Source: Mariniflexile sp. AS56
GTDB lineage: Bacteria > Bacteroidota > Bacteroidia > Flavobacteriales > Flavobacteriaceae
Direction: 5' to 3'
DNA length: 64,000 nucleotides
NCBI RefSeq assembly: GCF_030552475.1
Contig: NZ_JAUPED010000016.1
Span: 1-64,000, forward strand
In this document: piece by piece, positions 1-64,000 of the stretch
How the letters are laid out: each line of letters starts with the position of its first letter
Position numbering within the stretch: the first letter of the stretch is position 1
Notes under the pieces: generated by a model
Databases searched by the model: none
What the model saw: the letters and a program-made list of their open reading frames with translations, nothing else
What the model was told of the DNA's origin: nothing
Program-made: the position numbers and the translations under genes

Positions 1-64
1 CTTTTTCTCATAATACTGTTTAAAATTAATAATTATTTTACACTTTTAAACAGTTCGGTTATAG

Positions 65-631
65 GGGAAGCTTACAGAAGAAATAAAGACTTTAGAGAAT
101 TTAAAAGGTTTAACAAAAGCTCAAGAGTATGCTTTATATGCATGGTTACTTAGTTTTTATTTTGCAGGAATTCGTATAAGTGATGTATTACAATTAAAGT
201 GGGCAGATTTTTATGACGAGCGTTTACATTACCGTATGGCTAAGAATAACAAATTAGTTTCATTGAAGATCCCTGATAAAGTTACTAAAATTCTCGGTAA
301 ATTAGAAAGAGAAGAACATTCTGTTTATTTATTCAAGGAGCTAGAAGGTGTTAATTTAAATGATAAGAAACGCATAAGGACAAGAATAAAAACAGCGACA
401 AGAAACTTCAATAGGAGATTAGAGCTTGTTGCAGAAAAAGCAGGAATAGATAAAAAAATGTCCATGCACATTGCTCGCCATAGTTTTGGAAACATTTCTG
501 GTGATAAAATTCCTATTCAAATGCTTCAAAAACTATATCGGCATTCTTCGGTTACTACAACTATGCTTTATCAAGCTAATTTTATGCGAAGAGATGCTGA
601 TGAGGCTCTTGATATGGTTGTTGATTTCTAA
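65..631 (+). pseudogene. 5'-truncated tyrosine recombinase / integrase
   Basis: This is the catalytic C-terminal part of a phage-type tyrosine recombinase. Reading the frame back from the ATG at 236 gives continuous homologous-looking sequence to a TAG at 62-64, including GIRISD with the first catalytic Arg (codon 173-175). Downstream are the HIARH box (H-x-x-R), then YRHSS and LYQ with the likely nucleophilic Tyr. The N-terminal arm- and core-binding domains are missing and no start codon lies upstream of the catalytic Arg; starting at 236 would lose that residue. The gene is therefore most likely a dead remnant of an integrative element. Family call is strong; loss of function is an inference from the missing 5' part. 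Confidence 0.82.
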
Positions 632-1036
632 GGATATTTAAAAAAAACTTATTGGTTCGAGAGAATGAGGAACTAACCAAAATCTAATTTTTGTAGTGTT
701 AGTAGGGGTAATAAAGGGGGGTGGTTTTGTACGCACCGAATTAAGCACCGCGTGATGAGCTGTTGTACATCACCATCGCTACGTTTTGTTAGTTCTTAGT
801 TTAGTTTTATTTGAGTGGATATTAAAAGAACATGATTAAAACACTTTTTAGTATTATTGATTTAACCAAATAATATGTGTTATTTATTTAGTTTAAATTG
901 TGTTTTTATTTTACCAATAATTTAAATTTTATCGCAATTTTGTATGTTCTTATTAAGAAAATGTATAATTGATGTTATCAAAATATAAATTATTATATTC
1001 GATTTTAATTAATAGTATTTTCAATTTTATTGAATC
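632..1036. other. gene-less stretch after the integrase remnant
   Basis: About 400 AT-rich bases with no convincing open reading frame, RNA gene or strong hairpin. A short GC-richer patch at about 716-785 stands out from its surroundings but I cannot assign it. Confidence 0.5.
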
Positions 1037-1180
1037 GTGGAGTCAAAAAAACATCTATTTTTAGTTATTATTTGCTTATTTGTAGGAATTGCTTTTGGGC
1101 AAAACGGAGGAAGTAATTCTAAACCATTAAAATTTAAGAAGCTTTCTTTAAAAGAAGGTTTGTCTCAAAGTTCTGTACTT
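1037..1180 (+). pseudogene. N-terminal stub of a hybrid two-component sensor
   Basis: The reading frame starts with a signal peptide (hydrophobic core about residues 7-20, ending FGQ). It continues with KKLSLKEGLSQSSV, the typical first blade of the periplasmic beta-propeller of SusR/HTCS-type sensors (compare NEEGFNQNTV in the intact sensor at 18850). After SVLC the homology stops at about 1180, and the following codons are antisense to a transposase. Only about 48 codons of what should be a ~1300-1400-residue protein remain. It is a relic of a second glycan sensor, so another utilization locus probably once lay to the left. Confidence 0.75.
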
Positions 1181-1392
1181 TGTGTATCTTTTTGTTCTTC
1201 TGTCAATTTTGGGATTCCTCTACCTGGAAAACTGTTCTTTCCATAATCTTGTGATTCTCGTCTCCAGCGGTGCAATACCGAGTAAGGAATATCCAGTTCC
1301 TCACAAACTTGCTTGACATGACCTCGGGCATAGCTTAGTTCTACAGCCTTTTGCTTAAATGATGTACTGTAATTTCTGTCTTGTTTCTTCAT
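1180..1392 (-). pseudogene. IS3-family OrfA transposase fragment
   Basis: On the minus strand this encodes the start of an IS3/IS911-type OrfA: basic N-terminus, FKQKAVELSY, then a helix-turn-helix ending in SVLHRWRRE, and a linker KLTEEQK. The fragment breaks off inside that linker, fused to the sensor stub, and no OrfB (DDE domain) exists nearby. The left end of the element probably lies near 1440-1455, where CTAATGTCC and CTAATGTAG repeat, but I cannot fix the terminal inverted repeat. Confidence 0.75.
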
Positions 1393-1555
1393 GATTCAAA
1401 GTTAATTTATGTAACTCTAAATCTCGCAATCTAATGTCCAGTCTAATGTAGTAATTCCACTATTCCATTTGCACCTACAAGAGTTAATCAATGGATTAAA
1501 AAGAATAGAGCAACAACTTAATTGAATAAAGAAACGTGAAACTACTTACCTATAA

Positions 1556-1563
1556 TACCTTTG
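1556..1563 (+). promoter_or_regulatory. candidate -7 box (TAnnTTTG) for the 1590 gene
   Basis: TACCTTTG matches the Bacteroidota -7 consensus TAnnTTTG and lies 26 bases before the ATG at 1590. I see no TTTG at the usual -33 distance, so this is a weak call. Confidence 0.35.
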
Positions 1564-1589
1564 TTTCAACTTAAAATCTATACCATATT

Positions 1590-1934
1590 ATGAAAAAAAT
1601 CATTATTCTTTTAACAATCCTTTTTACAGTTACTTTAACAGCAAACGCACAAGAAGGTTACCCACAGCACGTAGTAAAACATGCTACTAAATATGTAGAA
1701 TTCGTCGCAAGCAATATTAAGGTCACACCTGAAGAAAAAACAAAACTTTTAGAATTAAAACTAGAACAAAGCAGCACCGCATTCAAGGTAGGCAAAGAAC
1801 TAAAAGGTAACGATGAAGCTATTGCAGCCAAAAGAACAGAGTCGTGGGATGTATTTCGAAAAAAAGTGATTGAAACTTTCGGTAAAAAAAGAGGTGCAGA
1901 ACTTAATAAAGCAGGACGACGAGTTAAAAAGTAA
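1590..1934 (+). CDS. small secreted protein of unknown function
   Basis: The 114-residue product has a clean signal peptide (residues 1-20, ending ANAQ). The mature part is short, charged and probably all-helical, with Lys/Glu-rich stretches and a very basic C-terminus (KAGRRVKK). It recalls the small helical periplasmic proteins common in Flavobacteriia, but I do not recognise a family. It stands alone between the insertion-sequence scar and the polysaccharide locus, with a candidate promoter box at 1556. Confidence 0.7.
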   Translation: MKKIIILLTILFTVTLTANAQEGYPQHVVKHATKYVEFVASNIKVTPEEKTKLLELKLEQSSTAFKVGKELKGNDEAIAAKRTESWDVFRKKVIETFGKKRGAELNKAGRRVKK

Positions 1935-2340
1935 ACTTTTAGTATTGCTAAAAAATAATAATTACTTTAATCTTTAAAGAATTAGAAATATTCACTTAAC
2001 AACCTGAATACCATTCTGAACCAATTTAGAGTAAATTATTACATACAAAAGGCAAACATATATCAGGTTGAGTGCAGTCAAAAGTTCTTCTAACCATAAA
2101 TAATATTAGGGTTTAGACTGCGCTCAACCTGACCTTAAAGTAATATTCTGAATAGCAGTATTTTTTTAACCCATTATTAACTGAACTCAGTAAAACTTAC
2201 AGCGTTTCAGTATGATAACACCTAAAGTGTACTCCTTATTTTAAATTCATAACAACTAAGATGTCTTTATCCATTACTATAAAGGCTTGTTTGTAAAATA
2301 ACAATATACGTAGTCTAAGTCCACAAAACGCAATGTCATT
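1935..2340. other. gene-less stretch containing a long hairpin
   Basis: There is no convincing coding sequence. The only clear structure is the inverted repeat at 2063-2132. The last ~130 bases form the leader of the exported protein at 2341. Confidence 0.5.
2063..2132. repeat. 17-bp inverted repeat with 36-nt loop
   Basis: TCAGGTTGAGTGCAGTC (2063-2079) pairs with GACTGCGCTCAACCTGA (2116-2132) with one mismatch. There is no T-tract, so it is not a classical terminator. The core GACTGCGCTCA recurs at 38045-38055, suggesting a dispersed intergenic repeat. Confidence 0.65.
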
Positions 2341-4347
2341 ATGAAAAAAAAACGTTTATTATCTAGCTTAATAGCTTTGTTTTTTCTGTTTTATACACAG
2401 GCTCAGGTTGTTTGGTACGAAAATGAAAGTAACACAAGTTACATTACATTATCGAGTGCAACTAAAGGAACTTTTTCAACAAATGAAGTAAATCCAGAGA
2501 CAATAGGTTTTAACACCAATTCCGTTAGCTCAAAGTTTATAAGAGACGGACAAGTAAGTCCTTTTATTTATTTTAATTTACCGATCCCCGTTACTGATTT
2601 AGCGATGTATTCAATCTCTTTAAAGGCATACACATCAATTACAACAGCTAATTTAACAACCACCAATAAAAGAATTAGAGTCTATTTTAGAAACTCTACC
2701 ATAGGTGCAAGCAGTGCAATTTATAAACAATTAAATTTTTCTTTAGGGGAAACATGGGAAGATTTTACTTTTATTTTTGACGGAACTTCAATACCAACAG
2801 ATGTTGCTAGTGCAGGAGGATATGACCAAATTATGATAGGTGTTGCGTCTGGGGACACAACAAGTTTAACATCTACCAATTATTTTGATACTATATCCGG
2901 CACAACTTCTCAAGAAACTGAACCTAAAGCGGAATGGCTATCTGGATCGTGGGGCTTTTGGTATCAATTACCTGGTGGTATAAGATTAGACTCGAATCCT
3001 GCAGATTATGTTACAGTTGCGCAACAAATGGTTGCCGATTTGCCTTCCATGGGGCACGTAATGCTAAATTTTACACATTCTGCACATGGATATTTCTTTC
3101 TTTTAAGAGAAAATCCATATATAGATATTGCAACAGAAATCCATAGTGATATGGTACCAAGTTTGGTAAATGAACAGATCATTCTAGACGTAATTGAAAT
3201 TTTTAAAAATGCAGGAAAAAAAGTAATTCTATACATTGCTACGGACGGACCATCTGCAAGATCTGGAACTCCAGATAATTCTACATATAAAGCAGCATGG
3301 GAAAATTATTACTTAAACACCCCATTATTTACAGGTACTGATGAAGAAAAAGAAGCACAAGCTTATCGTCTTTTGTGTAAAGGTTTTTTTGAAAGATTCA
3401 AAGATGCTGGTGTGGACGGCTATTGGTTAGACCATAGTAAAGGTCTTCCTGGAGAACTAGAAGATTTTGTTAAAATGATAACTAAAGTAGATCCTAACGC
3501 TGCCTTAGCTACAAATAATACACTTGATGATGGTAAAGTAGATTTAGATCCTGACTATTTTCAAGATGCGTATGGCAATGACTTATATGTAGATACTGAT
3601 GATGTAAATGAACAAGTAGAGGTAAATGATGACGGCATCAATAAAGATTACAGAATTAAAAGATTTAATGCTTCTGACCCATACATGGATTTTACTGGTG
3701 GGCATCCTACGCCTTTGGCTCTTGGAGCTCCTCCAACCTCCTGGGCTTATGAAGAATATACTTTTCCTGATATGGTAGGAAATCCATGGGATACTTATAA
3801 TGGCACTAAACAAGTAGTAAAACATGCTTTTATTCCTCTACGTAGCAGATGGACTGTATTTACTTCAGACTTTATGTTTAATGATGATGAACAAGCTTAT
3901 CGAATTGTAAGAACATTAACAGATGCTGGTGCTGCAATTACATGGTCTGCAACTCTTGATGGTAGTTGGTATGATACAGATGGTAATATAATGCAAGAAG
4001 AAATGGATTTGTTCAAAGAAATAAATAATAGAATGGTGCAAAATCCTAAGCCAGATTATATTCCTTATTCAAGACCGAAAGGGGCTTATTTGGTTGGAGA
4101 ATCACTCAGTATTAACAGTGTAGAGAAAACATCAATAACATTATATCCAAATCCTGTAAAAAGTAGTTTTAAAATTTCTAAAGAAATTGAATCTGTCCAT
4201 GTTTACAACGCATTAGGACAAAAATTGATATCATTCTCAGAAAATAAAACGGAATACGATATTTCAAGATTATCAAAAGGCATCTATTTTGTAGAAACCA
4301 TATTCGAAAATAAATTAAAATTAACCACACGTATAGTAAAAAAATAA
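2341..4347 (+). CDS. T9SS-exported TIM-barrel glycoside hydrolase-like protein
   Basis: The 668-residue protein has a signal peptide (1-21), an N-terminal beta-sandwich that looks like a carbohydrate-binding module (about 22-195), a barrel-like domain (about 200-580) and a C-terminal type IX sorting tail beginning LYPNPVKSS (about 599-668). The barrel part contains GVDGYWLDHSKG, an Asp at the end of a strand as in GHL/GH29-like alpha-glycosidases. I cannot place it in a numbered GH family. The sulfatase starts 9 bases downstream, so the two are likely co-transcribed. Cleavage of a sulfated fucan backbone is possible but is only inferred from context. Confidence 0.75.
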   Translation: MKKKRLLSSLIALFFLFYTQAQVVWYENESNTSYITLSSATKGTFSTNEVNPETIGFNTNSVSSKFIRDGQVSPFIYFNLPIPVTDLAMYSISLKAYTSITTANLTTTNKRIRVYFRNSTIGASSAIYKQLNFSLGETWEDFTFIFDGTSIPTDVASAGGYDQIMIGVASGDTTSLTSTNYFDTISGTTSQETEPKAEWLSGSWGFWYQLPGGIRLDSNPADYVTVAQQMVADLPSMGHVMLNFTHSAHGYFFLLRENPYIDIATEIHSDMVPSLVNEQIILDVIEIFKNAGKKVILYIATDGPSARSGTPDNSTYKAAWENYYLNTPLFTGTDEEKEAQAYRLLCKGFFERFKDAGVDGYWLDHSKGLPGELEDFVKMITKVDPNAALATNNTLDDGKVDLDPDYFQDAYGNDLYVDTDDVNEQVEVNDDGINKDYRIKRFNASDPYMDFTGGHPTPLALGAPPTSWAYEEYTFPDMVGNPWDTYNGTKQVVKHAFIPLRSRWTVFTSDFMFNDDEQAYRIVRTLTDAGAAITWSATLDGSWYDTDGNIMQEEMDLFKEINNRMVQNPKPDYIPYSRPKGAYLVGESLSINSVEKTSITLYPNPVKSSFKISKEIESVHVYNALGQKLISFSENKTEYDISRLSKGIYFVETIFENKLKLTTRIVKK

Positions 4348-4356
4348 GAATTAATT

Positions 4357-6258
4357 ATGTTTAAAAGCAGTATAGTAATTATTATCAGTAGTTTATTTTT
4401 TAATTGTAATGCTCAAAAGCATAATAAAACATTTATTAAAGAAAGACCAGCACCTAACGTAGTACTTTTACTAACAGATGACTTAGGTTGGCAAGACGTA
4501 AAATGCTACGACATTGACGAACCATCTCCCTACGAAACACCAAACCTAGATGCATTCGCAAAAAAAGGAGTACAATTTTGGCAAGCGTATTCTCCCGCCC
4601 CTACTTGTGCACCTAGTAGATGTGCTATCATGAGTGGAAATCATCCTGCAAGAGCACAAAAAACACATGTTGTTGGTGGTGCACCTCCTACAGTTTATGC
4701 CAATAAAAACATACAACGTATTATCGATCCTTGGTACAGTGGACGTATGCCAGAAAACGAAATGACCTTGGCTCGAGTGCTACAGCAAAATGGTTACAAA
4801 ACGGGTCATTCAGGAAAATGGCACATGGCTATCGATCACTCTGCCTACCCTCAACCAACAGATCAAGGTTTTGACATATCTACAGCAAATCGTGGTGTTA
4901 CAAGTCCTCAAAGACCTAACAGACTAACGGACTTTGCCACTAATAAAGAATCTGACCCTTACCGATTGGATGAGAATGGTTTTCCTTTTCATCAAAATAA
5001 TCAAGATGCATTAAACTTTTTAGAAGAAAACAAACAAGATCCATTTTTCTTGTATTATGCTACCTTTTTAGTTCATTCACCCATCCATACGAGAAGTAAG
5101 GCTCTTTTAGAAAAATACTGTAAAAAACTAGGAGTTGCTTTTCCAGCAGACCCTAAACATTGGGACTTAGAAGGACAGAACAACCCTTTTTATTGTGCTA
5201 TGGTAGAGATGTTAGATTATTATGTAGGACAGGTTTTTAATTATTTAGAAACTACTGATGATCCTCGCTGGCCAGGACATAAATTAAGCGAAAACACTTA
5301 TATTATTTTTACTTCTGACAATGGAGGTATGGAAAGCCATCCTGGAGAAGTTATTACAGATAACTACCCACTAGACAAGGGAAAAATAAACGCAAAAGAA
5401 GGAGGCACAAGAGTTCCTTTACTAATTTCAGGTCCTGGAATTAAAAAAGGTGTTCAGTCTGACGTTGCTGTAAACGGACTTGATTTTTATCCAACGATTC
5501 TTTCCTTGCTAAATATTGACAAACCAAAAGACAAAAATTTAGATGGAGATGATTTATCAACCCTATTGTTAAAAGACCCAACCAACTCTAAGTTAGTTTT
5601 AAATAAAAAAGGAAAAGAAAGAACCACAATGATGTGGCATTTTCCCCATTCTTCTTATCAAAGTACAATCCGTATTGATGATTATAAGTTGATTAGAAAT
5701 TACGATTATAAAAATAACCCAAACCCAAGAAAAACAGAATTTGAACTTTATAAACTCTATGACACCTCAACAGGGACATCAAAAAGAGTGGATATTGAAG
5801 AAGCGAATAACTTAGCAACATCAGACCCTGAAAGAGCCGAACAAATGAATGATAAGCTTACTTCTCTTTTAACAGAAATGAAAGCTAGCTATCCTTCTTA
5901 CAATCCATATTATAAAAAAGACTTAGAACATAAAGAAACTGTACCTACAGCTATAGTTGCATCTAAAAATAAAAATGAAGTCACTTTCACCTATAAAGAA
6001 AATGGTGCAAAGGTGGTAAAAGCCAATTTAATTTATACAACTAATGGTGGACATCACTATGAGGAATGGTTTAAAACTGATGCTAAAATAAACTCTAACT
6101 ACAGCGTTACAGTTAGTGTACCAAAAGGAACAACGCATTACGTAATTAATTTAATTGACGAACATAACTTTTTAGTGAGTTATCCAGAAATGCCTACCAG
6201 AACAGAATTAACAGCTAAAAAAGAGAATTATTCTAAATATGCGATACCTAATAAATAA
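4357..6258 (+). CDS. formylglycine-dependent sulfatase (S1 family)
   Basis: This type I sulfatase removes sulfate esters from the target glycan. The maturation motif C-x-P-S-R is present as CAPSR with Cys84, which the formylglycine-generating enzyme would oxidise. An N-terminal DD metal pair lies in LLTDDLGW, and TSDNGG supplies further metal ligands. The N-terminus has a hydrophobic segment ending FFNCNAQ, which could be a lipoprotein signal (Cys17) or an ordinary signal peptide. A ~110-residue C-terminal beta-sandwich extension (about 520-633) follows the sulfatase core and makes the protein longer than usual. The neighbouring exported enzymes suggest a role in desulfating an algal polysaccharide. 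Confidence 0.92.
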   Translation: MFKSSIVIIISSLFFNCNAQKHNKTFIKERPAPNVVLLLTDDLGWQDVKCYDIDEPSPYETPNLDAFAKKGVQFWQAYSPAPTCAPSRCAIMSGNHPARAQKTHVVGGAPPTVYANKNIQRIIDPWYSGRMPENEMTLARVLQQNGYKTGHSGKWHMAIDHSAYPQPTDQGFDISTANRGVTSPQRPNRLTDFATNKESDPYRLDENGFPFHQNNQDALNFLEENKQDPFFLYYATFLVHSPIHTRSKALLEKYCKKLGVAFPADPKHWDLEGQNNPFYCAMVEMLDYYVGQVFNYLETTDDPRWPGHKLSENTYIIFTSDNGGMESHPGEVITDNYPLDKGKINAKEGGTRVPLLISGPGIKKGVQSDVAVNGLDFYPTILSLLNIDKPKDKNLDGDDLSTLLLKDPTNSKLVLNKKGKERTTMMWHFPHSSYQSTIRIDDYKLIRNYDYKNNPNPRKTEFELYKLYDTSTGTSKRVDIEEANNLATSDPERAEQMNDKLTSLLTEMKASYPSYNPYYKKDLEHKETVPTAIVASKNKNEVTFTYKENGAKVVKANLIYTTNGGHHYEEWFKTDAKINSNYSVTVSVPKGTTHYVINLIDEHNFLVSYPEMPTRTELTAKKENYSKYAIPNK

Positions 6259-6363
6259 CTTATATAGCAAATCACAATATTTAAATTACTAATACATAGT
6301 AAAGATTCCTATATGTTAAACATAAATCATTACCGTATTATTAATATTTATTCAACTTTAAAA

Positions 6364-8973
6364 ATGAACAAACATCTAAAAAACAGTTTTATAACATCAA
6401 GATTCTCACTAATATTACTACTTATAAGTATTAGTAATATTTGCTTTTCTCAAAGCAGTTTAACAGCCGTAAATCAAGAATCTTACGACAACTATACTAA
6501 TTCATATAATTATACCTATTGGAATAACAATTGGAAATCTTCTATTTCAGAAAACAGAAGTTTTACCAATTACACGAGTAGCTATTCATTAAACATAGAT
6601 TATAAAAACCTTTCTATAAATAGCCTACTGGTTAACGAACATTCTTTATCAAAAAAACAAGGGTTCTCGCAATTAAACTCAGCTATTTTTCCAACTAATT
6701 ATAAAGGTGATATTAACTATGCTATTCTTCAAAACGGCACTAAGGTTTACGATAAAAGTGACACGCCTTCAAATACAGGAAGGAAAGATAGTCAACTAGC
6801 AGAATTTGGAACTTGGAGTAACAGACGATTTGTAAGTACCAATTTTAACGGAAACCAACCTATAGACACGTACCACACAGGGATTGATTTTACCAATTGG
6901 CACAATCGTTTTAAAATTACTTTTCACGTAAAACCAACGGCAGATATTACCAATGGTCAACTACAACTATCTATTGATATTCCAGCAGAATACAACCAAT
7001 ACTACAAATCTGGTCAATTGCATGCTTACGCAATTAATAATAAAGGTTTTGTTGTAAAAGGGGGAGTTCTTGCAGAATCTGTAGTTATTAATGGTAATAA
7101 TATCACCGTAACAACAACACAACAAGACTTACTAACTAATACTGCATATGAAGTAAGTATTGTGTTCTGTGCAATTACAGAAAACATAGCTACTAAATAC
7201 AAAGAAGCTTTTAGAGATGAACAAGAAATAAGTATTACGGCTTCACAAACATTACCTTCAGCTAAAAAAATATCCAACATCTCATATAGTCAAGATGAAG
7301 GTATGCATTATATTGATATTCCTAAATACACTATGGGATATGGTAGTTGTGCAACAACGGATAAATTACAAAGTGTTAATTTAACATTGGAAAATTCATC
7401 TTCTAAAGAACAAAGCGTTAAATTATGTTTCAGACAAATTCCCCCAGGTAATATAGTTGGTTTTAATTCGATAATTTGTAACAGCAATGGAGATCCATCA
7501 GGTTTGCCTCTTCAGGTTTCTAAAAACTGGCATGATACTACCTCACAATTTTATTCAGGTTCTTGGATTAAAGAATATACCGAAATAATTATTCCTGCAA
7601 ACACAACAATGAATCTCGTTTACAAAAAAACAGGAGCAAAATGGGGGGAAACTTACACTGCATCTTCTCATCAATTATCAGTCGTTGGAGCAGGTTATCC
7701 TAGAGGAGCATGGCTAGAAGCAGCCTTAGGAAGTTTTGGAGAATCTATAACACATTCTCCTGATTATGAATATGGAAATACCATTGGTGCAGATGTTCGT
7801 CCTTTTTTAGTGACCAATGAAGCTTATGGAGGTAATTCTGAAAAATGTGGATGGACAGGTAATGTTGGTGGAATTGACATCCTTGTTTACGAAGACGAAA
7901 CTGGAAGTAGAAATTATCACTCACAAGTAAAAACAGATTTTAAAGCATATTCCCCAAACTTAACCGAAACTTCGATTTCAGCAATATCTGAAGACAAAAA
8001 ACTAAAGTTTGATTATACATTTCACATAAATAGATCCGATGATTTTACAAGAATTTATTACAAAATAAACGTAGAAGCACTTGAAAACACAGCCTTTAAT
8101 CGATTTGATATTTTTCAACTAGGAGGTGATTTTTATAACTATTTTAATTCACAAAGTGTTGTTTACGGAAATGATTCTGGTATGATTGGTCAATTTACCC
8201 CCACAAATAATGGATCTAATGATTACACTACAAGTGAAATTGCCCTAAATGGAGATAACCCATGGCTATGGGCAGGAGATGGATTGTACAAAGAAGGTGC
8301 TAAAAACAAAAAAGAAATTGACACAAATAATGGAATGATTATCAGAAATTATTCAGCAACTTTTGGAGGAATTGAAAACAACACGCCCTACGTAATGGAA
8401 AGGTCTAGTTCTAAAGGATATTCAGAAAAAAAAGATATCAATCCTACTTCCTATTGTTTGGTAACACCTCCTCAGGTAACTTCTTTTACTAAAGGAGATA
8501 AAATAGCGCTGTTAGTAGAAGTTGTTGTATTCCCTAAACAAGTTGTAGATTATTATGGACCTAATGAAAATTTCTTAAATGCATTAACTACTTATGGAAA
8601 TTCGTATGAATTGTTATATAGAGAGTCTCTTGGTAACAAAATAAGAGCAACATCATCAACAAATACTATTCACACCTCTTACCCTTTAACTGTTGAAACT
8701 TCTAATAACACAGGACTTGTTACCCTTACTGGAGGAAAAGGATATGTTCCTATTGTTTTTTCTGGACTAAGTTCTGTGACAAACCCAGTGCTATGGAAAT
8801 ACTATCGTGGTGAATGGAAAGTTGTAGACCAATCGGTACATGGAAAAGATTTTTGGCAAACAAATTACAATCCCGAAACAAAATTATTTAATTTGGTATA
8901 CAATGTAAACCAGGACATTAAAAATGATGAAACAGCTCTCATTAAATACTACTTAGGTGAAACGCCTCCATAA
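6364..8973 (+). CDS. large secreted protein of unknown family in the polysaccharide locus
   Basis: The start at 6364 is preferred over the in-frame ATG at 6313 because a signal peptide (MNKHLKN..., ending CFSQ) follows it directly; this gives 869 residues. The rest looks beta-rich, with many Asn/Ser/Thr and aromatic residues and no T9SS tail. A central conserved-looking block reads GYPRGAWLEAALGSFGES, followed by a GGDFYNYF segment. I do not recognise a GH, PL or CBM family. Its size, export and position after a sulfatase suggest an uncharacterised lyase or hydrolase, or a large glycan-binding protein. Confidence 0.7.
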   Translation: MNKHLKNSFITSRFSLILLLISISNICFSQSSLTAVNQESYDNYTNSYNYTYWNNNWKSSISENRSFTNYTSSYSLNIDYKNLSINSLLVNEHSLSKKQGFSQLNSAIFPTNYKGDINYAILQNGTKVYDKSDTPSNTGRKDSQLAEFGTWSNRRFVSTNFNGNQPIDTYHTGIDFTNWHNRFKITFHVKPTADITNGQLQLSIDIPAEYNQYYKSGQLHAYAINNKGFVVKGGVLAESVVINGNNITVTTTQQDLLTNTAYEVSIVFCAITENIATKYKEAFRDEQEISITASQTLPSAKKISNISYSQDEGMHYIDIPKYTMGYGSCATTDKLQSVNLTLENSSSKEQSVKLCFRQIPPGNIVGFNSIICNSNGDPSGLPLQVSKNWHDTTSQFYSGSWIKEYTEIIIPANTTMNLVYKKTGAKWGETYTASSHQLSVVGAGYPRGAWLEAALGSFGESITHSPDYEYGNTIGADVRPFLVTNEAYGGNSEKCGWTGNVGGIDILVYEDETGSRNYHSQVKTDFKAYSPNLTETSISAISEDKKLKFDYTFHINRSDDFTRIYYKINVEALENTAFNRFDIFQLGGDFYNYFNSQSVVYGNDSGMIGQFTPTNNGSNDYTTSEIALNGDNPWLWAGDGLYKEGAKNKKEIDTNNGMIIRNYSATFGGIENNTPYVMERSSSKGYSEKKDINPTSYCLVTPPQVTSFTKGDKIALLVEVVVFPKQVVDYYGPNENFLNALTTYGNSYELLYRESLGNKIRATSSTNTIHTSYPLTVETSNNTGLVTLTGGKGYVPIVFSGLSSVTNPVLWKYYRGEWKVVDQSVHGKDFWQTNYNPETKLFNLVYNVNQDIKNDETALIKYYLGETPP

Positions 8974-9279
8974 TCAAGAATTATTATTCAATCTTGGTTT
9001 GACGATGATAAATAAACTTCAAATAACGATTTAGAAAAAGCAGAAAAAACAACTTTCAGACTTCTAATAAGAAGAAAATGATTAGTGATATTATTTAATT
9101 AGTTAAGCATATTCTAAAGTACTTCTGAATATTATAAGAGACGACTGTAATAGCTAGCTGCAAAAGCTTTTTTATTTTTAAATAAATTGAAATAAGCAAT
9201 AAAAGAAGTAATTAGAGAAACAAAATAATGTGATTTCTAGCTAGTTTTACCCTCTATTAACATTTAAACTAAATATTTT
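8974..9279. other. intergenic leader region
   Basis: About 300 AT-rich bases separate the 6364 gene from the tandem pair at 9280. I see no gene and no convincing terminator. It probably carries the promoter for 9280, but no clear TAnnTTTG box was found. Confidence 0.4.
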
Positions 9280-10254
9280 ATGAAAACAAAATTATTTTTA
9301 AGCAGTCTATTAACTTTATGTATTGGTTCGTTTACTGCGAGTTCACAAACTTTTGATAAAGTTTGGATGGATTATGGAAACTCAGAATACTATGGGGCTG
9401 TAATTAGTATTGCATCTCAAGATGAACCAGGATCTTCTCTGTTTTATGATTACACTTCAGACTCGCCTGCGGTTCCTCTACCTACAGGTGCTGCAAACCA
9501 GACAGCATTTAAATATGTGAAAGCTAGTACAGTTGCAACTTCAGAAACTCCAAGCTTTACAGTTCAGCTTAATGGGAATTTAGACGATGCAGAAGTTACT
9601 GCTACCATCGATATTAATGTAAAGGTTAGTGTTTATATAGTTGCAGATCCAGATGCTAGTACAGGAGTAGACTTAGCTGGTTTAGTAACTTCTACAGGAG
9701 CTGACATGAGGTTTACATTGCAACTAAAAGATTCTGATGGAGTAGCTAGTACAAGAACAAGTGCAAGACCTTTAGGTGCTAAGATTGATTTTAATACGGG
9801 GTGGCAAGAGTTAGATTTTAAGGTTCAAATTAGAACTCAAGATGCTACAAATTTAAACCAATATGATCAAGCGACACTTGTTTTAGGTTCTACTACAACA
9901 AAGCCTGGTGGAACTCTTAAGTATTACACAGATGGTACTAACTTTTTAGAGGAAGACGTATCTATTTATGTTAGTAGTATAGTATCTGATACTGCCTTAG
10001 ATGCAACTGTATTATCTACTAATAACGATATTAATAAAACTGAGTCACTTTTGTTTTATCCTAACCCAGCAGAAGGTAAAATATTTTTATCTAATAATGT
10101 AGAATCGGTTAAAATTTTTAATACAATAGGTTCTCTAGTTAAAGAGTCTAATGTAAAGCAAATAGATATAAGTAGTTTTTCTAAAGGTGTTTATCTTATT
10201 GAGATGGAATCAGAAAATGGTAAAAAAACGGTTAAGCGTTTTGTGAAAAAATAA
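9280..10254 (+). CDS. T9SS-exported beta-sandwich protein (tandem paralogue A)
   Basis: The 324-residue product has a signal peptide (about 1-23), an N-terminal ~215-residue beta-rich domain opening with VWMDYGNSEYY, and a type IX sorting tail starting LLFYPNPAEGK (about 253-324). The next gene encodes a paralogous domain without the tail. I do not know the family. The fold type and the T9SS tail would suit a surface glycan-binding protein. A good hairpin terminator follows at 10270. Confidence 0.72.
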   Translation: MKTKLFLSSLLTLCIGSFTASSQTFDKVWMDYGNSEYYGAVISIASQDEPGSSLFYDYTSDSPAVPLPTGAANQTAFKYVKASTVATSETPSFTVQLNGNLDDAEVTATIDINVKVSVYIVADPDASTGVDLAGLVTSTGADMRFTLQLKDSDGVASTRTSARPLGAKIDFNTGWQELDFKVQIRTQDATNLNQYDQATLVLGSTTTKPGGTLKYYTDGTNFLEEDVSIYVSSIVSDTALDATVLSTNNDINKTESLLFYPNPAEGKIFLSNNVESVKIFNTIGSLVKESNVKQIDISSFSKGVYLIEMESENGKKTVKRFVKK

Positions 10255-10269
10255 GAAAGAGTAAATAAG

Positions 10270-10312
10270 AAATGAGGTTTTGTTTATAATTATAACATAA
10301 CCTCATTTTTAT
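10270..10312 (+). terminator. intrinsic terminator after 9280
   Basis: AAATGAGGTT (10270-10279) pairs perfectly with AACCTCATTT (10299-10308) and runs into a T-rich tract. It separates the two tandem paralogues. Confidence 0.7.
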
Positions 10313-10331
10313 TATAAAATAAAGTATTATA

Positions 10332-11036
10332 ATGAAAAGAATATATTTAATTAGTTTGGCGTTGTTGTTTTCTTACTCCATAAATGCTCAAAATTGCTCC
10401 GAAATATGGTTAGATTATGGAAATGGTATAAAAAACATGGAGTTAGCAGATATATCAAGTCAAGATAAGAAATTGTCTAAAGATGATTTTAGTTTTATAT
10501 CTGCCACTCCATTAATACCTAAGTTAGAAGGGGTTAATATGCATAAAGCATTTAAGTTTACAAAAAATGCAAAAAGCACATCTGGTTTTCCATCTGTTAC
10601 TTTTCAATTTAAAAATAATCTAGAAAGCAAGAAAATTGAAGATATTTTACTTGTTAATTTTGAAGTAAAAATATATGTTTCAGTAAATTTAGAGATGGAT
10701 GGTTTGGATTTAAGTACTGTGCCAAAAGAGCAACGTAAAATTGTTTTTATTATTGATGGAGATGCTGTTAAAAGAAGGTACAAAATATGCCATTTAAAAG
10801 ATTTTAAACCCGGTTGGCAAACGCTTAAGGGGACTATTAAAGTCGATAAAGAAGATGCATCAAACATAAATGAATATACGCAATTTAAAATTGTTTTTGG
10901 AAAGCCACTTGCTGGGCATTCTAATGGTAAAAAATATTATACAGTAACTGAAAACCCTTCGTCTGATTCTGATTACTTAGCAGAAAAGATTGATTTTTAT
11001 ATTGCTTCAATTAAATCTAATATAAAGATTAAATAA
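10332..11036 (+). CDS. secreted beta-sandwich protein (tandem paralogue B, no sorting tail)
   Basis: The 234-residue product has a signal peptide (1-19, ending INAQ) followed by EIWLDYGNG, which aligns with VWMDYGNSE of the upstream gene; the GWQ...LKG and ASNINEYTQ segments also align. It lacks the C-terminal T9SS tail, so it is presumably periplasmic or released differently. The pair looks like a tandem duplication that has diverged strongly. Function unknown; glycan binding is a guess. Confidence 0.7.
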   Translation: MKRIYLISLALLFSYSINAQNCSEIWLDYGNGIKNMELADISSQDKKLSKDDFSFISATPLIPKLEGVNMHKAFKFTKNAKSTSGFPSVTFQFKNNLESKKIEDILLVNFEVKIYVSVNLEMDGLDLSTVPKEQRKIVFIIDGDAVKRRYKICHLKDFKPGWQTLKGTIKVDKEDASNINEYTQFKIVFGKPLAGHSNGKKYYTVTENPSSDSDYLAEKIDFYIASIKSNIKIK

Positions 11037-11109
11037 TTTAAAATTAACATCCCAATTCAACAACTATCTAAGTCTTTGCTTTAGTATAGTAAGATTTTTC
11101 TACAAATAA

Positions 11110-13380
11110 ATGATTATGAAAATATTGATAGTTAAACTTGTGTTTTTGTTAGTTGTCATTACCACTACTAAAGTACAAGGGCAAAATTCTTTTTTTAATG
11201 TTTTTGATGCTTTTGGCATCACACCAACGGCAACGCAAGGAACAAGTAGTTTATCATTAACTACTGCAGATGAAAACTGGACAGAGTCAGATTGGTTTCC
11301 AGGTCAACCTTGGGATGAAGATGATGTTTTTCATACGCAATTGAATCATACATCAGATGATCTTGATTGGTCTATTAGAATAGGTAAAGGAGGACAAATA
11401 TATTCTTGGATTTTAGAAGGTACAGGGGAGTTAATTCCACCGCAAGCAGGTGCTAGAGGTGAGAGTCCTTGGGTAGATGATGTGGTCCTTCAAACATGGA
11501 GAGATAAAATAAATCATGATGATAGTGTATTGATGGATGGTATTCCTTACGCAAATGGATTTGTTCATGGAGCTGGTATGTATGTTCGTACAGATTTTGA
11601 TCCTGTTATGGATCCCGAAACTCCTTTTTATCATCCATTATTTACTGAAAAATTTGATAAGGGTGATCGAAGTTATAGCTGTGTTAACTGGGGTCCCGTT
11701 GTAAAACCAAGTATAAATAGAGGAGATATAATGTTCTACCACAAATATCGTCATATAGGCGATAATGTGTTAGAGATTACCTATTACGGATATAATTTCG
11801 GATCTAATACTTATGGAGACATTGCTATGCCTTGGGCTATGATGCGTCTCTCAGTATTTGCAAACTCTATAAAATCTATGCCTGACGGAGTTAGTTTTGA
11901 GCAGTTTGAAGGTACTTATCCGACTCGATTTAATATCGCCGATGCAGGAGGTTGGGTAGCTAAAACAACGCTATTAGATGAAAATGGAATGGATAATCCT
12001 TCAGCGTTAACCATAAGTACTGTTCATGGTTTGGATAAGCATTATGGAGAAAGTTGGCAACCTAGAAAATCACTATGTAGTATTGGTATCTCTGGGGTTC
12101 CTAATTCCACCAGAGATATTACTATTATGACGGCTTTTAACAACGGCACAGACGTTGGGCCAGGTAGGGGCTTTTTTAAACGTATTTATATGGTTTTGGG
12201 AGAACGAGATGAAGTTATTCAAAAATCGTATGATTTAGTTGATAAGGTAGAATATGGTATTGTAGACATTAGTAAGGAAGCATCTGAAATGTTGCCACTT
12301 TACATTACTAGTGTAGATGATCAAAATATTTTCACGAATTCTATGCCAACGACAGATTCTGAACCGATAGCATACACTTATGCCCTTCCGGTTACAAACT
12401 CGGTGCCTTTATTTTTGATAAAAGACAATGATACTGGTAGTTATAATTTGACTACAGATCCCTATGCTATTTGTGGAAGAAAAGAGTTTATACATCCGGA
12501 TTTTACAGATAGAGATATCTATCAGCCTTATGACGGAAAAACAGAATGGGTGGCTATGTTAGGCTATATAATGCCTGAGAGTGACGAAAATTCACAAGTT
12601 GGTACAGACAATATGGTACTCCTTTCAGATGTAATTTGTAACGATTGCTTTATTCCAGGAGAAAAATTCAATTCTAATGAATTATTAATAAGAGATAATA
12701 GTGAAATTATAAGCTCTTTTATGATACAAGAAAACGAGACTGGTTTTTGTTCCGTTGATGGGGAGATTAATGATAATCAACCAGGTTACACAGGAGATGG
12801 TTTTGCCAATACTGATAATGCAGCTGCGAATGGTATAGATTGGCAAATATCTGGAGATGAAGGTTCTTATACGTTTACATGGAGACATGCAGCTACAACT
12901 AATAGAATAGCTAATTTATTAGTAAATGGAGAGCCTATATTAAATAATATAACGCTTAGTTCTACAGGGAATTGGGCGGTTTGGGGAGAAACCTCTGTTA
13001 CTGTTAATTTATCAGAAGGAATTAAGGATATAAGATTGGAATCCGTGAGTGATACGGGTTTGTGTAATATTGATTACATGAATGTACAAGGTCCAAATGC
13101 TACTGCTGCTGCTGCTTCATGTGAGCCTCTTAGTAATAGCAGTATATATTTAGAGGAGGAAAATGCTATTCGGGTATACTCAAATCTATCTTCATCAACA
13201 TTTACGCTTTCCGAAAACGTAGTTCAAGTAGAGGTGTATAATATGAATGGACAATTGGTTAAGAGTTTTCCTAGGAATGAGAGGAACTTTGAAATTTCTG
13301 AACTGTCATCAGGGGTGTATCTTTTAAAAGTTGTTTCAGAAAATGGAGCAAAGGAAATATTGAAAATAATAAAAGTTTAA
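11110..13380 (+). CDS. T9SS-exported protein of unknown family with a CBM6/35-like module
   Basis: The 756-residue protein has a signal peptide (about 1-25), a large N-terminal domain of unknown family (about 26-520), one CBM6/CBM35-like beta-sandwich (about 541-665) and a type IX sorting tail (about 687-756). The CBM shows the usual GYTGDGF, a central YTFTWRHA strand, LLVNG and NIDYM at its end. It is nearly the same sequence as the three repeats in the next gene. The unknown domain contains NWGPVVKPS and YYGYNFGSNTYGD and may be a new catalytic family. Export plus a CBM strongly suggests polysaccharide binding; catalysis is not shown. Confidence 0.75.
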   Translation: MIMKILIVKLVFLLVVITTTKVQGQNSFFNVFDAFGITPTATQGTSSLSLTTADENWTESDWFPGQPWDEDDVFHTQLNHTSDDLDWSIRIGKGGQIYSWILEGTGELIPPQAGARGESPWVDDVVLQTWRDKINHDDSVLMDGIPYANGFVHGAGMYVRTDFDPVMDPETPFYHPLFTEKFDKGDRSYSCVNWGPVVKPSINRGDIMFYHKYRHIGDNVLEITYYGYNFGSNTYGDIAMPWAMMRLSVFANSIKSMPDGVSFEQFEGTYPTRFNIADAGGWVAKTTLLDENGMDNPSALTISTVHGLDKHYGESWQPRKSLCSIGISGVPNSTRDITIMTAFNNGTDVGPGRGFFKRIYMVLGERDEVIQKSYDLVDKVEYGIVDISKEASEMLPLYITSVDDQNIFTNSMPTTDSEPIAYTYALPVTNSVPLFLIKDNDTGSYNLTTDPYAICGRKEFIHPDFTDRDIYQPYDGKTEWVAMLGYIMPESDENSQVGTDNMVLLSDVICNDCFIPGEKFNSNELLIRDNSEIISSFMIQENETGFCSVDGEINDNQPGYTGDGFANTDNAAANGIDWQISGDEGSYTFTWRHAATTNRIANLLVNGEPILNNITLSSTGNWAVWGETSVTVNLSEGIKDIRLESVSDTGLCNIDYMNVQGPNATAAAASCEPLSNSSIYLEEENAIRVYSNLSSSTFTLSENVVQVEVYNMNGQLVKSFPRNERNFEISELSSGVYLLKVVSENGAKEILKIIKV
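12730..13100 (+). repeat. CBM6/35-like repeat, copy in the 11110 gene
   Basis: This ~125-codon module, starting ENETGFCSVDG, is highly similar at DNA level to the three tandem modules at 14642, 15065 and 15482. Confidence 0.8.
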
Positions 13381-13440
13381 TATTTCACGAAATACAAATC
13401 ATTTTATTCGATTTAATATTGTTTTAAGTGTTAAGGTGTT

Positions 13441-13575
13441 GTATATGAGTAGTTACTCAAAAAAAAACACCTAATGAAACCAGTTTTTATATTTCTGAAT
13501 TTTCAGTAGGTGTTTGTTTTGTTGAAGTAATTCCCAAGAATGAATTAAAAGCAATATTTAAAGTAATTAACATTA
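13441..13575 (+). pseudogene. ghost of a T9SS sorting tail
   Basis: Reading from 13441 gives VYE-stop-LLKKKTPNETSFYISEF and then SVGVCFVEVIPKNELK, which aligns with the sorting tail of the upstream gene (VYNMNGQLVKSFPRNERNFE then ISELSSGVYLLKVV). It has an early in-frame stop and no gene body. It is most likely the leftover end of a third, deleted paralogue between the two CBM proteins. Confidence 0.6.
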
Positions 13576-13585
13576 ATCAAAAGTT

Positions 13586-16150
13586 ATGAAAGTTATGAAA
13601 GTTTTACTGGTACTATTTAGTTTTTTTTTATTAACTAATACTTATGCGCAGCCTGCAGGTCCTGGTGATTGGTCTAAAGTTCGTTTATATGGTCATGCAT
13701 ATCGAGCTGAGGATTTTACAGATGAGCAATATGAATTTATTAAAGATAATTACTACATGTTTGGTGTTGCTAAAGGAAATGCTAGTGCCATTTACGGGTT
13801 TGGAAATTCAGATGAAGCATTGGCAGTGACAGCAACTAAGATTCGCCAGAACAACCCCAGTGCTAAGATTTTATATTATTGGAGTGCTAATTCAGCTTAT
13901 GACTTTAACTATTCTAGTATAGATAATATAGTTTCCACTAATCCTAATTGGGTAGAAGAAGATGCTACAGGTGTACTACGTTGGACGTACCCAACTACAG
14001 AAGCACAAAATTGGTGGGTAAATACTGCTGATAATGTTGTTGATAATACGGATTTTGATGGCGTGTTTGCAGATGGTCTTTCGGGGGCACAGATACGTAA
14101 TGTGTTAGATCCTATAAAGGAGAATTTAGATAATATGAATTCTTTTGTGCTTTACAATGGCTATTATGTTAGGCAATGGTTAGAGATATATGCAGACTCA
14201 AGTGTTTTAGATAACGCAAATGGAGTTTTTGTAGAAGTGTTTTTTAGAGGTACAGTATTTGCAACAGCTACAGCGGAAGTTTTAATGGATGCATTATTAG
14301 AAATCCCCAACGATAAATATATTATTTGTCGAAGCTCTGCTGGAGAATTTGGTTTAACTCACGATTTTTCTTTAGCAGCATATTTAATAGTAGCAAACGA
14401 CAACACATTTTATTCATGGGGAGGAGATGAAAACTCTTATGTTGCTGATGATACTCTTGCCTATTGGACAGATGATTTTTCAAAAGAAATAGGTGAACCT
14501 TTAGGAGTTGCTACTAAAAATGGTTATGTATATACTAGGGTATTCGAGCATTGTTTGGTAGAAATAGATATTGATAATAAAACATCATCAATTATTTGGG
14601 GGCAAAACAATAGTCTTAATTCAGATGATTTACTTATAAACGAAAACGAGGTCGGATTTTGTTCTGTTGATGGGGCGATTAATAATAATCAACCAGGTTA
14701 CACAGGAGATGGTTTTGTTAATACAGATAATGCAGCAGGTAATGGTATCAATTGGCTAATATCAGGAAGTGCAGGTTCTTATACATTTACATGGAGACAT
14801 GCCTGTCCAAGCGATAGGATAGGGAATTTATTGGTAAATGGAGAGTCTATTTTAAATAATATAACACTTGACGGTACAGGGGATTGGGCAGTTTGGGAAG
14901 AAAATACTTCTGTTACTGTTAATCTTCCAGCAGGAATTAAAGATGTAAGATTGGAGTCTGTAAGTACCAATGGTTTAGGTAATATTGACTATATGAAGGC
15001 TGAAGGGCCTAATGTTACCGCTGTTTCATGCAATAGTGGCAATATAAATTTTTTCACAATACAAGAAAACGAAACCGGATTCTGTTCTGTTGATGGAGCG
15101 ATTAATAATAATCAGCCAGATTACACTGGAGATGGTTTTGTTAATACTGATAATGCTACAGGTAATGGAATAAATTGGAAAATATCTGGAGATGCAGGTT
15201 TATATACCTTTATATGGAATCATGCTTGTCCAAGTGATAGGCAAGGCGAGTTGTTTGTAAATGGAGTATCTGCTATAGGAGCAATTACATTTAATAAAAC
15301 AACTGGATGGAATATTTGGGAAGAAAACACTTCTGTGACTGTTAATCTTCCAGCAGGAATTAAAGACATAAGATTGGAATCTATAAGTACCAATGGTTTA
15401 GGTAATATTGATTATATGAAAGTTGTAGGAGCTAATACTGAGCCTGTTTTATGTAGTAGTATAACTTCTTTTACAATACAAGAAAACGAGATCGGATTTT
15501 GTTCTGTTGATGGGGCGATCAATAATAATCAACCGGGTTACACAGGAGATGGTTTTGCCAATACTGATAATGCATCAGGTAATGGCGTAAATTGGAAAAT
15601 ATTTGGAGATTCGGGTTCGTATACATTTACCTGGAATCATGCCTGTCCAAGTGACAGACAAGGAGAGTTGTTTGTAAACGGGGTATCTGTTTTAGATGCA
15701 ATTACATTTAATAAAACAACAGAATGGAATATTTGGAAAGAAAATACTTCTGTCACTGTTTATCTTCCAGCCGGGGTTAAAGACATAAGAATAGAGTCTA
15801 TAAGTACCAATGGTTTAGGTAATATTGATTATATGAAGGTTGAAGGTCTTAATGCAAATGCTGTTTCATGTGGGGTTAGTAGCAAGACAGATATAGCTGT
15901 AAGTAAAAATAGTACATCTCTAGAGAATGATAATGCTATTCAAGTATATTCAAATCTATCGGAATCAACATTTACACTTTCAAAAAATGTAACTCTAGTA
16001 GAGGTGTATAGTATGAGTGGACAGTTGGTTAAGAGCTTTCCGAGGAATGAGACTAACTTTGATATTTTAGAGCTATCATCTGGAGTTTATGTTTTAAAAA
16101 TTGTTTCTGAAAATGGACTAACAGAAACGTTTAAAATCATTAAAAAATAA
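13586..16150 (+). CDS. GHL15-like putative glycosidase with three CBM6/35-like repeats and a T9SS tail
   Basis: The 854-residue protein has a signal peptide (1-21), a ~315-residue barrel-like domain (about 25-345), three tandem CBM6/CBM35-like modules (about 353-476, 493-617, 632-756) and a type IX sorting tail (about 790-854). The barrel part has ILYYWSAN and FDGVFADGLSG, matching the IFYWNAF and DGVFMDAF segments of the 30293 protein. It resembles the 'hypothetical glycosyl hydrolase' (GHL15-type) group, but I cannot assign a numbered family. Multiple CBMs would raise avidity for the polysaccharide on the cell surface. Confidence 0.78.
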   Translation: MKVMKVLLVLFSFFLLTNTYAQPAGPGDWSKVRLYGHAYRAEDFTDEQYEFIKDNYYMFGVAKGNASAIYGFGNSDEALAVTATKIRQNNPSAKILYYWSANSAYDFNYSSIDNIVSTNPNWVEEDATGVLRWTYPTTEAQNWWVNTADNVVDNTDFDGVFADGLSGAQIRNVLDPIKENLDNMNSFVLYNGYYVRQWLEIYADSSVLDNANGVFVEVFFRGTVFATATAEVLMDALLEIPNDKYIICRSSAGEFGLTHDFSLAAYLIVANDNTFYSWGGDENSYVADDTLAYWTDDFSKEIGEPLGVATKNGYVYTRVFEHCLVEIDIDNKTSSIIWGQNNSLNSDDLLINENEVGFCSVDGAINNNQPGYTGDGFVNTDNAAGNGINWLISGSAGSYTFTWRHACPSDRIGNLLVNGESILNNITLDGTGDWAVWEENTSVTVNLPAGIKDVRLESVSTNGLGNIDYMKAEGPNVTAVSCNSGNINFFTIQENETGFCSVDGAINNNQPDYTGDGFVNTDNATGNGINWKISGDAGLYTFIWNHACPSDRQGELFVNGVSAIGAITFNKTTGWNIWEENTSVTVNLPAGIKDIRLESISTNGLGNIDYMKVVGANTEPVLCSSITSFTIQENEIGFCSVDGAINNNQPGYTGDGFANTDNASGNGVNWKIFGDSGSYTFTWNHACPSDRQGELFVNGVSVLDAITFNKTTEWNIWKENTSVTVYLPAGVKDIRIESISTNGLGNIDYMKVEGLNANAVSCGVSSKTDIAVSKNSTSLENDNAIQVYSNLSESTFTLSKNVTLVEVYSMSGQLVKSFPRNETNFDILELSSGVYVLKIVSENGLTETFKIIKK
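14642..15850 (+). repeat. three tandem CBM repeats (units at 14642, 15065, 15482)
   Basis: Unit starts are 423 and 417 bases apart. Each begins ENE(V/T/I)GFCSVDGAINNNQ and ends NIDYMK. Long stretches are almost identical in DNA sequence, which suggests recent amplification or gene conversion and makes repeat-number change by recombination possible. Confidence 0.88.
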
Positions 16151-16340
16151 TTATCCAATATGAAGACAGTTTAGTGTAAATTGTTTGGTTTTCAATATAG
16201 AGTGGTTACGATTATGTAGTCTAAAAACGAGAAACCTTGAAGGGAAATAGAATATGAAAATCCCTGCTTTTAAAAAGTTATTTTGGGTTGACTAGTTTTA
16301 GTTAAGTAGAATGTTTGAATAAAATGAATAAATATAAATT

Positions 16341-18554
16341 ATGAAAAACAATTTTTCAAGAAAAATAACCTTTTTAACACTTTTTTTATGTGCTTTTGTT
16401 ATTGCGATGAATGCACAAACAAAAGTTATAAATGGCATAAAGATTACTGGTGATACCCCTTGGGTAATTACTGATGCAGATTATAAAAGAATGCCAATAC
16501 AAAAGGCTATAAAAGATGCCGAAAAGGATTGGTATAGAGTTTTTGGTTATCCACCTGTAATTTTTCATAACAATTCAAGCAGTAGCTGGGATGGTCCAGT
16601 TATTGTATTTGGATCTTCAAAAAATATTAAAAATTTAACAAATGTTAAGCTTCCTAAAGAGAAAGAGCATTTTCATATTTTTTTAGATAATATAAAATCA
16701 AAAAATAAGAACGCTGCCATTTTTGCTGCTGGAGCAGATGATAGAGGAACTATTTATGCTATTTATACTTTTACAGAAAAAGTTTTAGGGATAGATCCTA
16801 TGTATGTTTTTACAGATAATATTCCAAAAAAGCAATCAGAAATAACAGTAAAGGCAGACTTTGAAATCAAATCTAAAAAGCCAACATTTGAGTATAGAGG
16901 TTGGTTTATAAATGATGAAGAGTTACATGACGGTATGCACCGAGATCCTTTAGGAGGAAATGTAATTGCATCAGAGTGGATGGATAAAATTTTGGAAACT
17001 TTGTTAAGAACCAAAGGAAATATGATTATTCCTGAATCTGCACAATATCCAGATGCGAATGTGTACGATTTATGTAAAAGAAGAGGGGTCGCTGTAAATC
17101 ATCACCATGTGACACCTGTTGGTTTAAATATGATGAACTGGCCAAAAAAAGTTCCTTTTTCGTTTATTACAGAAAAAGAAATTTTGTTAGATGCTTGGGA
17201 AAAAGCAATAAAAGTACAAGCAGATAAAGAAATTGTTTGGACTATTGGTTTTAGAGGAGAAAGTGATGGTGCTTTTTGGCATAGTGATCCTGCAGCTCCA
17301 AAAACGGATGAAGGAAGGGCTAAGGTGATTGCAGAGGCAATGCAAGCACAAACAGATATTATTAGAAAGTACCAGCCAGATGCAACTATAGTAGCTGCAC
17401 TTTGGAATGAACAAGGAGCATTTTACAATAAAGGGCTGCTAAAAATACCGGATGGAGTAACTAAAATGTTTGCAGATGATGGTCGTGGTTTTATGAGAGA
17501 TAGTGGTGGAAAATATTTGGAGAAAGGTGATGGTTTGTATTATCATGTAATGATGATGATGTTAACTCAAAACCGAACTACAGAAGGAGTTCCACCTGCA
17601 CGTTTTTATAAAGAATTAAAACGTTACGTAGATAAAGGAGCTACAAAATATGCGGTAATTAATGTGAGTGGTATTCGTCCAGCAGCACTATCTGTGAATG
17701 CAATTAATGACTTTTTATGGGATGCAACACCTGCTCTTAGTAAATCTCCTGAAGCATCTATGAAAGATTATTTAAAGGGGTGGTATGCTAAAGAATTTGG
17801 AGAGGAATTAGCTTCAGAGTTAACAGATTTACGATTACACTATTACAATATTCCTTATATGCGAGAAAAAATGCCTTCAGGAGATAGATGGGTAGGAGCT
17901 CGAGGTGAGCACTTGTTACAGTATCTAATACAAGCTGCATTGCAACGTTTTGGAGATGGAATTGCCAAAGGTAAAACTATTAATGCAATGATAGAAAGTA
18001 CAAAAGGTAGAAAAAGAATGAATAATCTGGCTCAGACAAAAGAACCTCTAGCCGAAACAGCAGATTTCTTTCCTAGTTTATGGAAATCAACCTTAAAGAT
18101 ATCCGAAGAAATTCCAGAAGATAGAAAGGATTTTTATCAAGCACATTTTACATATCAAGTAGCAGTTCATATGTATTCTGCAAGAGCATTACAAATTATT
18201 TCAGATGCATTGGAAGCTTATGAGAAAAATCTAAGCCCACAAGATTTTGCAAATGAGATGGAGCTTGCTTTGGTAGAAATTGAAAACATAATTGTGGAAG
18301 CTCACAAATCCGAATATGGGAAATGGGACACTATGTTTATGCATGTTCGTTTAATGGATATATATAAAACACGTTTGATGTTAAAAGGTGTGATTGCAAA
18401 AATACGTAAGCAGCCTTATACTTCTGAATTCAGAGGGTATAGAAATGGATCTTTTTGGAAATCAGCACATGAATACATGGATCATGGTGATGGAGTATTT
18501 CCATATTTCTATAAGCATTCTGGTAGAGGCTTAGAGGTGCTTGAGGAAAAATAA
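16341..18554 (+). CDS. GH115-like alpha-glucuronidase
   Basis: The 737-residue exported protein has a signal peptide (about 1-25, ending MNAQ). The N-terminal domain includes FGSSKN and AAGADDRGTIYAIYT, and the barrel domain opens with FEYRGWFINDEE, a hallmark of GH115. Segments HHHVTP, WTIGFRGESD and MFADDGRGF are also typical. GH115 enzymes remove alpha-linked (4-O-methyl-)glucuronic acid from glycans such as xylan; here other locus genes point to a fucose-containing substrate. It is shorter than many GH115 proteins and appears to lack the C-terminal beta domain. A frameshifted copy of its 5' end lies at 36662. Confidence 0.87.
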   Translation: MKNNFSRKITFLTLFLCAFVIAMNAQTKVINGIKITGDTPWVITDADYKRMPIQKAIKDAEKDWYRVFGYPPVIFHNNSSSSWDGPVIVFGSSKNIKNLTNVKLPKEKEHFHIFLDNIKSKNKNAAIFAAGADDRGTIYAIYTFTEKVLGIDPMYVFTDNIPKKQSEITVKADFEIKSKKPTFEYRGWFINDEELHDGMHRDPLGGNVIASEWMDKILETLLRTKGNMIIPESAQYPDANVYDLCKRRGVAVNHHHVTPVGLNMMNWPKKVPFSFITEKEILLDAWEKAIKVQADKEIVWTIGFRGESDGAFWHSDPAAPKTDEGRAKVIAEAMQAQTDIIRKYQPDATIVAALWNEQGAFYNKGLLKIPDGVTKMFADDGRGFMRDSGGKYLEKGDGLYYHVMMMMLTQNRTTEGVPPARFYKELKRYVDKGATKYAVINVSGIRPAALSVNAINDFLWDATPALSKSPEASMKDYLKGWYAKEFGEELASELTDLRLHYYNIPYMREKMPSGDRWVGARGEHLLQYLIQAALQRFGDGIAKGKTINAMIESTKGRKRMNNLAQTKEPLAETADFFPSLWKSTLKISEEIPEDRKDFYQAHFTYQVAVHMYSARALQIISDALEAYEKNLSPQDFANEMELALVEIENIIVEAHKSEYGKWDTMFMHVRLMDIYKTRLMLKGVIAKIRKQPYTSEFRGYRNGSFWKSAHEYMDHGDGVFPYFYKHSGRGLEVLEEK

Positions 18555-18556
18555 AA

Positions 18557-18700
18557 TTGAGTACCAGAGTTGTAACGAATAAATATTTATGGGATAAAAA
18601 ATGGACTCGACTATGCAAAATTGGAATGGTAAAAGATGATGTTATAGAGATCAAAATGCCTCCCGCTAGGGCTGCAGTAATTAAAATAGCTATTCGTTAA
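18557..18700 (+). pseudogene. possible 3' end remnant of another hydrolase
   Basis: Just after the GH115 stop, an open stretch without a start codon reads KWTRLCKIGMV and ends VIEIKMPPARAAVIKIAIR-stop. Endings of the form EIKMPPxRAAVIKI are common at the C-termini of exported glycosidases. It could be the trimmed end of a deleted enzyme gene, but the stretch is short and the call is weak. Confidence 0.35.
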
Positions 18701-18794
18701 AAGAATATAGAAAATATATTACTATTTAATTTGGACTTGAAAAAAAAAGTTGGATAATTAAAATCATTTTTAAAAAATTATTAATCTCTATTTT

Positions 18795-18802
18795 TATCTT
18801 TG
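18795..18802 (+). promoter_or_regulatory. candidate -7 box for the hybrid sensor
   Basis: TATCTTTG matches TAnnTTTG 47 bases before the ATG at 18850. The -33 region is only T-rich (TTTTTA near 18767), so the match is partial. Confidence 0.4.
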
Positions 18803-18849
18803 ATGTATTCTGCTAATAAAAATAAATTAAAACTAAAAAAACAAGTTTA

Positions 18850-21800
18850 ATGACTATAGCTCTAAAACATATCAAACCAATTTTATTAATTATTTGCATA
18901 TGCTTTAGTTTATTTGGTTCATCTATTTTAAGCGCTCAAAATTTCGAGAAATTTTCGAATGAAGAAGGGTTTAATCAAAATACGGTAATTACAATAACCA
19001 AAGACCGTTATGGTTTATTATGGTTTGGTACACCTAATGGCCTTATAAAATATGACGGATATGATTTTACAACCTATACCACGCAAAGCAAAAGCGACGG
19101 GAGCATATCAAGTAATTACATTACACATTTATATAATGATCCTTCTGGTTTATTATGGATAGGTACCAAACAAGGAATAAATGTATATGTGCCCTGGCAT
19201 GAAAAATTTCATACCATACCTATAGATTCTAAATTAAACATTAGCCATATTAGCTCTGGTCCTAATGGAGCAATTTGGTTCTCGGGCGAAAATAAATTAT
19301 ATGCTTGCAATATTGAAGATGTTATTGATGGCGTTTTTAAAGTATCAAATATTTCTTTAGATGCTTACACCAACATAGCTACTATAAAACAATTCAGTTT
19401 TACGGATAACAACGCACTGCTCTTAGCTACTTCTAAAGGTCTTAAAGAAGCTTTTTTCAGTAAGGAATCAACAGGTATTAATTCAAGAATTGAAAAAATA
19501 ATTGATTTTGAAAATTTTCATAATTACAATATTTCTACAATAAAAAACATAAAAGACATGCTTTGGATAGGGACCTTTGATGGTTTATTCAAAACAAGTT
19601 TTAAAAATAGTCGCATACAAATTATTCGTAAATATGATATTGGTGATATCAAATCCCCTATAAGAATAAATACTATTTTTGAAGATAACAATGGTATTGT
19701 TTGGGTTGGAACAGAAAAACATGGTCTTTTAAAATATCTAGAAAAAGAAGACAGGTTTTTAAACTACCTATATACTTCAAAAAATAAAAATGGACTGAGC
19801 AGTAATATTATCAATGCCCTTTATCAAGACAATTATGATGTTTTATGGATTGGAACAGGGCAAGGAGGTATTAATAAATTGGACATTGCTCAAAAGCAAT
19901 TTATTAACTATTCAAAAAACCCATATGACAAACACTCCATCTCAGATAATTTAATAAATTCCATTTTGGAAGATAGTAAAGGTAAATTATGGATCTCCAC
20001 ATATAATAAAGAATTATTTAGAAGTACCGAAATAATCAATGATAAAACCGTAAACAACATTAAGTTTGAAAATGTATTAAATCAAAATAGTTTAAAAGAA
20101 GACTCTGATATAATAACAAATATATATGAAGACAAAGCAGGATATATCTGGTTTGCTACAGATTCAAATATAATGGTTTACAATCCTTTTAAAAACAATT
20201 TTAAACATGTTGATTTTAAACATAACGGAAAAATAATTCCTAAACAATTATACCATATTATCCACCAAATAGATGAGAACCATTTACTTTTTGCAGGTAC
20301 TCAAATTACAATAGTAGAAAATCCATGGACTAGCATAAAAAATAAAACACATCCTGAATTAGAAGTTAAAAACATTGTAGATTTTGATAATAAAATTGTA
20401 TTTCAGACCCTAATAATAGACAAACATAAAAAACTATGGTTCGGCACCAATAAAGGTTTGCTGTATGGAACTTTTGATGGAGAAAAAATCAATATTGAGA
20501 ATCAAATTTCTGATGAAGGAAATAACAGATTGAAATTAAGCTACTCATCTGTTTTCTCACTCTATGAAGATCCAAAAGGTCATATTTGGGTTGGTACATT
20601 TGGTGGTGGATTAAATAAAATAACTTTAGATGATACTGGTACGCCAATTAAAATAGATTATTTCAGAAAAAACGATGTTTTACCAGATGATGCCATTTAT
20701 GGTATTTTACCAGAAAACGACACCAACCTATGGCTTAGTACAGATATGGGATTAGTTAAATTTAATACTGAGACTACTAAAACAAATGTTTACGATGTAA
20801 GAGACGATGGTTTAGCTCAAAACAATTTTAGAAAAGGTGCATATTTTAAAGGTTCATCTGGCTATTTTTATTTTGGAGGATTAAATGGTTTAACACTTTT
20901 TAAACCTAAAAATATTCAATTAAACACCACGCCTCCAAAAATAATAATCACGGCTTTACTTGTAAATAATAAAGTAATAAAAATTGGTGAGAAGCTTGAT
21001 GATAATGTTGTTCTAAATAAGTCCATTTCAGAAACAAAAAGCATTTCTATAAGCCAAAACGAACACATTATTGCTTTTCAATTAGTAGCAGAACATACCT
21101 CTACCCCATCGAAAAATAAATTAGCCTACAGGCTAAAGGGGTTTTACGATACTTGGATTGAAGATCCAAACGGAAAAACTACAGCAACCTATACGAATCT
21201 TTCTGCAGGCGATTATGTGTTTCAAGTAAAAGCCTCAAACGGAGATGGTGTTTGGAGCGAAGAAATAAAGAGCTTAGCTGTTGTAATTTTACCACCATGG
21301 TATCAAACCTGGTGGAGTTATTTCCTTTTTATTTTACTAACCATTTTAATAGGTCTTGGTATTATTATTTATTTTGTTCAACATGAAAAGCTAAAACAGC
21401 GCTTAAAATATGAACAACTCGACAAAGAACGATTAGATACTATAAACCAAGGGAAATTTAGATATTTTACCAATATTTCACATGAATTTAGAACACCGCT
21501 TACATTAATTTCTGGACCGTTAGAGTATATAATTTCCATTAATAAAGATTCCGAAAAAACTAAATATTTAGCCATCATTCAAAAGAATACCAAACGACTA
21601 CTTAGTTTAGTAGATCAATTAATAACCTTTAGAAAAGCAGAGCAAGGTTATTTAGACTTAAATTTTAGTCAGAATACTTTAGGAGGTTTTATATACCCAA
21701 CTACAGAAGCATTTGAAAATTATGCTACGGAAAAAAACATAAATTTCTTTTACAAAGTTAATTCGCCTAATGAACAAATTGTAATAGATACAGAAAAAGT

Positions 21801-22998
21801 AGAACGAATCCTTTTCAATTTACTATCCAACGCCTTTAAAAATACACCTGCCAACGGAAACATTAGTATCGAATCTGATATCATATATAAAAACGGAATA
21901 AAAATGATACAAATAGATGTTATTGACAATGGAAAAGGGATACCTGCAGAAGATTTGGATAATATTTTCGAAAGATTTTACCAATTAGGAAACAATGAAA
22001 ATAACGTAAGTGGTGGTGGAATTGGTCTTGCATTTTGTAAATCGCTTATCAATTTACTTGAAGGAGATATTTCTGTAAAAAGTGAACCTTTTAAAGAAAC
22101 CAGGTTTACAGTTTTAATACCTACTGGTAGCATTAAAGATTATAATAATATTGAAGTAAACACCAATACAAAATCATTTATTAAAGATTGGGTACCATTA
22201 TCAACCGAATATAAAAATGAAACTTTAAATGATGAATTAAAGGAACACCATTTATTAATTGTTGAAGACGAAGAAGATGTACAAAACTTTTTAACCAGTA
22301 CACTTTCGAAAACATATTCTATTACCTTAGCAAATAACGGATTAGAAGGCCTGGAAAAAATAAAATTATGCGAACCAACCCTAGTAATTAGTGATGTCAT
22401 GATGCCAGAAATGGACGGGTTTGCTTTTTGCGAAAAAATTAAATCAAACCCTGAAACCTGCCATATTCCTATATTACTACTCACGGCACTAGGTACTAAC
22501 GAAGATATTATTAAAGGTTTAGAATTTGGAGCAGACGAATACCTAAGCAAGCCTTTCTCAATAAAAGTTTTAAAATTACGTATAAAAAAACTGATCGAAA
22601 ATCATATTAGAATAAAAGAACATTTCAAAAAGAACAGTTCAATTCCGAAAAAAGGAATCGAATTATCTACTCGAGATAAAGCATTTTTAAGTGATATTAT
22701 TGAAGTTATAGAGGAAAATATTTCAGACACTAATTTTGGTGTTGTAGAATTATCAGCAAAAATGAATTTAAGTACTTCTCATTTTTATAAACGACTAAAA
22801 CAACTTACAGGTCAAATTCCCAATGCTTATTTACGAAACTTTAGACTACAAAGGGCCGCAGAATTATTAAATAAAAATGATGGCGACAATATTATTGAAG
22901 TGATGTATCAAATAGGTATTAGCTCTAAGTCATATTTTTCTACCTCGTTTAAAAAATTGCATGGAGTCTCACCTTCTGAATACTCAAAAAAATCCTAA
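18850..22998 (+). CDS. hybrid two-component system sensor/regulator (HTCS) of the polysaccharide locus
   Basis: This 1382-residue membrane protein senses glycan fragments in the periplasm and activates the locus. Order: signal peptide (about 1-30); two seven-bladed Reg_prop beta-propellers (repeats such as GLLWFGTPNGL and GLLWIGTKQG, to about 700); a Y_Y_Y domain (about 710-800, LAYRLKGF); a membrane helix (about 820-840); HisKA with phospho-acceptor His878 in SHEFRTPL; HATPase (GGGIGLAFCKS); a receiver domain with phospho-acceptor Asp1182 in VISDVMMPEMDG; and a C-terminal AraC-type helix-turn-helix (about 1270-1375). It directly precedes susC and is the likely regulator of the flanking enzyme genes. 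Confidence 0.96.
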   Translation: MTIALKHIKPILLIICICFSLFGSSILSAQNFEKFSNEEGFNQNTVITITKDRYGLLWFGTPNGLIKYDGYDFTTYTTQSKSDGSISSNYITHLYNDPSGLLWIGTKQGINVYVPWHEKFHTIPIDSKLNISHISSGPNGAIWFSGENKLYACNIEDVIDGVFKVSNISLDAYTNIATIKQFSFTDNNALLLATSKGLKEAFFSKESTGINSRIEKIIDFENFHNYNISTIKNIKDMLWIGTFDGLFKTSFKNSRIQIIRKYDIGDIKSPIRINTIFEDNNGIVWVGTEKHGLLKYLEKEDRFLNYLYTSKNKNGLSSNIINALYQDNYDVLWIGTGQGGINKLDIAQKQFINYSKNPYDKHSISDNLINSILEDSKGKLWISTYNKELFRSTEIINDKTVNNIKFENVLNQNSLKEDSDIITNIYEDKAGYIWFATDSNIMVYNPFKNNFKHVDFKHNGKIIPKQLYHIIHQIDENHLLFAGTQITIVENPWTSIKNKTHPELEVKNIVDFDNKIVFQTLIIDKHKKLWFGTNKGLLYGTFDGEKINIENQISDEGNNRLKLSYSSVFSLYEDPKGHIWVGTFGGGLNKITLDDTGTPIKIDYFRKNDVLPDDAIYGILPENDTNLWLSTDMGLVKFNTETTKTNVYDVRDDGLAQNNFRKGAYFKGSSGYFYFGGLNGLTLFKPKNIQLNTTPPKIIITALLVNNKVIKIGEKLDDNVVLNKSISETKSISISQNEHIIAFQLVAEHTSTPSKNKLAYRLKGFYDTWIEDPNGKTTATYTNLSAGDYVFQVKASNGDGVWSEEIKSLAVVILPPWYQTWWSYFLFILLTILIGLGIIIYFVQHEKLKQRLKYEQLDKERLDTINQGKFRYFTNISHEFRTPLTLISGPLEYIISINKDSEKTKYLAIIQKNTKRLLSLVDQLITFRKAEQGYLDLNFSQNTLGGFIYPTTEAFENYATEKNINFFYKVNSPNEQIVIDTEKVERILFNLLSNAFKNTPANGNISIESDIIYKNGIKMIQIDVIDNGKGIPAEDLDNIFERFYQLGNNENNVSGGGIGLAFCKSLINLLEGDISVKSEPFKETRFTVLIPTGSIKDYNNIEVNTNTKSFIKDWVPLSTEYKNETLNDELKEHHLLIVEDEEDVQNFLTSTLSKTYSITLANNGLEGLEKIKLCEPTLVISDVMMPEMDGFAFCEKIKSNPETCHIPILLLTALGTNEDIIKGLEFGADEYLSKPFSIKVLKLRIKKLIENHIRIKEHFKKNSSIPKKGIELSTRDKAFLSDIIEVIEENISDTNFGVVELSAKMNLSTSHFYKRLKQLTGQIPNAYLRNFRLQRAAELLNKNDGDNIIEVMYQIGISSKSYFSTSFKKLHGVSPSEYSKKS

Positions 22999-23011
22999 TT
23001 AATTCACAATC

Positions 23012-23043
23012 CTTTTAAAATTATTTAAAAGTAGTTTTTTTTT
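23012..23043 (+). terminator. intrinsic terminator after the hybrid sensor
   Basis: CTTTTAAA (23012-23019) pairs with TTTAAAAG (23024-23031) around a 4-nt loop, followed by TAG and nine T residues. Confidence 0.7.
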
Positions 23044-23407
23044 AGAGTATTTATTGTCTCTCTTCCAAAAACGGGGAATTTTGTTCTCAAAGAAACGACT
23101 AACCAATTTGCATTTGTTTATAAGTTTCCTGTTTTTCTTGTTCACTTATTACTTCCATTTTGTCCTAAATAACAAGATGAATTCAAATTTACCTTACATC
23201 TCTTTTTAAATGAATTACTCTTATTAATTTATTCTTTTTTTAGATAAAATAAAAATTGCAGAGGTAAAATAAAGAATTAGAAAATTTCGAATTCTATTTT
23301 GGCTACCAAAAACAAATATTAGGTAATAAAAGCATAAAAATTTAGAAAATCGGTTTTTTGAGCAACAAAAAAAGTGATTTAAGAAATACATTTTTAGGAT
23401 TTGACAC

Positions 23408-23415
23408 TAAATTTG
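23408..23415 (+). promoter_or_regulatory. candidate -7 box for the susCD operon
   Basis: TAAATTTG matches TAnnTTTG and lies 72 bases before the susC start. There is no TTTG at the expected -33 position, which would suit a promoter that needs an activator such as the upstream sensor. Confidence 0.35.
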
Positions 23416-23487
23416 GCATACAAACTAAAAAGTGTTTTATAAATCAAGATGGAATTATAAAACCTAACTATTAACTAAACTAAAATT

Positions 23488-26400
23488 ATGAAAAAATTAT
23501 TAAGTGCATTTATGTTGTTTAACTCAATGCTGTTATTGGGTCAAATGCAGAATGTTTCTGGGCTTGTTGTAGATAAAAATGAAAACCCTCTTCCTGGTGC
23601 TACAATAATTGTAAAAGGAAGTAAAGTTGGTGGTGTCACCGATTTTGATGGAAACTTTACGATCAAAGTTTCAGAACCAGTAGATGATAAATTATTAATA
23701 GTTTCTTATATTGGATATAAAGAACAACTTGTTTCTTTATTGCGTAATAGGAATCTTAAAATTATCATGTTAGAAGATACCGAGGACTTAGATGAGATAG
23801 TGGTTATTGGATATGGTACCGTTAAAAAAAGTGATTTAACTGGAGCTGTTGTATCCATAAAAGCTAAAGACATTACCAAAGTAGGAGCCGTATCTTTAGA
23901 TCAGGCATTGGCTGGTAGAGCAGCAGGTGTATTGGTAACACAAACCTCTGGTGTTCCTGGTGCTGGGGCAAGTATTAGAATTAGAGGTATTACTTCTACG
24001 AATGGTTCAGAACCTTTGTATGTTGTAGATGGTATCCCTTTTGATAACGAGCAAATAGAGGGCTTAAATGATGAAAGTCAATCAGCGAGTATGAGTCCTT
24101 TGTCAACAATTAACCCGTCTGATATAGAGTCTATTGAGGTTTTAAAAGATGCTTCTTCTACGGCTATTTACGGATCAAGAGGGGCAAACGGAGTTATTTT
24201 AATTACTACAAAAACAGGAAAGTCAGGGAAAGGAAAAGTGCAAATTAGCTCTGATACTGGTTTGGCACAGATAAGAAAATATTATGATGTACTTGATGCT
24301 AATGAGTACACTATAGTTAGGAACGAGGCGTATACAAATGATGGTGATCCAAATCGTGTTTCTCAAGATGATTTAGAAAGTGCTCTTGCAGGAGAGTTGC
24401 CTACAACAAATTGGCAAGATGAAATCTTTAGAACAGGTCAAAGTACAAATTTTAATGTAGGTATAAGTGGAGGTAGTGAGGCTACTACATATAATTTTTC
24501 TACTAATATTTCCAATATTGATGGAATACTTAAAGGAACAGATTTTAATCGTATCGCAAGTCGTTTGAATTTAGATACAAAGGTGAATGATAAATTGTCC
24601 TTTGGAACAAGAATTAATTACACAAATGTAACGTCAAATCAAAAAAGTACATCAACGAATACAGAAGGTGCATACGGAACAAATAGTGTTATTAGTAGAG
24701 CGCTTAGAACCGCACCAACTGTTGCTTCTGATGCTGTTTTTGAGTTTGATGATGTCGATGGGACTAATGGTGACTTGACTTTATATTCTCCATTAGAAGC
24801 TTTAGAAGGTAATATATATAATAACATTGTGAATGAATTTAGAGGAAGTGTGTTCTTGAAATACGAACTAAATAAAAAGATGTACTTTAGGTCAGATGTA
24901 TCCTATTATACTAGATATGTTGGACAAACATTTTATCAGTTAAAATCTCTTTCTACAAGAAGCGGTACTCAAGATGGTAGAAGTGGATGGGCAAAAACCC
25001 AGGATAGTAGGTCTACGGGACTTGTAAATCAAAATACTTTTAATTATAATTTTGATTTTGGGAAGAAACACAAATTCACAACAATGATTGGTCAGTCTAT
25101 CAATACGAGTCAGAGTTTTTCTGTTAGAACGTCGAATTTTGGTTTTGCCAATGATATTTTAGGTATCTATGACCCAGGATCTGCAACATATCAAGATGAT
25201 GATGTTATTAGTGCTGTTGATTCTAACTTGCTTTCATTCTTTGGTAGGTTAAATTATAATTATAACAGTAAGTTACTTTTTACATTTACGGCTAGAGCGG
25301 ATGCTTCTTCAAGATTTGCAGAAAATAATAAATGGGGGTTTTTCCCAGCAGCAGCTGCGGCATACAATCTTCATAAAGAGAATTTTATCAAAAACACGAA
25401 TGTAATATCCAATTTAAAATTAAGATTAAGTTACGGATATTCTGGAAATCAATCTGTAGCACCATATCAATCATTGTCTATTCTAGGAACAGATCAACAT
25501 ATCTTTGGAGATGGTAGTGGAGGTGAAGCTGCAACTGCAATTGTTGCTCCTTCACAATTACCAAATGCTGATTTAAAATGGGAATATACAAAGCAGTTAG
25601 ATTTTGGAATAGATTTTGGATTGTATGAAAATAAAATTACAGGTACTGTAGAATACTATAATAAATCAACAGAAGATTTACTCTTTAATGGTATAGCGAT
25701 TCCTTCGCATTCTGGTTTTACTTCATACACTAAAAATTATGGATCACTTGAAACTAATGGATTTGAGTTTTCTATGAATGCTCATATTATTAGCAAACCA
25801 AAATTTAGTTGGACTTTAGGAGGAAATGTAAGTTTTGGAAAAACAATAGTTAAAGATTTGGCAGAAGATTATGTTCAAGCTGGTTTACAATGGGGTATTG
25901 TTACAGACACTCAAAGATTAATTATAGGCGAAGAATTTGGTGCTTTCTACGGATATAAAACTGCTGGAATAGCTCAGTTTGATGATTTTCAAGAATTTCA
26001 AGGACTTTCAGAACAGGAGCGCATAGATACATATAATGCAAATCCAACAGCCAACTATACATTGGCTGAAGAAGTAGCAGGAAAAGCACCTAGAAGTACT
26101 ACACAGCTAAACCCAGGGGCACAATTATATGAGGATATTGATGGAAATGGAATTATAAACGGGGAGGATCAACAAGTAATTGGTAGAGCACAACCTGATG
26201 TGGTTTTTGGAATAAATAATTCATTCTCATTTGGAAATATTGACCTTAGCTTCTTCATAGATGGACAAGTAGGTAATGAGATTGCTAACATGATGTCTTT
26301 ACAGACCTTAGCTTTTAGTGGTAACCAGCAATCGAGTATAGTTAAGGAGGCTTGGACAGCTACAGATCCAAGCTCAGTTTATCCAAGATTAAATAGCGAA

Positions 26401-26688
26401 AATAATGGACAATATGTTTTTAGTGATAGGTTTATTGAAAATGGTTCATTTATTAGGTTGCAAAATATAACCTTAGGTTATAATTTCCCTAGAAAGGTAA
26501 CACAAAGTTTAGGACTGAATAATCTGAGATTATACACTTCAGCATCAAATTTATTTGTACTTACTAAGTATTCTGGATATAATCCTGATGTTTCGCTTTC
26601 AGGAACCAGAGTTATAAGTCTTGGTCATGATAATGCGGCCTATCCTGTTCCTTCTTTAATAAGAATTGGAGTTAATGTACAATTTTAA
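23488..26688 (+). CDS. SusC-like TonB-dependent outer-membrane transporter
   Basis: The 1066-residue protein imports oligosaccharides across the outer membrane with its SusD lid, using TonB energy. It has a signal peptide (1-19), a carboxypeptidase-regulatory-like beta domain (about 22-105, GATIIVKGSKVGGVTDFDG), a plug domain (about 115-235, ending IYGSRGANGVILITTK) and a long C-terminal barrel ending in VNVQF, a typical aromatic outer-membrane signature. No N-terminal STN domain is present, so it is not an anti-sigma-coupled type. susD follows after 17 bases. Confidence 0.96.
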   Translation: MKKLLSAFMLFNSMLLLGQMQNVSGLVVDKNENPLPGATIIVKGSKVGGVTDFDGNFTIKVSEPVDDKLLIVSYIGYKEQLVSLLRNRNLKIIMLEDTEDLDEIVVIGYGTVKKSDLTGAVVSIKAKDITKVGAVSLDQALAGRAAGVLVTQTSGVPGAGASIRIRGITSTNGSEPLYVVDGIPFDNEQIEGLNDESQSASMSPLSTINPSDIESIEVLKDASSTAIYGSRGANGVILITTKTGKSGKGKVQISSDTGLAQIRKYYDVLDANEYTIVRNEAYTNDGDPNRVSQDDLESALAGELPTTNWQDEIFRTGQSTNFNVGISGGSEATTYNFSTNISNIDGILKGTDFNRIASRLNLDTKVNDKLSFGTRINYTNVTSNQKSTSTNTEGAYGTNSVISRALRTAPTVASDAVFEFDDVDGTNGDLTLYSPLEALEGNIYNNIVNEFRGSVFLKYELNKKMYFRSDVSYYTRYVGQTFYQLKSLSTRSGTQDGRSGWAKTQDSRSTGLVNQNTFNYNFDFGKKHKFTTMIGQSINTSQSFSVRTSNFGFANDILGIYDPGSATYQDDDVISAVDSNLLSFFGRLNYNYNSKLLFTFTARADASSRFAENNKWGFFPAAAAAYNLHKENFIKNTNVISNLKLRLSYGYSGNQSVAPYQSLSILGTDQHIFGDGSGGEAATAIVAPSQLPNADLKWEYTKQLDFGIDFGLYENKITGTVEYYNKSTEDLLFNGIAIPSHSGFTSYTKNYGSLETNGFEFSMNAHIISKPKFSWTLGGNVSFGKTIVKDLAEDYVQAGLQWGIVTDTQRLIIGEEFGAFYGYKTAGIAQFDDFQEFQGLSEQERIDTYNANPTANYTLAEEVAGKAPRSTTQLNPGAQLYEDIDGNGIINGEDQQVIGRAQPDVVFGINNSFSFGNIDLSFFIDGQVGNEIANMMSLQTLAFSGNQQSSIVKEAWTATDPSSVYPRLNSENNGQYVFSDRFIENGSFIRLQNITLGYNFPRKVTQSLGLNNLRLYTSASNLFVLTKYSGYNPDVSLSGTRVISLGHDNAAYPVPSLIRIGVNVQF

Positions 26689-26705
26689 AAAAAAAAAACT
26701 AAAAA

Positions 26706-28394
26706 ATGAAAAGTATATATAAAATTTTATTGACGATTTCTTTATCATCGGTAGTTTCTTGTGAAGGATTTTTAGAAGAAAATCCTCCAACATTTATTTC
26801 TACTGCTAACTTTTATCAAGATGAGAGCCAGGCTAGATCTGGATTAGATGCTGCCTACAACTCATTGGATAATCACAGTTCTGTAACATCTGCTTATGGG
26901 TTTTCATGGCCTATGTTAGATTTGGGGACAGATGATGTTTCTTCTAAGCTGAATGAAAATAATGAAAGTCCTGATTTTCTATCTCATAATATATCGTCTA
27001 CCCTCCGTTTTATAAATTTAAGACAACAATATGCAATATGGTGGCAAGGAATTTCTAGAGCAAATTATGCAATGGAAAATATTCCTAACGTACCAGATAT
27101 GGATGATGCGACCAAGAATAGTATGGTTGGTGAGGCTAGAGCATTAAGAGCGCTTTATTATTTGCATTTGGTTAAAACATTTGGAGATGTACCGTTAATG
27201 TTGAATTATGTATCTACGGAAGCTCAAATAAATGTAGATAGAGCACCGGTAGATGATGTGTACGATGAGATAATTATTCCAGATCTTAAGTTTGCAGAAG
27301 AACACTGCGAAGATGCACTTCATTTTGGAAGAGTTACTAAATGGACTGCAAAAATAATTTTGGCTGATGTGTATCTAACGAGAGCAGGTTGGAGAAGAAC
27401 ATCTCAAGGTGAATTTGTACAAGGAGATCCTGTTAATTGGGCATTAGCTCGAGATAAGGCATTAGAAATTATTGAGAATTCTCCTCATTCTTTAAATACA
27501 GTACCAGAGGTTGATGGACTTCATGTGACGCCATCTTATGGAGTAGCATGGAACAATCCTTTTACTAGTGAATCGATGATGGAAGTAGCAACTTTAGCTG
27601 AAGATGGTTTAGGATCTCGATTAAGTAAAGGATGTGCAGCCTCTAATAGTGGTGTTAGTTATTGGGGACTTTTTAGTGCTCAACCATTATTAGATGAAGG
27701 AAATTCGTCTACAGTTTCTCAAATGAGGTTTCCTGGTAAGCCAGGTACAGCTGGGAATTATATACCAACTCCAAATCTTTACAGAGCTTTTGAAGATGGA
27801 GATATTAGAGGAGAATGGAGTTTAATGACTAGGTATAAAACAGCTGATGGTACTGAGTATGTAATAGCACCAGTATTTAGAAAATATGTAGATATAGATT
27901 ATTATTTAGGATTACCAGAGACATCGCAGTTTAGAACCAATTCTAACTTTATATTATATAGATATGCAGATGCACTTTTGATCTATGCAGAGGCAGCAAA
28001 TGAAGCAGAAGGATCACCAAGTGATTTGGCATATGGTGCAGTAAACCAGATAAGAAGAAGGGCTTTTGAAGTTACAGATGATTCTAGAGACTTTTCAGGT
28101 CTTTCACAAGAAGAATTTAGAACTGCAGTATGGCTAGAAAGAAGACGTGAGTTTAATGGAGAAGTTAAGAGACGTTTTGATTTAATTAGAACCAATCGTT
28201 TGTTTACTGCTACAGATCCTTCTGTACCTAATCAAATGGATAGATTTTGGAGTGAAGAGGAAGATTCTGCAACAGAATATACAAACATGCATATTTTATA
28301 TGGTAGTGCGCCTTTTCCTGATAGAGAATGGTTATTGCCTATTCCTCAGGTTGATATAACTTTGACAGGTTGGGAACAAAACGAAGGTTATTAA
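26706..28394 (+). CDS. SusD/RagB-family surface glycan-binding lipoprotein
   Basis: The 562-residue lipoprotein caps the SusC transporter and captures oligosaccharides. The signal peptide ends in VVSC with lipidated Cys19, followed by GFLEENPP, typical for SusD. Helical TPR-like segments include ARALRALYYLHLVKTFGDVPL, and the C-terminus has the usual VWLERRREF and a final WLLPIPQ near GYEQNEGY-type ends (here GWEQNEGY). It lies 17 bases after susC and is surely co-transcribed. Confidence 0.96.
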   Translation: MKSIYKILLTISLSSVVSCEGFLEENPPTFISTANFYQDESQARSGLDAAYNSLDNHSSVTSAYGFSWPMLDLGTDDVSSKLNENNESPDFLSHNISSTLRFINLRQQYAIWWQGISRANYAMENIPNVPDMDDATKNSMVGEARALRALYYLHLVKTFGDVPLMLNYVSTEAQINVDRAPVDDVYDEIIIPDLKFAEEHCEDALHFGRVTKWTAKIILADVYLTRAGWRRTSQGEFVQGDPVNWALARDKALEIIENSPHSLNTVPEVDGLHVTPSYGVAWNNPFTSESMMEVATLAEDGLGSRLSKGCAASNSGVSYWGLFSAQPLLDEGNSSTVSQMRFPGKPGTAGNYIPTPNLYRAFEDGDIRGEWSLMTRYKTADGTEYVIAPVFRKYVDIDYYLGLPETSQFRTNSNFILYRYADALLIYAEAANEAEGSPSDLAYGAVNQIRRRAFEVTDDSRDFSGLSQEEFRTAVWLERRREFNGEVKRRFDLIRTNRLFTATDPSVPNQMDRFWSEEEDSATEYTNMHILYGSAPFPDREWLLPIPQVDITLTGWEQNEGY

Positions 28395-28473
28395 AAATGA
28401 AACAACCAAGAGCAGTGGCTTATTTAACCGATTCGCCCCTTCTCTTGCTTAAAAGAAATAATATTAATAAAAA

Positions 28474-30285
28474 ATGAATATATTTAATAAAAGTAATTTA
28501 TCCCTTGTAGTCTTTTGTCTATTAATCGCTTTTTCTAGTAGAGCTCAAGTCAAAACAGAAAGTATGGATAAAATGTGGGGGGAATCTAATGTTTCACCGG
28601 ACGCTTTAAAAAGCGGAAAAGGTAAATTCTTTGATGAAAGTAATTTCGGAATGTTCATTCATTGGGGTTTATTCTCAAATCTCGGAGGTGTTTGGAACAA
28701 TAAAACTTATTATGGTATTGGCGAATGGATTATGAATCCAAGAATGGCGGGAATACCTGTTGAAGATTACAAGCAAATTGCAAATGACTTTAATCCAACT
28801 GGTTTTGATGCAAAAAAAATAGCACAATTAGCCAAAGATGCTGGAATGAAATACATTGTAATTACTAGTAAGCATCACGAAGGTTTTGCTATGTTCGACT
28901 CTAAAGTAAGCGATTTTAACATTGTAGACGCTACCCCTTTTGGACGAGACCCAATGCACGAGTTAGCAGATGCTTGTCATGAAATAGGTTTAGGTTTCGG
29001 GTTTTATTACTCGCACAACCAAGATTGGACAGCTCCTGGAGGTAAAGGAGGTCCTAAGACAGATGAAAATGGAAAAGAAGCTATTTTTAAAGATTACTTC
29101 TATAATAAATGCAAACCTCAGGTAAAAGAGATTTGTACAAATTATGGTGATATAGATTTTGTATGGTTTGATACACCTGGAGATATGCCAAAGGAATATG
29201 TAGAAGAATTAGCTGCTATGGTTAGAGAATTACAACCAAAAGTCATGATGTGTAGTCGCGTTGGCTATGGTTTGGGCGATTATGCCAGTGTTGGCGATAT
29301 GGAAGTTCCAACAAAACGTATTGAAGGTTTATGGGAAACATGCGATACTAATAATGATTCATGGTCTTATGCTTGGTACGATAATAATTTTAAAAGTCCA
29401 AAAGTCATTTTAAGTAGATTATTGGAAACAGTAGCACGTGGTGGTTCTTATTTGTTTAATGTAGGTCCAAACGAATTAGGAATTGTTCCAGAAATTGGCG
29501 CTGAATTTTTAAGAGAAACAGGAAAATGGCTAAAAAGATATCCTCAAGTGGTTTATGATGCCGGCTATTCTCCATGGGATTATAAATTACCTTGGGGAGA
29601 TGTTACAACAAAAGGTAACAAGATGTATTTAGCAGTTTCAGAATGGCCTACTGATGGTAAATTGTATTTACCTGGTTTAAAAACTAAAATCAAATCTGCT
29701 AAAATTCTAAATCCTGAAGGAAGAGATCAAAAAATTAAATTTAAACAAGGAAAAGACAATTGGGTTACTTTTAATGTTCCCTTTAAAGCTCCGGATCATT
29801 TAATTTCCATTATAGAAGTTGAAGTTAATATCAAAAAGGGAGAAGACATAATTGCTGAAGACACAGCTTTAGGAATCTATCCAAATACAAGAACAGAATT
29901 AATTACTGAGTTTGGAACTGTTAGCAATGCTACACAAGCAAACAAAAAATGGATGGAGAAGTTCGGTGAATGGAAACACGTCAACCAAGTTGGAAATTGG
30001 GAAGAAAATGGTCAAATATCTTGGAGTATCGACGTAAAAAAAGCTGGATATTACTATTTAGATTTAGATTATAGGGGTGCTGATCGTTTGGTTTGGAAAA
30101 CAACAACAGATGAAGGTATTATAGTACAAAACCAACAAGCCGCTACCGAAAAGTATGTGTTTTACAATATGGGTATTTTAGAATTTAAAACCCCCGGAAA
30201 ACACACCATAACAACAACTTTAGTAGAAGGAGATAGAAAAACAGCCAGTTTAAAATCAATAGCTTTAAGACCTATAAATGATTAA
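28474..30285 (+). CDS. GH29 alpha-L-fucosidase
   Basis: The enzyme releases alpha-linked L-fucose by retaining hydrolysis. The 603-residue protein has a signal peptide (1-24), the N-terminal GMFIHWGLFS motif, SKHHEGFAMFDSK, and the strand DFVWFDTPG with Asp233 at the expected nucleophile position. A C-terminal ~130-residue beta domain follows the catalytic barrel. It lies 79 bases after susD and 7 bases before the next hydrolase, so it belongs to the susCD operon. It is the strongest evidence that the target glycan contains fucose. Confidence 0.94.
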   Translation: MNIFNKSNLSLVVFCLLIAFSSRAQVKTESMDKMWGESNVSPDALKSGKGKFFDESNFGMFIHWGLFSNLGGVWNNKTYYGIGEWIMNPRMAGIPVEDYKQIANDFNPTGFDAKKIAQLAKDAGMKYIVITSKHHEGFAMFDSKVSDFNIVDATPFGRDPMHELADACHEIGLGFGFYYSHNQDWTAPGGKGGPKTDENGKEAIFKDYFYNKCKPQVKEICTNYGDIDFVWFDTPGDMPKEYVEELAAMVRELQPKVMMCSRVGYGLGDYASVGDMEVPTKRIEGLWETCDTNNDSWSYAWYDNNFKSPKVILSRLLETVARGGSYLFNVGPNELGIVPEIGAEFLRETGKWLKRYPQVVYDAGYSPWDYKLPWGDVTTKGNKMYLAVSEWPTDGKLYLPGLKTKIKSAKILNPEGRDQKIKFKQGKDNWVTFNVPFKAPDHLISIIEVEVNIKKGEDIIAEDTALGIYPNTRTELITEFGTVSNATQANKKWMEKFGEWKHVNQVGNWEENGQISWSIDVKKAGYYYLDLDYRGADRLVWKTTTDEGIIVQNQQAATEKYVFYNMGILEFKTPGKHTITTTLVEGDRKTASLKSIALRPIND

Positions 30286-30292
30286 TTAGGAT

Positions 30293-31435
30293 ATGAAGCG
30301 CGTCACTTTAAAAGTTATTTTTAATGCTTTAATCCTGTTTATCTGTTTTCAATCAAGAGGACAATCAAATAAAGCTTTTCCCAAATTCAGTTGGGATAAA
30401 GTACCTGTGGCATTTCATTTTGGAAAACAGGGAGCTTTAACTAACGATGAAGCAAAATTTATTGCATCGCATTCAAATTATGTCGTTTTAGAAAAAGGAC
30501 ATGGTTTACCAGATTCTAAAAACACCGAAACTGGCATTAAAGTAGACGCAAAAAAATTAAAAGAATTGAATTCCAATATGAAAGTCATTTTCTATTGGAA
30601 TGCTTTTCTAGATATCTCAACATACGAAGCACATCATGTATATAAAAGTCATCCAGAATGGTGGTTAAAAACAAAGGAGGGGGAACTTGATTTAAAAAAG
30701 GGAAAAACAAAACGCTATGATTTGTCCAACCCAGAAGTTCGTAAATGGTGGGTAGAAACAGTAAAAAACGAAATTTCGAACGGCTCTACCGATGGGGTTT
30801 TTATGGATGCTTTTATTCAAGTAGGAAGTCCAGCAAATATTGAACTATGGGGCCAAGAGAAATACGATAGGATTCAAGAAGGGTTAAAAAAATTAATAGC
30901 CGAGACCAGAGCTGCTCTTGGAAATAACAATCTAATAGTTTACAACGGTATTCGAAGTAACCCAAGAAGAAATGTTGGAAATAACTTTCCAGATTATACC
31001 GACGCCGTAATGATTGAACATTTTGGCATTATTAACAGTAGCTCCAAAGAAAGCATGCTACAAGACATCCAAGAAATGGAGAAAGCCGGAAAAACTGGAA
31101 AAATAGTAATTTTTAAAGGGTGGCCTGGATATACTTGGCTAGAAAAAGATTTTATGGCAAAACCTCTTAAAGAAAAACAAGAAATTTCTAGAAAAAATAT
31201 AACATTTCCTTTGGCTTCATTTTTAGCAGGCGCACAAGAAAACTCTTATCTCATATATAATTGGGGCTATCGCTTTAAACATGGTGCAACAGATTGGTAT
31301 CCTGAATTTGATAAACCACTGGGCAAACCATTAAACAATATGAAAGTGAATGGTTGGGAGTTAACTCGTGATTTTGAACATGCCTCTATTTGGGTTGACT
31401 TAGAAAACAAAATTGCCAAAATCGATTGGAAATAA
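30293..31435 (+). CDS. GHL15-like putative glycoside hydrolase
   Basis: The 380-residue exported protein has a signal peptide (about 1-23) and a single barrel-like domain. Landmarks are VIFYWNAFLD, HPEWWLKTKEGE, a strand ending GVFMDAF, IVYNGIR and AVMIEHFG. These match the 'hypothetical glycosyl hydrolase' (GHL15-like) group and the N-terminal domain of the 13586 protein. The Asp in FMDAF and the Glu in MIEHFG are candidate catalytic residues. The family is not one I can number. Its position 7 bases after the fucosidase suggests action on the same fucose-containing chain, possibly as an endo-enzyme. Confidence 0.78.
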   Translation: MKRVTLKVIFNALILFICFQSRGQSNKAFPKFSWDKVPVAFHFGKQGALTNDEAKFIASHSNYVVLEKGHGLPDSKNTETGIKVDAKKLKELNSNMKVIFYWNAFLDISTYEAHHVYKSHPEWWLKTKEGELDLKKGKTKRYDLSNPEVRKWWVETVKNEISNGSTDGVFMDAFIQVGSPANIELWGQEKYDRIQEGLKKLIAETRAALGNNNLIVYNGIRSNPRRNVGNNFPDYTDAVMIEHFGIINSSSKESMLQDIQEMEKAGKTGKIVIFKGWPGYTWLEKDFMAKPLKEKQEISRKNITFPLASFLAGAQENSYLIYNWGYRFKHGATDWYPEFDKPLGKPLNNMKVNGWELTRDFEHASIWVDLENKIAKIDWK

Positions 31436-31908
31436 CCAATGAACTCCTTCTACATGGATTGAAACTTCAAATAATGAAGATGGAAATCTCTAGTCATAAC
31501 TATCAAAAAAAGAATACATTAAGTTCTGTGCATGAATTAAAATTTTTGAATCCATTCTTTTACCTAGAGTACAAAATCTTTGAAACTGAAAATTTCTTGA
31601 TTTAGAGTCGTAATGTCTTGACGGAAACCTCCATTAAATTTTAAACTCATCATTTTAATATCATATATTATGGTTTGTTTTTTTCTAAAAAGTTAATAAA
31701 GTAAAGAGCATCCGGCTTTTTCTATTTCCTTATTCTATTGTTTTATTAATTTATAGCTAGAAAAATCTTAAAAAAAATAATATTACTATCAATACTATAG
31801 AGCTGTTTTATATTTTTATTTACAATAATTGATTTGAGAAACAAATAAATCTAAATGAGTAATTGGTTCGTTTATGATTTTAATAATTTCGCTGAAAACC
31901 ATTTTATT
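31436..31908. other. intergenic region before the second enzyme operon
   Basis: About 470 AT-rich bases, presumably holding the promoter for the sulfatase-GH28-esterase operon. No clear hairpin or TAnnTTTG box with a -33 partner was found. Confidence 0.4.
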
Positions 31909-33324
31909 ATGAAAGGCATTAAACTTATTACATGTTTATTTTTAACTACTTTACTTTTGCAAAGTTGTAAAACTGATACTAGCAATAAACCTATTGAAAA
32001 CAAAGAAACCCAACCTAATATTATTTTCATATTTGCCGATGATTGGGGCTATGGTGATTTAGGAATTCACGGAAGCTCATTTTGTAAAACGCCTAATCTG
32101 GATAAAATGGCAGCTGAAGGAATTGATTTTCAAAATTTCTCAGTAGTCAATCCTGTTTGTTCGCCTAGTAGAGTTGGAGTCATGACAGGTCAGTTCCCTG
32201 CGAGACATAGTGTACATGGTCATTTTGCTACAGTTGAGTCTCATATAAAACGAAATATGCCAGATTGGTTAAGTACAGAAGCCCCCTTGTTACCACGAAT
32301 GCTTAAAAAATCTGGGTATGTAACTGCTCATTATGGAAAGTGGCATTTGTCAAACACGCCTGTAACAGATGCTCCATCTCCCTTAGAATATGGATATGAT
32401 GAATATGGGGCTTTTAACTTGCCAAATAGATTGCATCAAATGCAAGTGGATTCTACATTGTATAAAACCATAGATTTTATAAAGAAAAATAAAGACAAGC
32501 CTTTCTTTGTAAATGCATGGATTCATGCAACACACACGCCTCATTATCCAAAGAAAGAATATATGGATAAGTTTTCAGATTTTGATGAACAACAACAGGT
32601 GTATGCCGCAGTAATAGCTGAATACGATGATCGTATTGGGCAATTGTTTAAAACATTAAAAGATTTAGGAATAGATGATAATACTCTTGTACTTTTTTCT
32701 TCTGATAATGGTCCAGAATTTACAGGAACTACAAAAACACAAGAAGATGATTCAACTGGAGGTGGTCTAGGATCGTATTATTCAGTTGGAGAAACGGCAG
32801 GTCTTAAAGGACAAAAGCGTTCGTTGTTTGCTGGCGGTGTTCGTATTCCTTTTATCGTGAGGTGGCCAGGTTCAGTACCTGCTGGAGTTCATGATAAAAC
32901 AACACAATTATCCACGGTAGATTTGTTACCTACTTTTTTAGAATTAGCAGGAGGTAAATTGCCTGAAGGATATGAACCAGATGGTGTTAGTATTGTAGAG
33001 GCTTTAAAAGGTAAAGCGGTTAAACGAGAAAAACCAATTTTTTGGGACTGGAAGTTCTCAAATAATAGACCAGAATTCTGGCCTTCAGCATGTATTCAAG
33101 AAGATAACTGGAAGCTTTTAACCAATTCAAAATTAGGCAAAACTGAATTATATAATATCAATACAGATTGGTCGGAAAAAACAGATGTAGCAGATAAATA
33201 CCCAGAAAAAACTTCAGATTTATTAAATAAAATTAAAGCGTTTGAACATACTTTACCTACAGCACCTCTAAGTAATACTTTTTCTAAAGAAAGAGAACTA
33301 TTAACTAAACAATTAGGAAACTAA
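31909..33324 (+). CDS. S1-family sulfatase, lipoprotein
   Basis: The start at 31909 is preferred over the in-frame ATG at 31855 because a lipoprotein signal (MKGIKLIT..., ending LLQSC) follows directly. The maturation motif is CSPSR with the formylglycine Cys at residue 84. Metal and substrate motifs include FADDWGYGD, GKWHLS and SSDNGPE. The protein of 471 residues has normal S1 length. It differs clearly from the sulfatase at 4357, so two different sulfate positions may be attacked. It starts a three-gene operon with the GH28-like gene (2-base gap) and the esterase. Confidence 0.93.
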   Translation: MKGIKLITCLFLTTLLLQSCKTDTSNKPIENKETQPNIIFIFADDWGYGDLGIHGSSFCKTPNLDKMAAEGIDFQNFSVVNPVCSPSRVGVMTGQFPARHSVHGHFATVESHIKRNMPDWLSTEAPLLPRMLKKSGYVTAHYGKWHLSNTPVTDAPSPLEYGYDEYGAFNLPNRLHQMQVDSTLYKTIDFIKKNKDKPFFVNAWIHATHTPHYPKKEYMDKFSDFDEQQQVYAAVIAEYDDRIGQLFKTLKDLGIDDNTLVLFSSDNGPEFTGTTKTQEDDSTGGGLGSYYSVGETAGLKGQKRSLFAGGVRIPFIVRWPGSVPAGVHDKTTQLSTVDLLPTFLELAGGKLPEGYEPDGVSIVEALKGKAVKREKPIFWDWKFSNNRPEFWPSACIQEDNWKLLTNSKLGKTELYNINTDWSEKTDVADKYPEKTSDLLNKIKAFEHTLPTAPLSNTFSKERELLTKQLGN

Positions 33325-33326
33325 GT

Positions 33327-34721
33327 ATGAAAAATCAATTATTAAAAGTTACTGTAATAGCACTATGTTTAATCTGTTTTGGAAGCTGTAAAAACAATAA
33401 TGAGTACAATATTCTAGATTTTGGAGCAATTAATGATACTACAATTGTAAATACAGTAGCAGTTCAAAAAGCTATTGATAAATGTGCTGAGAATGGTGGA
33501 AAAGTAATCTTTCCTTCTGGAAAATATGTTATAGGTACAATTAATTTAAAAAGTAATGTTGAATTACATATTCAAAAAGGAGCAGAACTTTTGGGGAGTT
33601 TGTCTTTAAAAGACTATTCCACAAAAAATAAAGGAGCTATAGAGGCACCAGCATTTAATAAGAGCTTATTGTATGCGGAGAATGCTCATAACATCAAAAT
33701 AACAGGACAAGGACTTATTAACGGTAGAGGTACTAAAGGTAATTTCCCTGTAAAAGTAGCAGATAGCTTAGGAGAGAGACCCATGTTAATGCGTTTTATA
33801 AATTGCAATAATATAGAATTTAGAGATGTCTCATTTTTAAATAGTGCTTCTTGGTGTGTTCATATGGTTTCTTGTGAAAATATTACAGTAAAAAAAGTTA
33901 CAATCGATAGTAGAGTTAACATAAATAACGATGGTTTTGATTTAGATGGATGCACAAATGTTTTAATTGAAGATTGTGACATCAAGACAGGAGACGATGC
34001 TATTTGTCCAAAAAGCACCACAACTAAAATCACAGAAAATATGGTTGTTAAAAACTGCAGGGTAGAAAGCCATACAGCAGCTTTTAAGTGCGGAACATCA
34101 TCAAGAGGAGGGTTTAGGAATATTAAAGTTTCTGATTGTGATTTTTCCAATACACGAATGGGAGCTATAAAACTTTTACAAGTAGATGGTGGTATTCTAG
34201 AAGATATTACAATAGAAAACATTACTATGAATAATGTAGAGGGGCCCCTTTTTATTAGGCTTGGGAATAGAGGTAGAATTTATGATAAGCCAACAGAGCA
34301 AATTTATAATTTGAAAGATGGAGGAAGTGAAGGAGCACCTACGGGTTCCATAAAAAATATTACCATCCGAAATATAAAAGCTACAGTGGTTAGTACTATT
34401 CAAAAACGTTGTGGCATTATGATTACTGGTATTCCAGGGCATTATGTGGAAAATGTTTTGTTAGAAAATATTACTATTTCTTATCCTGGTGAGGGTACTG
34501 AAGAAGATGCAAAAAGAGATGTTCCTGAAGATATTGCGAGATATCCAGAGCAATTTTTCTTTGGAGTATTGCCTTCTTGGGGTGCATATATTCGTCATGC
34601 AAAAAACATTGAATTTAAAAATGTAATCATGACTACGCGTAATAGCGATGCTAGAGAAAAAATTGAGCTAGTTGATGTTGTAGGTTTTACGAATAATGCA
34701 TCTTCAAATATTATCAATTAA
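33327..34721 (+). CDS. GH28-like beta-helix hydrolase, lipoprotein
   Basis: The 464-residue protein has a lipoprotein signal (ending CFGSC) and a right-handed parallel beta-helix typical of pectinase-like proteins (YNILDFGA, VIFPSGKYVIGT). GH28 landmarks NNDGFDLDG (Asp202, Asp205) and GDDA (Asp223-Asp224) are present, so catalytic carboxylates can be placed. The usual GHG is not seen; AAFKCGTSSRGG stands at its place, and RIK is replaced by AIKLL. It could be a divergent GH28 with another uronide or sugar specificity. It sits between the sulfatase and the esterase and is co-transcribed with both. Confidence 0.85.
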   Translation: MKNQLLKVTVIALCLICFGSCKNNNEYNILDFGAINDTTIVNTVAVQKAIDKCAENGGKVIFPSGKYVIGTINLKSNVELHIQKGAELLGSLSLKDYSTKNKGAIEAPAFNKSLLYAENAHNIKITGQGLINGRGTKGNFPVKVADSLGERPMLMRFINCNNIEFRDVSFLNSASWCVHMVSCENITVKKVTIDSRVNINNDGFDLDGCTNVLIEDCDIKTGDDAICPKSTTTKITENMVVKNCRVESHTAAFKCGTSSRGGFRNIKVSDCDFSNTRMGAIKLLQVDGGILEDITIENITMNNVEGPLFIRLGNRGRIYDKPTEQIYNLKDGGSEGAPTGSIKNITIRNIKATVVSTIQKRCGIMITGIPGHYVENVLLENITISYPGEGTEEDAKRDVPEDIARYPEQFFFGVLPSWGAYIRHAKNIEFKNVIMTTRNSDAREKIELVDVVGFTNNASSNIIN

Positions 34722-34731
34722 ATAAGTTAAG

Positions 34732-36633
34732 ATGATTTTTAAAAATGTCATTATCGCATTATTATTTATAATGCCATGTATTTTAATTTCCCAAAATCAA
34801 GAAAATGATACTTTTATTACTCTAAATGAAGCTAGAAATGTACCTCAGAATTTCCATGAGCTGTGGAGTCACTATGATCCAAGAAAAGAACCTTTAGATA
34901 CAGAGATTCTTAAAGAGTGGGAAGAAAATGGATTCATCTTTAAAGTTCTAAGATATAGGGTTGGAGTTTTTAAAGGCAAAAAAGCTATGGTGGCCGCTAT
35001 TTATGGCTATCCAAAAAACGCAAGTAACCTACCTGGTTTAGTGCAAATACATGGCGGAGGACAGTATGCCGATTATAGAGCTGTACTAACAAATGCTAAG
35101 CGCGGTTATGCTACCATTTCTATTTCATGGGCGGGTAGAATAAACGCACCAGAATATAAAGTAACACCAAAGGAAGTAAAGCTTTTTTGGGCTGGTAAAA
35201 CAAAAGATGCTAATTACAAAATAACCACAGACTGGGGAAAATTAGATGGATATCATGCTCCAACTAGATACAGCTCTAAGGGAGGTTACGGAGGGTCTTT
35301 AGCCCCAGAGGATTGGTCTTTAGATTCTGTGGATTCCCCAAAAAACAGTCGTTGGTTTTTAGCTGCTTTGGCAGGAAGAAGGGCTTTAACATTTTTAGAA
35401 AATCAACCACAAGTAAATGCAAATAAGTTAGGTGTGTATGGGCACTCAATGGGAGGTAAGCTTACAGTATTAACAGCAACAGATTCAAGAGTAAAAGTAG
35501 CAGTCCCTTCTTGTGGAGGAATAAGTGATAATGACAATGATATATATAAGGATTTATATAAAAATACGATTGGAGATAATTCTTATTTAAAAGAAATAAA
35601 ATGTCCTATATTATTTTTGAGTCCTTCAAATGATTTCCACGGACATTTAAAAGATATCCCTAATGCAACAAGCTTAATAAATACCGATGATTGGAGAGTT
35701 GTAAGTTCTGCGCATATGAATCATAAGGATTTAGGAGAATATGAGGTGTCAGGTTTGCTTTGGATGGATCAATATCTAAAAGGAAGTTCAGAGTTGCCTA
35801 AAACACCTGAAAGTAAAATAAAATTAAATACTAAAAATAAAATCCCTCTTATTGAGGTGTTACCAGATAATTCCAAACCAATTATCGAAGTTGATATTTA
35901 TTATACATTTCAAGGAGAAATTTCAAGAGCTACTAAAAGTGAAGAAAGAGAAAATAGAATAAAGAGGTATTGGAACTATGCTAATACGGTAAAAGCAGGA
36001 GACAAATGGAAAGCTGAATTACCTTTAATTCGCATAGACAAGCCCGTTTGGGTCTATGCAAATATAAAATATAGGTTGGGCAAGCCTCAGCAAGGTGCGG
36101 GCTATTATTATAATATATACAAAACGGATAAATTTAATATATCTACACCTATCCAAGTAATTTCTCCTGAAGATTTAAAAAAATCCAAAACTGTTGTCAC
36201 TGATAAACCTTCATTAATTATTGAAGACTTTAAAGGTAATTGGGAAAAAGAGTGGTTTTACGATAAAAAAAATATTTGGGGAAGAAGTACTCATAAACCT
36301 TATAGTACGAAATATAAAGCACCTAAAAAAGCGAGATTGGGAATTGAGCTAATTAGTAAAGAAGCGAATAAAATGGTCATTCTCTTAGATGATTTTGCCT
36401 CAGAATTAATTCTTATTGGAGGTTCAGAACCTCAAAAATTGATACTATCACCCAAAGACTTTAAAAATATAAAAGGAGAATCTTTAAAAGATTTTACTCT
36501 TGTAAAAGAACTTTCATTGTTACCTAAAAAAGTAATAAAAGGAAAAAAGAATACTAGTTCAAAAACGGTGAAACTTGGAGGGGAATGGAATGGAAAAAAA
36601 CCTATTTTCAAAAAAATGTATTGGGTTAAATAG
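34732..36633 (+). CDS. exported alpha/beta-hydrolase, acetyl-esterase-like, with C-terminal extension
   Basis: The 633-residue protein has a signal peptide (about 1-21), an alpha/beta-hydrolase core (about 60-350) with oxyanion-type QIHGGGQYADY, nucleophile elbow GHSMGG (Ser239), a likely Asp in LSPSNDFHG and a candidate His in SSAHMNHKD. A ~280-residue C-terminal part is beta-rich and of unknown type. Related proteins are annotated as acetyl xylan esterases or dienelactone-hydrolase-like. In this locus it probably removes O-acyl groups from the glycan. It is the last gene of the sulfatase operon (10-base gap). Confidence 0.82.
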   Translation: MIFKNVIIALLFIMPCILISQNQENDTFITLNEARNVPQNFHELWSHYDPRKEPLDTEILKEWEENGFIFKVLRYRVGVFKGKKAMVAAIYGYPKNASNLPGLVQIHGGGQYADYRAVLTNAKRGYATISISWAGRINAPEYKVTPKEVKLFWAGKTKDANYKITTDWGKLDGYHAPTRYSSKGGYGGSLAPEDWSLDSVDSPKNSRWFLAALAGRRALTFLENQPQVNANKLGVYGHSMGGKLTVLTATDSRVKVAVPSCGGISDNDNDIYKDLYKNTIGDNSYLKEIKCPILFLSPSNDFHGHLKDIPNATSLINTDDWRVVSSAHMNHKDLGEYEVSGLLWMDQYLKGSSELPKTPESKIKLNTKNKIPLIEVLPDNSKPIIEVDIYYTFQGEISRATKSEERENRIKRYWNYANTVKAGDKWKAELPLIRIDKPVWVYANIKYRLGKPQQGAGYYYNIYKTDKFNISTPIQVISPEDLKKSKTVVTDKPSLIIEDFKGNWEKEWFYDKKNIWGRSTHKPYSTKYKAPKKARLGIELISKEANKMVILLDDFASELILIGGSEPQKLILSPKDFKNIKGESLKDFTLVKELSLLPKKVIKGKKNTSSKTVKLGGEWNGKKPIFKKMYWVK

Positions 36634-36661
36634 TACTGTTAAATTGAGATGTATAAAAAAA

Positions 36662-36756
36662 ATGAAAAATTCAAGAAAAGTTACCTTTATTACAGTTTTT
36701 TATGTGTTTGTGCCATCACGATGAATGCACAAACGGAAGTTATTGGTCTTAAGTAA
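36662..36756 (+). pseudogene. frameshifted 5' remnant of a second GH115 gene
   Basis: The ATG at 36662 encodes MKNSRKVTFITVF, aligning with MKNNFSRKITFLTLF of the GH115 at 16341. After one lost T in a T-run the frame shifts, and reading continues FLCVCAITMNAQTEVI, aligning with FLCAFVIAMNAQTKVI. The match ends soon after at a TAA. It is a relic of the signal-peptide region of a second GH115 copy placed directly after the esterase. Confidence 0.8.
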
Positions 36757-38102
36757 ATTAATGTTCATTTTTTTGCTTATTAAAAAAAGAACTTGAAAAT
36801 TATATAGGTCTGTTTTCTCCAGCTGCCGTAAGCAGAACCTAAATTACTATAGAGAGCGTTGCGCTCGTACTCGATTTTTGAGGGTTTTGTTTTTTTAATT
36901 GGTTAAAAGGGGAATGTCCTTATAATTAATGTATAATTTTTACGAATAACATAGTTGTTGTAAAAACAACTATGTAGGATAGAAATACATATTAAGCTAA
37001 GTTATAAAATATAGGTGTAGGCTTTTCTTTTTAGAAAACAGAACCATTAAATAATTTGAATTATATATAATCATGAACTAGCTGTTTAGTCATTCAGCTA
37101 ATTGTCTAGTTTTTTGCAAGTCTGGTATTTGTGGTTACAAGTATCTTATAGATGTTGAATAATTTATTATGAATAGAATTAAAAATTGATAAAAATGATG
37201 TTAAATATTACAATAGGTATTTTGGTAGGGCTAATAATAACTATACTTTTATTAAAATATAGTTCGAATGATTTTACTAAATAAGAATTCGTAATATATC
37301 ATTTCAAGGTTTAGTAGGACTATTTTAGTGTTTATAAATATATATCCATGTTTTTAATTTTAGAAAAGGCCATTAAAACCCTTATTTGATAAGAATTTTT
37401 AGTGTTTATCTAGTATTGATTTATTTTTTTTTAGATGAGATATTGTTATTCTAAGGTATGAGAATTAAAATTTATTACAGCTTGACAGCTACTACATATT
37501 AAAAATAAAGTAATTGAATAAATTTGATTTGTTTTCATTTGCACCTTTATTTACCCATTTATTAAATGAGAAATTAATTTATACAGGGTTAACAATTTAT
37601 TACACTTTGGTGAATTTTTTGTAGTTAGGTTTTTTTAACTGACTGATTTTTTAGAGGTAAAATACATTTAACATATTTTATAGTATATTGACTTGTAGTA
37701 TCTCATTCTAGCACATTCCCCTCCATTCCGTAAAAACTCCATTTTAGAAAAAGCGCTTCTCTAAAAAAATCTTGGACCCAATCCCAAAGTTTTAGTATCT
37801 GCATTTTAATAGGAATCCCGAATACCAGTAAATTTTTGATTCAAATTAACATTTTGCTTCTTAAAAAACTTTGAAATAGAGTCCGCCAAATATGGAAAAT
37901 GTATTTGCATTTTGTTCCACTTCCTATGATTTTGTATTTCACAAAGAATTTAGACTCACATCCCGAGCGAACACCGCTATACCTTTTTTTGACAGCAAAA
38001 TAACAACATTCAGCTTTGAATGCCAGCATAATCAGGCTCACTTCGACTGCGCTCAGCGCAGGCTACTCTCGCACTTTTTATATGTCTTCACAAAGCTGAA
38101 TA
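36757..38102. other. long gene-poor stretch
   Basis: About 1.3 kb of AT-rich sequence with no convincing long gene. It holds a 29-codon candidate membrane peptide at 37195. Two overlapping opposite-strand frames at 37841-38116 show no protein-like features. A GACTGCGCTCAG patch at 38045-38056 matches the arm of the hairpin at 2063. It looks like decayed DNA. Confidence 0.5.
37195..37284 (+). CDS. possible 29-residue single-helix membrane peptide
   Basis: The frame encodes MMLNITIGILVGLIITILLL plus a short charged tail KYSSNDFTK. One strong hydrophobic helix with a polar end is what small membrane peptides look like, but such a short frame can occur by chance. No promoter or operon partner supports it. 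Confidence 0.25.
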   Translation: MMLNITIGILVGLIITILLLKYSSNDFTK

Positions 38103-38450
38103 TTGAAAGCGTCTAAGCAACAAAAAGAAGGTAACAGTGACGGCTCTATGGGAAGTAAATTTAAAATGAATCTTATGAAATCTTACAAAATCAATAACAA
38201 AGCCTTAGCTGAAGCTGTCCTGGAATTATTAAAGAAAGGCCAAAAAAGTTTGAGAATAAAAAAAACATATTCTATTGATGATGCTAGATTGATTCATGGA
38301 TATGATTCGAAACGCTATGGTGTTGTAACTCCAAATGAAAAATTAGCTATTAAATAATTGGCCGAAAATGAAGGGGGTTTTATTAGATCCTGTTATTCTG
38401 GAAGAGCTTTTTACGCAATGTTAGATGATATAAAAAGTCAGAAAATATAA
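38103..38450 (+). pseudogene. possible decayed gene with an internal stop
   Basis: From 38103 a frame of 84 codons (ALAEAVLELLKKGQKSLRI, then DDARLIHGYDSKRYG) ends at a TAA at 38355. The same frame continues in protein-like sequence (LAENEGGFIRSCYSGRAFY) to a second stop at 38450. This suggests one gene interrupted by a nonsense mutation. I do not recognise the family, and the start is uncertain because several ATGs follow. Confidence 0.35.
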
Positions 38451-38620
38451 AAAGGAGCTAATATTTTATTTTCACATACTGGCGTTTTACCGTTTACCAG
38501 GTGATTTTTGTTATTCTAAGGAATTAATATAATCGTTATATCAATTTAATAGATTTGGATTTAAATTGGTGCTAATTGTATTAGGGAGCGAAAAAAGAGC
38601 CAAATGTTTTAGCAAAATAA

Positions 38621-45751: not shown

Positions 45752-47233
45752 ATGACGAAATCCAAACTAACTCTATCACAACTAGAACAATACCTATCTA
45801 AAGCAGCATGGATTCTTAAAGGCCCCGTTGATTCATCAGACTTTAAAGTATATATTTTTCCACTACTATTTTTTAAAAGATTATCCGATGTCTATGATGA
45901 AGAGTATGCTTTAGCATTGGAGGAATCTGAAGGTGATGTAGAATACGCATCCTTACCAGAATTTCACAGGTTCGAAATTCCAGAAGGCTGCCATTGGAAA
46001 GACGTTAGAGAAACGACTACAAACGTTGGACTAGCTATTGAGAAAGCACTTCGAGGCATTGAGCAAGCCAATCAAGAATCACTCTATGGTATTTTTGGAG
46101 ATGCACAATGGAGTAATAAAAACAAATTATCAGATCGTTTATTAATTGATTTAATAGAGCACTTTTCTCAATATAGTTTATCTAATTCTTTAGTTGAGCC
46201 CGATATTCTTGGTAATGCTTACGAGTATTTAATCAAGCACTTTGCAGATTTAACCAATAAAAAAGCAGGTGAGTTTTACACACCCCGTTCTGTTGTGCAT
46301 TTATTAGGTATGATATTAGATCCACACGAAGGAGAAACTATTTATGATCCAGCTTGTGGAACAGGTGGAATGTTATTAGAGTGTGTAGACCATCTAAGAG
46401 AAAACAACGAAGACTATCGCACACTAAAACTATTTGGTCAAGAAAAAAACCTAACGTCTAGTTCTATTGCTAGAATGAACATGTTTTTACATGGAATTGA
46501 AGATTTTCAAATTTCGCGAGGAGATACTTTACGACAACCTGCATTTTTTGCAGCAGATGGTTTAAAAACCTTCGATTGTGTGATTGCAAATCCACCATTT
46601 TCATTAAAAGAATGGGGTGCGGAAAATTGGGCTAACGATCCTTTTGGTAGAAACATTGCAGGTGTTCCTCCAAAAGGGAATGGCGATATGGCTTGGGTCC
46701 AACACATGATAAAATCTATGAATAGCACGGGGCGTATGACGGTTGTTTTGCCTCATGGCGCTTTATTCAGAAAAGGAGCAGAGGGTAAAATTCGTCAAAA
46801 ATTATTAGAAGACGATTTGTTAGAAGCTGTCATTGGTTTAGGCCCAAATATCTTTTATGGTACCCAGTTAGCCGCCTGTGTCATGGTTTTTAAACAAAAC
46901 AAAGTAGCGTCTAAAAAAAATAAAGTATTGTTTATAGATGGCTCTGATCAAGTTCGAGTTGGTAGAGCTCAAAACTATTTAGAGACCGAACATATTAACC
47001 AACTGTTTGAATGGTATAATGGGTATAGCGATGTTGATAATTATGTGAAAGTGGCCTCAATAAAAGATATTAAAGAAAACGATTTCAACTTAAACATTCC
47101 TTTATATGTTGAAAAAATTATTGAAGATAATTTGCCAAGTGTTGAAGATGCATTGTCAGATTTAAAAGTGGCTTGGGAAGCAAGCCAAAAAGCAGAAGAA
47201 AAGTTTAAAACGATATTAAACGAGTTTATATAG
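45752..47233 (+). CDS. hsdM: type I restriction-modification methyltransferase subunit, first copy
   Basis: The 493-residue M subunit transfers methyl groups from SAM to adenine. It has the N-terminal helical HsdM domain (about 10-150, YIFPLLFFKRLSDVYDEE) and the N6-adenine methylase domain with SAM motif DPACGTGGM (from Asp199) and catalytic NPPF (Asn280). It opens an eight-gene run with gaps of 0-3 bases. It resembles the second HsdM at 49383 along its full length, but the two are clearly diverged. No HsdS lies next to it, so it may share the single HsdS downstream. Confidence 0.95.
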   Translation: MTKSKLTLSQLEQYLSKAAWILKGPVDSSDFKVYIFPLLFFKRLSDVYDEEYALALEESEGDVEYASLPEFHRFEIPEGCHWKDVRETTTNVGLAIEKALRGIEQANQESLYGIFGDAQWSNKNKLSDRLLIDLIEHFSQYSLSNSLVEPDILGNAYEYLIKHFADLTNKKAGEFYTPRSVVHLLGMILDPHEGETIYDPACGTGGMLLECVDHLRENNEDYRTLKLFGQEKNLTSSSIARMNMFLHGIEDFQISRGDTLRQPAFFAADGLKTFDCVIANPPFSLKEWGAENWANDPFGRNIAGVPPKGNGDMAWVQHMIKSMNSTGRMTVVLPHGALFRKGAEGKIRQKLLEDDLLEAVIGLGPNIFYGTQLAACVMVFKQNKVASKKNKVLFIDGSDQVRVGRAQNYLETEHINQLFEWYNGYSDVDNYVKVASIKDIKENDFNLNIPLYVEKIIEDNLPSVEDALSDLKVAWEASQKAEEKFKTILNEFI

Positions 47234-47234
47234 A

Positions 47235-49382
47235 ATGGAATTAAGACAGATATTAGATGGTGTTGAGTCTTTAGAGATGGTAATGCCAGAATTTCAAAGG
47301 GAATATGTATGGCCAATTGAAGATGCTAAACAATTATTAATTTCTATGTTTAAAGGGTATCCAACTGGTTGTCTTTTATTTTGGGAAACCGAGACACCAC
47401 CAGAAATAAAAAATAAGGCTGTAGATACTAATAAACTAGGACTAACAAAAGTCATTCTGGATGGGCAACAGCGGTTAACTACTTTGTATATGTTAATTAG
47501 AGGAGAAATACCACCATATTATACCATAGAAGATATTTTACAAGACCCAAGACATTTATATTTTAATGTGCTTTCTGGGGATTTTCAATACTATCAAAAG
47601 AAGCTTATGGAAAATAATCCTTTATGGCATTCTGTAACCAAATGTTTTGATGAAAATGACGTGGATAGTTTTGATATTGCTGAAAAACACAATGCAATCA
47701 ATGAAGATGTCGATTTTAAAGAAACAGCAAAGGCTATTGGTAAGAATTTAACCAAGTTGCGTGCTATTGAAAAAATGACATACCCTATTCTAACAGTTCC
47801 TAAAACTGCAAATATAGATGGAGCAATTGATGTTTTTGATAAAGTCAATTCTAAAGGAACAAAATTAACGGATGCGGAACTTGTCTTAACTCATGTTACA
47901 GGTGGTTGGCCACAAGCACGCCGTATTATGAAAAAGAAAATGTTAGAAATGAAAGATAATGGATTTGATTTCAGTCTTGATTTTTTAACACGTTGCATGG
48001 TAGTTGCTTTAACTAAGTCTGCGCTTTATAAAAAGAACTCTAAGTTAAAGTATGATAAATTTACTAAGGAAGATTACAAAGGAGCATGGTCTAAAGTAGA
48101 AAAAGCCTTAGATTATTTAATACCGATTTTAAAGCAAGATGGCTTAATATCATCAACAAATGATTTAAGTACAAATAATGCTTTAGTACCTATAATTGCT
48201 TATTTGGTTGAAAATGACAATAGATTCACGGGAAATTTAAAATACCAATTTTTATATTGGATGTTTTTAGCGTTGATTTGGTCTAGATATAGTGGTCAAA
48301 CAGATGCTCGATTAGATAAGGATATTTATATCATAAATAATGAGGAAGATATTATAGCTAATCTTGTTCAAGAAATTGAAGATAGTCGTGGCCGTTTAGA
48401 AGTTAAAGAAGCAGATATGGAAGGTCGTACTGCAGGACATCCTATCTATAAAATGCTTTACATCGTTACTAAAGCCAATAAAGCTGTAGACTGGTCTAAT
48501 GGCGGCGCAATTTATGGTACAATTGGCGATTATTATTCTATCCAAAGTCATCATATTTTCCCGCAAGCCTTTTTATATAGAAATGGTTATCAAGGCGATA
48601 ATCATATCGATAAAAAGAAAGTAAATGAGATTGCCAATAGAGCTTTTATTACTAGAGATACTAATTATTCCATAAGTGACAAAGCTCCTGAAATATATTT
48701 ATCAAAAGTAAAGGATGAATATCCAAACGCATTAGAAAAGCAATTTATTCCAGAAGATCCTAAATTGTGGTTGGCAGAAAACTATGACGCTTTTCTAAAA
48801 GAAAGAAGAGAAAAAATAGCTTCTGAAATTAATAACTTCTTGAAGTCATTAAAAAATCATCAGGCCGATTCTGATGCCATTATAGTTGACAAGCCAAGTA
48901 AAAGCTGGAGCGATTTTCTAAACAAAGGGGAAGATAATTTCACGGAATTTAAATCGTCATTGAGGTACTGTTTAAGAGAGGAAAAGCCTATGAACTATAT
49001 TGAACATAGTATCCTTAAAACCATCAACGCATTTTTAAACTCAGAAGGCGGAACATTAATTATAGGTGCAGATGATGAAGGAAATGTATTAGGTTTGGAT
49101 AATGATTATAATTCTTTCAGCAAAAAAGGGAAGGATGGTTTTTTATTACATTTTGATAATATGGTGATTAACGCTTTAGGCAAGGAACAACAGGCCGACA
49201 TTAATATAAAATTTGAACAAGTTGAAAATAAAGACTTTGCAGTTGTTGAGGTTAGTTCAAGCATCAAACCTGTGTTTTTAAGTGCTAATGGAAAGAAAGA
49301 ATTTTTTGTAAGACACGCCGCATCGTCACAAGCCTATGACATTAGTGAAGCTTATGAGTATATTAACAAACATTGGAACTAA
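47235..49382 (+). CDS. DUF262 / HNH / AlbA (Schlafen-like) fusion protein
   Basis: The 715-residue protein combines three parts. The N-terminal DUF262 domain (about 1-240) is ParB-like with VILDGQQRLTTL (Asp76), as in GmrS/GmrSD type IV enzymes. Next is a DUF1524/HNH-type segment with YSIQSHHIFPQAF (His439, His440). The C-terminal AlbA_2 domain typical of Schlafen-like proteins (about 560-715) has NFTEFKSS and NSEGGTLIIGADDEGNVLG. DUF262/HNH proteins cut modified DNA using NTP; AlbA domains bind nucleic acid. It begins one base after hsdM and ends directly before a second hsdM. The fusion is unusual; its target is unknown. Confidence 0.85.
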   Translation: MELRQILDGVESLEMVMPEFQREYVWPIEDAKQLLISMFKGYPTGCLLFWETETPPEIKNKAVDTNKLGLTKVILDGQQRLTTLYMLIRGEIPPYYTIEDILQDPRHLYFNVLSGDFQYYQKKLMENNPLWHSVTKCFDENDVDSFDIAEKHNAINEDVDFKETAKAIGKNLTKLRAIEKMTYPILTVPKTANIDGAIDVFDKVNSKGTKLTDAELVLTHVTGGWPQARRIMKKKMLEMKDNGFDFSLDFLTRCMVVALTKSALYKKNSKLKYDKFTKEDYKGAWSKVEKALDYLIPILKQDGLISSTNDLSTNNALVPIIAYLVENDNRFTGNLKYQFLYWMFLALIWSRYSGQTDARLDKDIYIINNEEDIIANLVQEIEDSRGRLEVKEADMEGRTAGHPIYKMLYIVTKANKAVDWSNGGAIYGTIGDYYSIQSHHIFPQAFLYRNGYQGDNHIDKKKVNEIANRAFITRDTNYSISDKAPEIYLSKVKDEYPNALEKQFIPEDPKLWLAENYDAFLKERREKIASEINNFLKSLKNHQADSDAIIVDKPSKSWSDFLNKGEDNFTEFKSSLRYCLREEKPMNYIEHSILKTINAFLNSEGGTLIIGADDEGNVLGLDNDYNSFSKKGKDGFLLHFDNMVINALGKEQQADINIKFEQVENKDFAVVEVSSSIKPVFLSANGKKEFFVRHAASSQAYDISEAYEYINKHWN

Positions 49383-50843
49383 ATGACCCAACAAAACCTA
49401 GAAAAATACCTTTGGGGAGCAGCAACCGCATTGCGTGGTACCATAGATGCAGGAGATTACAAACAATACATATTTCCGTTATTGTTTTTTAAACGTATTT
49501 GCGATGTGTACGATGAAGAATTTGCCAAAGCATTGGAAGAAAGCGATGGTGATTTAGAATACGCTGCCTTTGCCGAAAACCACCATTTTATAGTCCCAGA
49601 AAACGCCCATTGGAACACCGTACGCGAAACCACCGTAAATGTTGGTATTGCTATACAAGATGCCATGCGCGCTATTGAAAAAGCAAACCCAGAAACGCTT
49701 TACGGTATTTTTGGTGATGCATCTTGGACCAATAAAAACAGGTTGAGTGATGAAACGCTTACCAATCTTATAGAACATTACTCACAACACAAACTTAATT
49801 TAGAAAACGTACCAGACGACCAATTAGGTAATGCTTACGAATATTTAATTAAAGAGTTTGCAGACGATTCTGGCCATACCGCAGCAGAGTTTTACACCAA
49901 CAGAACGGTTGTAAAACTAATGACCATGATTATGGACCCACAACCAGGAGAATCTGTGTACGACCCAACCTGTGGCTCTGGTGGTTTACTATTAAACTGC
50001 GCGTTGCATTTACGTGATGAAGGCAAAGAATACAGAACCCTAAAATTATACGGACAAGAAATAAACCTCATTACTTCTGCCATAGCACGTATGAATATGT
50101 TTATGCATGGTATAGAAGAGTTTAGCATTGTTCGTGGCGACACACTTGCACAACCTGCCTTTTTAGAAAACGACACACTAAAAACATTTAACGTCATACT
50201 AGCAAACCCACCATACTCTATAAAAGCGTGGGACCAAAAAGCATTTACTAACGATCCTTTTGGACGTAATCTTTGGGGAACACCACCTCAAGGTTGTGCA
50301 GATTATGCATTTCAACAACACATACAAAAAAGTTTAGATACAAAAAATGGACGCTCTATTTCATTATGGCCTCATGGCATTTTATTTAGAGATTCTGAAG
50401 CCCAAATGCGTAGTAAAATGATTGAAGAAGATTTGGTCGAATGTGTCATTGGTTTAGGGCCAAATTTGTTTTACAATTCTCCAATGGAAGCTTGTTTGTT
50501 AATTACTAAAACCAACAAGAGTAAAGAGAAACAAGGAAAGGTTTTAATAATAAATGCCTTAAAAGAAGTAAAACAAGAAAAAAACATTGCTTTTTTAGAG
50601 CAAAAACATATTGATACTATTTTTAATGCTTACAAAGACTTTAAGAATATTGATGACTTTGCTAAAATTGTTTCTATTGAAGAAATATTGGAAAATAAAG
50701 GAAGCCTAAATATTGCACAATTTTTAAGTAATGTAGATACCAGTAATCCTGTTTTATCTGTAAATGAAGCTTTATCTAATTGGAAAGGACAATCTAAAAC
50801 CTTAGAAAAAAGTATGAATGAATTATTTGAAATCTTGAATTAA
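49383..50843 (+). CDS. hsdM: type I restriction-modification methyltransferase subunit, second copy
   Basis: The 486-residue protein has the same two-domain layout as the first copy: FPLLFFKRICDVYDEEF, SAM motif DPTCGSGG (from Asp194) and catalytic NPPY (Asn275). It starts immediately after the fusion gene and is followed without a gap by hsdS, so it is the canonical partner of HsdS. Base use is slightly richer in GC (ACC, AAC codons) than in its neighbours, which may mean separate origin. Confidence 0.95.
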   Translation: MTQQNLEKYLWGAATALRGTIDAGDYKQYIFPLLFFKRICDVYDEEFAKALEESDGDLEYAAFAENHHFIVPENAHWNTVRETTVNVGIAIQDAMRAIEKANPETLYGIFGDASWTNKNRLSDETLTNLIEHYSQHKLNLENVPDDQLGNAYEYLIKEFADDSGHTAAEFYTNRTVVKLMTMIMDPQPGESVYDPTCGSGGLLLNCALHLRDEGKEYRTLKLYGQEINLITSAIARMNMFMHGIEEFSIVRGDTLAQPAFLENDTLKTFNVILANPPYSIKAWDQKAFTNDPFGRNLWGTPPQGCADYAFQQHIQKSLDTKNGRSISLWPHGILFRDSEAQMRSKMIEEDLVECVIGLGPNLFYNSPMEACLLITKTNKSKEKQGKVLIINALKEVKQEKNIAFLEQKHIDTIFNAYKDFKNIDDFAKIVSIEEILENKGSLNIAQFLSNVDTSNPVLSVNEALSNWKGQSKTLEKSMNELFEILN

Positions 50844-51986
50844 ATGGAAACAATGACACAAAAAATAGATTTAAATAATTTAGATAAATCCGATTGGGAA
50901 GCATTTAAGTTTGAAGAAATTGCTGAAAAAATATCGGAAACAGTAAATCCAAATACAACCGATTTAGAAATTTATGTTGGTTTAGAGCATATTGACGCAG
51001 ACGATATTCACATTAGAAGATTTGGAACACCTAACGACGTTAAAGGTGGTAAATTAAGATGTTATCCTGGTGATGTTATATTTGGGAAACGTCGCGCATA
51101 CCAACGTAAAGCTGCTATTGTAAATTTTGAAGGTATTTGTTCGGCCCACGCATTTGTTTTTAGAGCAAATCCTGAAATAATAGACCCAAATTTATTTCCT
51201 TTCTTTTTGCATTCCGACCAATTTATGCACAGAATGGTTGATATTTCTGTAGGTGGTTTATCCCCAACCATAAACTGGGGAGATTTAAGGCAGCAGGAGT
51301 TTCTCCTCCCACCAAAAGACCAACAAGCCAAACTTGCTGAATTACTTTGGGCTATGGATGAAGTTATTGAGAGGGAAAATGAGGTTTTAATCAGATTGAA
51401 TGTCAATTATGCTTCAGAAAAAAAAGATATATACGAATCACAAGAAAATAAGAAAATAGTTTTAGGAGAAAAAATTAATATTTTATCTGGATTTGCATTT
51501 AAATCTAAATTATTTAATACAAGTAATGAAGGGATGCCTTTAATTAGAATTAGAGATATAGCAGAATCGAAAATAGAAACATACTATTCTGGTGAATTTG
51601 ATGAAAAGTATTTAATAAAAAGAGGAGATTTAATTGTAGGGATGGATGGTGATTTTATTATGAATATTTGGGATAATGAGGATGCTTTATTAAATCAAAG
51701 AGTTTTAAAAATCAGATTAAATGAGAATGAAAATTCGCTATTATTTAGTTACCTCAACCACTTCTTGCAAAAAGAATTAGATAAAATACATCTTGGAATT
51801 GGAGCTACGACAGTAAAGCATTTGGCGGTAAGTGATGTTCGAAAAATAAAGCTTCCAATCCCCAAAAATAATGTAAAAACTGTTATTGAAAAGTTAGATC
51901 TATTTAATACAAATATTAAAAATATCGAATACAAAATCTCAAGTTCCAAAGCCTTACAAAAGAGTTTAATTAATCAGGTATTTTAG
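50844..51986 (+). CDS. hsdS: type I restriction-modification specificity subunit
   Basis: The 380-residue S subunit chooses the DNA sequence through two target-recognition domains: about 15-150 (ending SPTINWGDLRQQEF) and about 200-340 (GFAFKSKLF). They are separated by the central helix KDQQAKLAELLWAMDEV and followed by a C-terminal helix (VIEKLDLFNTNIK). The product is rather short for HsdS but both domains look complete. An ATG-x-x-x-ATG start pair at 50844 and 50853 leaves the exact start uncertain by three codons. Confidence 0.92.
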   Translation: METMTQKIDLNNLDKSDWEAFKFEEIAEKISETVNPNTTDLEIYVGLEHIDADDIHIRRFGTPNDVKGGKLRCYPGDVIFGKRRAYQRKAAIVNFEGICSAHAFVFRANPEIIDPNLFPFFLHSDQFMHRMVDISVGGLSPTINWGDLRQQEFLLPPKDQQAKLAELLWAMDEVIERENEVLIRLNVNYASEKKDIYESQENKKIVLGEKINILSGFAFKSKLFNTSNEGMPLIRIRDIAESKIETYYSGEFDEKYLIKRGDLIVGMDGDFIMNIWDNEDALLNQRVLKIRLNENENSLLFSYLNHFLQKELDKIHLGIGATTVKHLAVSDVRKIKLPIPKNNVKTVIEKLDLFNTNIKNIEYKISSSKALQKSLINQVF

Positions 51987-51989
51987 GGT

Positions 51990-53690
51990 ATGGGTTACAG
52001 AATATTTTTTTCATTTCAATCAGACAGCCCAAAAGAATTAAATTATGTCTTTATTCGAGATGCAATAAAAAAGGCCATGTCGAAGATTTCTGATTATGAC
52101 ATTGAGGAACCACTTAGAATTGGCTTCCGTGAAAAAGGAGGAAATCCTCCGCTACTCGAAGCAATGCTCGATCAGTCTCGCGAATCAGACATAGTGATTT
52201 CTGATGTCACTTTCACATCTTCCAAGATATGGCAAACTCCGCCAACTGGATTTACAGAAGATGAAGGTCATTATTTTATAGAAATCCCGAAAAATGTCAA
52301 TTTGAAACCAGCTCCAAATCCGAATGTTTTACTTGAAACTGGTTATTCATGGGCATTAAAAGATTTTGAAAGAACAATCCTTGTAATGAACGAGGCATTC
52401 GGTCATCCCAAAAACTTCCCAGTAGACATGGAAGGACTTAGATACCCTATATCTTATAATTTATCGGATACAAAAAGCACAGATTTCAAAAAAATATTTA
52501 ATAATCTAGTAGAATCCATCAAACAAGCAATAAGTGATGCAATAAAATCAAGTATAAGGCATCAAATCAACGAGTTAAGGCCTTTGATTACACATGAAAC
52601 TTGGAAAAAGGACCATCCATTTCCATATTGCAAAGGACAGTATGCAAATAGTCTTATCTTAGATATAATAAATTTAATTAAAAACTATAGAAACCCAATA
52701 AGAGTGATTGGTTCAGATTGTATTGGCAAAACAAGATTATTAATAGAATCACTTTATTATGATAGCAATAAAGATAAATTGGCTAACATCTCTATATATT
52801 ATGATTTGTCATCTCCACTTTCTAATAGTGCTATTTTTACTCAACTAAATATTATTAAGGAAAAGCGGCAATTCATAATTTTAGTTTTTAACAATTGTCC
52901 ATTAGATGAACATAAAAAATTGGAAAAGTTTTTCCGAGGTTCCATGGTAAAATTTATAAGTATAGATTCTAGTGATGATATTGAGAAGGACGTAGCAGAT
53001 ATTAAAATTTCCGATGATCTGTTACATGAAAATTTCCGAAATATCACTAAAACGCATTTTCCATCAATGGATTATTCTACAATTATGGATTCTACAAATG
53101 GAGATTTAGATCAATTTATATTATCAATTAGTTCGGGTGCTGATTCTAAAGAAATTGTCAAGTCGTTTAATGAATTGCTACCAATTATTATTGGTACTGA
53201 GAATATGAGAAGAGGAGCAATTCCATTATTAACATCTGTCAAGCTATTTAAAATGGTGGGTGTTTCAGGTCAAAGAAAGAACCAAATCCAATTTATAAAT
53301 AGTTTTTTTATTAAGGAAGAAATTGACGAAACTGAAATTTTAATCGAAAACCTTATTTCAAAAAATTTATTACGTCAACAAGGTGATTTTATTTTAGATA
53401 ATGGTTTAGATGTTACATTAATTAATGATTGGATTAATTCTCAAGATGACATAGATATATCATTATTAATAAAAAAAGTATCTGAGAATAATATGTGGGC
53501 ATCTTTTAAAGATCACTTTTTTAAACTAATGGAACAAAAAGATTATTTGAATCAAATACAAGAAGAGGCAGGCATATTGCAAGATGATGACTTTATCAAT
53601 TCACAAGTTGGTAAAGATTTTTTAAACATACTTGCAGATAAGCATCGAAAATTAGTTTTGGAAGTTTTAAAAAGAAAAATAATAGGATAG
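51990..53690 (+). CDS. TIR-like / P-loop defence protein embedded in the R-M operon
   Basis: The 566-residue protein opens with a Rossmann-like domain (about 1-190: YRIFFSFQSDSPKELN, SDIVISDVTF, then PNPNVLLETGYSWALKDFER). This domain is common in defence-associated proteins and related to TIR or nucleoside-deoxyribosyltransferase folds. A P-loop follows at residues 241-249 (GSDCIGKTR), then ILVFNNCP as a weak Walker B, and helical C-terminal sequence. The layout resembles STAND/NLR-type proteins with an enzymatic N-terminus. It begins 3 bases after hsdS and ends 1 base before the next gene. Nucleotide or NAD hydrolysis is an inference. Confidence 0.7.
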   Translation: MGYRIFFSFQSDSPKELNYVFIRDAIKKAMSKISDYDIEEPLRIGFREKGGNPPLLEAMLDQSRESDIVISDVTFTSSKIWQTPPTGFTEDEGHYFIEIPKNVNLKPAPNPNVLLETGYSWALKDFERTILVMNEAFGHPKNFPVDMEGLRYPISYNLSDTKSTDFKKIFNNLVESIKQAISDAIKSSIRHQINELRPLITHETWKKDHPFPYCKGQYANSLILDIINLIKNYRNPIRVIGSDCIGKTRLLIESLYYDSNKDKLANISIYYDLSSPLSNSAIFTQLNIIKEKRQFIILVFNNCPLDEHKKLEKFFRGSMVKFISIDSSDDIEKDVADIKISDDLLHENFRNITKTHFPSMDYSTIMDSTNGDLDQFILSISSGADSKEIVKSFNELLPIIIGTENMRRGAIPLLTSVKLFKMVGVSGQRKNQIQFINSFFIKEEIDETEILIENLISKNLLRQQGDFILDNGLDVTLINDWINSQDDIDISLLIKKVSENNMWASFKDHFFKLMEQKDYLNQIQEEAGILQDDDFINSQVGKDFLNILADKHRKLVLEVLKRKIIG

Positions 53691-53691
53691 T

Positions 53692-55671
53692 ATGTTTAAT
53701 TTTGATGATATATTTAACTCTGACTGGAGAACGATTAATACTCTAGAAAAGCTGTCTCATTTTGAGGAAACTGCCAAAGAAAGTATTGAGCTTTTATATT
53801 CTCTTGCTCTAAAAAAAGAAGCAAATTCAAAGGATGCTGCTTTGTCATTTATAACCATGTTTCAAGTACATTTTGCAGAGACTTGTTTAAGCCTCACTGA
53901 TCGCACGCAAATAATTGAAAAATTAGAGAAAGAAAATGGATTGTCGGAATTATTAGTTAACGCTTATAGTCGGAGTCTTAAAGCACAGGGATTTAGTGGG
54001 AATATAAGAACTGAAGACGAAACGTATAAAAAAAATCAATATAAACCTATAAATGAGGAAATAATTGAATATTGGCGCTTTTCACTAACCAAACTCATTG
54101 ATACTTATATAAATAATCCTAATGGATTGAGAAATTCTGCTAGAGACGCCATTAAACTCAGACTTCAGGAACAATTAGCTCATGGTGTTTCAAAAGATAT
54201 TTTAGAATCATTAGAATTAATTATTAAATCAGAAGATGGGCTTAAAGACGATATTCGTGGAAAATTGTTAGAAGTAAAAATGGAGAGATTTGGATTGAGA
54301 AACGATGTTAAGGGATTAGTAGTAAATCTATTAGAAAGGAATGAACCTAAATCGTTAGAAGCAGACTTATCTGCAGTGGTTGTTAATGCACCTTGGTTAA
54401 GAGAAAGGAAAGAAGAAGGAGGTTATCGCGATTTGGCTTTGGACAAAGTTGAAGACTTAGTTCAAAAGATTATTGAAAAGAAAATCAATTGGATTGAGCA
54501 TATAGAAATCCTTCTAAAAGGCAATCAAAATCACACATTCTATTTTGCAGAAAAAATGAGTCAAATCTATCCTGATAAAGAGGAAATTCTAAAATATATG
54601 ATTTTGGCTTACAAAAACATTGATGTGAAAGAACAATCTTCAGTATTTGCATTGGGACTGATTAAAGGATCGGATAATGATGATTTTACTAGAATATTAA
54701 TCGATGCCTGTCTAACTGATGAAAGACATGCTTTACATGGTATTAGGGCAACCACCGCTTTAAAGGAAATAAAATTTGAAGACTTAAAAAAAATACTATC
54801 CATAATTGAAAAACACACAGAATTTTTATATCAAATAGAATATATTAATCTGAGTAACTTAACTAGTGATGAAATTATATCATTTATTGAAAGAGTTAAA
54901 GTTATAGATCACGCTTTCTCACTTCAGTTAATCTGGGAATATTTAAGACAAACTAAATTTTCTAAATATGGAGAATTAAATTCTTGGTTAAATGAACTTT
55001 TATGGGTAGATGATATCCTATCTTTTCGCTCATCCATTAATACGAGTTTACATATAGAGCTTTTAATTAAGAGGTCGATTGATAATGATCCTTCAGAGGA
55101 AAAGATTAAGTTTTTACTTGATAAAATAATTTTGGAGTACAAAAAGTTTCCAGTTAATGATAGTCTAATTGATGTTCTACTATTTTTCCTTTTGGAGGAA
55201 TATTTTGAGATCTCTTGGCATTATTTAGGTCATTTGATTGCCAAGGATAAAAAATCCACCTTTTCTCAAATGTTGTATTTTTTACAAAAATATAAATTCG
55301 ATACTAAAAATCTTGTCTCTTGGTCGGAAAAAGATTCTGATTACCCTGCAATTGCCATGAAATTTATGAGATTGCACAGTATGACCGATGAAGGTAAATT
55401 AGAATGGGATCCTATTACATTTGATTTTTTAGTTAAAAATTCGAATAATTCTGAAGTTTTTGAAACTTTATACAGACGGTTTTCATCATTTACCATTGTT
55501 GGGACAGCAACAGCTGAAAAACTACTTAATGAACGAAAAAATCTTCTAAAGCAACTTATAGGTAAAGGTAATGATGATTTTGACCCATTGACAAATAATC
55601 TTATTGAAAGACTAGAAAGTAGCATTAAATATGAAAGAAATTTTGGTGAGAATTACGAATTAGGAATGTAA
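53692..55671 (+). CDS. large helical-repeat protein, likely partner of the TIR-like protein
   Basis: The 659-residue protein is almost entirely predicted helical, rich in Leu, Glu and Lys, with no signal peptide and no catalytic motif I can see. The pattern of paired helices across its length suits a HEAT/TPR-like solenoid. It starts one base after the TIR-like gene and 3 bases precede hsdR. Solenoids form the sensor part of STAND proteins, so this gene may supply the sensing arm of the preceding ATPase as a separate polypeptide. That is inference; the family is not recognised. Confidence 0.65.
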   Translation: MFNFDDIFNSDWRTINTLEKLSHFEETAKESIELLYSLALKKEANSKDAALSFITMFQVHFAETCLSLTDRTQIIEKLEKENGLSELLVNAYSRSLKAQGFSGNIRTEDETYKKNQYKPINEEIIEYWRFSLTKLIDTYINNPNGLRNSARDAIKLRLQEQLAHGVSKDILESLELIIKSEDGLKDDIRGKLLEVKMERFGLRNDVKGLVVNLLERNEPKSLEADLSAVVVNAPWLRERKEEGGYRDLALDKVEDLVQKIIEKKINWIEHIEILLKGNQNHTFYFAEKMSQIYPDKEEILKYMILAYKNIDVKEQSSVFALGLIKGSDNDDFTRILIDACLTDERHALHGIRATTALKEIKFEDLKKILSIIEKHTEFLYQIEYINLSNLTSDEIISFIERVKVIDHAFSLQLIWEYLRQTKFSKYGELNSWLNELLWVDDILSFRSSINTSLHIELLIKRSIDNDPSEEKIKFLLDKIILEYKKFPVNDSLIDVLLFFLLEEYFEISWHYLGHLIAKDKKSTFSQMLYFLQKYKFDTKNLVSWSEKDSDYPAIAMKFMRLHSMTDEGKLEWDPITFDFLVKNSNNSEVFETLYRRFSSFTIVGTATAEKLLNERKNLLKQLIGKGNDDFDPLTNNLIERLESSIKYERNFGENYELGM

Positions 55672-55674
55672 ATT

Positions 55675-58641
55675 ATGGGATTCAACGAACTAAACAGTGT
55701 AGAAAACTACATCATAAAACAACTTACAGGTGTTAATCTTAACACTTATGAGATTTCAGAAGATAAAGCTTTGTATAATGGCTTTTGGGAATATAAATCT
55801 GCCAAAGAATTACAACGCTCGGTAAACGAAGTGTTATTGGAATCCGATTTAAAAAACGCATTAATTCTTTTAAACCCAGAAATTAATCAAAACCCAAATT
55901 TCGCAGACGAAGTAATCCATCAATTACGTGCTATTTTAATCTCAGTGCATCAGGTAGGCTTGGTTCGTGCGAATGAAGAATTTTTTAAATGGTTACAAGG
56001 TGATAAAACCATGCCTTTTGGAGAAAACAACAGGCACGTGCCTGTTCGTTTGATAGATTTTGACGAGTTAAAAAACAATAGTTTTATTGCTACCACACAG
56101 TTTCGTATTCATCATAGAGAAACTAAAATCCCTGATGTGGTATTGTTTATAAATGGTATTCCTGTGGTTATTGGGGAAGCTAAAACACCTATTCGCCCTG
56201 CTATAAGTTGGTTAGATGGCGCACATGAAGTCCATGATATTTACGAAAACACGGTATCACAATTATTCGTGCCTAATATTTTATCCTTCGCCACAGAAGG
56301 CAAAGAATTGTATTATGGTGGTGTAAGAACACCGTTAGAATTTTGGGCACCTTGGCGTTTAGAGAATGACGAAGATGCTATTGCAAAACGATTAGGGCTT
56401 GGTGATGTTGGTAAAGAATTATCGGACTTATTGCATCCAAAACGCTTATTAGATATATTGCAGAATTTTTCATTATTCACCACTAATAAAAAGAAGCAAC
56501 GCAATAAGGTTATTCCAAGATTTCAACAATACGAAGGTGCTAATAAAATAGTAGAACGTGTTAAAGAAGGCAAAATTAAAAAAGGGTTAATCTGGCATTT
56601 TCAAGGTTCAGGTAAATCATTATTAATGGTTTTTGCAGCTCAAAAACTACGACGGGAAAAAGACTTAAAAAGTCCAACCGTTATTGTTCTAGTAGATAGA
56701 ACGGATTTAGATACACAAATTACAGGGACCTTTAATGCCTCCGATATATCTAATGTTGAAACAACGGATAATATCAGTCAGCTTCAAAAACTATTAGAAA
56801 ACGATACGAGAAAGATCATTATTTCTATGATTCATAAGTTCAGGGATGCCAAACCGAATATGAATACCAGAGATAACATTATTGTGTTGGTAGATGAAGC
56901 GCATAGAACGCAAGAAGGTGATTTAGGTCGACAAATGCGTGCCGCTTTACCGAATGCCTTTTTATTCGGTTTAACAGGAACACCTGTAAATAAAGCCGAT
57001 AAAAATACGTTTTGGGCCTTTGGAGCTGAAGAAGATCAAGGAGGTTACATGTCAAGATATACATTCCATGATTCCATAAGGGATAATGCAACATTACCAC
57101 TTCATTTTGAACCGCGATTAGTAGATGTTCATGTAGATAAAGAAACTATTGATAAAGCTTTTGAAGAGTTTAAAGAAAGTGCAGCACTTACTGATGAAGA
57201 AGCCGATGCCTTAAATAAGAAGTCCGCTAAAATGGCGGCCTTTTTAAAGTCACCTGAGCGCGTTGCTAAAATTGTAGAGGATGTTGCTATTCATTTTAAA
57301 GAAAAAGTACAACCTCATGGTTTTAAAGCAATGATTGTAACCCCAGACAGATACGCTTGTGTGCAATATAAAGAAGAATTAGACAAGTATTTTCCTGAAG
57401 AAGCGAGTCGTGTGGTGTTTTCAACGTCGGCGAATGATGATTTTGATTTCAAACAAAAATGGGGGATTGATAAAAGTCAGCAAGAGAAAATAGTTGATGA
57501 GTTTAATGATGGACTATCAGATTTACAATTCATCATTGTGACGGCAAAATTGCTAACTGGTTTTGATGCACCTATTTTACAAACCATGTATTTAGATAAA
57601 TCTATAAAAGACCATACACTTTTGCAGGCCATTTGTAGAACGAATAGGTTGTTCCCCAACAAATTTTTTGGTCGTATTGTTGATTATTTTGGTGTGTTTG
57701 ATGATGCTGCTAAAGCTTTGCAGTTTGATGAAGAAAGTATAAAAACCGTTATTTCAAATTTAGCTGAGTTAAGAGATAAATTACCAGAAGCCATGAGGGA
57801 AACCTTATCTCATTTTGAAGGTGTTGATCGAACTATTGATGGTTTCGAAGGCCTAGAGGCGGCTCAAAACGCCATTGGCACTAATGAAAAGAAGGATGCC
57901 TTTGCTAGAGATTATAAATTCCTGTCTAAAATTTGGGAATCCTTATCTCCAGACACTATTTTGAATTTATATCAAGAAGATTATAAGTGGTTATCTCAGG
58001 TTTTTGAATCGGTTAGGCCAGCAGCAGATAATGTAGGTAAACTATTGTGGTTTTCGTTAGGTGCACAAAATACTAAATTAATCCATGAAAATATTCATGT
58101 GGGTGAAGTACATAAGCTGCAAGAGTTTGTTTTAGATGCAGATGTTATTGAAAATATTTTCAATAATCCAGATCCTAAAAATGCTAAGAAACTTGAAAAG
58201 CTTTTATTAAAACGCTTTAAAAAACATCCTGGAAATCCAAAATTCATATCTTTAAGTGAACGGTTGGAAGCCTTACGAGATCAGGCAGAACAAGGTTTAA
58301 TCACCTCTATAGAATTTGTAAAAGAGTTATGTAAATTAGCCAAAGAGACCGTTGAAGCCGAAAAGGAATTAGAAGATTTAATTATAGAAAAAACACCCAA
58401 AGCAGCATTGACAGATTTGTTTTTAGAGCTAAAAACCGAAGAAACACCAGCTGTTGTAGAGCGTATTGTCGAGGATATCGATGCGATTGTTAGGGTGGTG
58501 CGCTTTCCTGGTTGGCAAATTACAAGTTCTGGTGAGCGGGAGGTCCAAAAGTCATTACGTAAAGCATTATTAAAATATAAATTACATAAAGATCAAATGT
58601 TGTTTGAACGGGCCTATGCTTATATAAAGGAGTATTATTAA
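55675..58641 (+). CDS. hsdR: type I restriction endonuclease / translocase subunit
   Basis: The 988-residue R subunit cuts DNA after ATP-driven translocation. Its N-terminal nuclease domain has the PD-(D/E)xK residues Asp154 and Glu168-Ala-Lys170 (IPDVVLF, VIGEAK). The SF2 helicase part has Walker A HFQGSGKS (Lys314), DEAH at Asp407 and TAKLLTGFDAP as motif V. A C-terminal helical region (about 760-988) would bind HsdM. All expected motifs are intact, so the enzyme should be active. The stop codon overlaps the next ATG by one base. Confidence 0.95.
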   Translation: MGFNELNSVENYIIKQLTGVNLNTYEISEDKALYNGFWEYKSAKELQRSVNEVLLESDLKNALILLNPEINQNPNFADEVIHQLRAILISVHQVGLVRANEEFFKWLQGDKTMPFGENNRHVPVRLIDFDELKNNSFIATTQFRIHHRETKIPDVVLFINGIPVVIGEAKTPIRPAISWLDGAHEVHDIYENTVSQLFVPNILSFATEGKELYYGGVRTPLEFWAPWRLENDEDAIAKRLGLGDVGKELSDLLHPKRLLDILQNFSLFTTNKKKQRNKVIPRFQQYEGANKIVERVKEGKIKKGLIWHFQGSGKSLLMVFAAQKLRREKDLKSPTVIVLVDRTDLDTQITGTFNASDISNVETTDNISQLQKLLENDTRKIIISMIHKFRDAKPNMNTRDNIIVLVDEAHRTQEGDLGRQMRAALPNAFLFGLTGTPVNKADKNTFWAFGAEEDQGGYMSRYTFHDSIRDNATLPLHFEPRLVDVHVDKETIDKAFEEFKESAALTDEEADALNKKSAKMAAFLKSPERVAKIVEDVAIHFKEKVQPHGFKAMIVTPDRYACVQYKEELDKYFPEEASRVVFSTSANDDFDFKQKWGIDKSQQEKIVDEFNDGLSDLQFIIVTAKLLTGFDAPILQTMYLDKSIKDHTLLQAICRTNRLFPNKFFGRIVDYFGVFDDAAKALQFDEESIKTVISNLAELRDKLPEAMRETLSHFEGVDRTIDGFEGLEAAQNAIGTNEKKDAFARDYKFLSKIWESLSPDTILNLYQEDYKWLSQVFESVRPAADNVGKLLWFSLGAQNTKLIHENIHVGEVHKLQEFVLDADVIENIFNNPDPKNAKKLEKLLLKRFKKHPGNPKFISLSERLEALRDQAEQGLITSIEFVKELCKLAKETVEAEKELEDLIIEKTPKAALTDLFLELKTEETPAVVERIVEDIDAIVRVVRFPGWQITSSGEREVQKSLRKALLKYKLHKDQMLFERAYAYIKEYY

Positions 58642-60764
58642 TGGAATATGTTTTCAGGGAAATTATTAAGAAATGGCATGAAATAGACCATAAAGAAAAG
58701 GCATATAATGAAAAACAAATAACCAATTTATTATACAAACAAAAGATAGACCTAGAGTTGATTGAATATGCTTTAGAAGCGTATAGTTCTTATTTCTATC
58801 GTTTAAAAAAGTATTTGTACCTACCAAATTGGGGTAAAGTAATTAGTGATTTTCCTTCCTGGTTTAATTTAGTTGGTGATCAGGACCAAGAAGTTATAAA
58901 GGCGTTTATTGATGAAGAGAACGCCATTGAAGAGGATAATTCTAAGTTGTGGATTATAGCTAAAATTAATAGAAAGATTTCAAATTCTAGCTTTGGTTTT
59001 TTATATGAAGCCTTAATCTCATTACCAGATGGTACCTCGACACCTGGTCAAGAAGGAATTCCTATAAATTTATGGTGGCGAGAGCTTACAGAGAAGAACA
59101 ATGTTGAAGGAGTTTTTCTAGCTTACCACAGGAGGCTATCGACTGTTATTTTGAGGGTTTCAAATGAACTATCCGACGCACATTTAAACACGAATTTTAG
59201 ATTTAAACCAAAACCAATAAACTTTTTAAGGCAAATTAAACAAAGGTTTAATTCCGTTAAGAATGATGAATCCAATTTAACACATAAGTTATTTCATAGA
59301 AATGACTTTTTACAATTAGATAAGGAACCTGAAAAAGTAGCTGATTCAAGTATGAATTGTGCTCAAAATGATGCTTTATCTCGCGTATTTTCTCAAAATG
59401 TCACTTTTATTTGGGGGCCACCAGGTACAGGAAAAACATATACTTTATCTAAAATAATTACCCAAGCCTGTTGTCTTGGAATGCGAGTGCTTGCCGTTGG
59501 TATATCTAATGTTTCGGTAGATGTTCTAGGAAAAGAAATAATTAATGAATTTGAAAATTATAATGAAACTTCATTAAAACTTTTAAATGATAGAAAAGTT
59601 TTAAGGTTTGGTTATCCAGTACTTCCAGAAATTGTTAAAGATGATAGATTGTATCCAGATAAGGAAATTGTGGACAGTCTACGTAAAGAATACAGTGCTG
59701 TATTAAAAATTTTAAGAAGTAGAAACAATCAAAGCACTGAAAACAAAGCCATTAATAGAAATAAGCAAGTTGTGCTTAGAAACGATATTAAAAAGGTAAA
59801 CCAAAAAAGAATTGGAGATTCTAGATTGGTTTTTACTACGGCGGCGCAATGTTTTATTGCAGATAATTTTGAAAACGAAAAATTTGATCTTGTAGTAGTG
59901 GATGAAGTAGGAATGATGCCTTTAATCCAAACACTTGCAATGTCAGGTCTAACAAAAAACAAGTTTGTTGTAGCAGGAGATTTTAATCAATTAGGTCCGA
60001 TAAGTGCAGGTAAAACTGAAGCTGTTAATAACTGGTTTAATAGCGATATTTTTCAATATTTTAAAGACGTAGAAGGGGTTGTAGAAGATGTTCTAGTCAT
60101 GTTAACAGAACAAAGGCGCATGCATCCAGATATTTGTGAATTAATTAATGAACGGTTCTATAAGGGGAAATTAACATCATTTTATTCCGAAAATTTCAAG
60201 GAAATTAAAACCTTGTATGGTGAAATTAGCGATCCGTATTGTTTTATTCCTGTGACACCTAAAGATGGAGCACAAGTAAAATTAACCAAAGGAAGATCTA
60301 GAGTTAATAGTAAGTCTGCTCAGATCGTTACAGATTTGGTGGAAAGTGTCCTTAAAGGAAATAAAGACATCGAGATAGGTGTTATAACACCTTATAACGG
60401 ACAAGTAATTGATATTAGAAAAAAACTTAATAATAGAATACTTTCAAATGAAGACCTCGATAGAGTTAAAGTGGGAACGGTTCACTCTTTTCAAGGGTCT
60501 GGTTTTGATATGATTATCTATGATATTGTAGATAATTGTGAAAAGAATATTGGGATATTATACAAAGGATTTGGTGGTGAAAGATTAGTTAATGTAGCAC
60601 TTTCAAGAGCGAAGCATAAATTAATTATTGTTGGAGACCCAAAAGTTTTTACTATTTCTGATGAATTAGAAGAAGTTTCAAAAAAACTAAGATCTTTAAT
60701 GGTAGAACTTAGGATTTCAAAAAATCAATTATCCTTAAATTCAATAATTAATGTCATAAAATAA
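58641..60764 (+). CDS. SF1 (UPF1/Dna2-like) helicase, last gene of the R-M run
   Basis: The 707-residue protein has a divergent N-terminal region (about 1-235) and an SF1B helicase core: Walker A GPPGTGKTY (about 259-267), Walker B VVVDEVGMMP, AGDFNQLGPI, TEQRRMHPDICELIN, VGTVHSFQGSGFD and VALSRAKHKLIIVGD. These AAA_11/AAA_12 motifs mark DNA or RNA helicases often found in defence islands. It is translationally coupled to hsdR (1-base overlap). It is not a normal type I component, so it probably adds a function to the system. Confidence 0.9.
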   Translation: MEYVFREIIKKWHEIDHKEKAYNEKQITNLLYKQKIDLELIEYALEAYSSYFYRLKKYLYLPNWGKVISDFPSWFNLVGDQDQEVIKAFIDEENAIEEDNSKLWIIAKINRKISNSSFGFLYEALISLPDGTSTPGQEGIPINLWWRELTEKNNVEGVFLAYHRRLSTVILRVSNELSDAHLNTNFRFKPKPINFLRQIKQRFNSVKNDESNLTHKLFHRNDFLQLDKEPEKVADSSMNCAQNDALSRVFSQNVTFIWGPPGTGKTYTLSKIITQACCLGMRVLAVGISNVSVDVLGKEIINEFENYNETSLKLLNDRKVLRFGYPVLPEIVKDDRLYPDKEIVDSLRKEYSAVLKILRSRNNQSTENKAINRNKQVVLRNDIKKVNQKRIGDSRLVFTTAAQCFIADNFENEKFDLVVVDEVGMMPLIQTLAMSGLTKNKFVVAGDFNQLGPISAGKTEAVNNWFNSDIFQYFKDVEGVVEDVLVMLTEQRRMHPDICELINERFYKGKLTSFYSENFKEIKTLYGEISDPYCFIPVTPKDGAQVKLTKGRSRVNSKSAQIVTDLVESVLKGNKDIEIGVITPYNGQVIDIRKKLNNRILSNEDLDRVKVGTVHSFQGSGFDMIIYDIVDNCEKNIGILYKGFGGERLVNVALSRAKHKLIIVGDPKVFTISDELEEVSKKLRSLMVELRISKNQLSLNSIINVIK

Positions 60765-61008
60765 ATTATGGACCAATCATGAGGTTGGTGTTTTTCAATA
60801 TCACTTAAAGCCATCGGTTATAGTTATTAGGGTTCGCCTTTTATCCACAATATTTGTACCCAGGAAATCTGAAAAACTTAACTTTTATACATAAATGTTG
60901 GGTGTTTGAGTGCGAGGATTTTCTGAATAAAAATTCGACGTAATAAACACGCAACTACTTTTTGTTTTAGTACTTATGCGTAATTATTTTCATATAATGT
61001 CACATCTG

Positions 61009-61758
61009 TTATTCTCTTTCTTCACCAGAAATATATCCAAAATAAATTTCATCTTTGTATTTATTAGTTGCTGATTCAGGTGTAACAAGGTCGAAAGCCA
61101 TAACCTTTTGAGTTTTAAATATTGGCGGAAGAAAAATTCTTGTTTTCATTCCCATAACTTTAAAAAGAGGTGTTAATTCTTCTGCAGAAATTATTTTAGT
61201 CTCTAACTCTTTTGAAAATTGAGTTGAAAATTTAAAATCCGCGTCAGCAATATCAATGGTTGGTGCTTCAATGTTAGCATTAGCTTTTAGTTCAATTTTG
61301 CTATTTGAATTGTTAGAAATAATAACCGTTACGGTTTCTGCTTCAACGAGTTCTGTTATAATCACCCAGTTTTTATTCCATTTACCTTCTCTATAAAGAT
61401 TTAAAATTTGCTCTCCTAACTTTATATTGTCTTTAATTGAAGGTGATGTCGTATTGTTTGCTTTGAATAAAGTCGAATTCTCTTTGCTTAATTCCGCGAT
61501 AATTCCTACATCTAAATTAGCTAATGAACTTCCTTGTGGTGCAACAGTTCCTGATAACTTTGTCGTTACAGAAACACTCCCTTGGGAACTATGTTCTAAT
61601 GGGGTTTTGGTGTCATCAGTCCTAACTTCAAAATCAATGCCTCGGTCGGATAAACCAGCAAGTCTAGTGAAAACATTATTATTTAATGTCCCTATATCTC
61701 CAAGTTTTAAAGGCACACCCGGATTCCATGTCGCATAATAACCAAATTTTTTTTTCAT
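61009..61758 (-). CDS. 249-residue beta-rich protein of unknown family beside a trypsin-like protease
   Basis: The start is KKFGYYATWNPGVPLKLGDIG followed by TLNNNVFTRLAGLSDRGIDFEV. The central part includes LGEQILNLYREGKWNKNWVI then ITELVEAETVTVIISN, and a C-terminal segment reads AEELTPLFKVMGMKTRIF. No signal peptide or membrane helix is visible. The strand-rich layout, with a TEL-VEAETVTV segment and a late PLFKVMG block, reminds me of gasdermin-type pore formers, which in bacteria lie next to proteases. That resemblance is only by eye and may be wrong. It is the second gene after the minus-strand protease remnant. Confidence 0.6.
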   Translation of the reverse strand: MKKKFGYYATWNPGVPLKLGDIGTLNNNVFTRLAGLSDRGIDFEVRTDDTKTPLEHSSQGSVSVTTKLSGTVAPQGSSLANLDVGIIAELSKENSTLFKANNTTSPSIKDNIKLGEQILNLYREGKWNKNWVIITELVEAETVTVIISNNSNSKIELKANANIEAPTIDIADADFKFSTQFSKELETKIISAEELTPLFKVMGMKTRIFLPPIFKTQKVMAFDLVTPESATNKYKDEIYFGYISGEERE

Positions 61759-61959
61759 TTCATTTGTGTACTATGTTGTGCTGATGCCATAATCCAAAAT
61801 TTAAACTTTAGTGCCTACTCTGTTGGTTTTCGGCTTCCCCATTTTTATTCTTTAACATTTCGATATAATAGCTGTTATGGGTCTGTACTATGAGTAGTTA
61901 GGTGGTTGGCACTTTACTTCGGAAGTAGACGAGAACAAGTAATTACTTATTGTCACTTT

Positions 61960-62562
61960 TTATTCTATTTTATTATCAGTAATGAATTTTTTTAAAAAGT
62001 CAATGTAGGTTTTCTGGAGTTTTACAGCTCCATTACAACTACCATTTCTATAATGACCAGTTCCATGAATCCCTAAAACTTTATATTTTTCATTTATGCT
62101 AACCCAGACAGGAGCACCACTATCACCTTTGGAGGTGTACATGTCATAGAGTAATACATGCTCTTTTTCAATTACATTTTCTGTCTGTGTGTTTTTAGTC
62201 CATAATTCAATATTTCCTTTATCCCCTGGATACCCGTTAATATTAATAATTTTTATATCCGTTTTAGTCTCTGAAAATTCACCTAACTCAAAGTATTTGC
62301 TAACTATGTTTTTGTTTAAAGCTATAATTGCAAAATCAAAATCAGGGTTACCACTTCTTTGAAATATTTTATGCACCCAGATTTTAATTTCTTTTCTTTT
62401 AAATGTGTGTTCAGATATAAAAACATTTTCACCAAATTCATTCTTTCTTTGACCAATAAATATTTTCATAGAATCAATTTTAGAATACCATCTTTCTCTA
62501 AATGAATGACATTCAAATAAATAGAAAAACAGCACCTTATGAACGTGCTTTAGAACTAGCAA
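61960..62562 (-). pseudogene. trypsin/V8-like serine protease, 5'-truncated
   Basis: The fold is clear: MKIFIGQRKNEFGEN, DFDFAIIALNKN with the catalytic Asp, and YTSKGDSGAPVW with the catalytic Ser (about residue 148), then VLGIHGTG. The N-terminal half-barrel is missing. Homology begins near 62508 at CHSFRERWY, where His may be the catalytic one of a former TAAH-type motif. Codons upstream of that are antisense to the McrC fragment. It lies upstream of the 249-residue gene on the same strand (201-base gap). As it stands it is unlikely to be an active protease. Confidence 0.75.
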
Positions 62563-63092
62563 AATTAATTATTTTAAATTATTCACCAGATATTAATAAA
62601 GGCGAACAGAAAATGATTGCCCTATTGTTTGATATGAATCAATTATGGGAAGAGTATGTTTTGCACCAACTTCGAAAATATGCGCAAAACAACCCAGAAC
62701 AAAACTGGACTATTACCGGACAGGAATCGAAAACATTTTATGGTTCTTATAGAACAATTCGCCCAGATATAGTTTTAAAAAGGAACGGTGAAACGATTAT
62801 AATTGATACAAAATGGAAGCGTCCAAAAAATAAAGCAGCAAGTATTGAAGATTTGAGACAAATGTATGCATATGCTCGTTTTTGGGACACAAAAAAAGTG
62901 ATGTTACTTTATCCAGGAGAAGCTTACGATAGTGGGTATAATTCTTATCCAAATCCTTTTGATCCAGAAGAAAAGCATCAATGCAAAATGGGTTTTATTT
63001 CTATTTTAGATGAGAAAGGAGCACTTTGTGATGCTATTGGACATAGTGTTTTAGGTTTGGTGGAAATAGATAGTCTAGCGCAAACTAGGTAA
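62502..63092 (+). pseudogene. McrC-like nuclease domain, 5'-truncated
   Basis: The 196 residues match the C-terminal nuclease half of McrC (type IV, methyl-specific restriction): NRKTAPYERALELAKLI, LLFDMNQLWEEYVLHQL, then the PD-(D/E)xK site with Asp89 in IRPDIVL and Asp102-Thr-Lys104 in IIIDTKWKR. Full McrC proteins are about twice this length. A stop codon lies directly before the ATG, and no mcrB is present. The 5' end abuts the truncated protease on the opposite strand, so one deletion probably cut both genes. Confidence 0.8.
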
Positions 63093-63252
63093 GCTGGAGA
63101 GGGCGGACATAGTTAGCCACCTAGAGTGATAAAAGTGAACATAGCAATAATTATTGCGAATCCTTTTATACCTTAGGCCTAAATGAGTTTTTAAGTGAAT
63201 CAAAAAATTCCGTTTTCAATGGTTCACTTTAACCGTTTTTTGCACATTAGTC

Positions 63253-63702
63253 TTAAATACACCATAGAAAACGTTCTTTGGTTTTAGACATAGCGCCTAT
63301 TTTTTGATAGAATTGAATAGCTTTAATATTAAAATTGGGTGTTTGCCATTGGATAGAATGGCAGTTTTCAGTCTTTGCATGTGATTTTATTTTATTCATA
63401 AGTTTTGTTCCCAACCCTTTGCCTCTCATTTCTTTTTTAAAAAACAAGCAATCCAAATAGATGTAAAATTGGGCATCCCATGTAGAAAATTGTTTCATAA
63501 AGGTTGCATAACCTACTATTTGGCTACCTTCTTCGACCACCAAACATTTTAAAACATCTGAACCACTAAAAAGATATTTAGATAAAAGTTCTTCTTTATT
63601 TGAAATGTTAAACGCTGCTCCTTCAAAAGCAGCGTGTAGTGCACATAGTTTTATAATATCTTTTATATCCCTTTCTTTGGCAAATCTAATATCCATAACC
63701 AA
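63253..63702 (-). CDS. GNAT-family N-acetyltransferase
   Basis: The 149-residue protein shows the GNAT fold: start MDIRFAKERDIKDIIKLC, the strand VGYATFMKQF, and the acetyl-CoA binding loop KKEMRGKGLGTKLM (R-x-x-G-x-G/A). It ends with NIKAIQFYQKIGA, typical of the C-terminal motif. The GTG or ATG at the very start (MV-MD) leaves two codons of uncertainty. It starts 3 bases after the rhodanese-like gene on the same strand, so they form an operon. Substrate unknown. Confidence 0.88.
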   Translation of the reverse strand: MVMDIRFAKERDIKDIIKLCALHAAFEGAAFNISNKEELLSKYLFSGSDVLKCLVVEEGSQIVGYATFMKQFSTWDAQFYIYLDCLFFKKEMRGKGLGTKLMNKIKSHAKTENCHSIQWQTPNFNIKAIQFYQKIGAMSKTKERFLWCI

Positions 63703-63705
63703 GTT

Positions 63706-64000
63706 TTAACAAGCACATACAAATGCAGAACCTGCTGTTGGCTTTGTTCCTTCGGTTGCGTAACCGTCAAATTTCCACCATTCGATACCACCCATTAATT
63801 CTTTTACTTTGAAGCCTAATTTTGTCATTTTTAATGCGCCTTTGGTAGAGGCATTACAACCAATACCATCACAATAGCAAACGTAAGTTTTGGTTTTGTC
63901 TAAATGTTTTGTTGTTTCCTCGTTCATTTCTCTATGAGGAATGTTGATAGCTGTTGGAATATGTTCTCTTTCATAGCCAAAAGCTTGTCTTGCATCTAGA
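63706..64000 (-). CDS. rhodanese-like domain protein, partial (runs off the window)
   Basis: Reading to the window edge gives LDARQAFGYEREHIPTAINI, the normal N-terminal part of a rhodanese domain, so the ATG at 63927 is internal. YVCYCDGIGCNASTKGA holds the active-site loop, with Cys in GIGCNAS as the likely sulfur acceptor, followed by VKELMGGIEWW. These proteins transfer sulfane sulfur or act as scaffolds. The 5' end lies beyond position 64000. Confidence 0.88.
   Translation of the reverse strand, partial: LDARQAFGYEREHIPTAINIPHREMNEETTKHLDKTKTYVCYCDGIGCNASTKGALKMTKLGFKVKELMGGIEWWKFDGYATEGTKPTAGSAFVCAC

What the first reader, a model, noticed from the sequence alone, without database searches (positions are those of the whole stretch)
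45752..60764. Eight-gene type I R-M run with four non-canonical passengers
hsdM, DUF262/HNH/AlbA fusion, hsdM, hsdS, TIR-like/P-loop protein, helical-repeat protein, hsdR and an SF1 helicase follow each other with 0-3 base gaps or a 1-base overlap. Canonical type I loci have only hsdR, hsdM and hsdS. The tight packing implies one transcript and perhaps one composite defence system combining modification, modified-DNA cleavage and a TIR/STAND-type abortive arm.
Basis: partly seen in the sequence, partly recalled or inferred. Interest (0 to 1): 0.8.

Follow-up and report, generated by a model that had tools for sequence, protein, structure and literature searches.

The report
Type I restriction operon carrying swappable defences
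Eight tightly packed bacterial genes turn out to be a known two-methylase DNA restriction system with other anti-virus genes slotted between its own genes, and in related bacteria those slots hold different genes.

Summary
Both hsdM genes belong to the core, a non-canonical m6A/m4C type I R-M system of the PacII kind: M1 (AGEF/NPPF), M2 (AAEF/NPPY), S and R. The other four ORFs are cargo: a GmrSD/BrxU-like type IV enzyme with an AlbA_2 tail (between M1 and M2), a TIR-like/P-loop protein plus a helical-repeat protein (between S and R), and a UPF1-like helicase after R. Of 80 related loci, 72 have M2 downstream of M1. Their slots hold different cargo (GmrSD, Septu, Gabija, Tiamat; a type III-A retron elsewhere) or nothing, and DNA homology breaks at slot borders. 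g5 and g6 are one protein in two genes: a fused 1228-aa form lies in the same slot of another genome, and a third has the split pair after S. A single composite machine is not supported; a probably co-transcribed platform of swappable, probably independent defences is. Control: classical single-M type I loci carry inserts at least as often, and embedding is already published. New, as far as searched: the slot map of this family and the split TIR form of a PD-lambda-4-like protein.

The parts
45752..47233 (+). g1 = HsdM1 (M1-type subunit, predicted m6A), core
   Evidence: Pfam N6_Mtase 1.6e-103; best PDB match PacII 7vru_A 1.9e-167 (7VRU = PacII); AGEF at 172, NPPF at 280
47235..49382 (+). g2 = GmrSD/BrxU-like (HEC-05) type IV enzyme: DUF262 + HNH, with a C-terminal Schlafen AlbA_2 domain; cargo in the M1|M2 slot
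   Evidence: GmrSD_N 6.8e-29, AlbA_2 4.5e-16; PADLOC HEC-05 5.5e-48; QREYVW, DGQQR, HHIFP present; PDB 7p9k DUF262 protein 5.5e-11 over residues 3-53
49383..50843 (+). g3 = HsdM2 (M2-type subunit, predicted m4C), core
   Evidence: best PDB match PacII 7vru_B 5.6e-180; the residue aligned with position 29 of that chain is R18; AAEF at 167, NPPY at 275
50844..51986 (+). g4 = HsdS with two target-recognition domains, core
   Evidence: Methylase_S, 2 stretches, 1.7e-19; PADLOC Specificity_I 4.7e-93
51990..53690 (+). g5 = TIR-like domain (about 1-160) + P-loop region; front half of a split PD-lambda-4_A/STAND-like protein; cargo in the S|R slot
53692..55671 (+). g6 = all-helical repeat protein; back half of the split protein; cargo in the S|R slot
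   Evidence: collinear with the C-terminal half of a 1266-aa Thalassobaculum protein and of a 1228-aa fused protein in L158; helical model, mean pLDDT 64, pTM 0.42
55675..58641 (+). g7 = HsdR, core
   Evidence: HSDR_N, SWI2_SNF2; TIGR00348 1.1e-162; PD...ExK, GSGKS, DEAHR motifs
58641..60764 (+). g8 = SF1 (UPF1/IGHMBP2-like) helicase; cargo after R, start overlaps the hsdR stop by 1 nt
   Evidence: AAA_12 3.1e-37, AAA_11 2.7e-23; IGHMBP2-family TIGR00376 1.7e-49, below its cutoff; helicase motifs present
60772..60789 (+). terminator-like hairpin followed by a T-run, at the end of the operon
   Evidence: a consensus match; number of sites close to the shuffles

Best explanation
This is one operon built on a non-canonical m6A/m4C type I restriction-modification core (M1, M2, S, R) that carries four cargo genes at its gene borders. 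M1, M2 and S should form a heterotrimer that puts m6A on one strand and m4C on the other strand of a bipartite site. With HsdR it should translocate on and cut unmodified incoming DNA (inferred from motifs and the PacII structure, not shown here). The cargo adds separate lines of defence from the same transcript. g2 should cut DNA whose modified cytosines let it escape HsdR. g5+g6 should act as one two-part sensor-effector: g6 repeats sense, the g5 P-loop region switches, the TIR-like domain executes, probably through NAD+. g8 is an accessory UPF1-like helicase of unknown target. Cargo is exchanged between lineages at the gene borders, most simply by recombination in the conserved core genes. 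Shown: gene identities, recurrence of the core, cargo turnover, and kinship of g5/g6 to single fused proteins. Inferred: co-transcription, enzymatic activities, the recombination route and independence of action.
For: Core: g1 and g3 best match the two different M chains of PacII 7vru with the motif pairs described for this class (PMC9613975 passages). Of 80 related loci from many phyla, 72 have M2 downstream of M1. Cargo turnover: inserts of about 100 aa or more in slot A (M1|M2) 33 of 72, B (M2|S) 20 of 57, C (S|R) 9 of 46; ORFs of 200 aa or more directly after R in 8 of 33. Dokdonia L034 has M1 91%, M2 81% and (truncated) R 90% identical, yet a 23%-identical GmrSD in A and Septu in C. blastn homology to six relatives stops within 25 nt of the M1 end and resumes within 6 nt of the M2 start. 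Whole known systems occupy slots: Gabija GajA+GajB in L097; Septu in a five-locus cluster, with L034, L060 and L067 PtuA and L034 and L060 PtuB scored directly; type III-A retron PRTase+RT in L016; TmtA in L038, L048, L061. g5+g6 as one unit: fused 1228-aa homologue in the same slot (L158), split pair directly after S in L051, collinearity with a 1266-aa protein.
Against: No transcript or phenotype data. GmrSD genes are not placed at random: 13 of 72 slot A, 1 of 57 slot B, 0 of 46 slot C. The three loci with a TIR-type PD-lambda-4-like protein (window, L051, L158) also all have a GmrSD-type gene in slot A, so some functional pairing cannot be excluded. Recombination was inferred from homology borders, not tested with trees; one border (R start in L082) lies 219 nt inside the gene, and homology fades inside M2 or S on the S side. 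R was reached in only 47 of 80 loci.
Confidence: 0.8

Rival explanations
1. A single composite defence system in which the modification subunits, the GmrSD enzyme, the TIR/STAND pair and the helicase cooperate in one pathway.
For: Tight packing; GmrSD genes concentrate in the M1|M2 slot (13 of 72, against 1 of 57 and 0 of 46); a GmrSD-type gene accompanies the TIR-type protein in 3 of 3 loci.
Against: The exact set was seen in 0 of 80 related loci (R reached in 47); 10 of the 13 slot-A GmrSD proteins are 20-34% identical to g2 and 3 give no BLAST hit to it; 18 of 46 complete operons have no cargo of 100 aa or more; full-length homologues of g2 (35-40% identical) stand outside hsd operons on haloarchaeal and Sinorhizobium plasmids.
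Confidence: 0.1
2. Guardian model: the S|R-slot TIR/STAND pair watches the type I complex and kills the cell when a phage inhibitor (Ocr/ArdA type) disables it, as PrrC does for EcoprrI.
For: PrrC, embedded in a type I locus, works this way (PMC12707154 passage); Ocr and ArdA bind PacII M1M2S (PMC9613975 passage); TIR-type PD-lambda-4-like proteins were seen only directly after S of this core, 3 of 3 (R is beyond the stretch in L051), one of them (L158) found by a search blind to context.
Against: PD-lambda-4_A-like proteins with the other N-terminus show no hsd gene nearby in L153-L156 and L159; no trigger data; L051 g5 lacks the GKT of the P-loop; only three loci.
Confidence: 0.08
3. Chance neighbours: unrelated genes with their own promoters that happen to abut.
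For: Consensus promoter scans are uninformative here (67 found, 75.8 expected), so internal promoters are not excluded.
Against: Seven junctions of 3 nt or less in a row against 1 of 18 upstream in the window; the same slots are used in many genomes.
Confidence: 0.02

Closest known systems
PacII-type non-canonical m6A/m4C type I R-M (M1M2S; PMC9613975)
   Same: Two distinct M subunits with AGEF/NPPF and AAEF/NPPY motifs; each window HsdM has a different PacII chain as best solved match
   Different: Here the genes are separated by cargo; the passages seen say nothing of cargo. Methylation is unproven here
TgvAB embedded in the Vibrio cholerae VPI-2 type I operon (PMC11411939)
   Same: GmrSD-family type IV enzyme lying within a type I R-M operon, adding defence against modified phage DNA
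   Different: TgvAB is a two-protein system; g2 is one polypeptide with an AlbA_2 tail, lies between two hsdM genes, and shares the operon with further cargo
BrxU / HEC-05
   Same: DUF262 + HNH single-chain architecture (HEC-05 5.5e-48)
   Different: Extra C-terminal AlbA_2 domain; embedded in an m6A/m4C type I operon rather than in BREX or Hma
DarTG2 in the EPEC type I locus (RRDM island, PMC12255303)
   Same: A whole defence module between hsdS and hsdR; the authors call the site a potential recombination hotspot
   Different: Toxin-antitoxin module and a repressor there; TIR/STAND-like pair here
PD-lambda-4 protein A
   Same: g5+g6 are collinear with a full-length PD-Lambda-4_A match (P0001: 5.8e-111, 1-1277 of 1283); fused L158 matches at 6.6e-42 over 218-725 of 1283
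   Different: TIR-like N-terminus instead of the family's own; split into two genes; window g5 alone matches only 226-325 at 1.5e-6
Mokosh MkoA
   Same: UPF1-like helicase core (5.1e-63 over 535-1082 of 1112)
   Different: Only that part matches; no other protein of the run showed a Mokosh match among the families listed

Membership tests
m6A/m4C (PacII-type) type I R-M | Two HsdM subunits, one AGEF/NPPF and one AAEF/NPPY | tested here: met
   motif definitions from PMC9613975
m6A/m4C (PacII-type) type I R-M | Each HsdM closest to the matching PacII subunit | tested here: met
   g1 to 7vru_A, g3 to 7vru_B; 7VRU is PacII M1M2S; chain B carries AAEF/NPPY, so chain A is M1 by exclusion
m6A/m4C (PacII-type) type I R-M | HsdS with two TRDs and HsdR with nuclease and motor motifs | tested here: met
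m6A/m4C (PacII-type) type I R-M | m6A on one strand and m4C on the other of one motif | not testable with these tools
   needs SMRT sequencing
GmrSD/BrxU (HEC-05) type IV | DUF262 with QR..W and DGQQR motifs | tested here: met
   (motif choice recalled)
GmrSD/BrxU (HEC-05) type IV | HNH (DUF1524-type) nuclease motif | tested here: met
   HHIFP at 439 (motif recalled); Pfam gives no separate GmrSD_C match, but the HEC-05 profile is covered 28-595 of 600
GmrSD/BrxU (HEC-05) type IV | Cleavage of modified-cytosine DNA | not testable with these tools
   biochemistry needed
PD-lambda-4 | Full-length match to protein A | tested here: not met
   window g5 matches 226-325 only and g6 has no match; collinearity and the L158 fusion show kinship of the NTPase-repeat part only
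PD-lambda-4 | Second protein (B; recalled) | tested here: inconclusive
   no PD-Lambda-4_B match shown among the eight proteins (only the best 25 families shown for three of them); whether the library holds such a model was not checked
STAND-type (Avs-like) sensor | Effector, P-loop NTPase and repeat sensor in that order | tested here: met
   order shown by collinearity; Walker A GSDCIGKT at 241; the P-loop is degenerate in L051
STAND-type (Avs-like) sensor | Significant STAND/NACHT profile match | tested here: not met
   none for g5 or g6
CAP12/PCTIR TIR (PF10137) | Profile match above the curated cutoff | tested here: inconclusive
   window 17.4 bits against cutoff 24.7; 10 of 11 aligned members match at E<=0.05, best 1.4e-7; 3 of 11 also match Nuc_deoxyrib_tr
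Mokosh | MkoA beyond the helicase core, plus partner | tested here: not met
MADS | MAD2/MAD5 equivalog cutoffs | tested here: not met
   83.5 of 720 and 32.6 of 400 bits

The most novel reading that the evidence does not exclude
The S|R slot of m6A/m4C type I operons holds a dedicated guardian: a TIR/STAND-like protein, here split in two genes, that senses inhibition or occupancy of the M1M2S-R complex and triggers NAD+ loss, while the GmrSD in the M1|M2 slot covers hypermodified phages. The operon would then be a three-layer defence in which anti-restriction proteins themselves set off abortive infection.
Probability: 0.1. Interest if true: 0.8.

Novelty: new variant of a known kind. Interest (0 to 1): 0.5.

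Why it matters
It replaces an apparent one-off eight-gene system with a general pattern: an m6A/m4C type I operon whose gene borders serve as docking slots for other defences, including whole Gabija, Septu and retron-type modules. Such slots are a practical place to look for undescribed defence genes (L040's 452-aa slot-A protein, for example, matches no Pfam or PADLOC family at E<=0.001). It also gives a fission/fusion series (window, L051, L158) for a TIR form of a PD-lambda-4-like sensor, so the sensor and effector halves can be tested apart.

Tried and rejected
Frameshift or sequencing error between g5 and g6: rejected, because L051 has the same two-gene split at 37%/33% identity (alignments), while L158 shows the fused state. 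That cargo embedding is special to m6A/m4C systems: rejected by the classical control, 22 of 29 against 27 of 46 (14 of 17 in the window's similarity group) with inserts of 200 aa or more. That the second hsdM is a passenger: rejected, although L027 and L028 show M2-S-R loci in which no M1 was seen. MADS and Mokosh membership: not met.

Led nowhere: the first genome-contig scan with g5 (none of 90 stretches confirmed); g6 in 98 relatives at E<=1e-5 (none); g8 in 396 other family genomes at E<=1e-30 (none); the g5 profile in 394 other genomes of the order at E<=1e-25 (none); the g5 structure model (pLDDT 43, not used); Foldseek on g6 (only weak helical-repeat matches, TM 0.34 or less in the 50 rows shown); PDB profile search with g6 (one hit at E=0.85); promoter scans (no excess over shuffles).

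Slots were counted only where both flanking genes were found (72, 57 and 46). Eight loci without M2 fell out: in seven the contig ends, 0 to about 1.5 kb after M1; L083 has 3.8 kb more with no M2 recognised. In L037, L038, L048 and L051 the stretch ends before R, so their inserts after S are not in the slot-C count. The 'group' of the window is an identity threshold (M1 69% or more), not a tree clade. ORFs were called by a simple script that keeps the longest ORFs and may miss or mis-start genes. The control holds 34 loci: 32 of the 34 single-M places (31 plus L029; G737 and G760 were not fetched) and two plasmid loci (L032, L033); 29 were complete; inserts were counted, not identified. One search ended in a script error and was repeated.
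Full report
OBSERVATION. The eight ORFs are where the finding puts them, all on the plus strand, separated by +1, 0, 0, +3, +1, +3 and -1 nt. Upstream in the window (236-42369) only 1 of 18 successive plus-strand junctions is 3 nt or less. A terminator-like hairpin with a T-run begins at 60772, 8 nt past the last stop. The packing strongly suggests one transcript, but no RNA evidence is available. The window lies on contig C8 of a 4.65-Mb genome.

THE CORE. g1 and g3 are 52% identical HsdMs. They are not duplicates of one kind. g1 has the AGEF and NPPF motifs and its best solved relative is chain A of 7vru (1.9e-167). g3 has AAEF and NPPY and its best is chain B (5.6e-180). 7VRU is PacII M1M2S. 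PMC9613975 (abstract and found passages read) describes this class: M1 makes m6A on one strand, M2 makes m4C on the other, and M2 carries a conserved R29; the residue aligned with it in g3 is R18. g4 is a two-TRD HsdS and g7 a complete HsdR. The 2016 paper that I recall as the first description of the class was not held.

HOW WIDESPREAD THE CORE IS. A scan with ten aligned M1 proteins returned 80 loci, at 56-91% identity to window M1, from Bacteroidota, Pseudomonadota, Planctomycetota, Verrucomicrobiota, Chloroflexota, Actinomycetota, archaea and others (phyla read from the record titles). M2 follows M1 in 72 of 80. In seven of the others the contig ends first; L083 is unclear. Both motifs were found in 78 of 80 M1 and 69 of 72 M2 ORFs; the three M2 misses are short or split ORFs. 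M1-M2-S-R operons without inserts occur on a Streptomyces and an Exiguobacterium plasmid. Two loci, L027 and L028, have M2-S-R with no M1 seen.

THE CARGO SLOTS. Counting same-strand ORFs of about 100 aa or more between core genes, slot A (M1|M2) is filled in 33 of 72 loci, slot B (M2|S) in 20 of 57 and slot C (S|R) in 9 of 46. Use differs between groups. Where M1 is at least 69% identical to the window's: A 22 of 30, B 2 of 26, C 7 of 17. In the rest: A 11 of 42, B 18 of 31, C 2 of 29. An ORF of 200 aa or more starts directly after R in 8 of 33. Occupants include known systems: Gabija GajA (E=0) and GajB (4.6e-272) in slot B of L097; Septu PtuA/PtuB after S (L034, L060; L067 PtuA scored; L044 and L048 by clustering); TmtA in L038, L048 and L061; a type III-A retron PRTase and reverse transcriptase between S and R of L016; a YhcG-type nuclease (PDC-S02) in slot B of L020; an AAA_13 protein (PDC-S06) in slot B of L018. 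In L037, L038, L048 and L051 the stretch ends before R, so 'after S' is all that is shown there. GmrSD-type genes are concentrated in slot A: 13 of 72, plus L043 whose contig ends, against 1 of 57 in B and 0 of 46 in C.

TURNOVER. The Dokdonia locus L034 is the closest by M1: M1 91%, M2 81% and R 90% (R truncated at the locus end). Yet its slot A holds a GmrSD only 23% identical to g2 and its slot C holds Septu. At DNA level (blastn blocks of 80 nt or more, E<=1e-5) L034 matches the window at 45747-47238, 49377-50546, 51297-51400 and from 55675 on, with nothing in slot A or C apart from weaker M1-to-M2 cross matches. In six loci without a close g2 (L034, L044, L047, L051, L067, L082) homology stops within 25 nt of the M1 end and resumes within 6 nt of the M2 start. 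At the R start it resumes within 6 nt in L034, L044, L047 and L067, but 219 nt inside R in L082. On the S side it fades inside M2 (L034, L047, L082) or S (L044, L051, L067), as expected of variable target domains. Conversely, L043 matches without a break across the M1/g2 junction (45764-48433) and L051 across the S/g5 junction (51927-52399). Cargo therefore changes at gene borders while the core persists. Recombination in the core genes is the simplest cause, but it was not tested with trees.

CONTROL. Of 34 classical single-M type I loci, 32 from the phylum sample and two from plasmids, 29 were complete. Inserts of 200 aa or more lie between M and S in 14 of 29, between S and R in 19 of 29, and in either in 22 of 29. 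The m6A/m4C set gives 27 of 46, and 14 of 17 in the window's group. Carrying inserts is thus common to type I operons, at least in this phylum, and not a mark of this core. The inserts of the control loci were not identified, except that GmrSD-type ORFs lie in or near four of them (L118, L119, L127, L134).

G2. Single-chain GmrSD of the BrxU/HEC-05 kind with QR..W, DGQQR and HNH motifs and an added AlbA_2 domain. Full-length relatives (35-40% identical) stand outside hsd operons on two haloarchaeal plasmids and on Sinorhizobium pSymA, where a type I locus lies about 3 kb away. Of the slot-A GmrSDs only L041 matches the tail at E<=0.01 (L043 is cut before it). The likely role is cutting DNA with modified cytosines, as for TgvAB embedded in a V. 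cholerae type I operon (PMC11411939, passages read) and BrxU (PMC12707154 passage).

G5 + G6. g5 has an N-terminal domain whose relatives match the CAP12/Pycsar TIR family (10 of 11 at E<=0.05, best 1.4e-7; window 0.0044), with an invariant NPN...E.G motif, then a P-loop (GSDCIGKT). g6 is all-helical. Together they are collinear with a 1266-aa Thalassobaculum protein that is a full-length PD-Lambda-4_A match (5.8e-111). A search with that family in 295 genomes found one locus, L158: M1-[GmrSD]-M2-S-[1228-aa protein covering g5 1-555 and g6 17-654]-[181, 231]-R. L051 has the split pair directly after S at 37% and 33% identity, but its g5 lacks the GKT of the P-loop. The six other PD-lambda-4-like proteins found in 395 genomes of the phylum resemble the Thalassobaculum N-terminus instead; of these L157 lies beside an hsdR-like gene, and the others show no hsd gene in the stretch read. 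A 363-aa relative of the TIR-like domain alone lies in slot A of L085. So g5+g6 are best read as one functional unit, and the TIR form joined to the PD-lambda-4-like part has so far been seen only after S of this core (3 of 3 loci). A STAND-like sensor with a TIR effector is the most likely mechanism; TIR and NTPase activity are not shown, and no STAND profile matches.

G8. UPF1/IGHMBP2-like SF1 helicase with its motifs present. A relative (26%) lies after S in L037, and by clustering another, cut by the locus end, in L038; each directly follows a 589/590-aa protein, the L037 one matching no Pfam family. A 1102-aa relative lies upstream of M1 in L048. No partner for g8 is evident in the window. 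It is the least explained passenger.

COMPARISON WITH WHAT IS KNOWN. Embedding of defence genes in type I loci is established: PrrC in ecoprrI (PMC12707154 passage), TgvAB (PMC11411939 passages), and DarTG2 between hsdS and hsdR, with that site proposed as a potential recombination hotspot (PMC12255303 passages); the latter two cite work by Payne and colleagues on embedded defences, which I did not read. I found no paper describing cargo slots in m6A/m4C type I operons or a TIR form of PD-lambda-4 in the listings of my ten searches, but none asked for the slots in so many words, and this library lacks most subscription journals and preprints.

VERDICT. It is also a clear and testable variant. 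The composite single machine is not supported. A probably co-transcribed platform of swappable, probably independent modules is.

Noticed in passing
L116, L119-L124, L128, L130, L132, L133, L136-L143, L029 (upstream of hsdM): In 20 of 34 classical type I control loci a ~184-228-aa ORF matching the second half of the HsdS profile lies directly upstream of hsdM, in addition to any full HsdS downstream: a single-TRD half-HsdS.
   Followed up: partly
L068, L079, L081, L085, L092: The M2 ORF is 893-957 aa and no separate S was found before R: apparent M2-S fusions, in archaea and several bacterial phyla by record title.
   Followed up: no
control loci, directly after hsdR: In 21 of 29 classical type I loci an ORF of 180-320 aa with an HExxH motif starts close after hsdR, like the SprT-type metalloprotease annotated after hsdR in L032.
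   Followed up: partly
L039 and L053, after hsdR: An 841/849-aa ORF with ~25% similarity to the methylase overlaps the hsdR stop by 1 nt in both; both also carry a 613/612-aa GmrSD in slot A.
   Followed up: no
L040:11422-12780: A 452-aa slot-A occupant with no Pfam or PADLOC match at E<=0.001.
   Followed up: partly
window 39142-42369: 1075-aa leucine-rich-repeat protein with similarity to internalin-type LRRs, absent at E<=1e-50 from 5 other genomes of the genus, upstream of the region.
   Followed up: partly
window 23488-26688: SusC/RagA-family outer-membrane protein; the upstream part of the window may be nutrient-uptake genes rather than a defence island.
   Followed up: no
L004:13977-14984: A stand-alone 335-aa relative of the g5 N-terminal TIR-like domain lies near the mobH relaxase gene on a conjugative Providencia plasmid; the tblastn listing shows the same match on many Providencia, Proteus and Morganella plasmids, whose surroundings I did not look at.
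   Followed up: no
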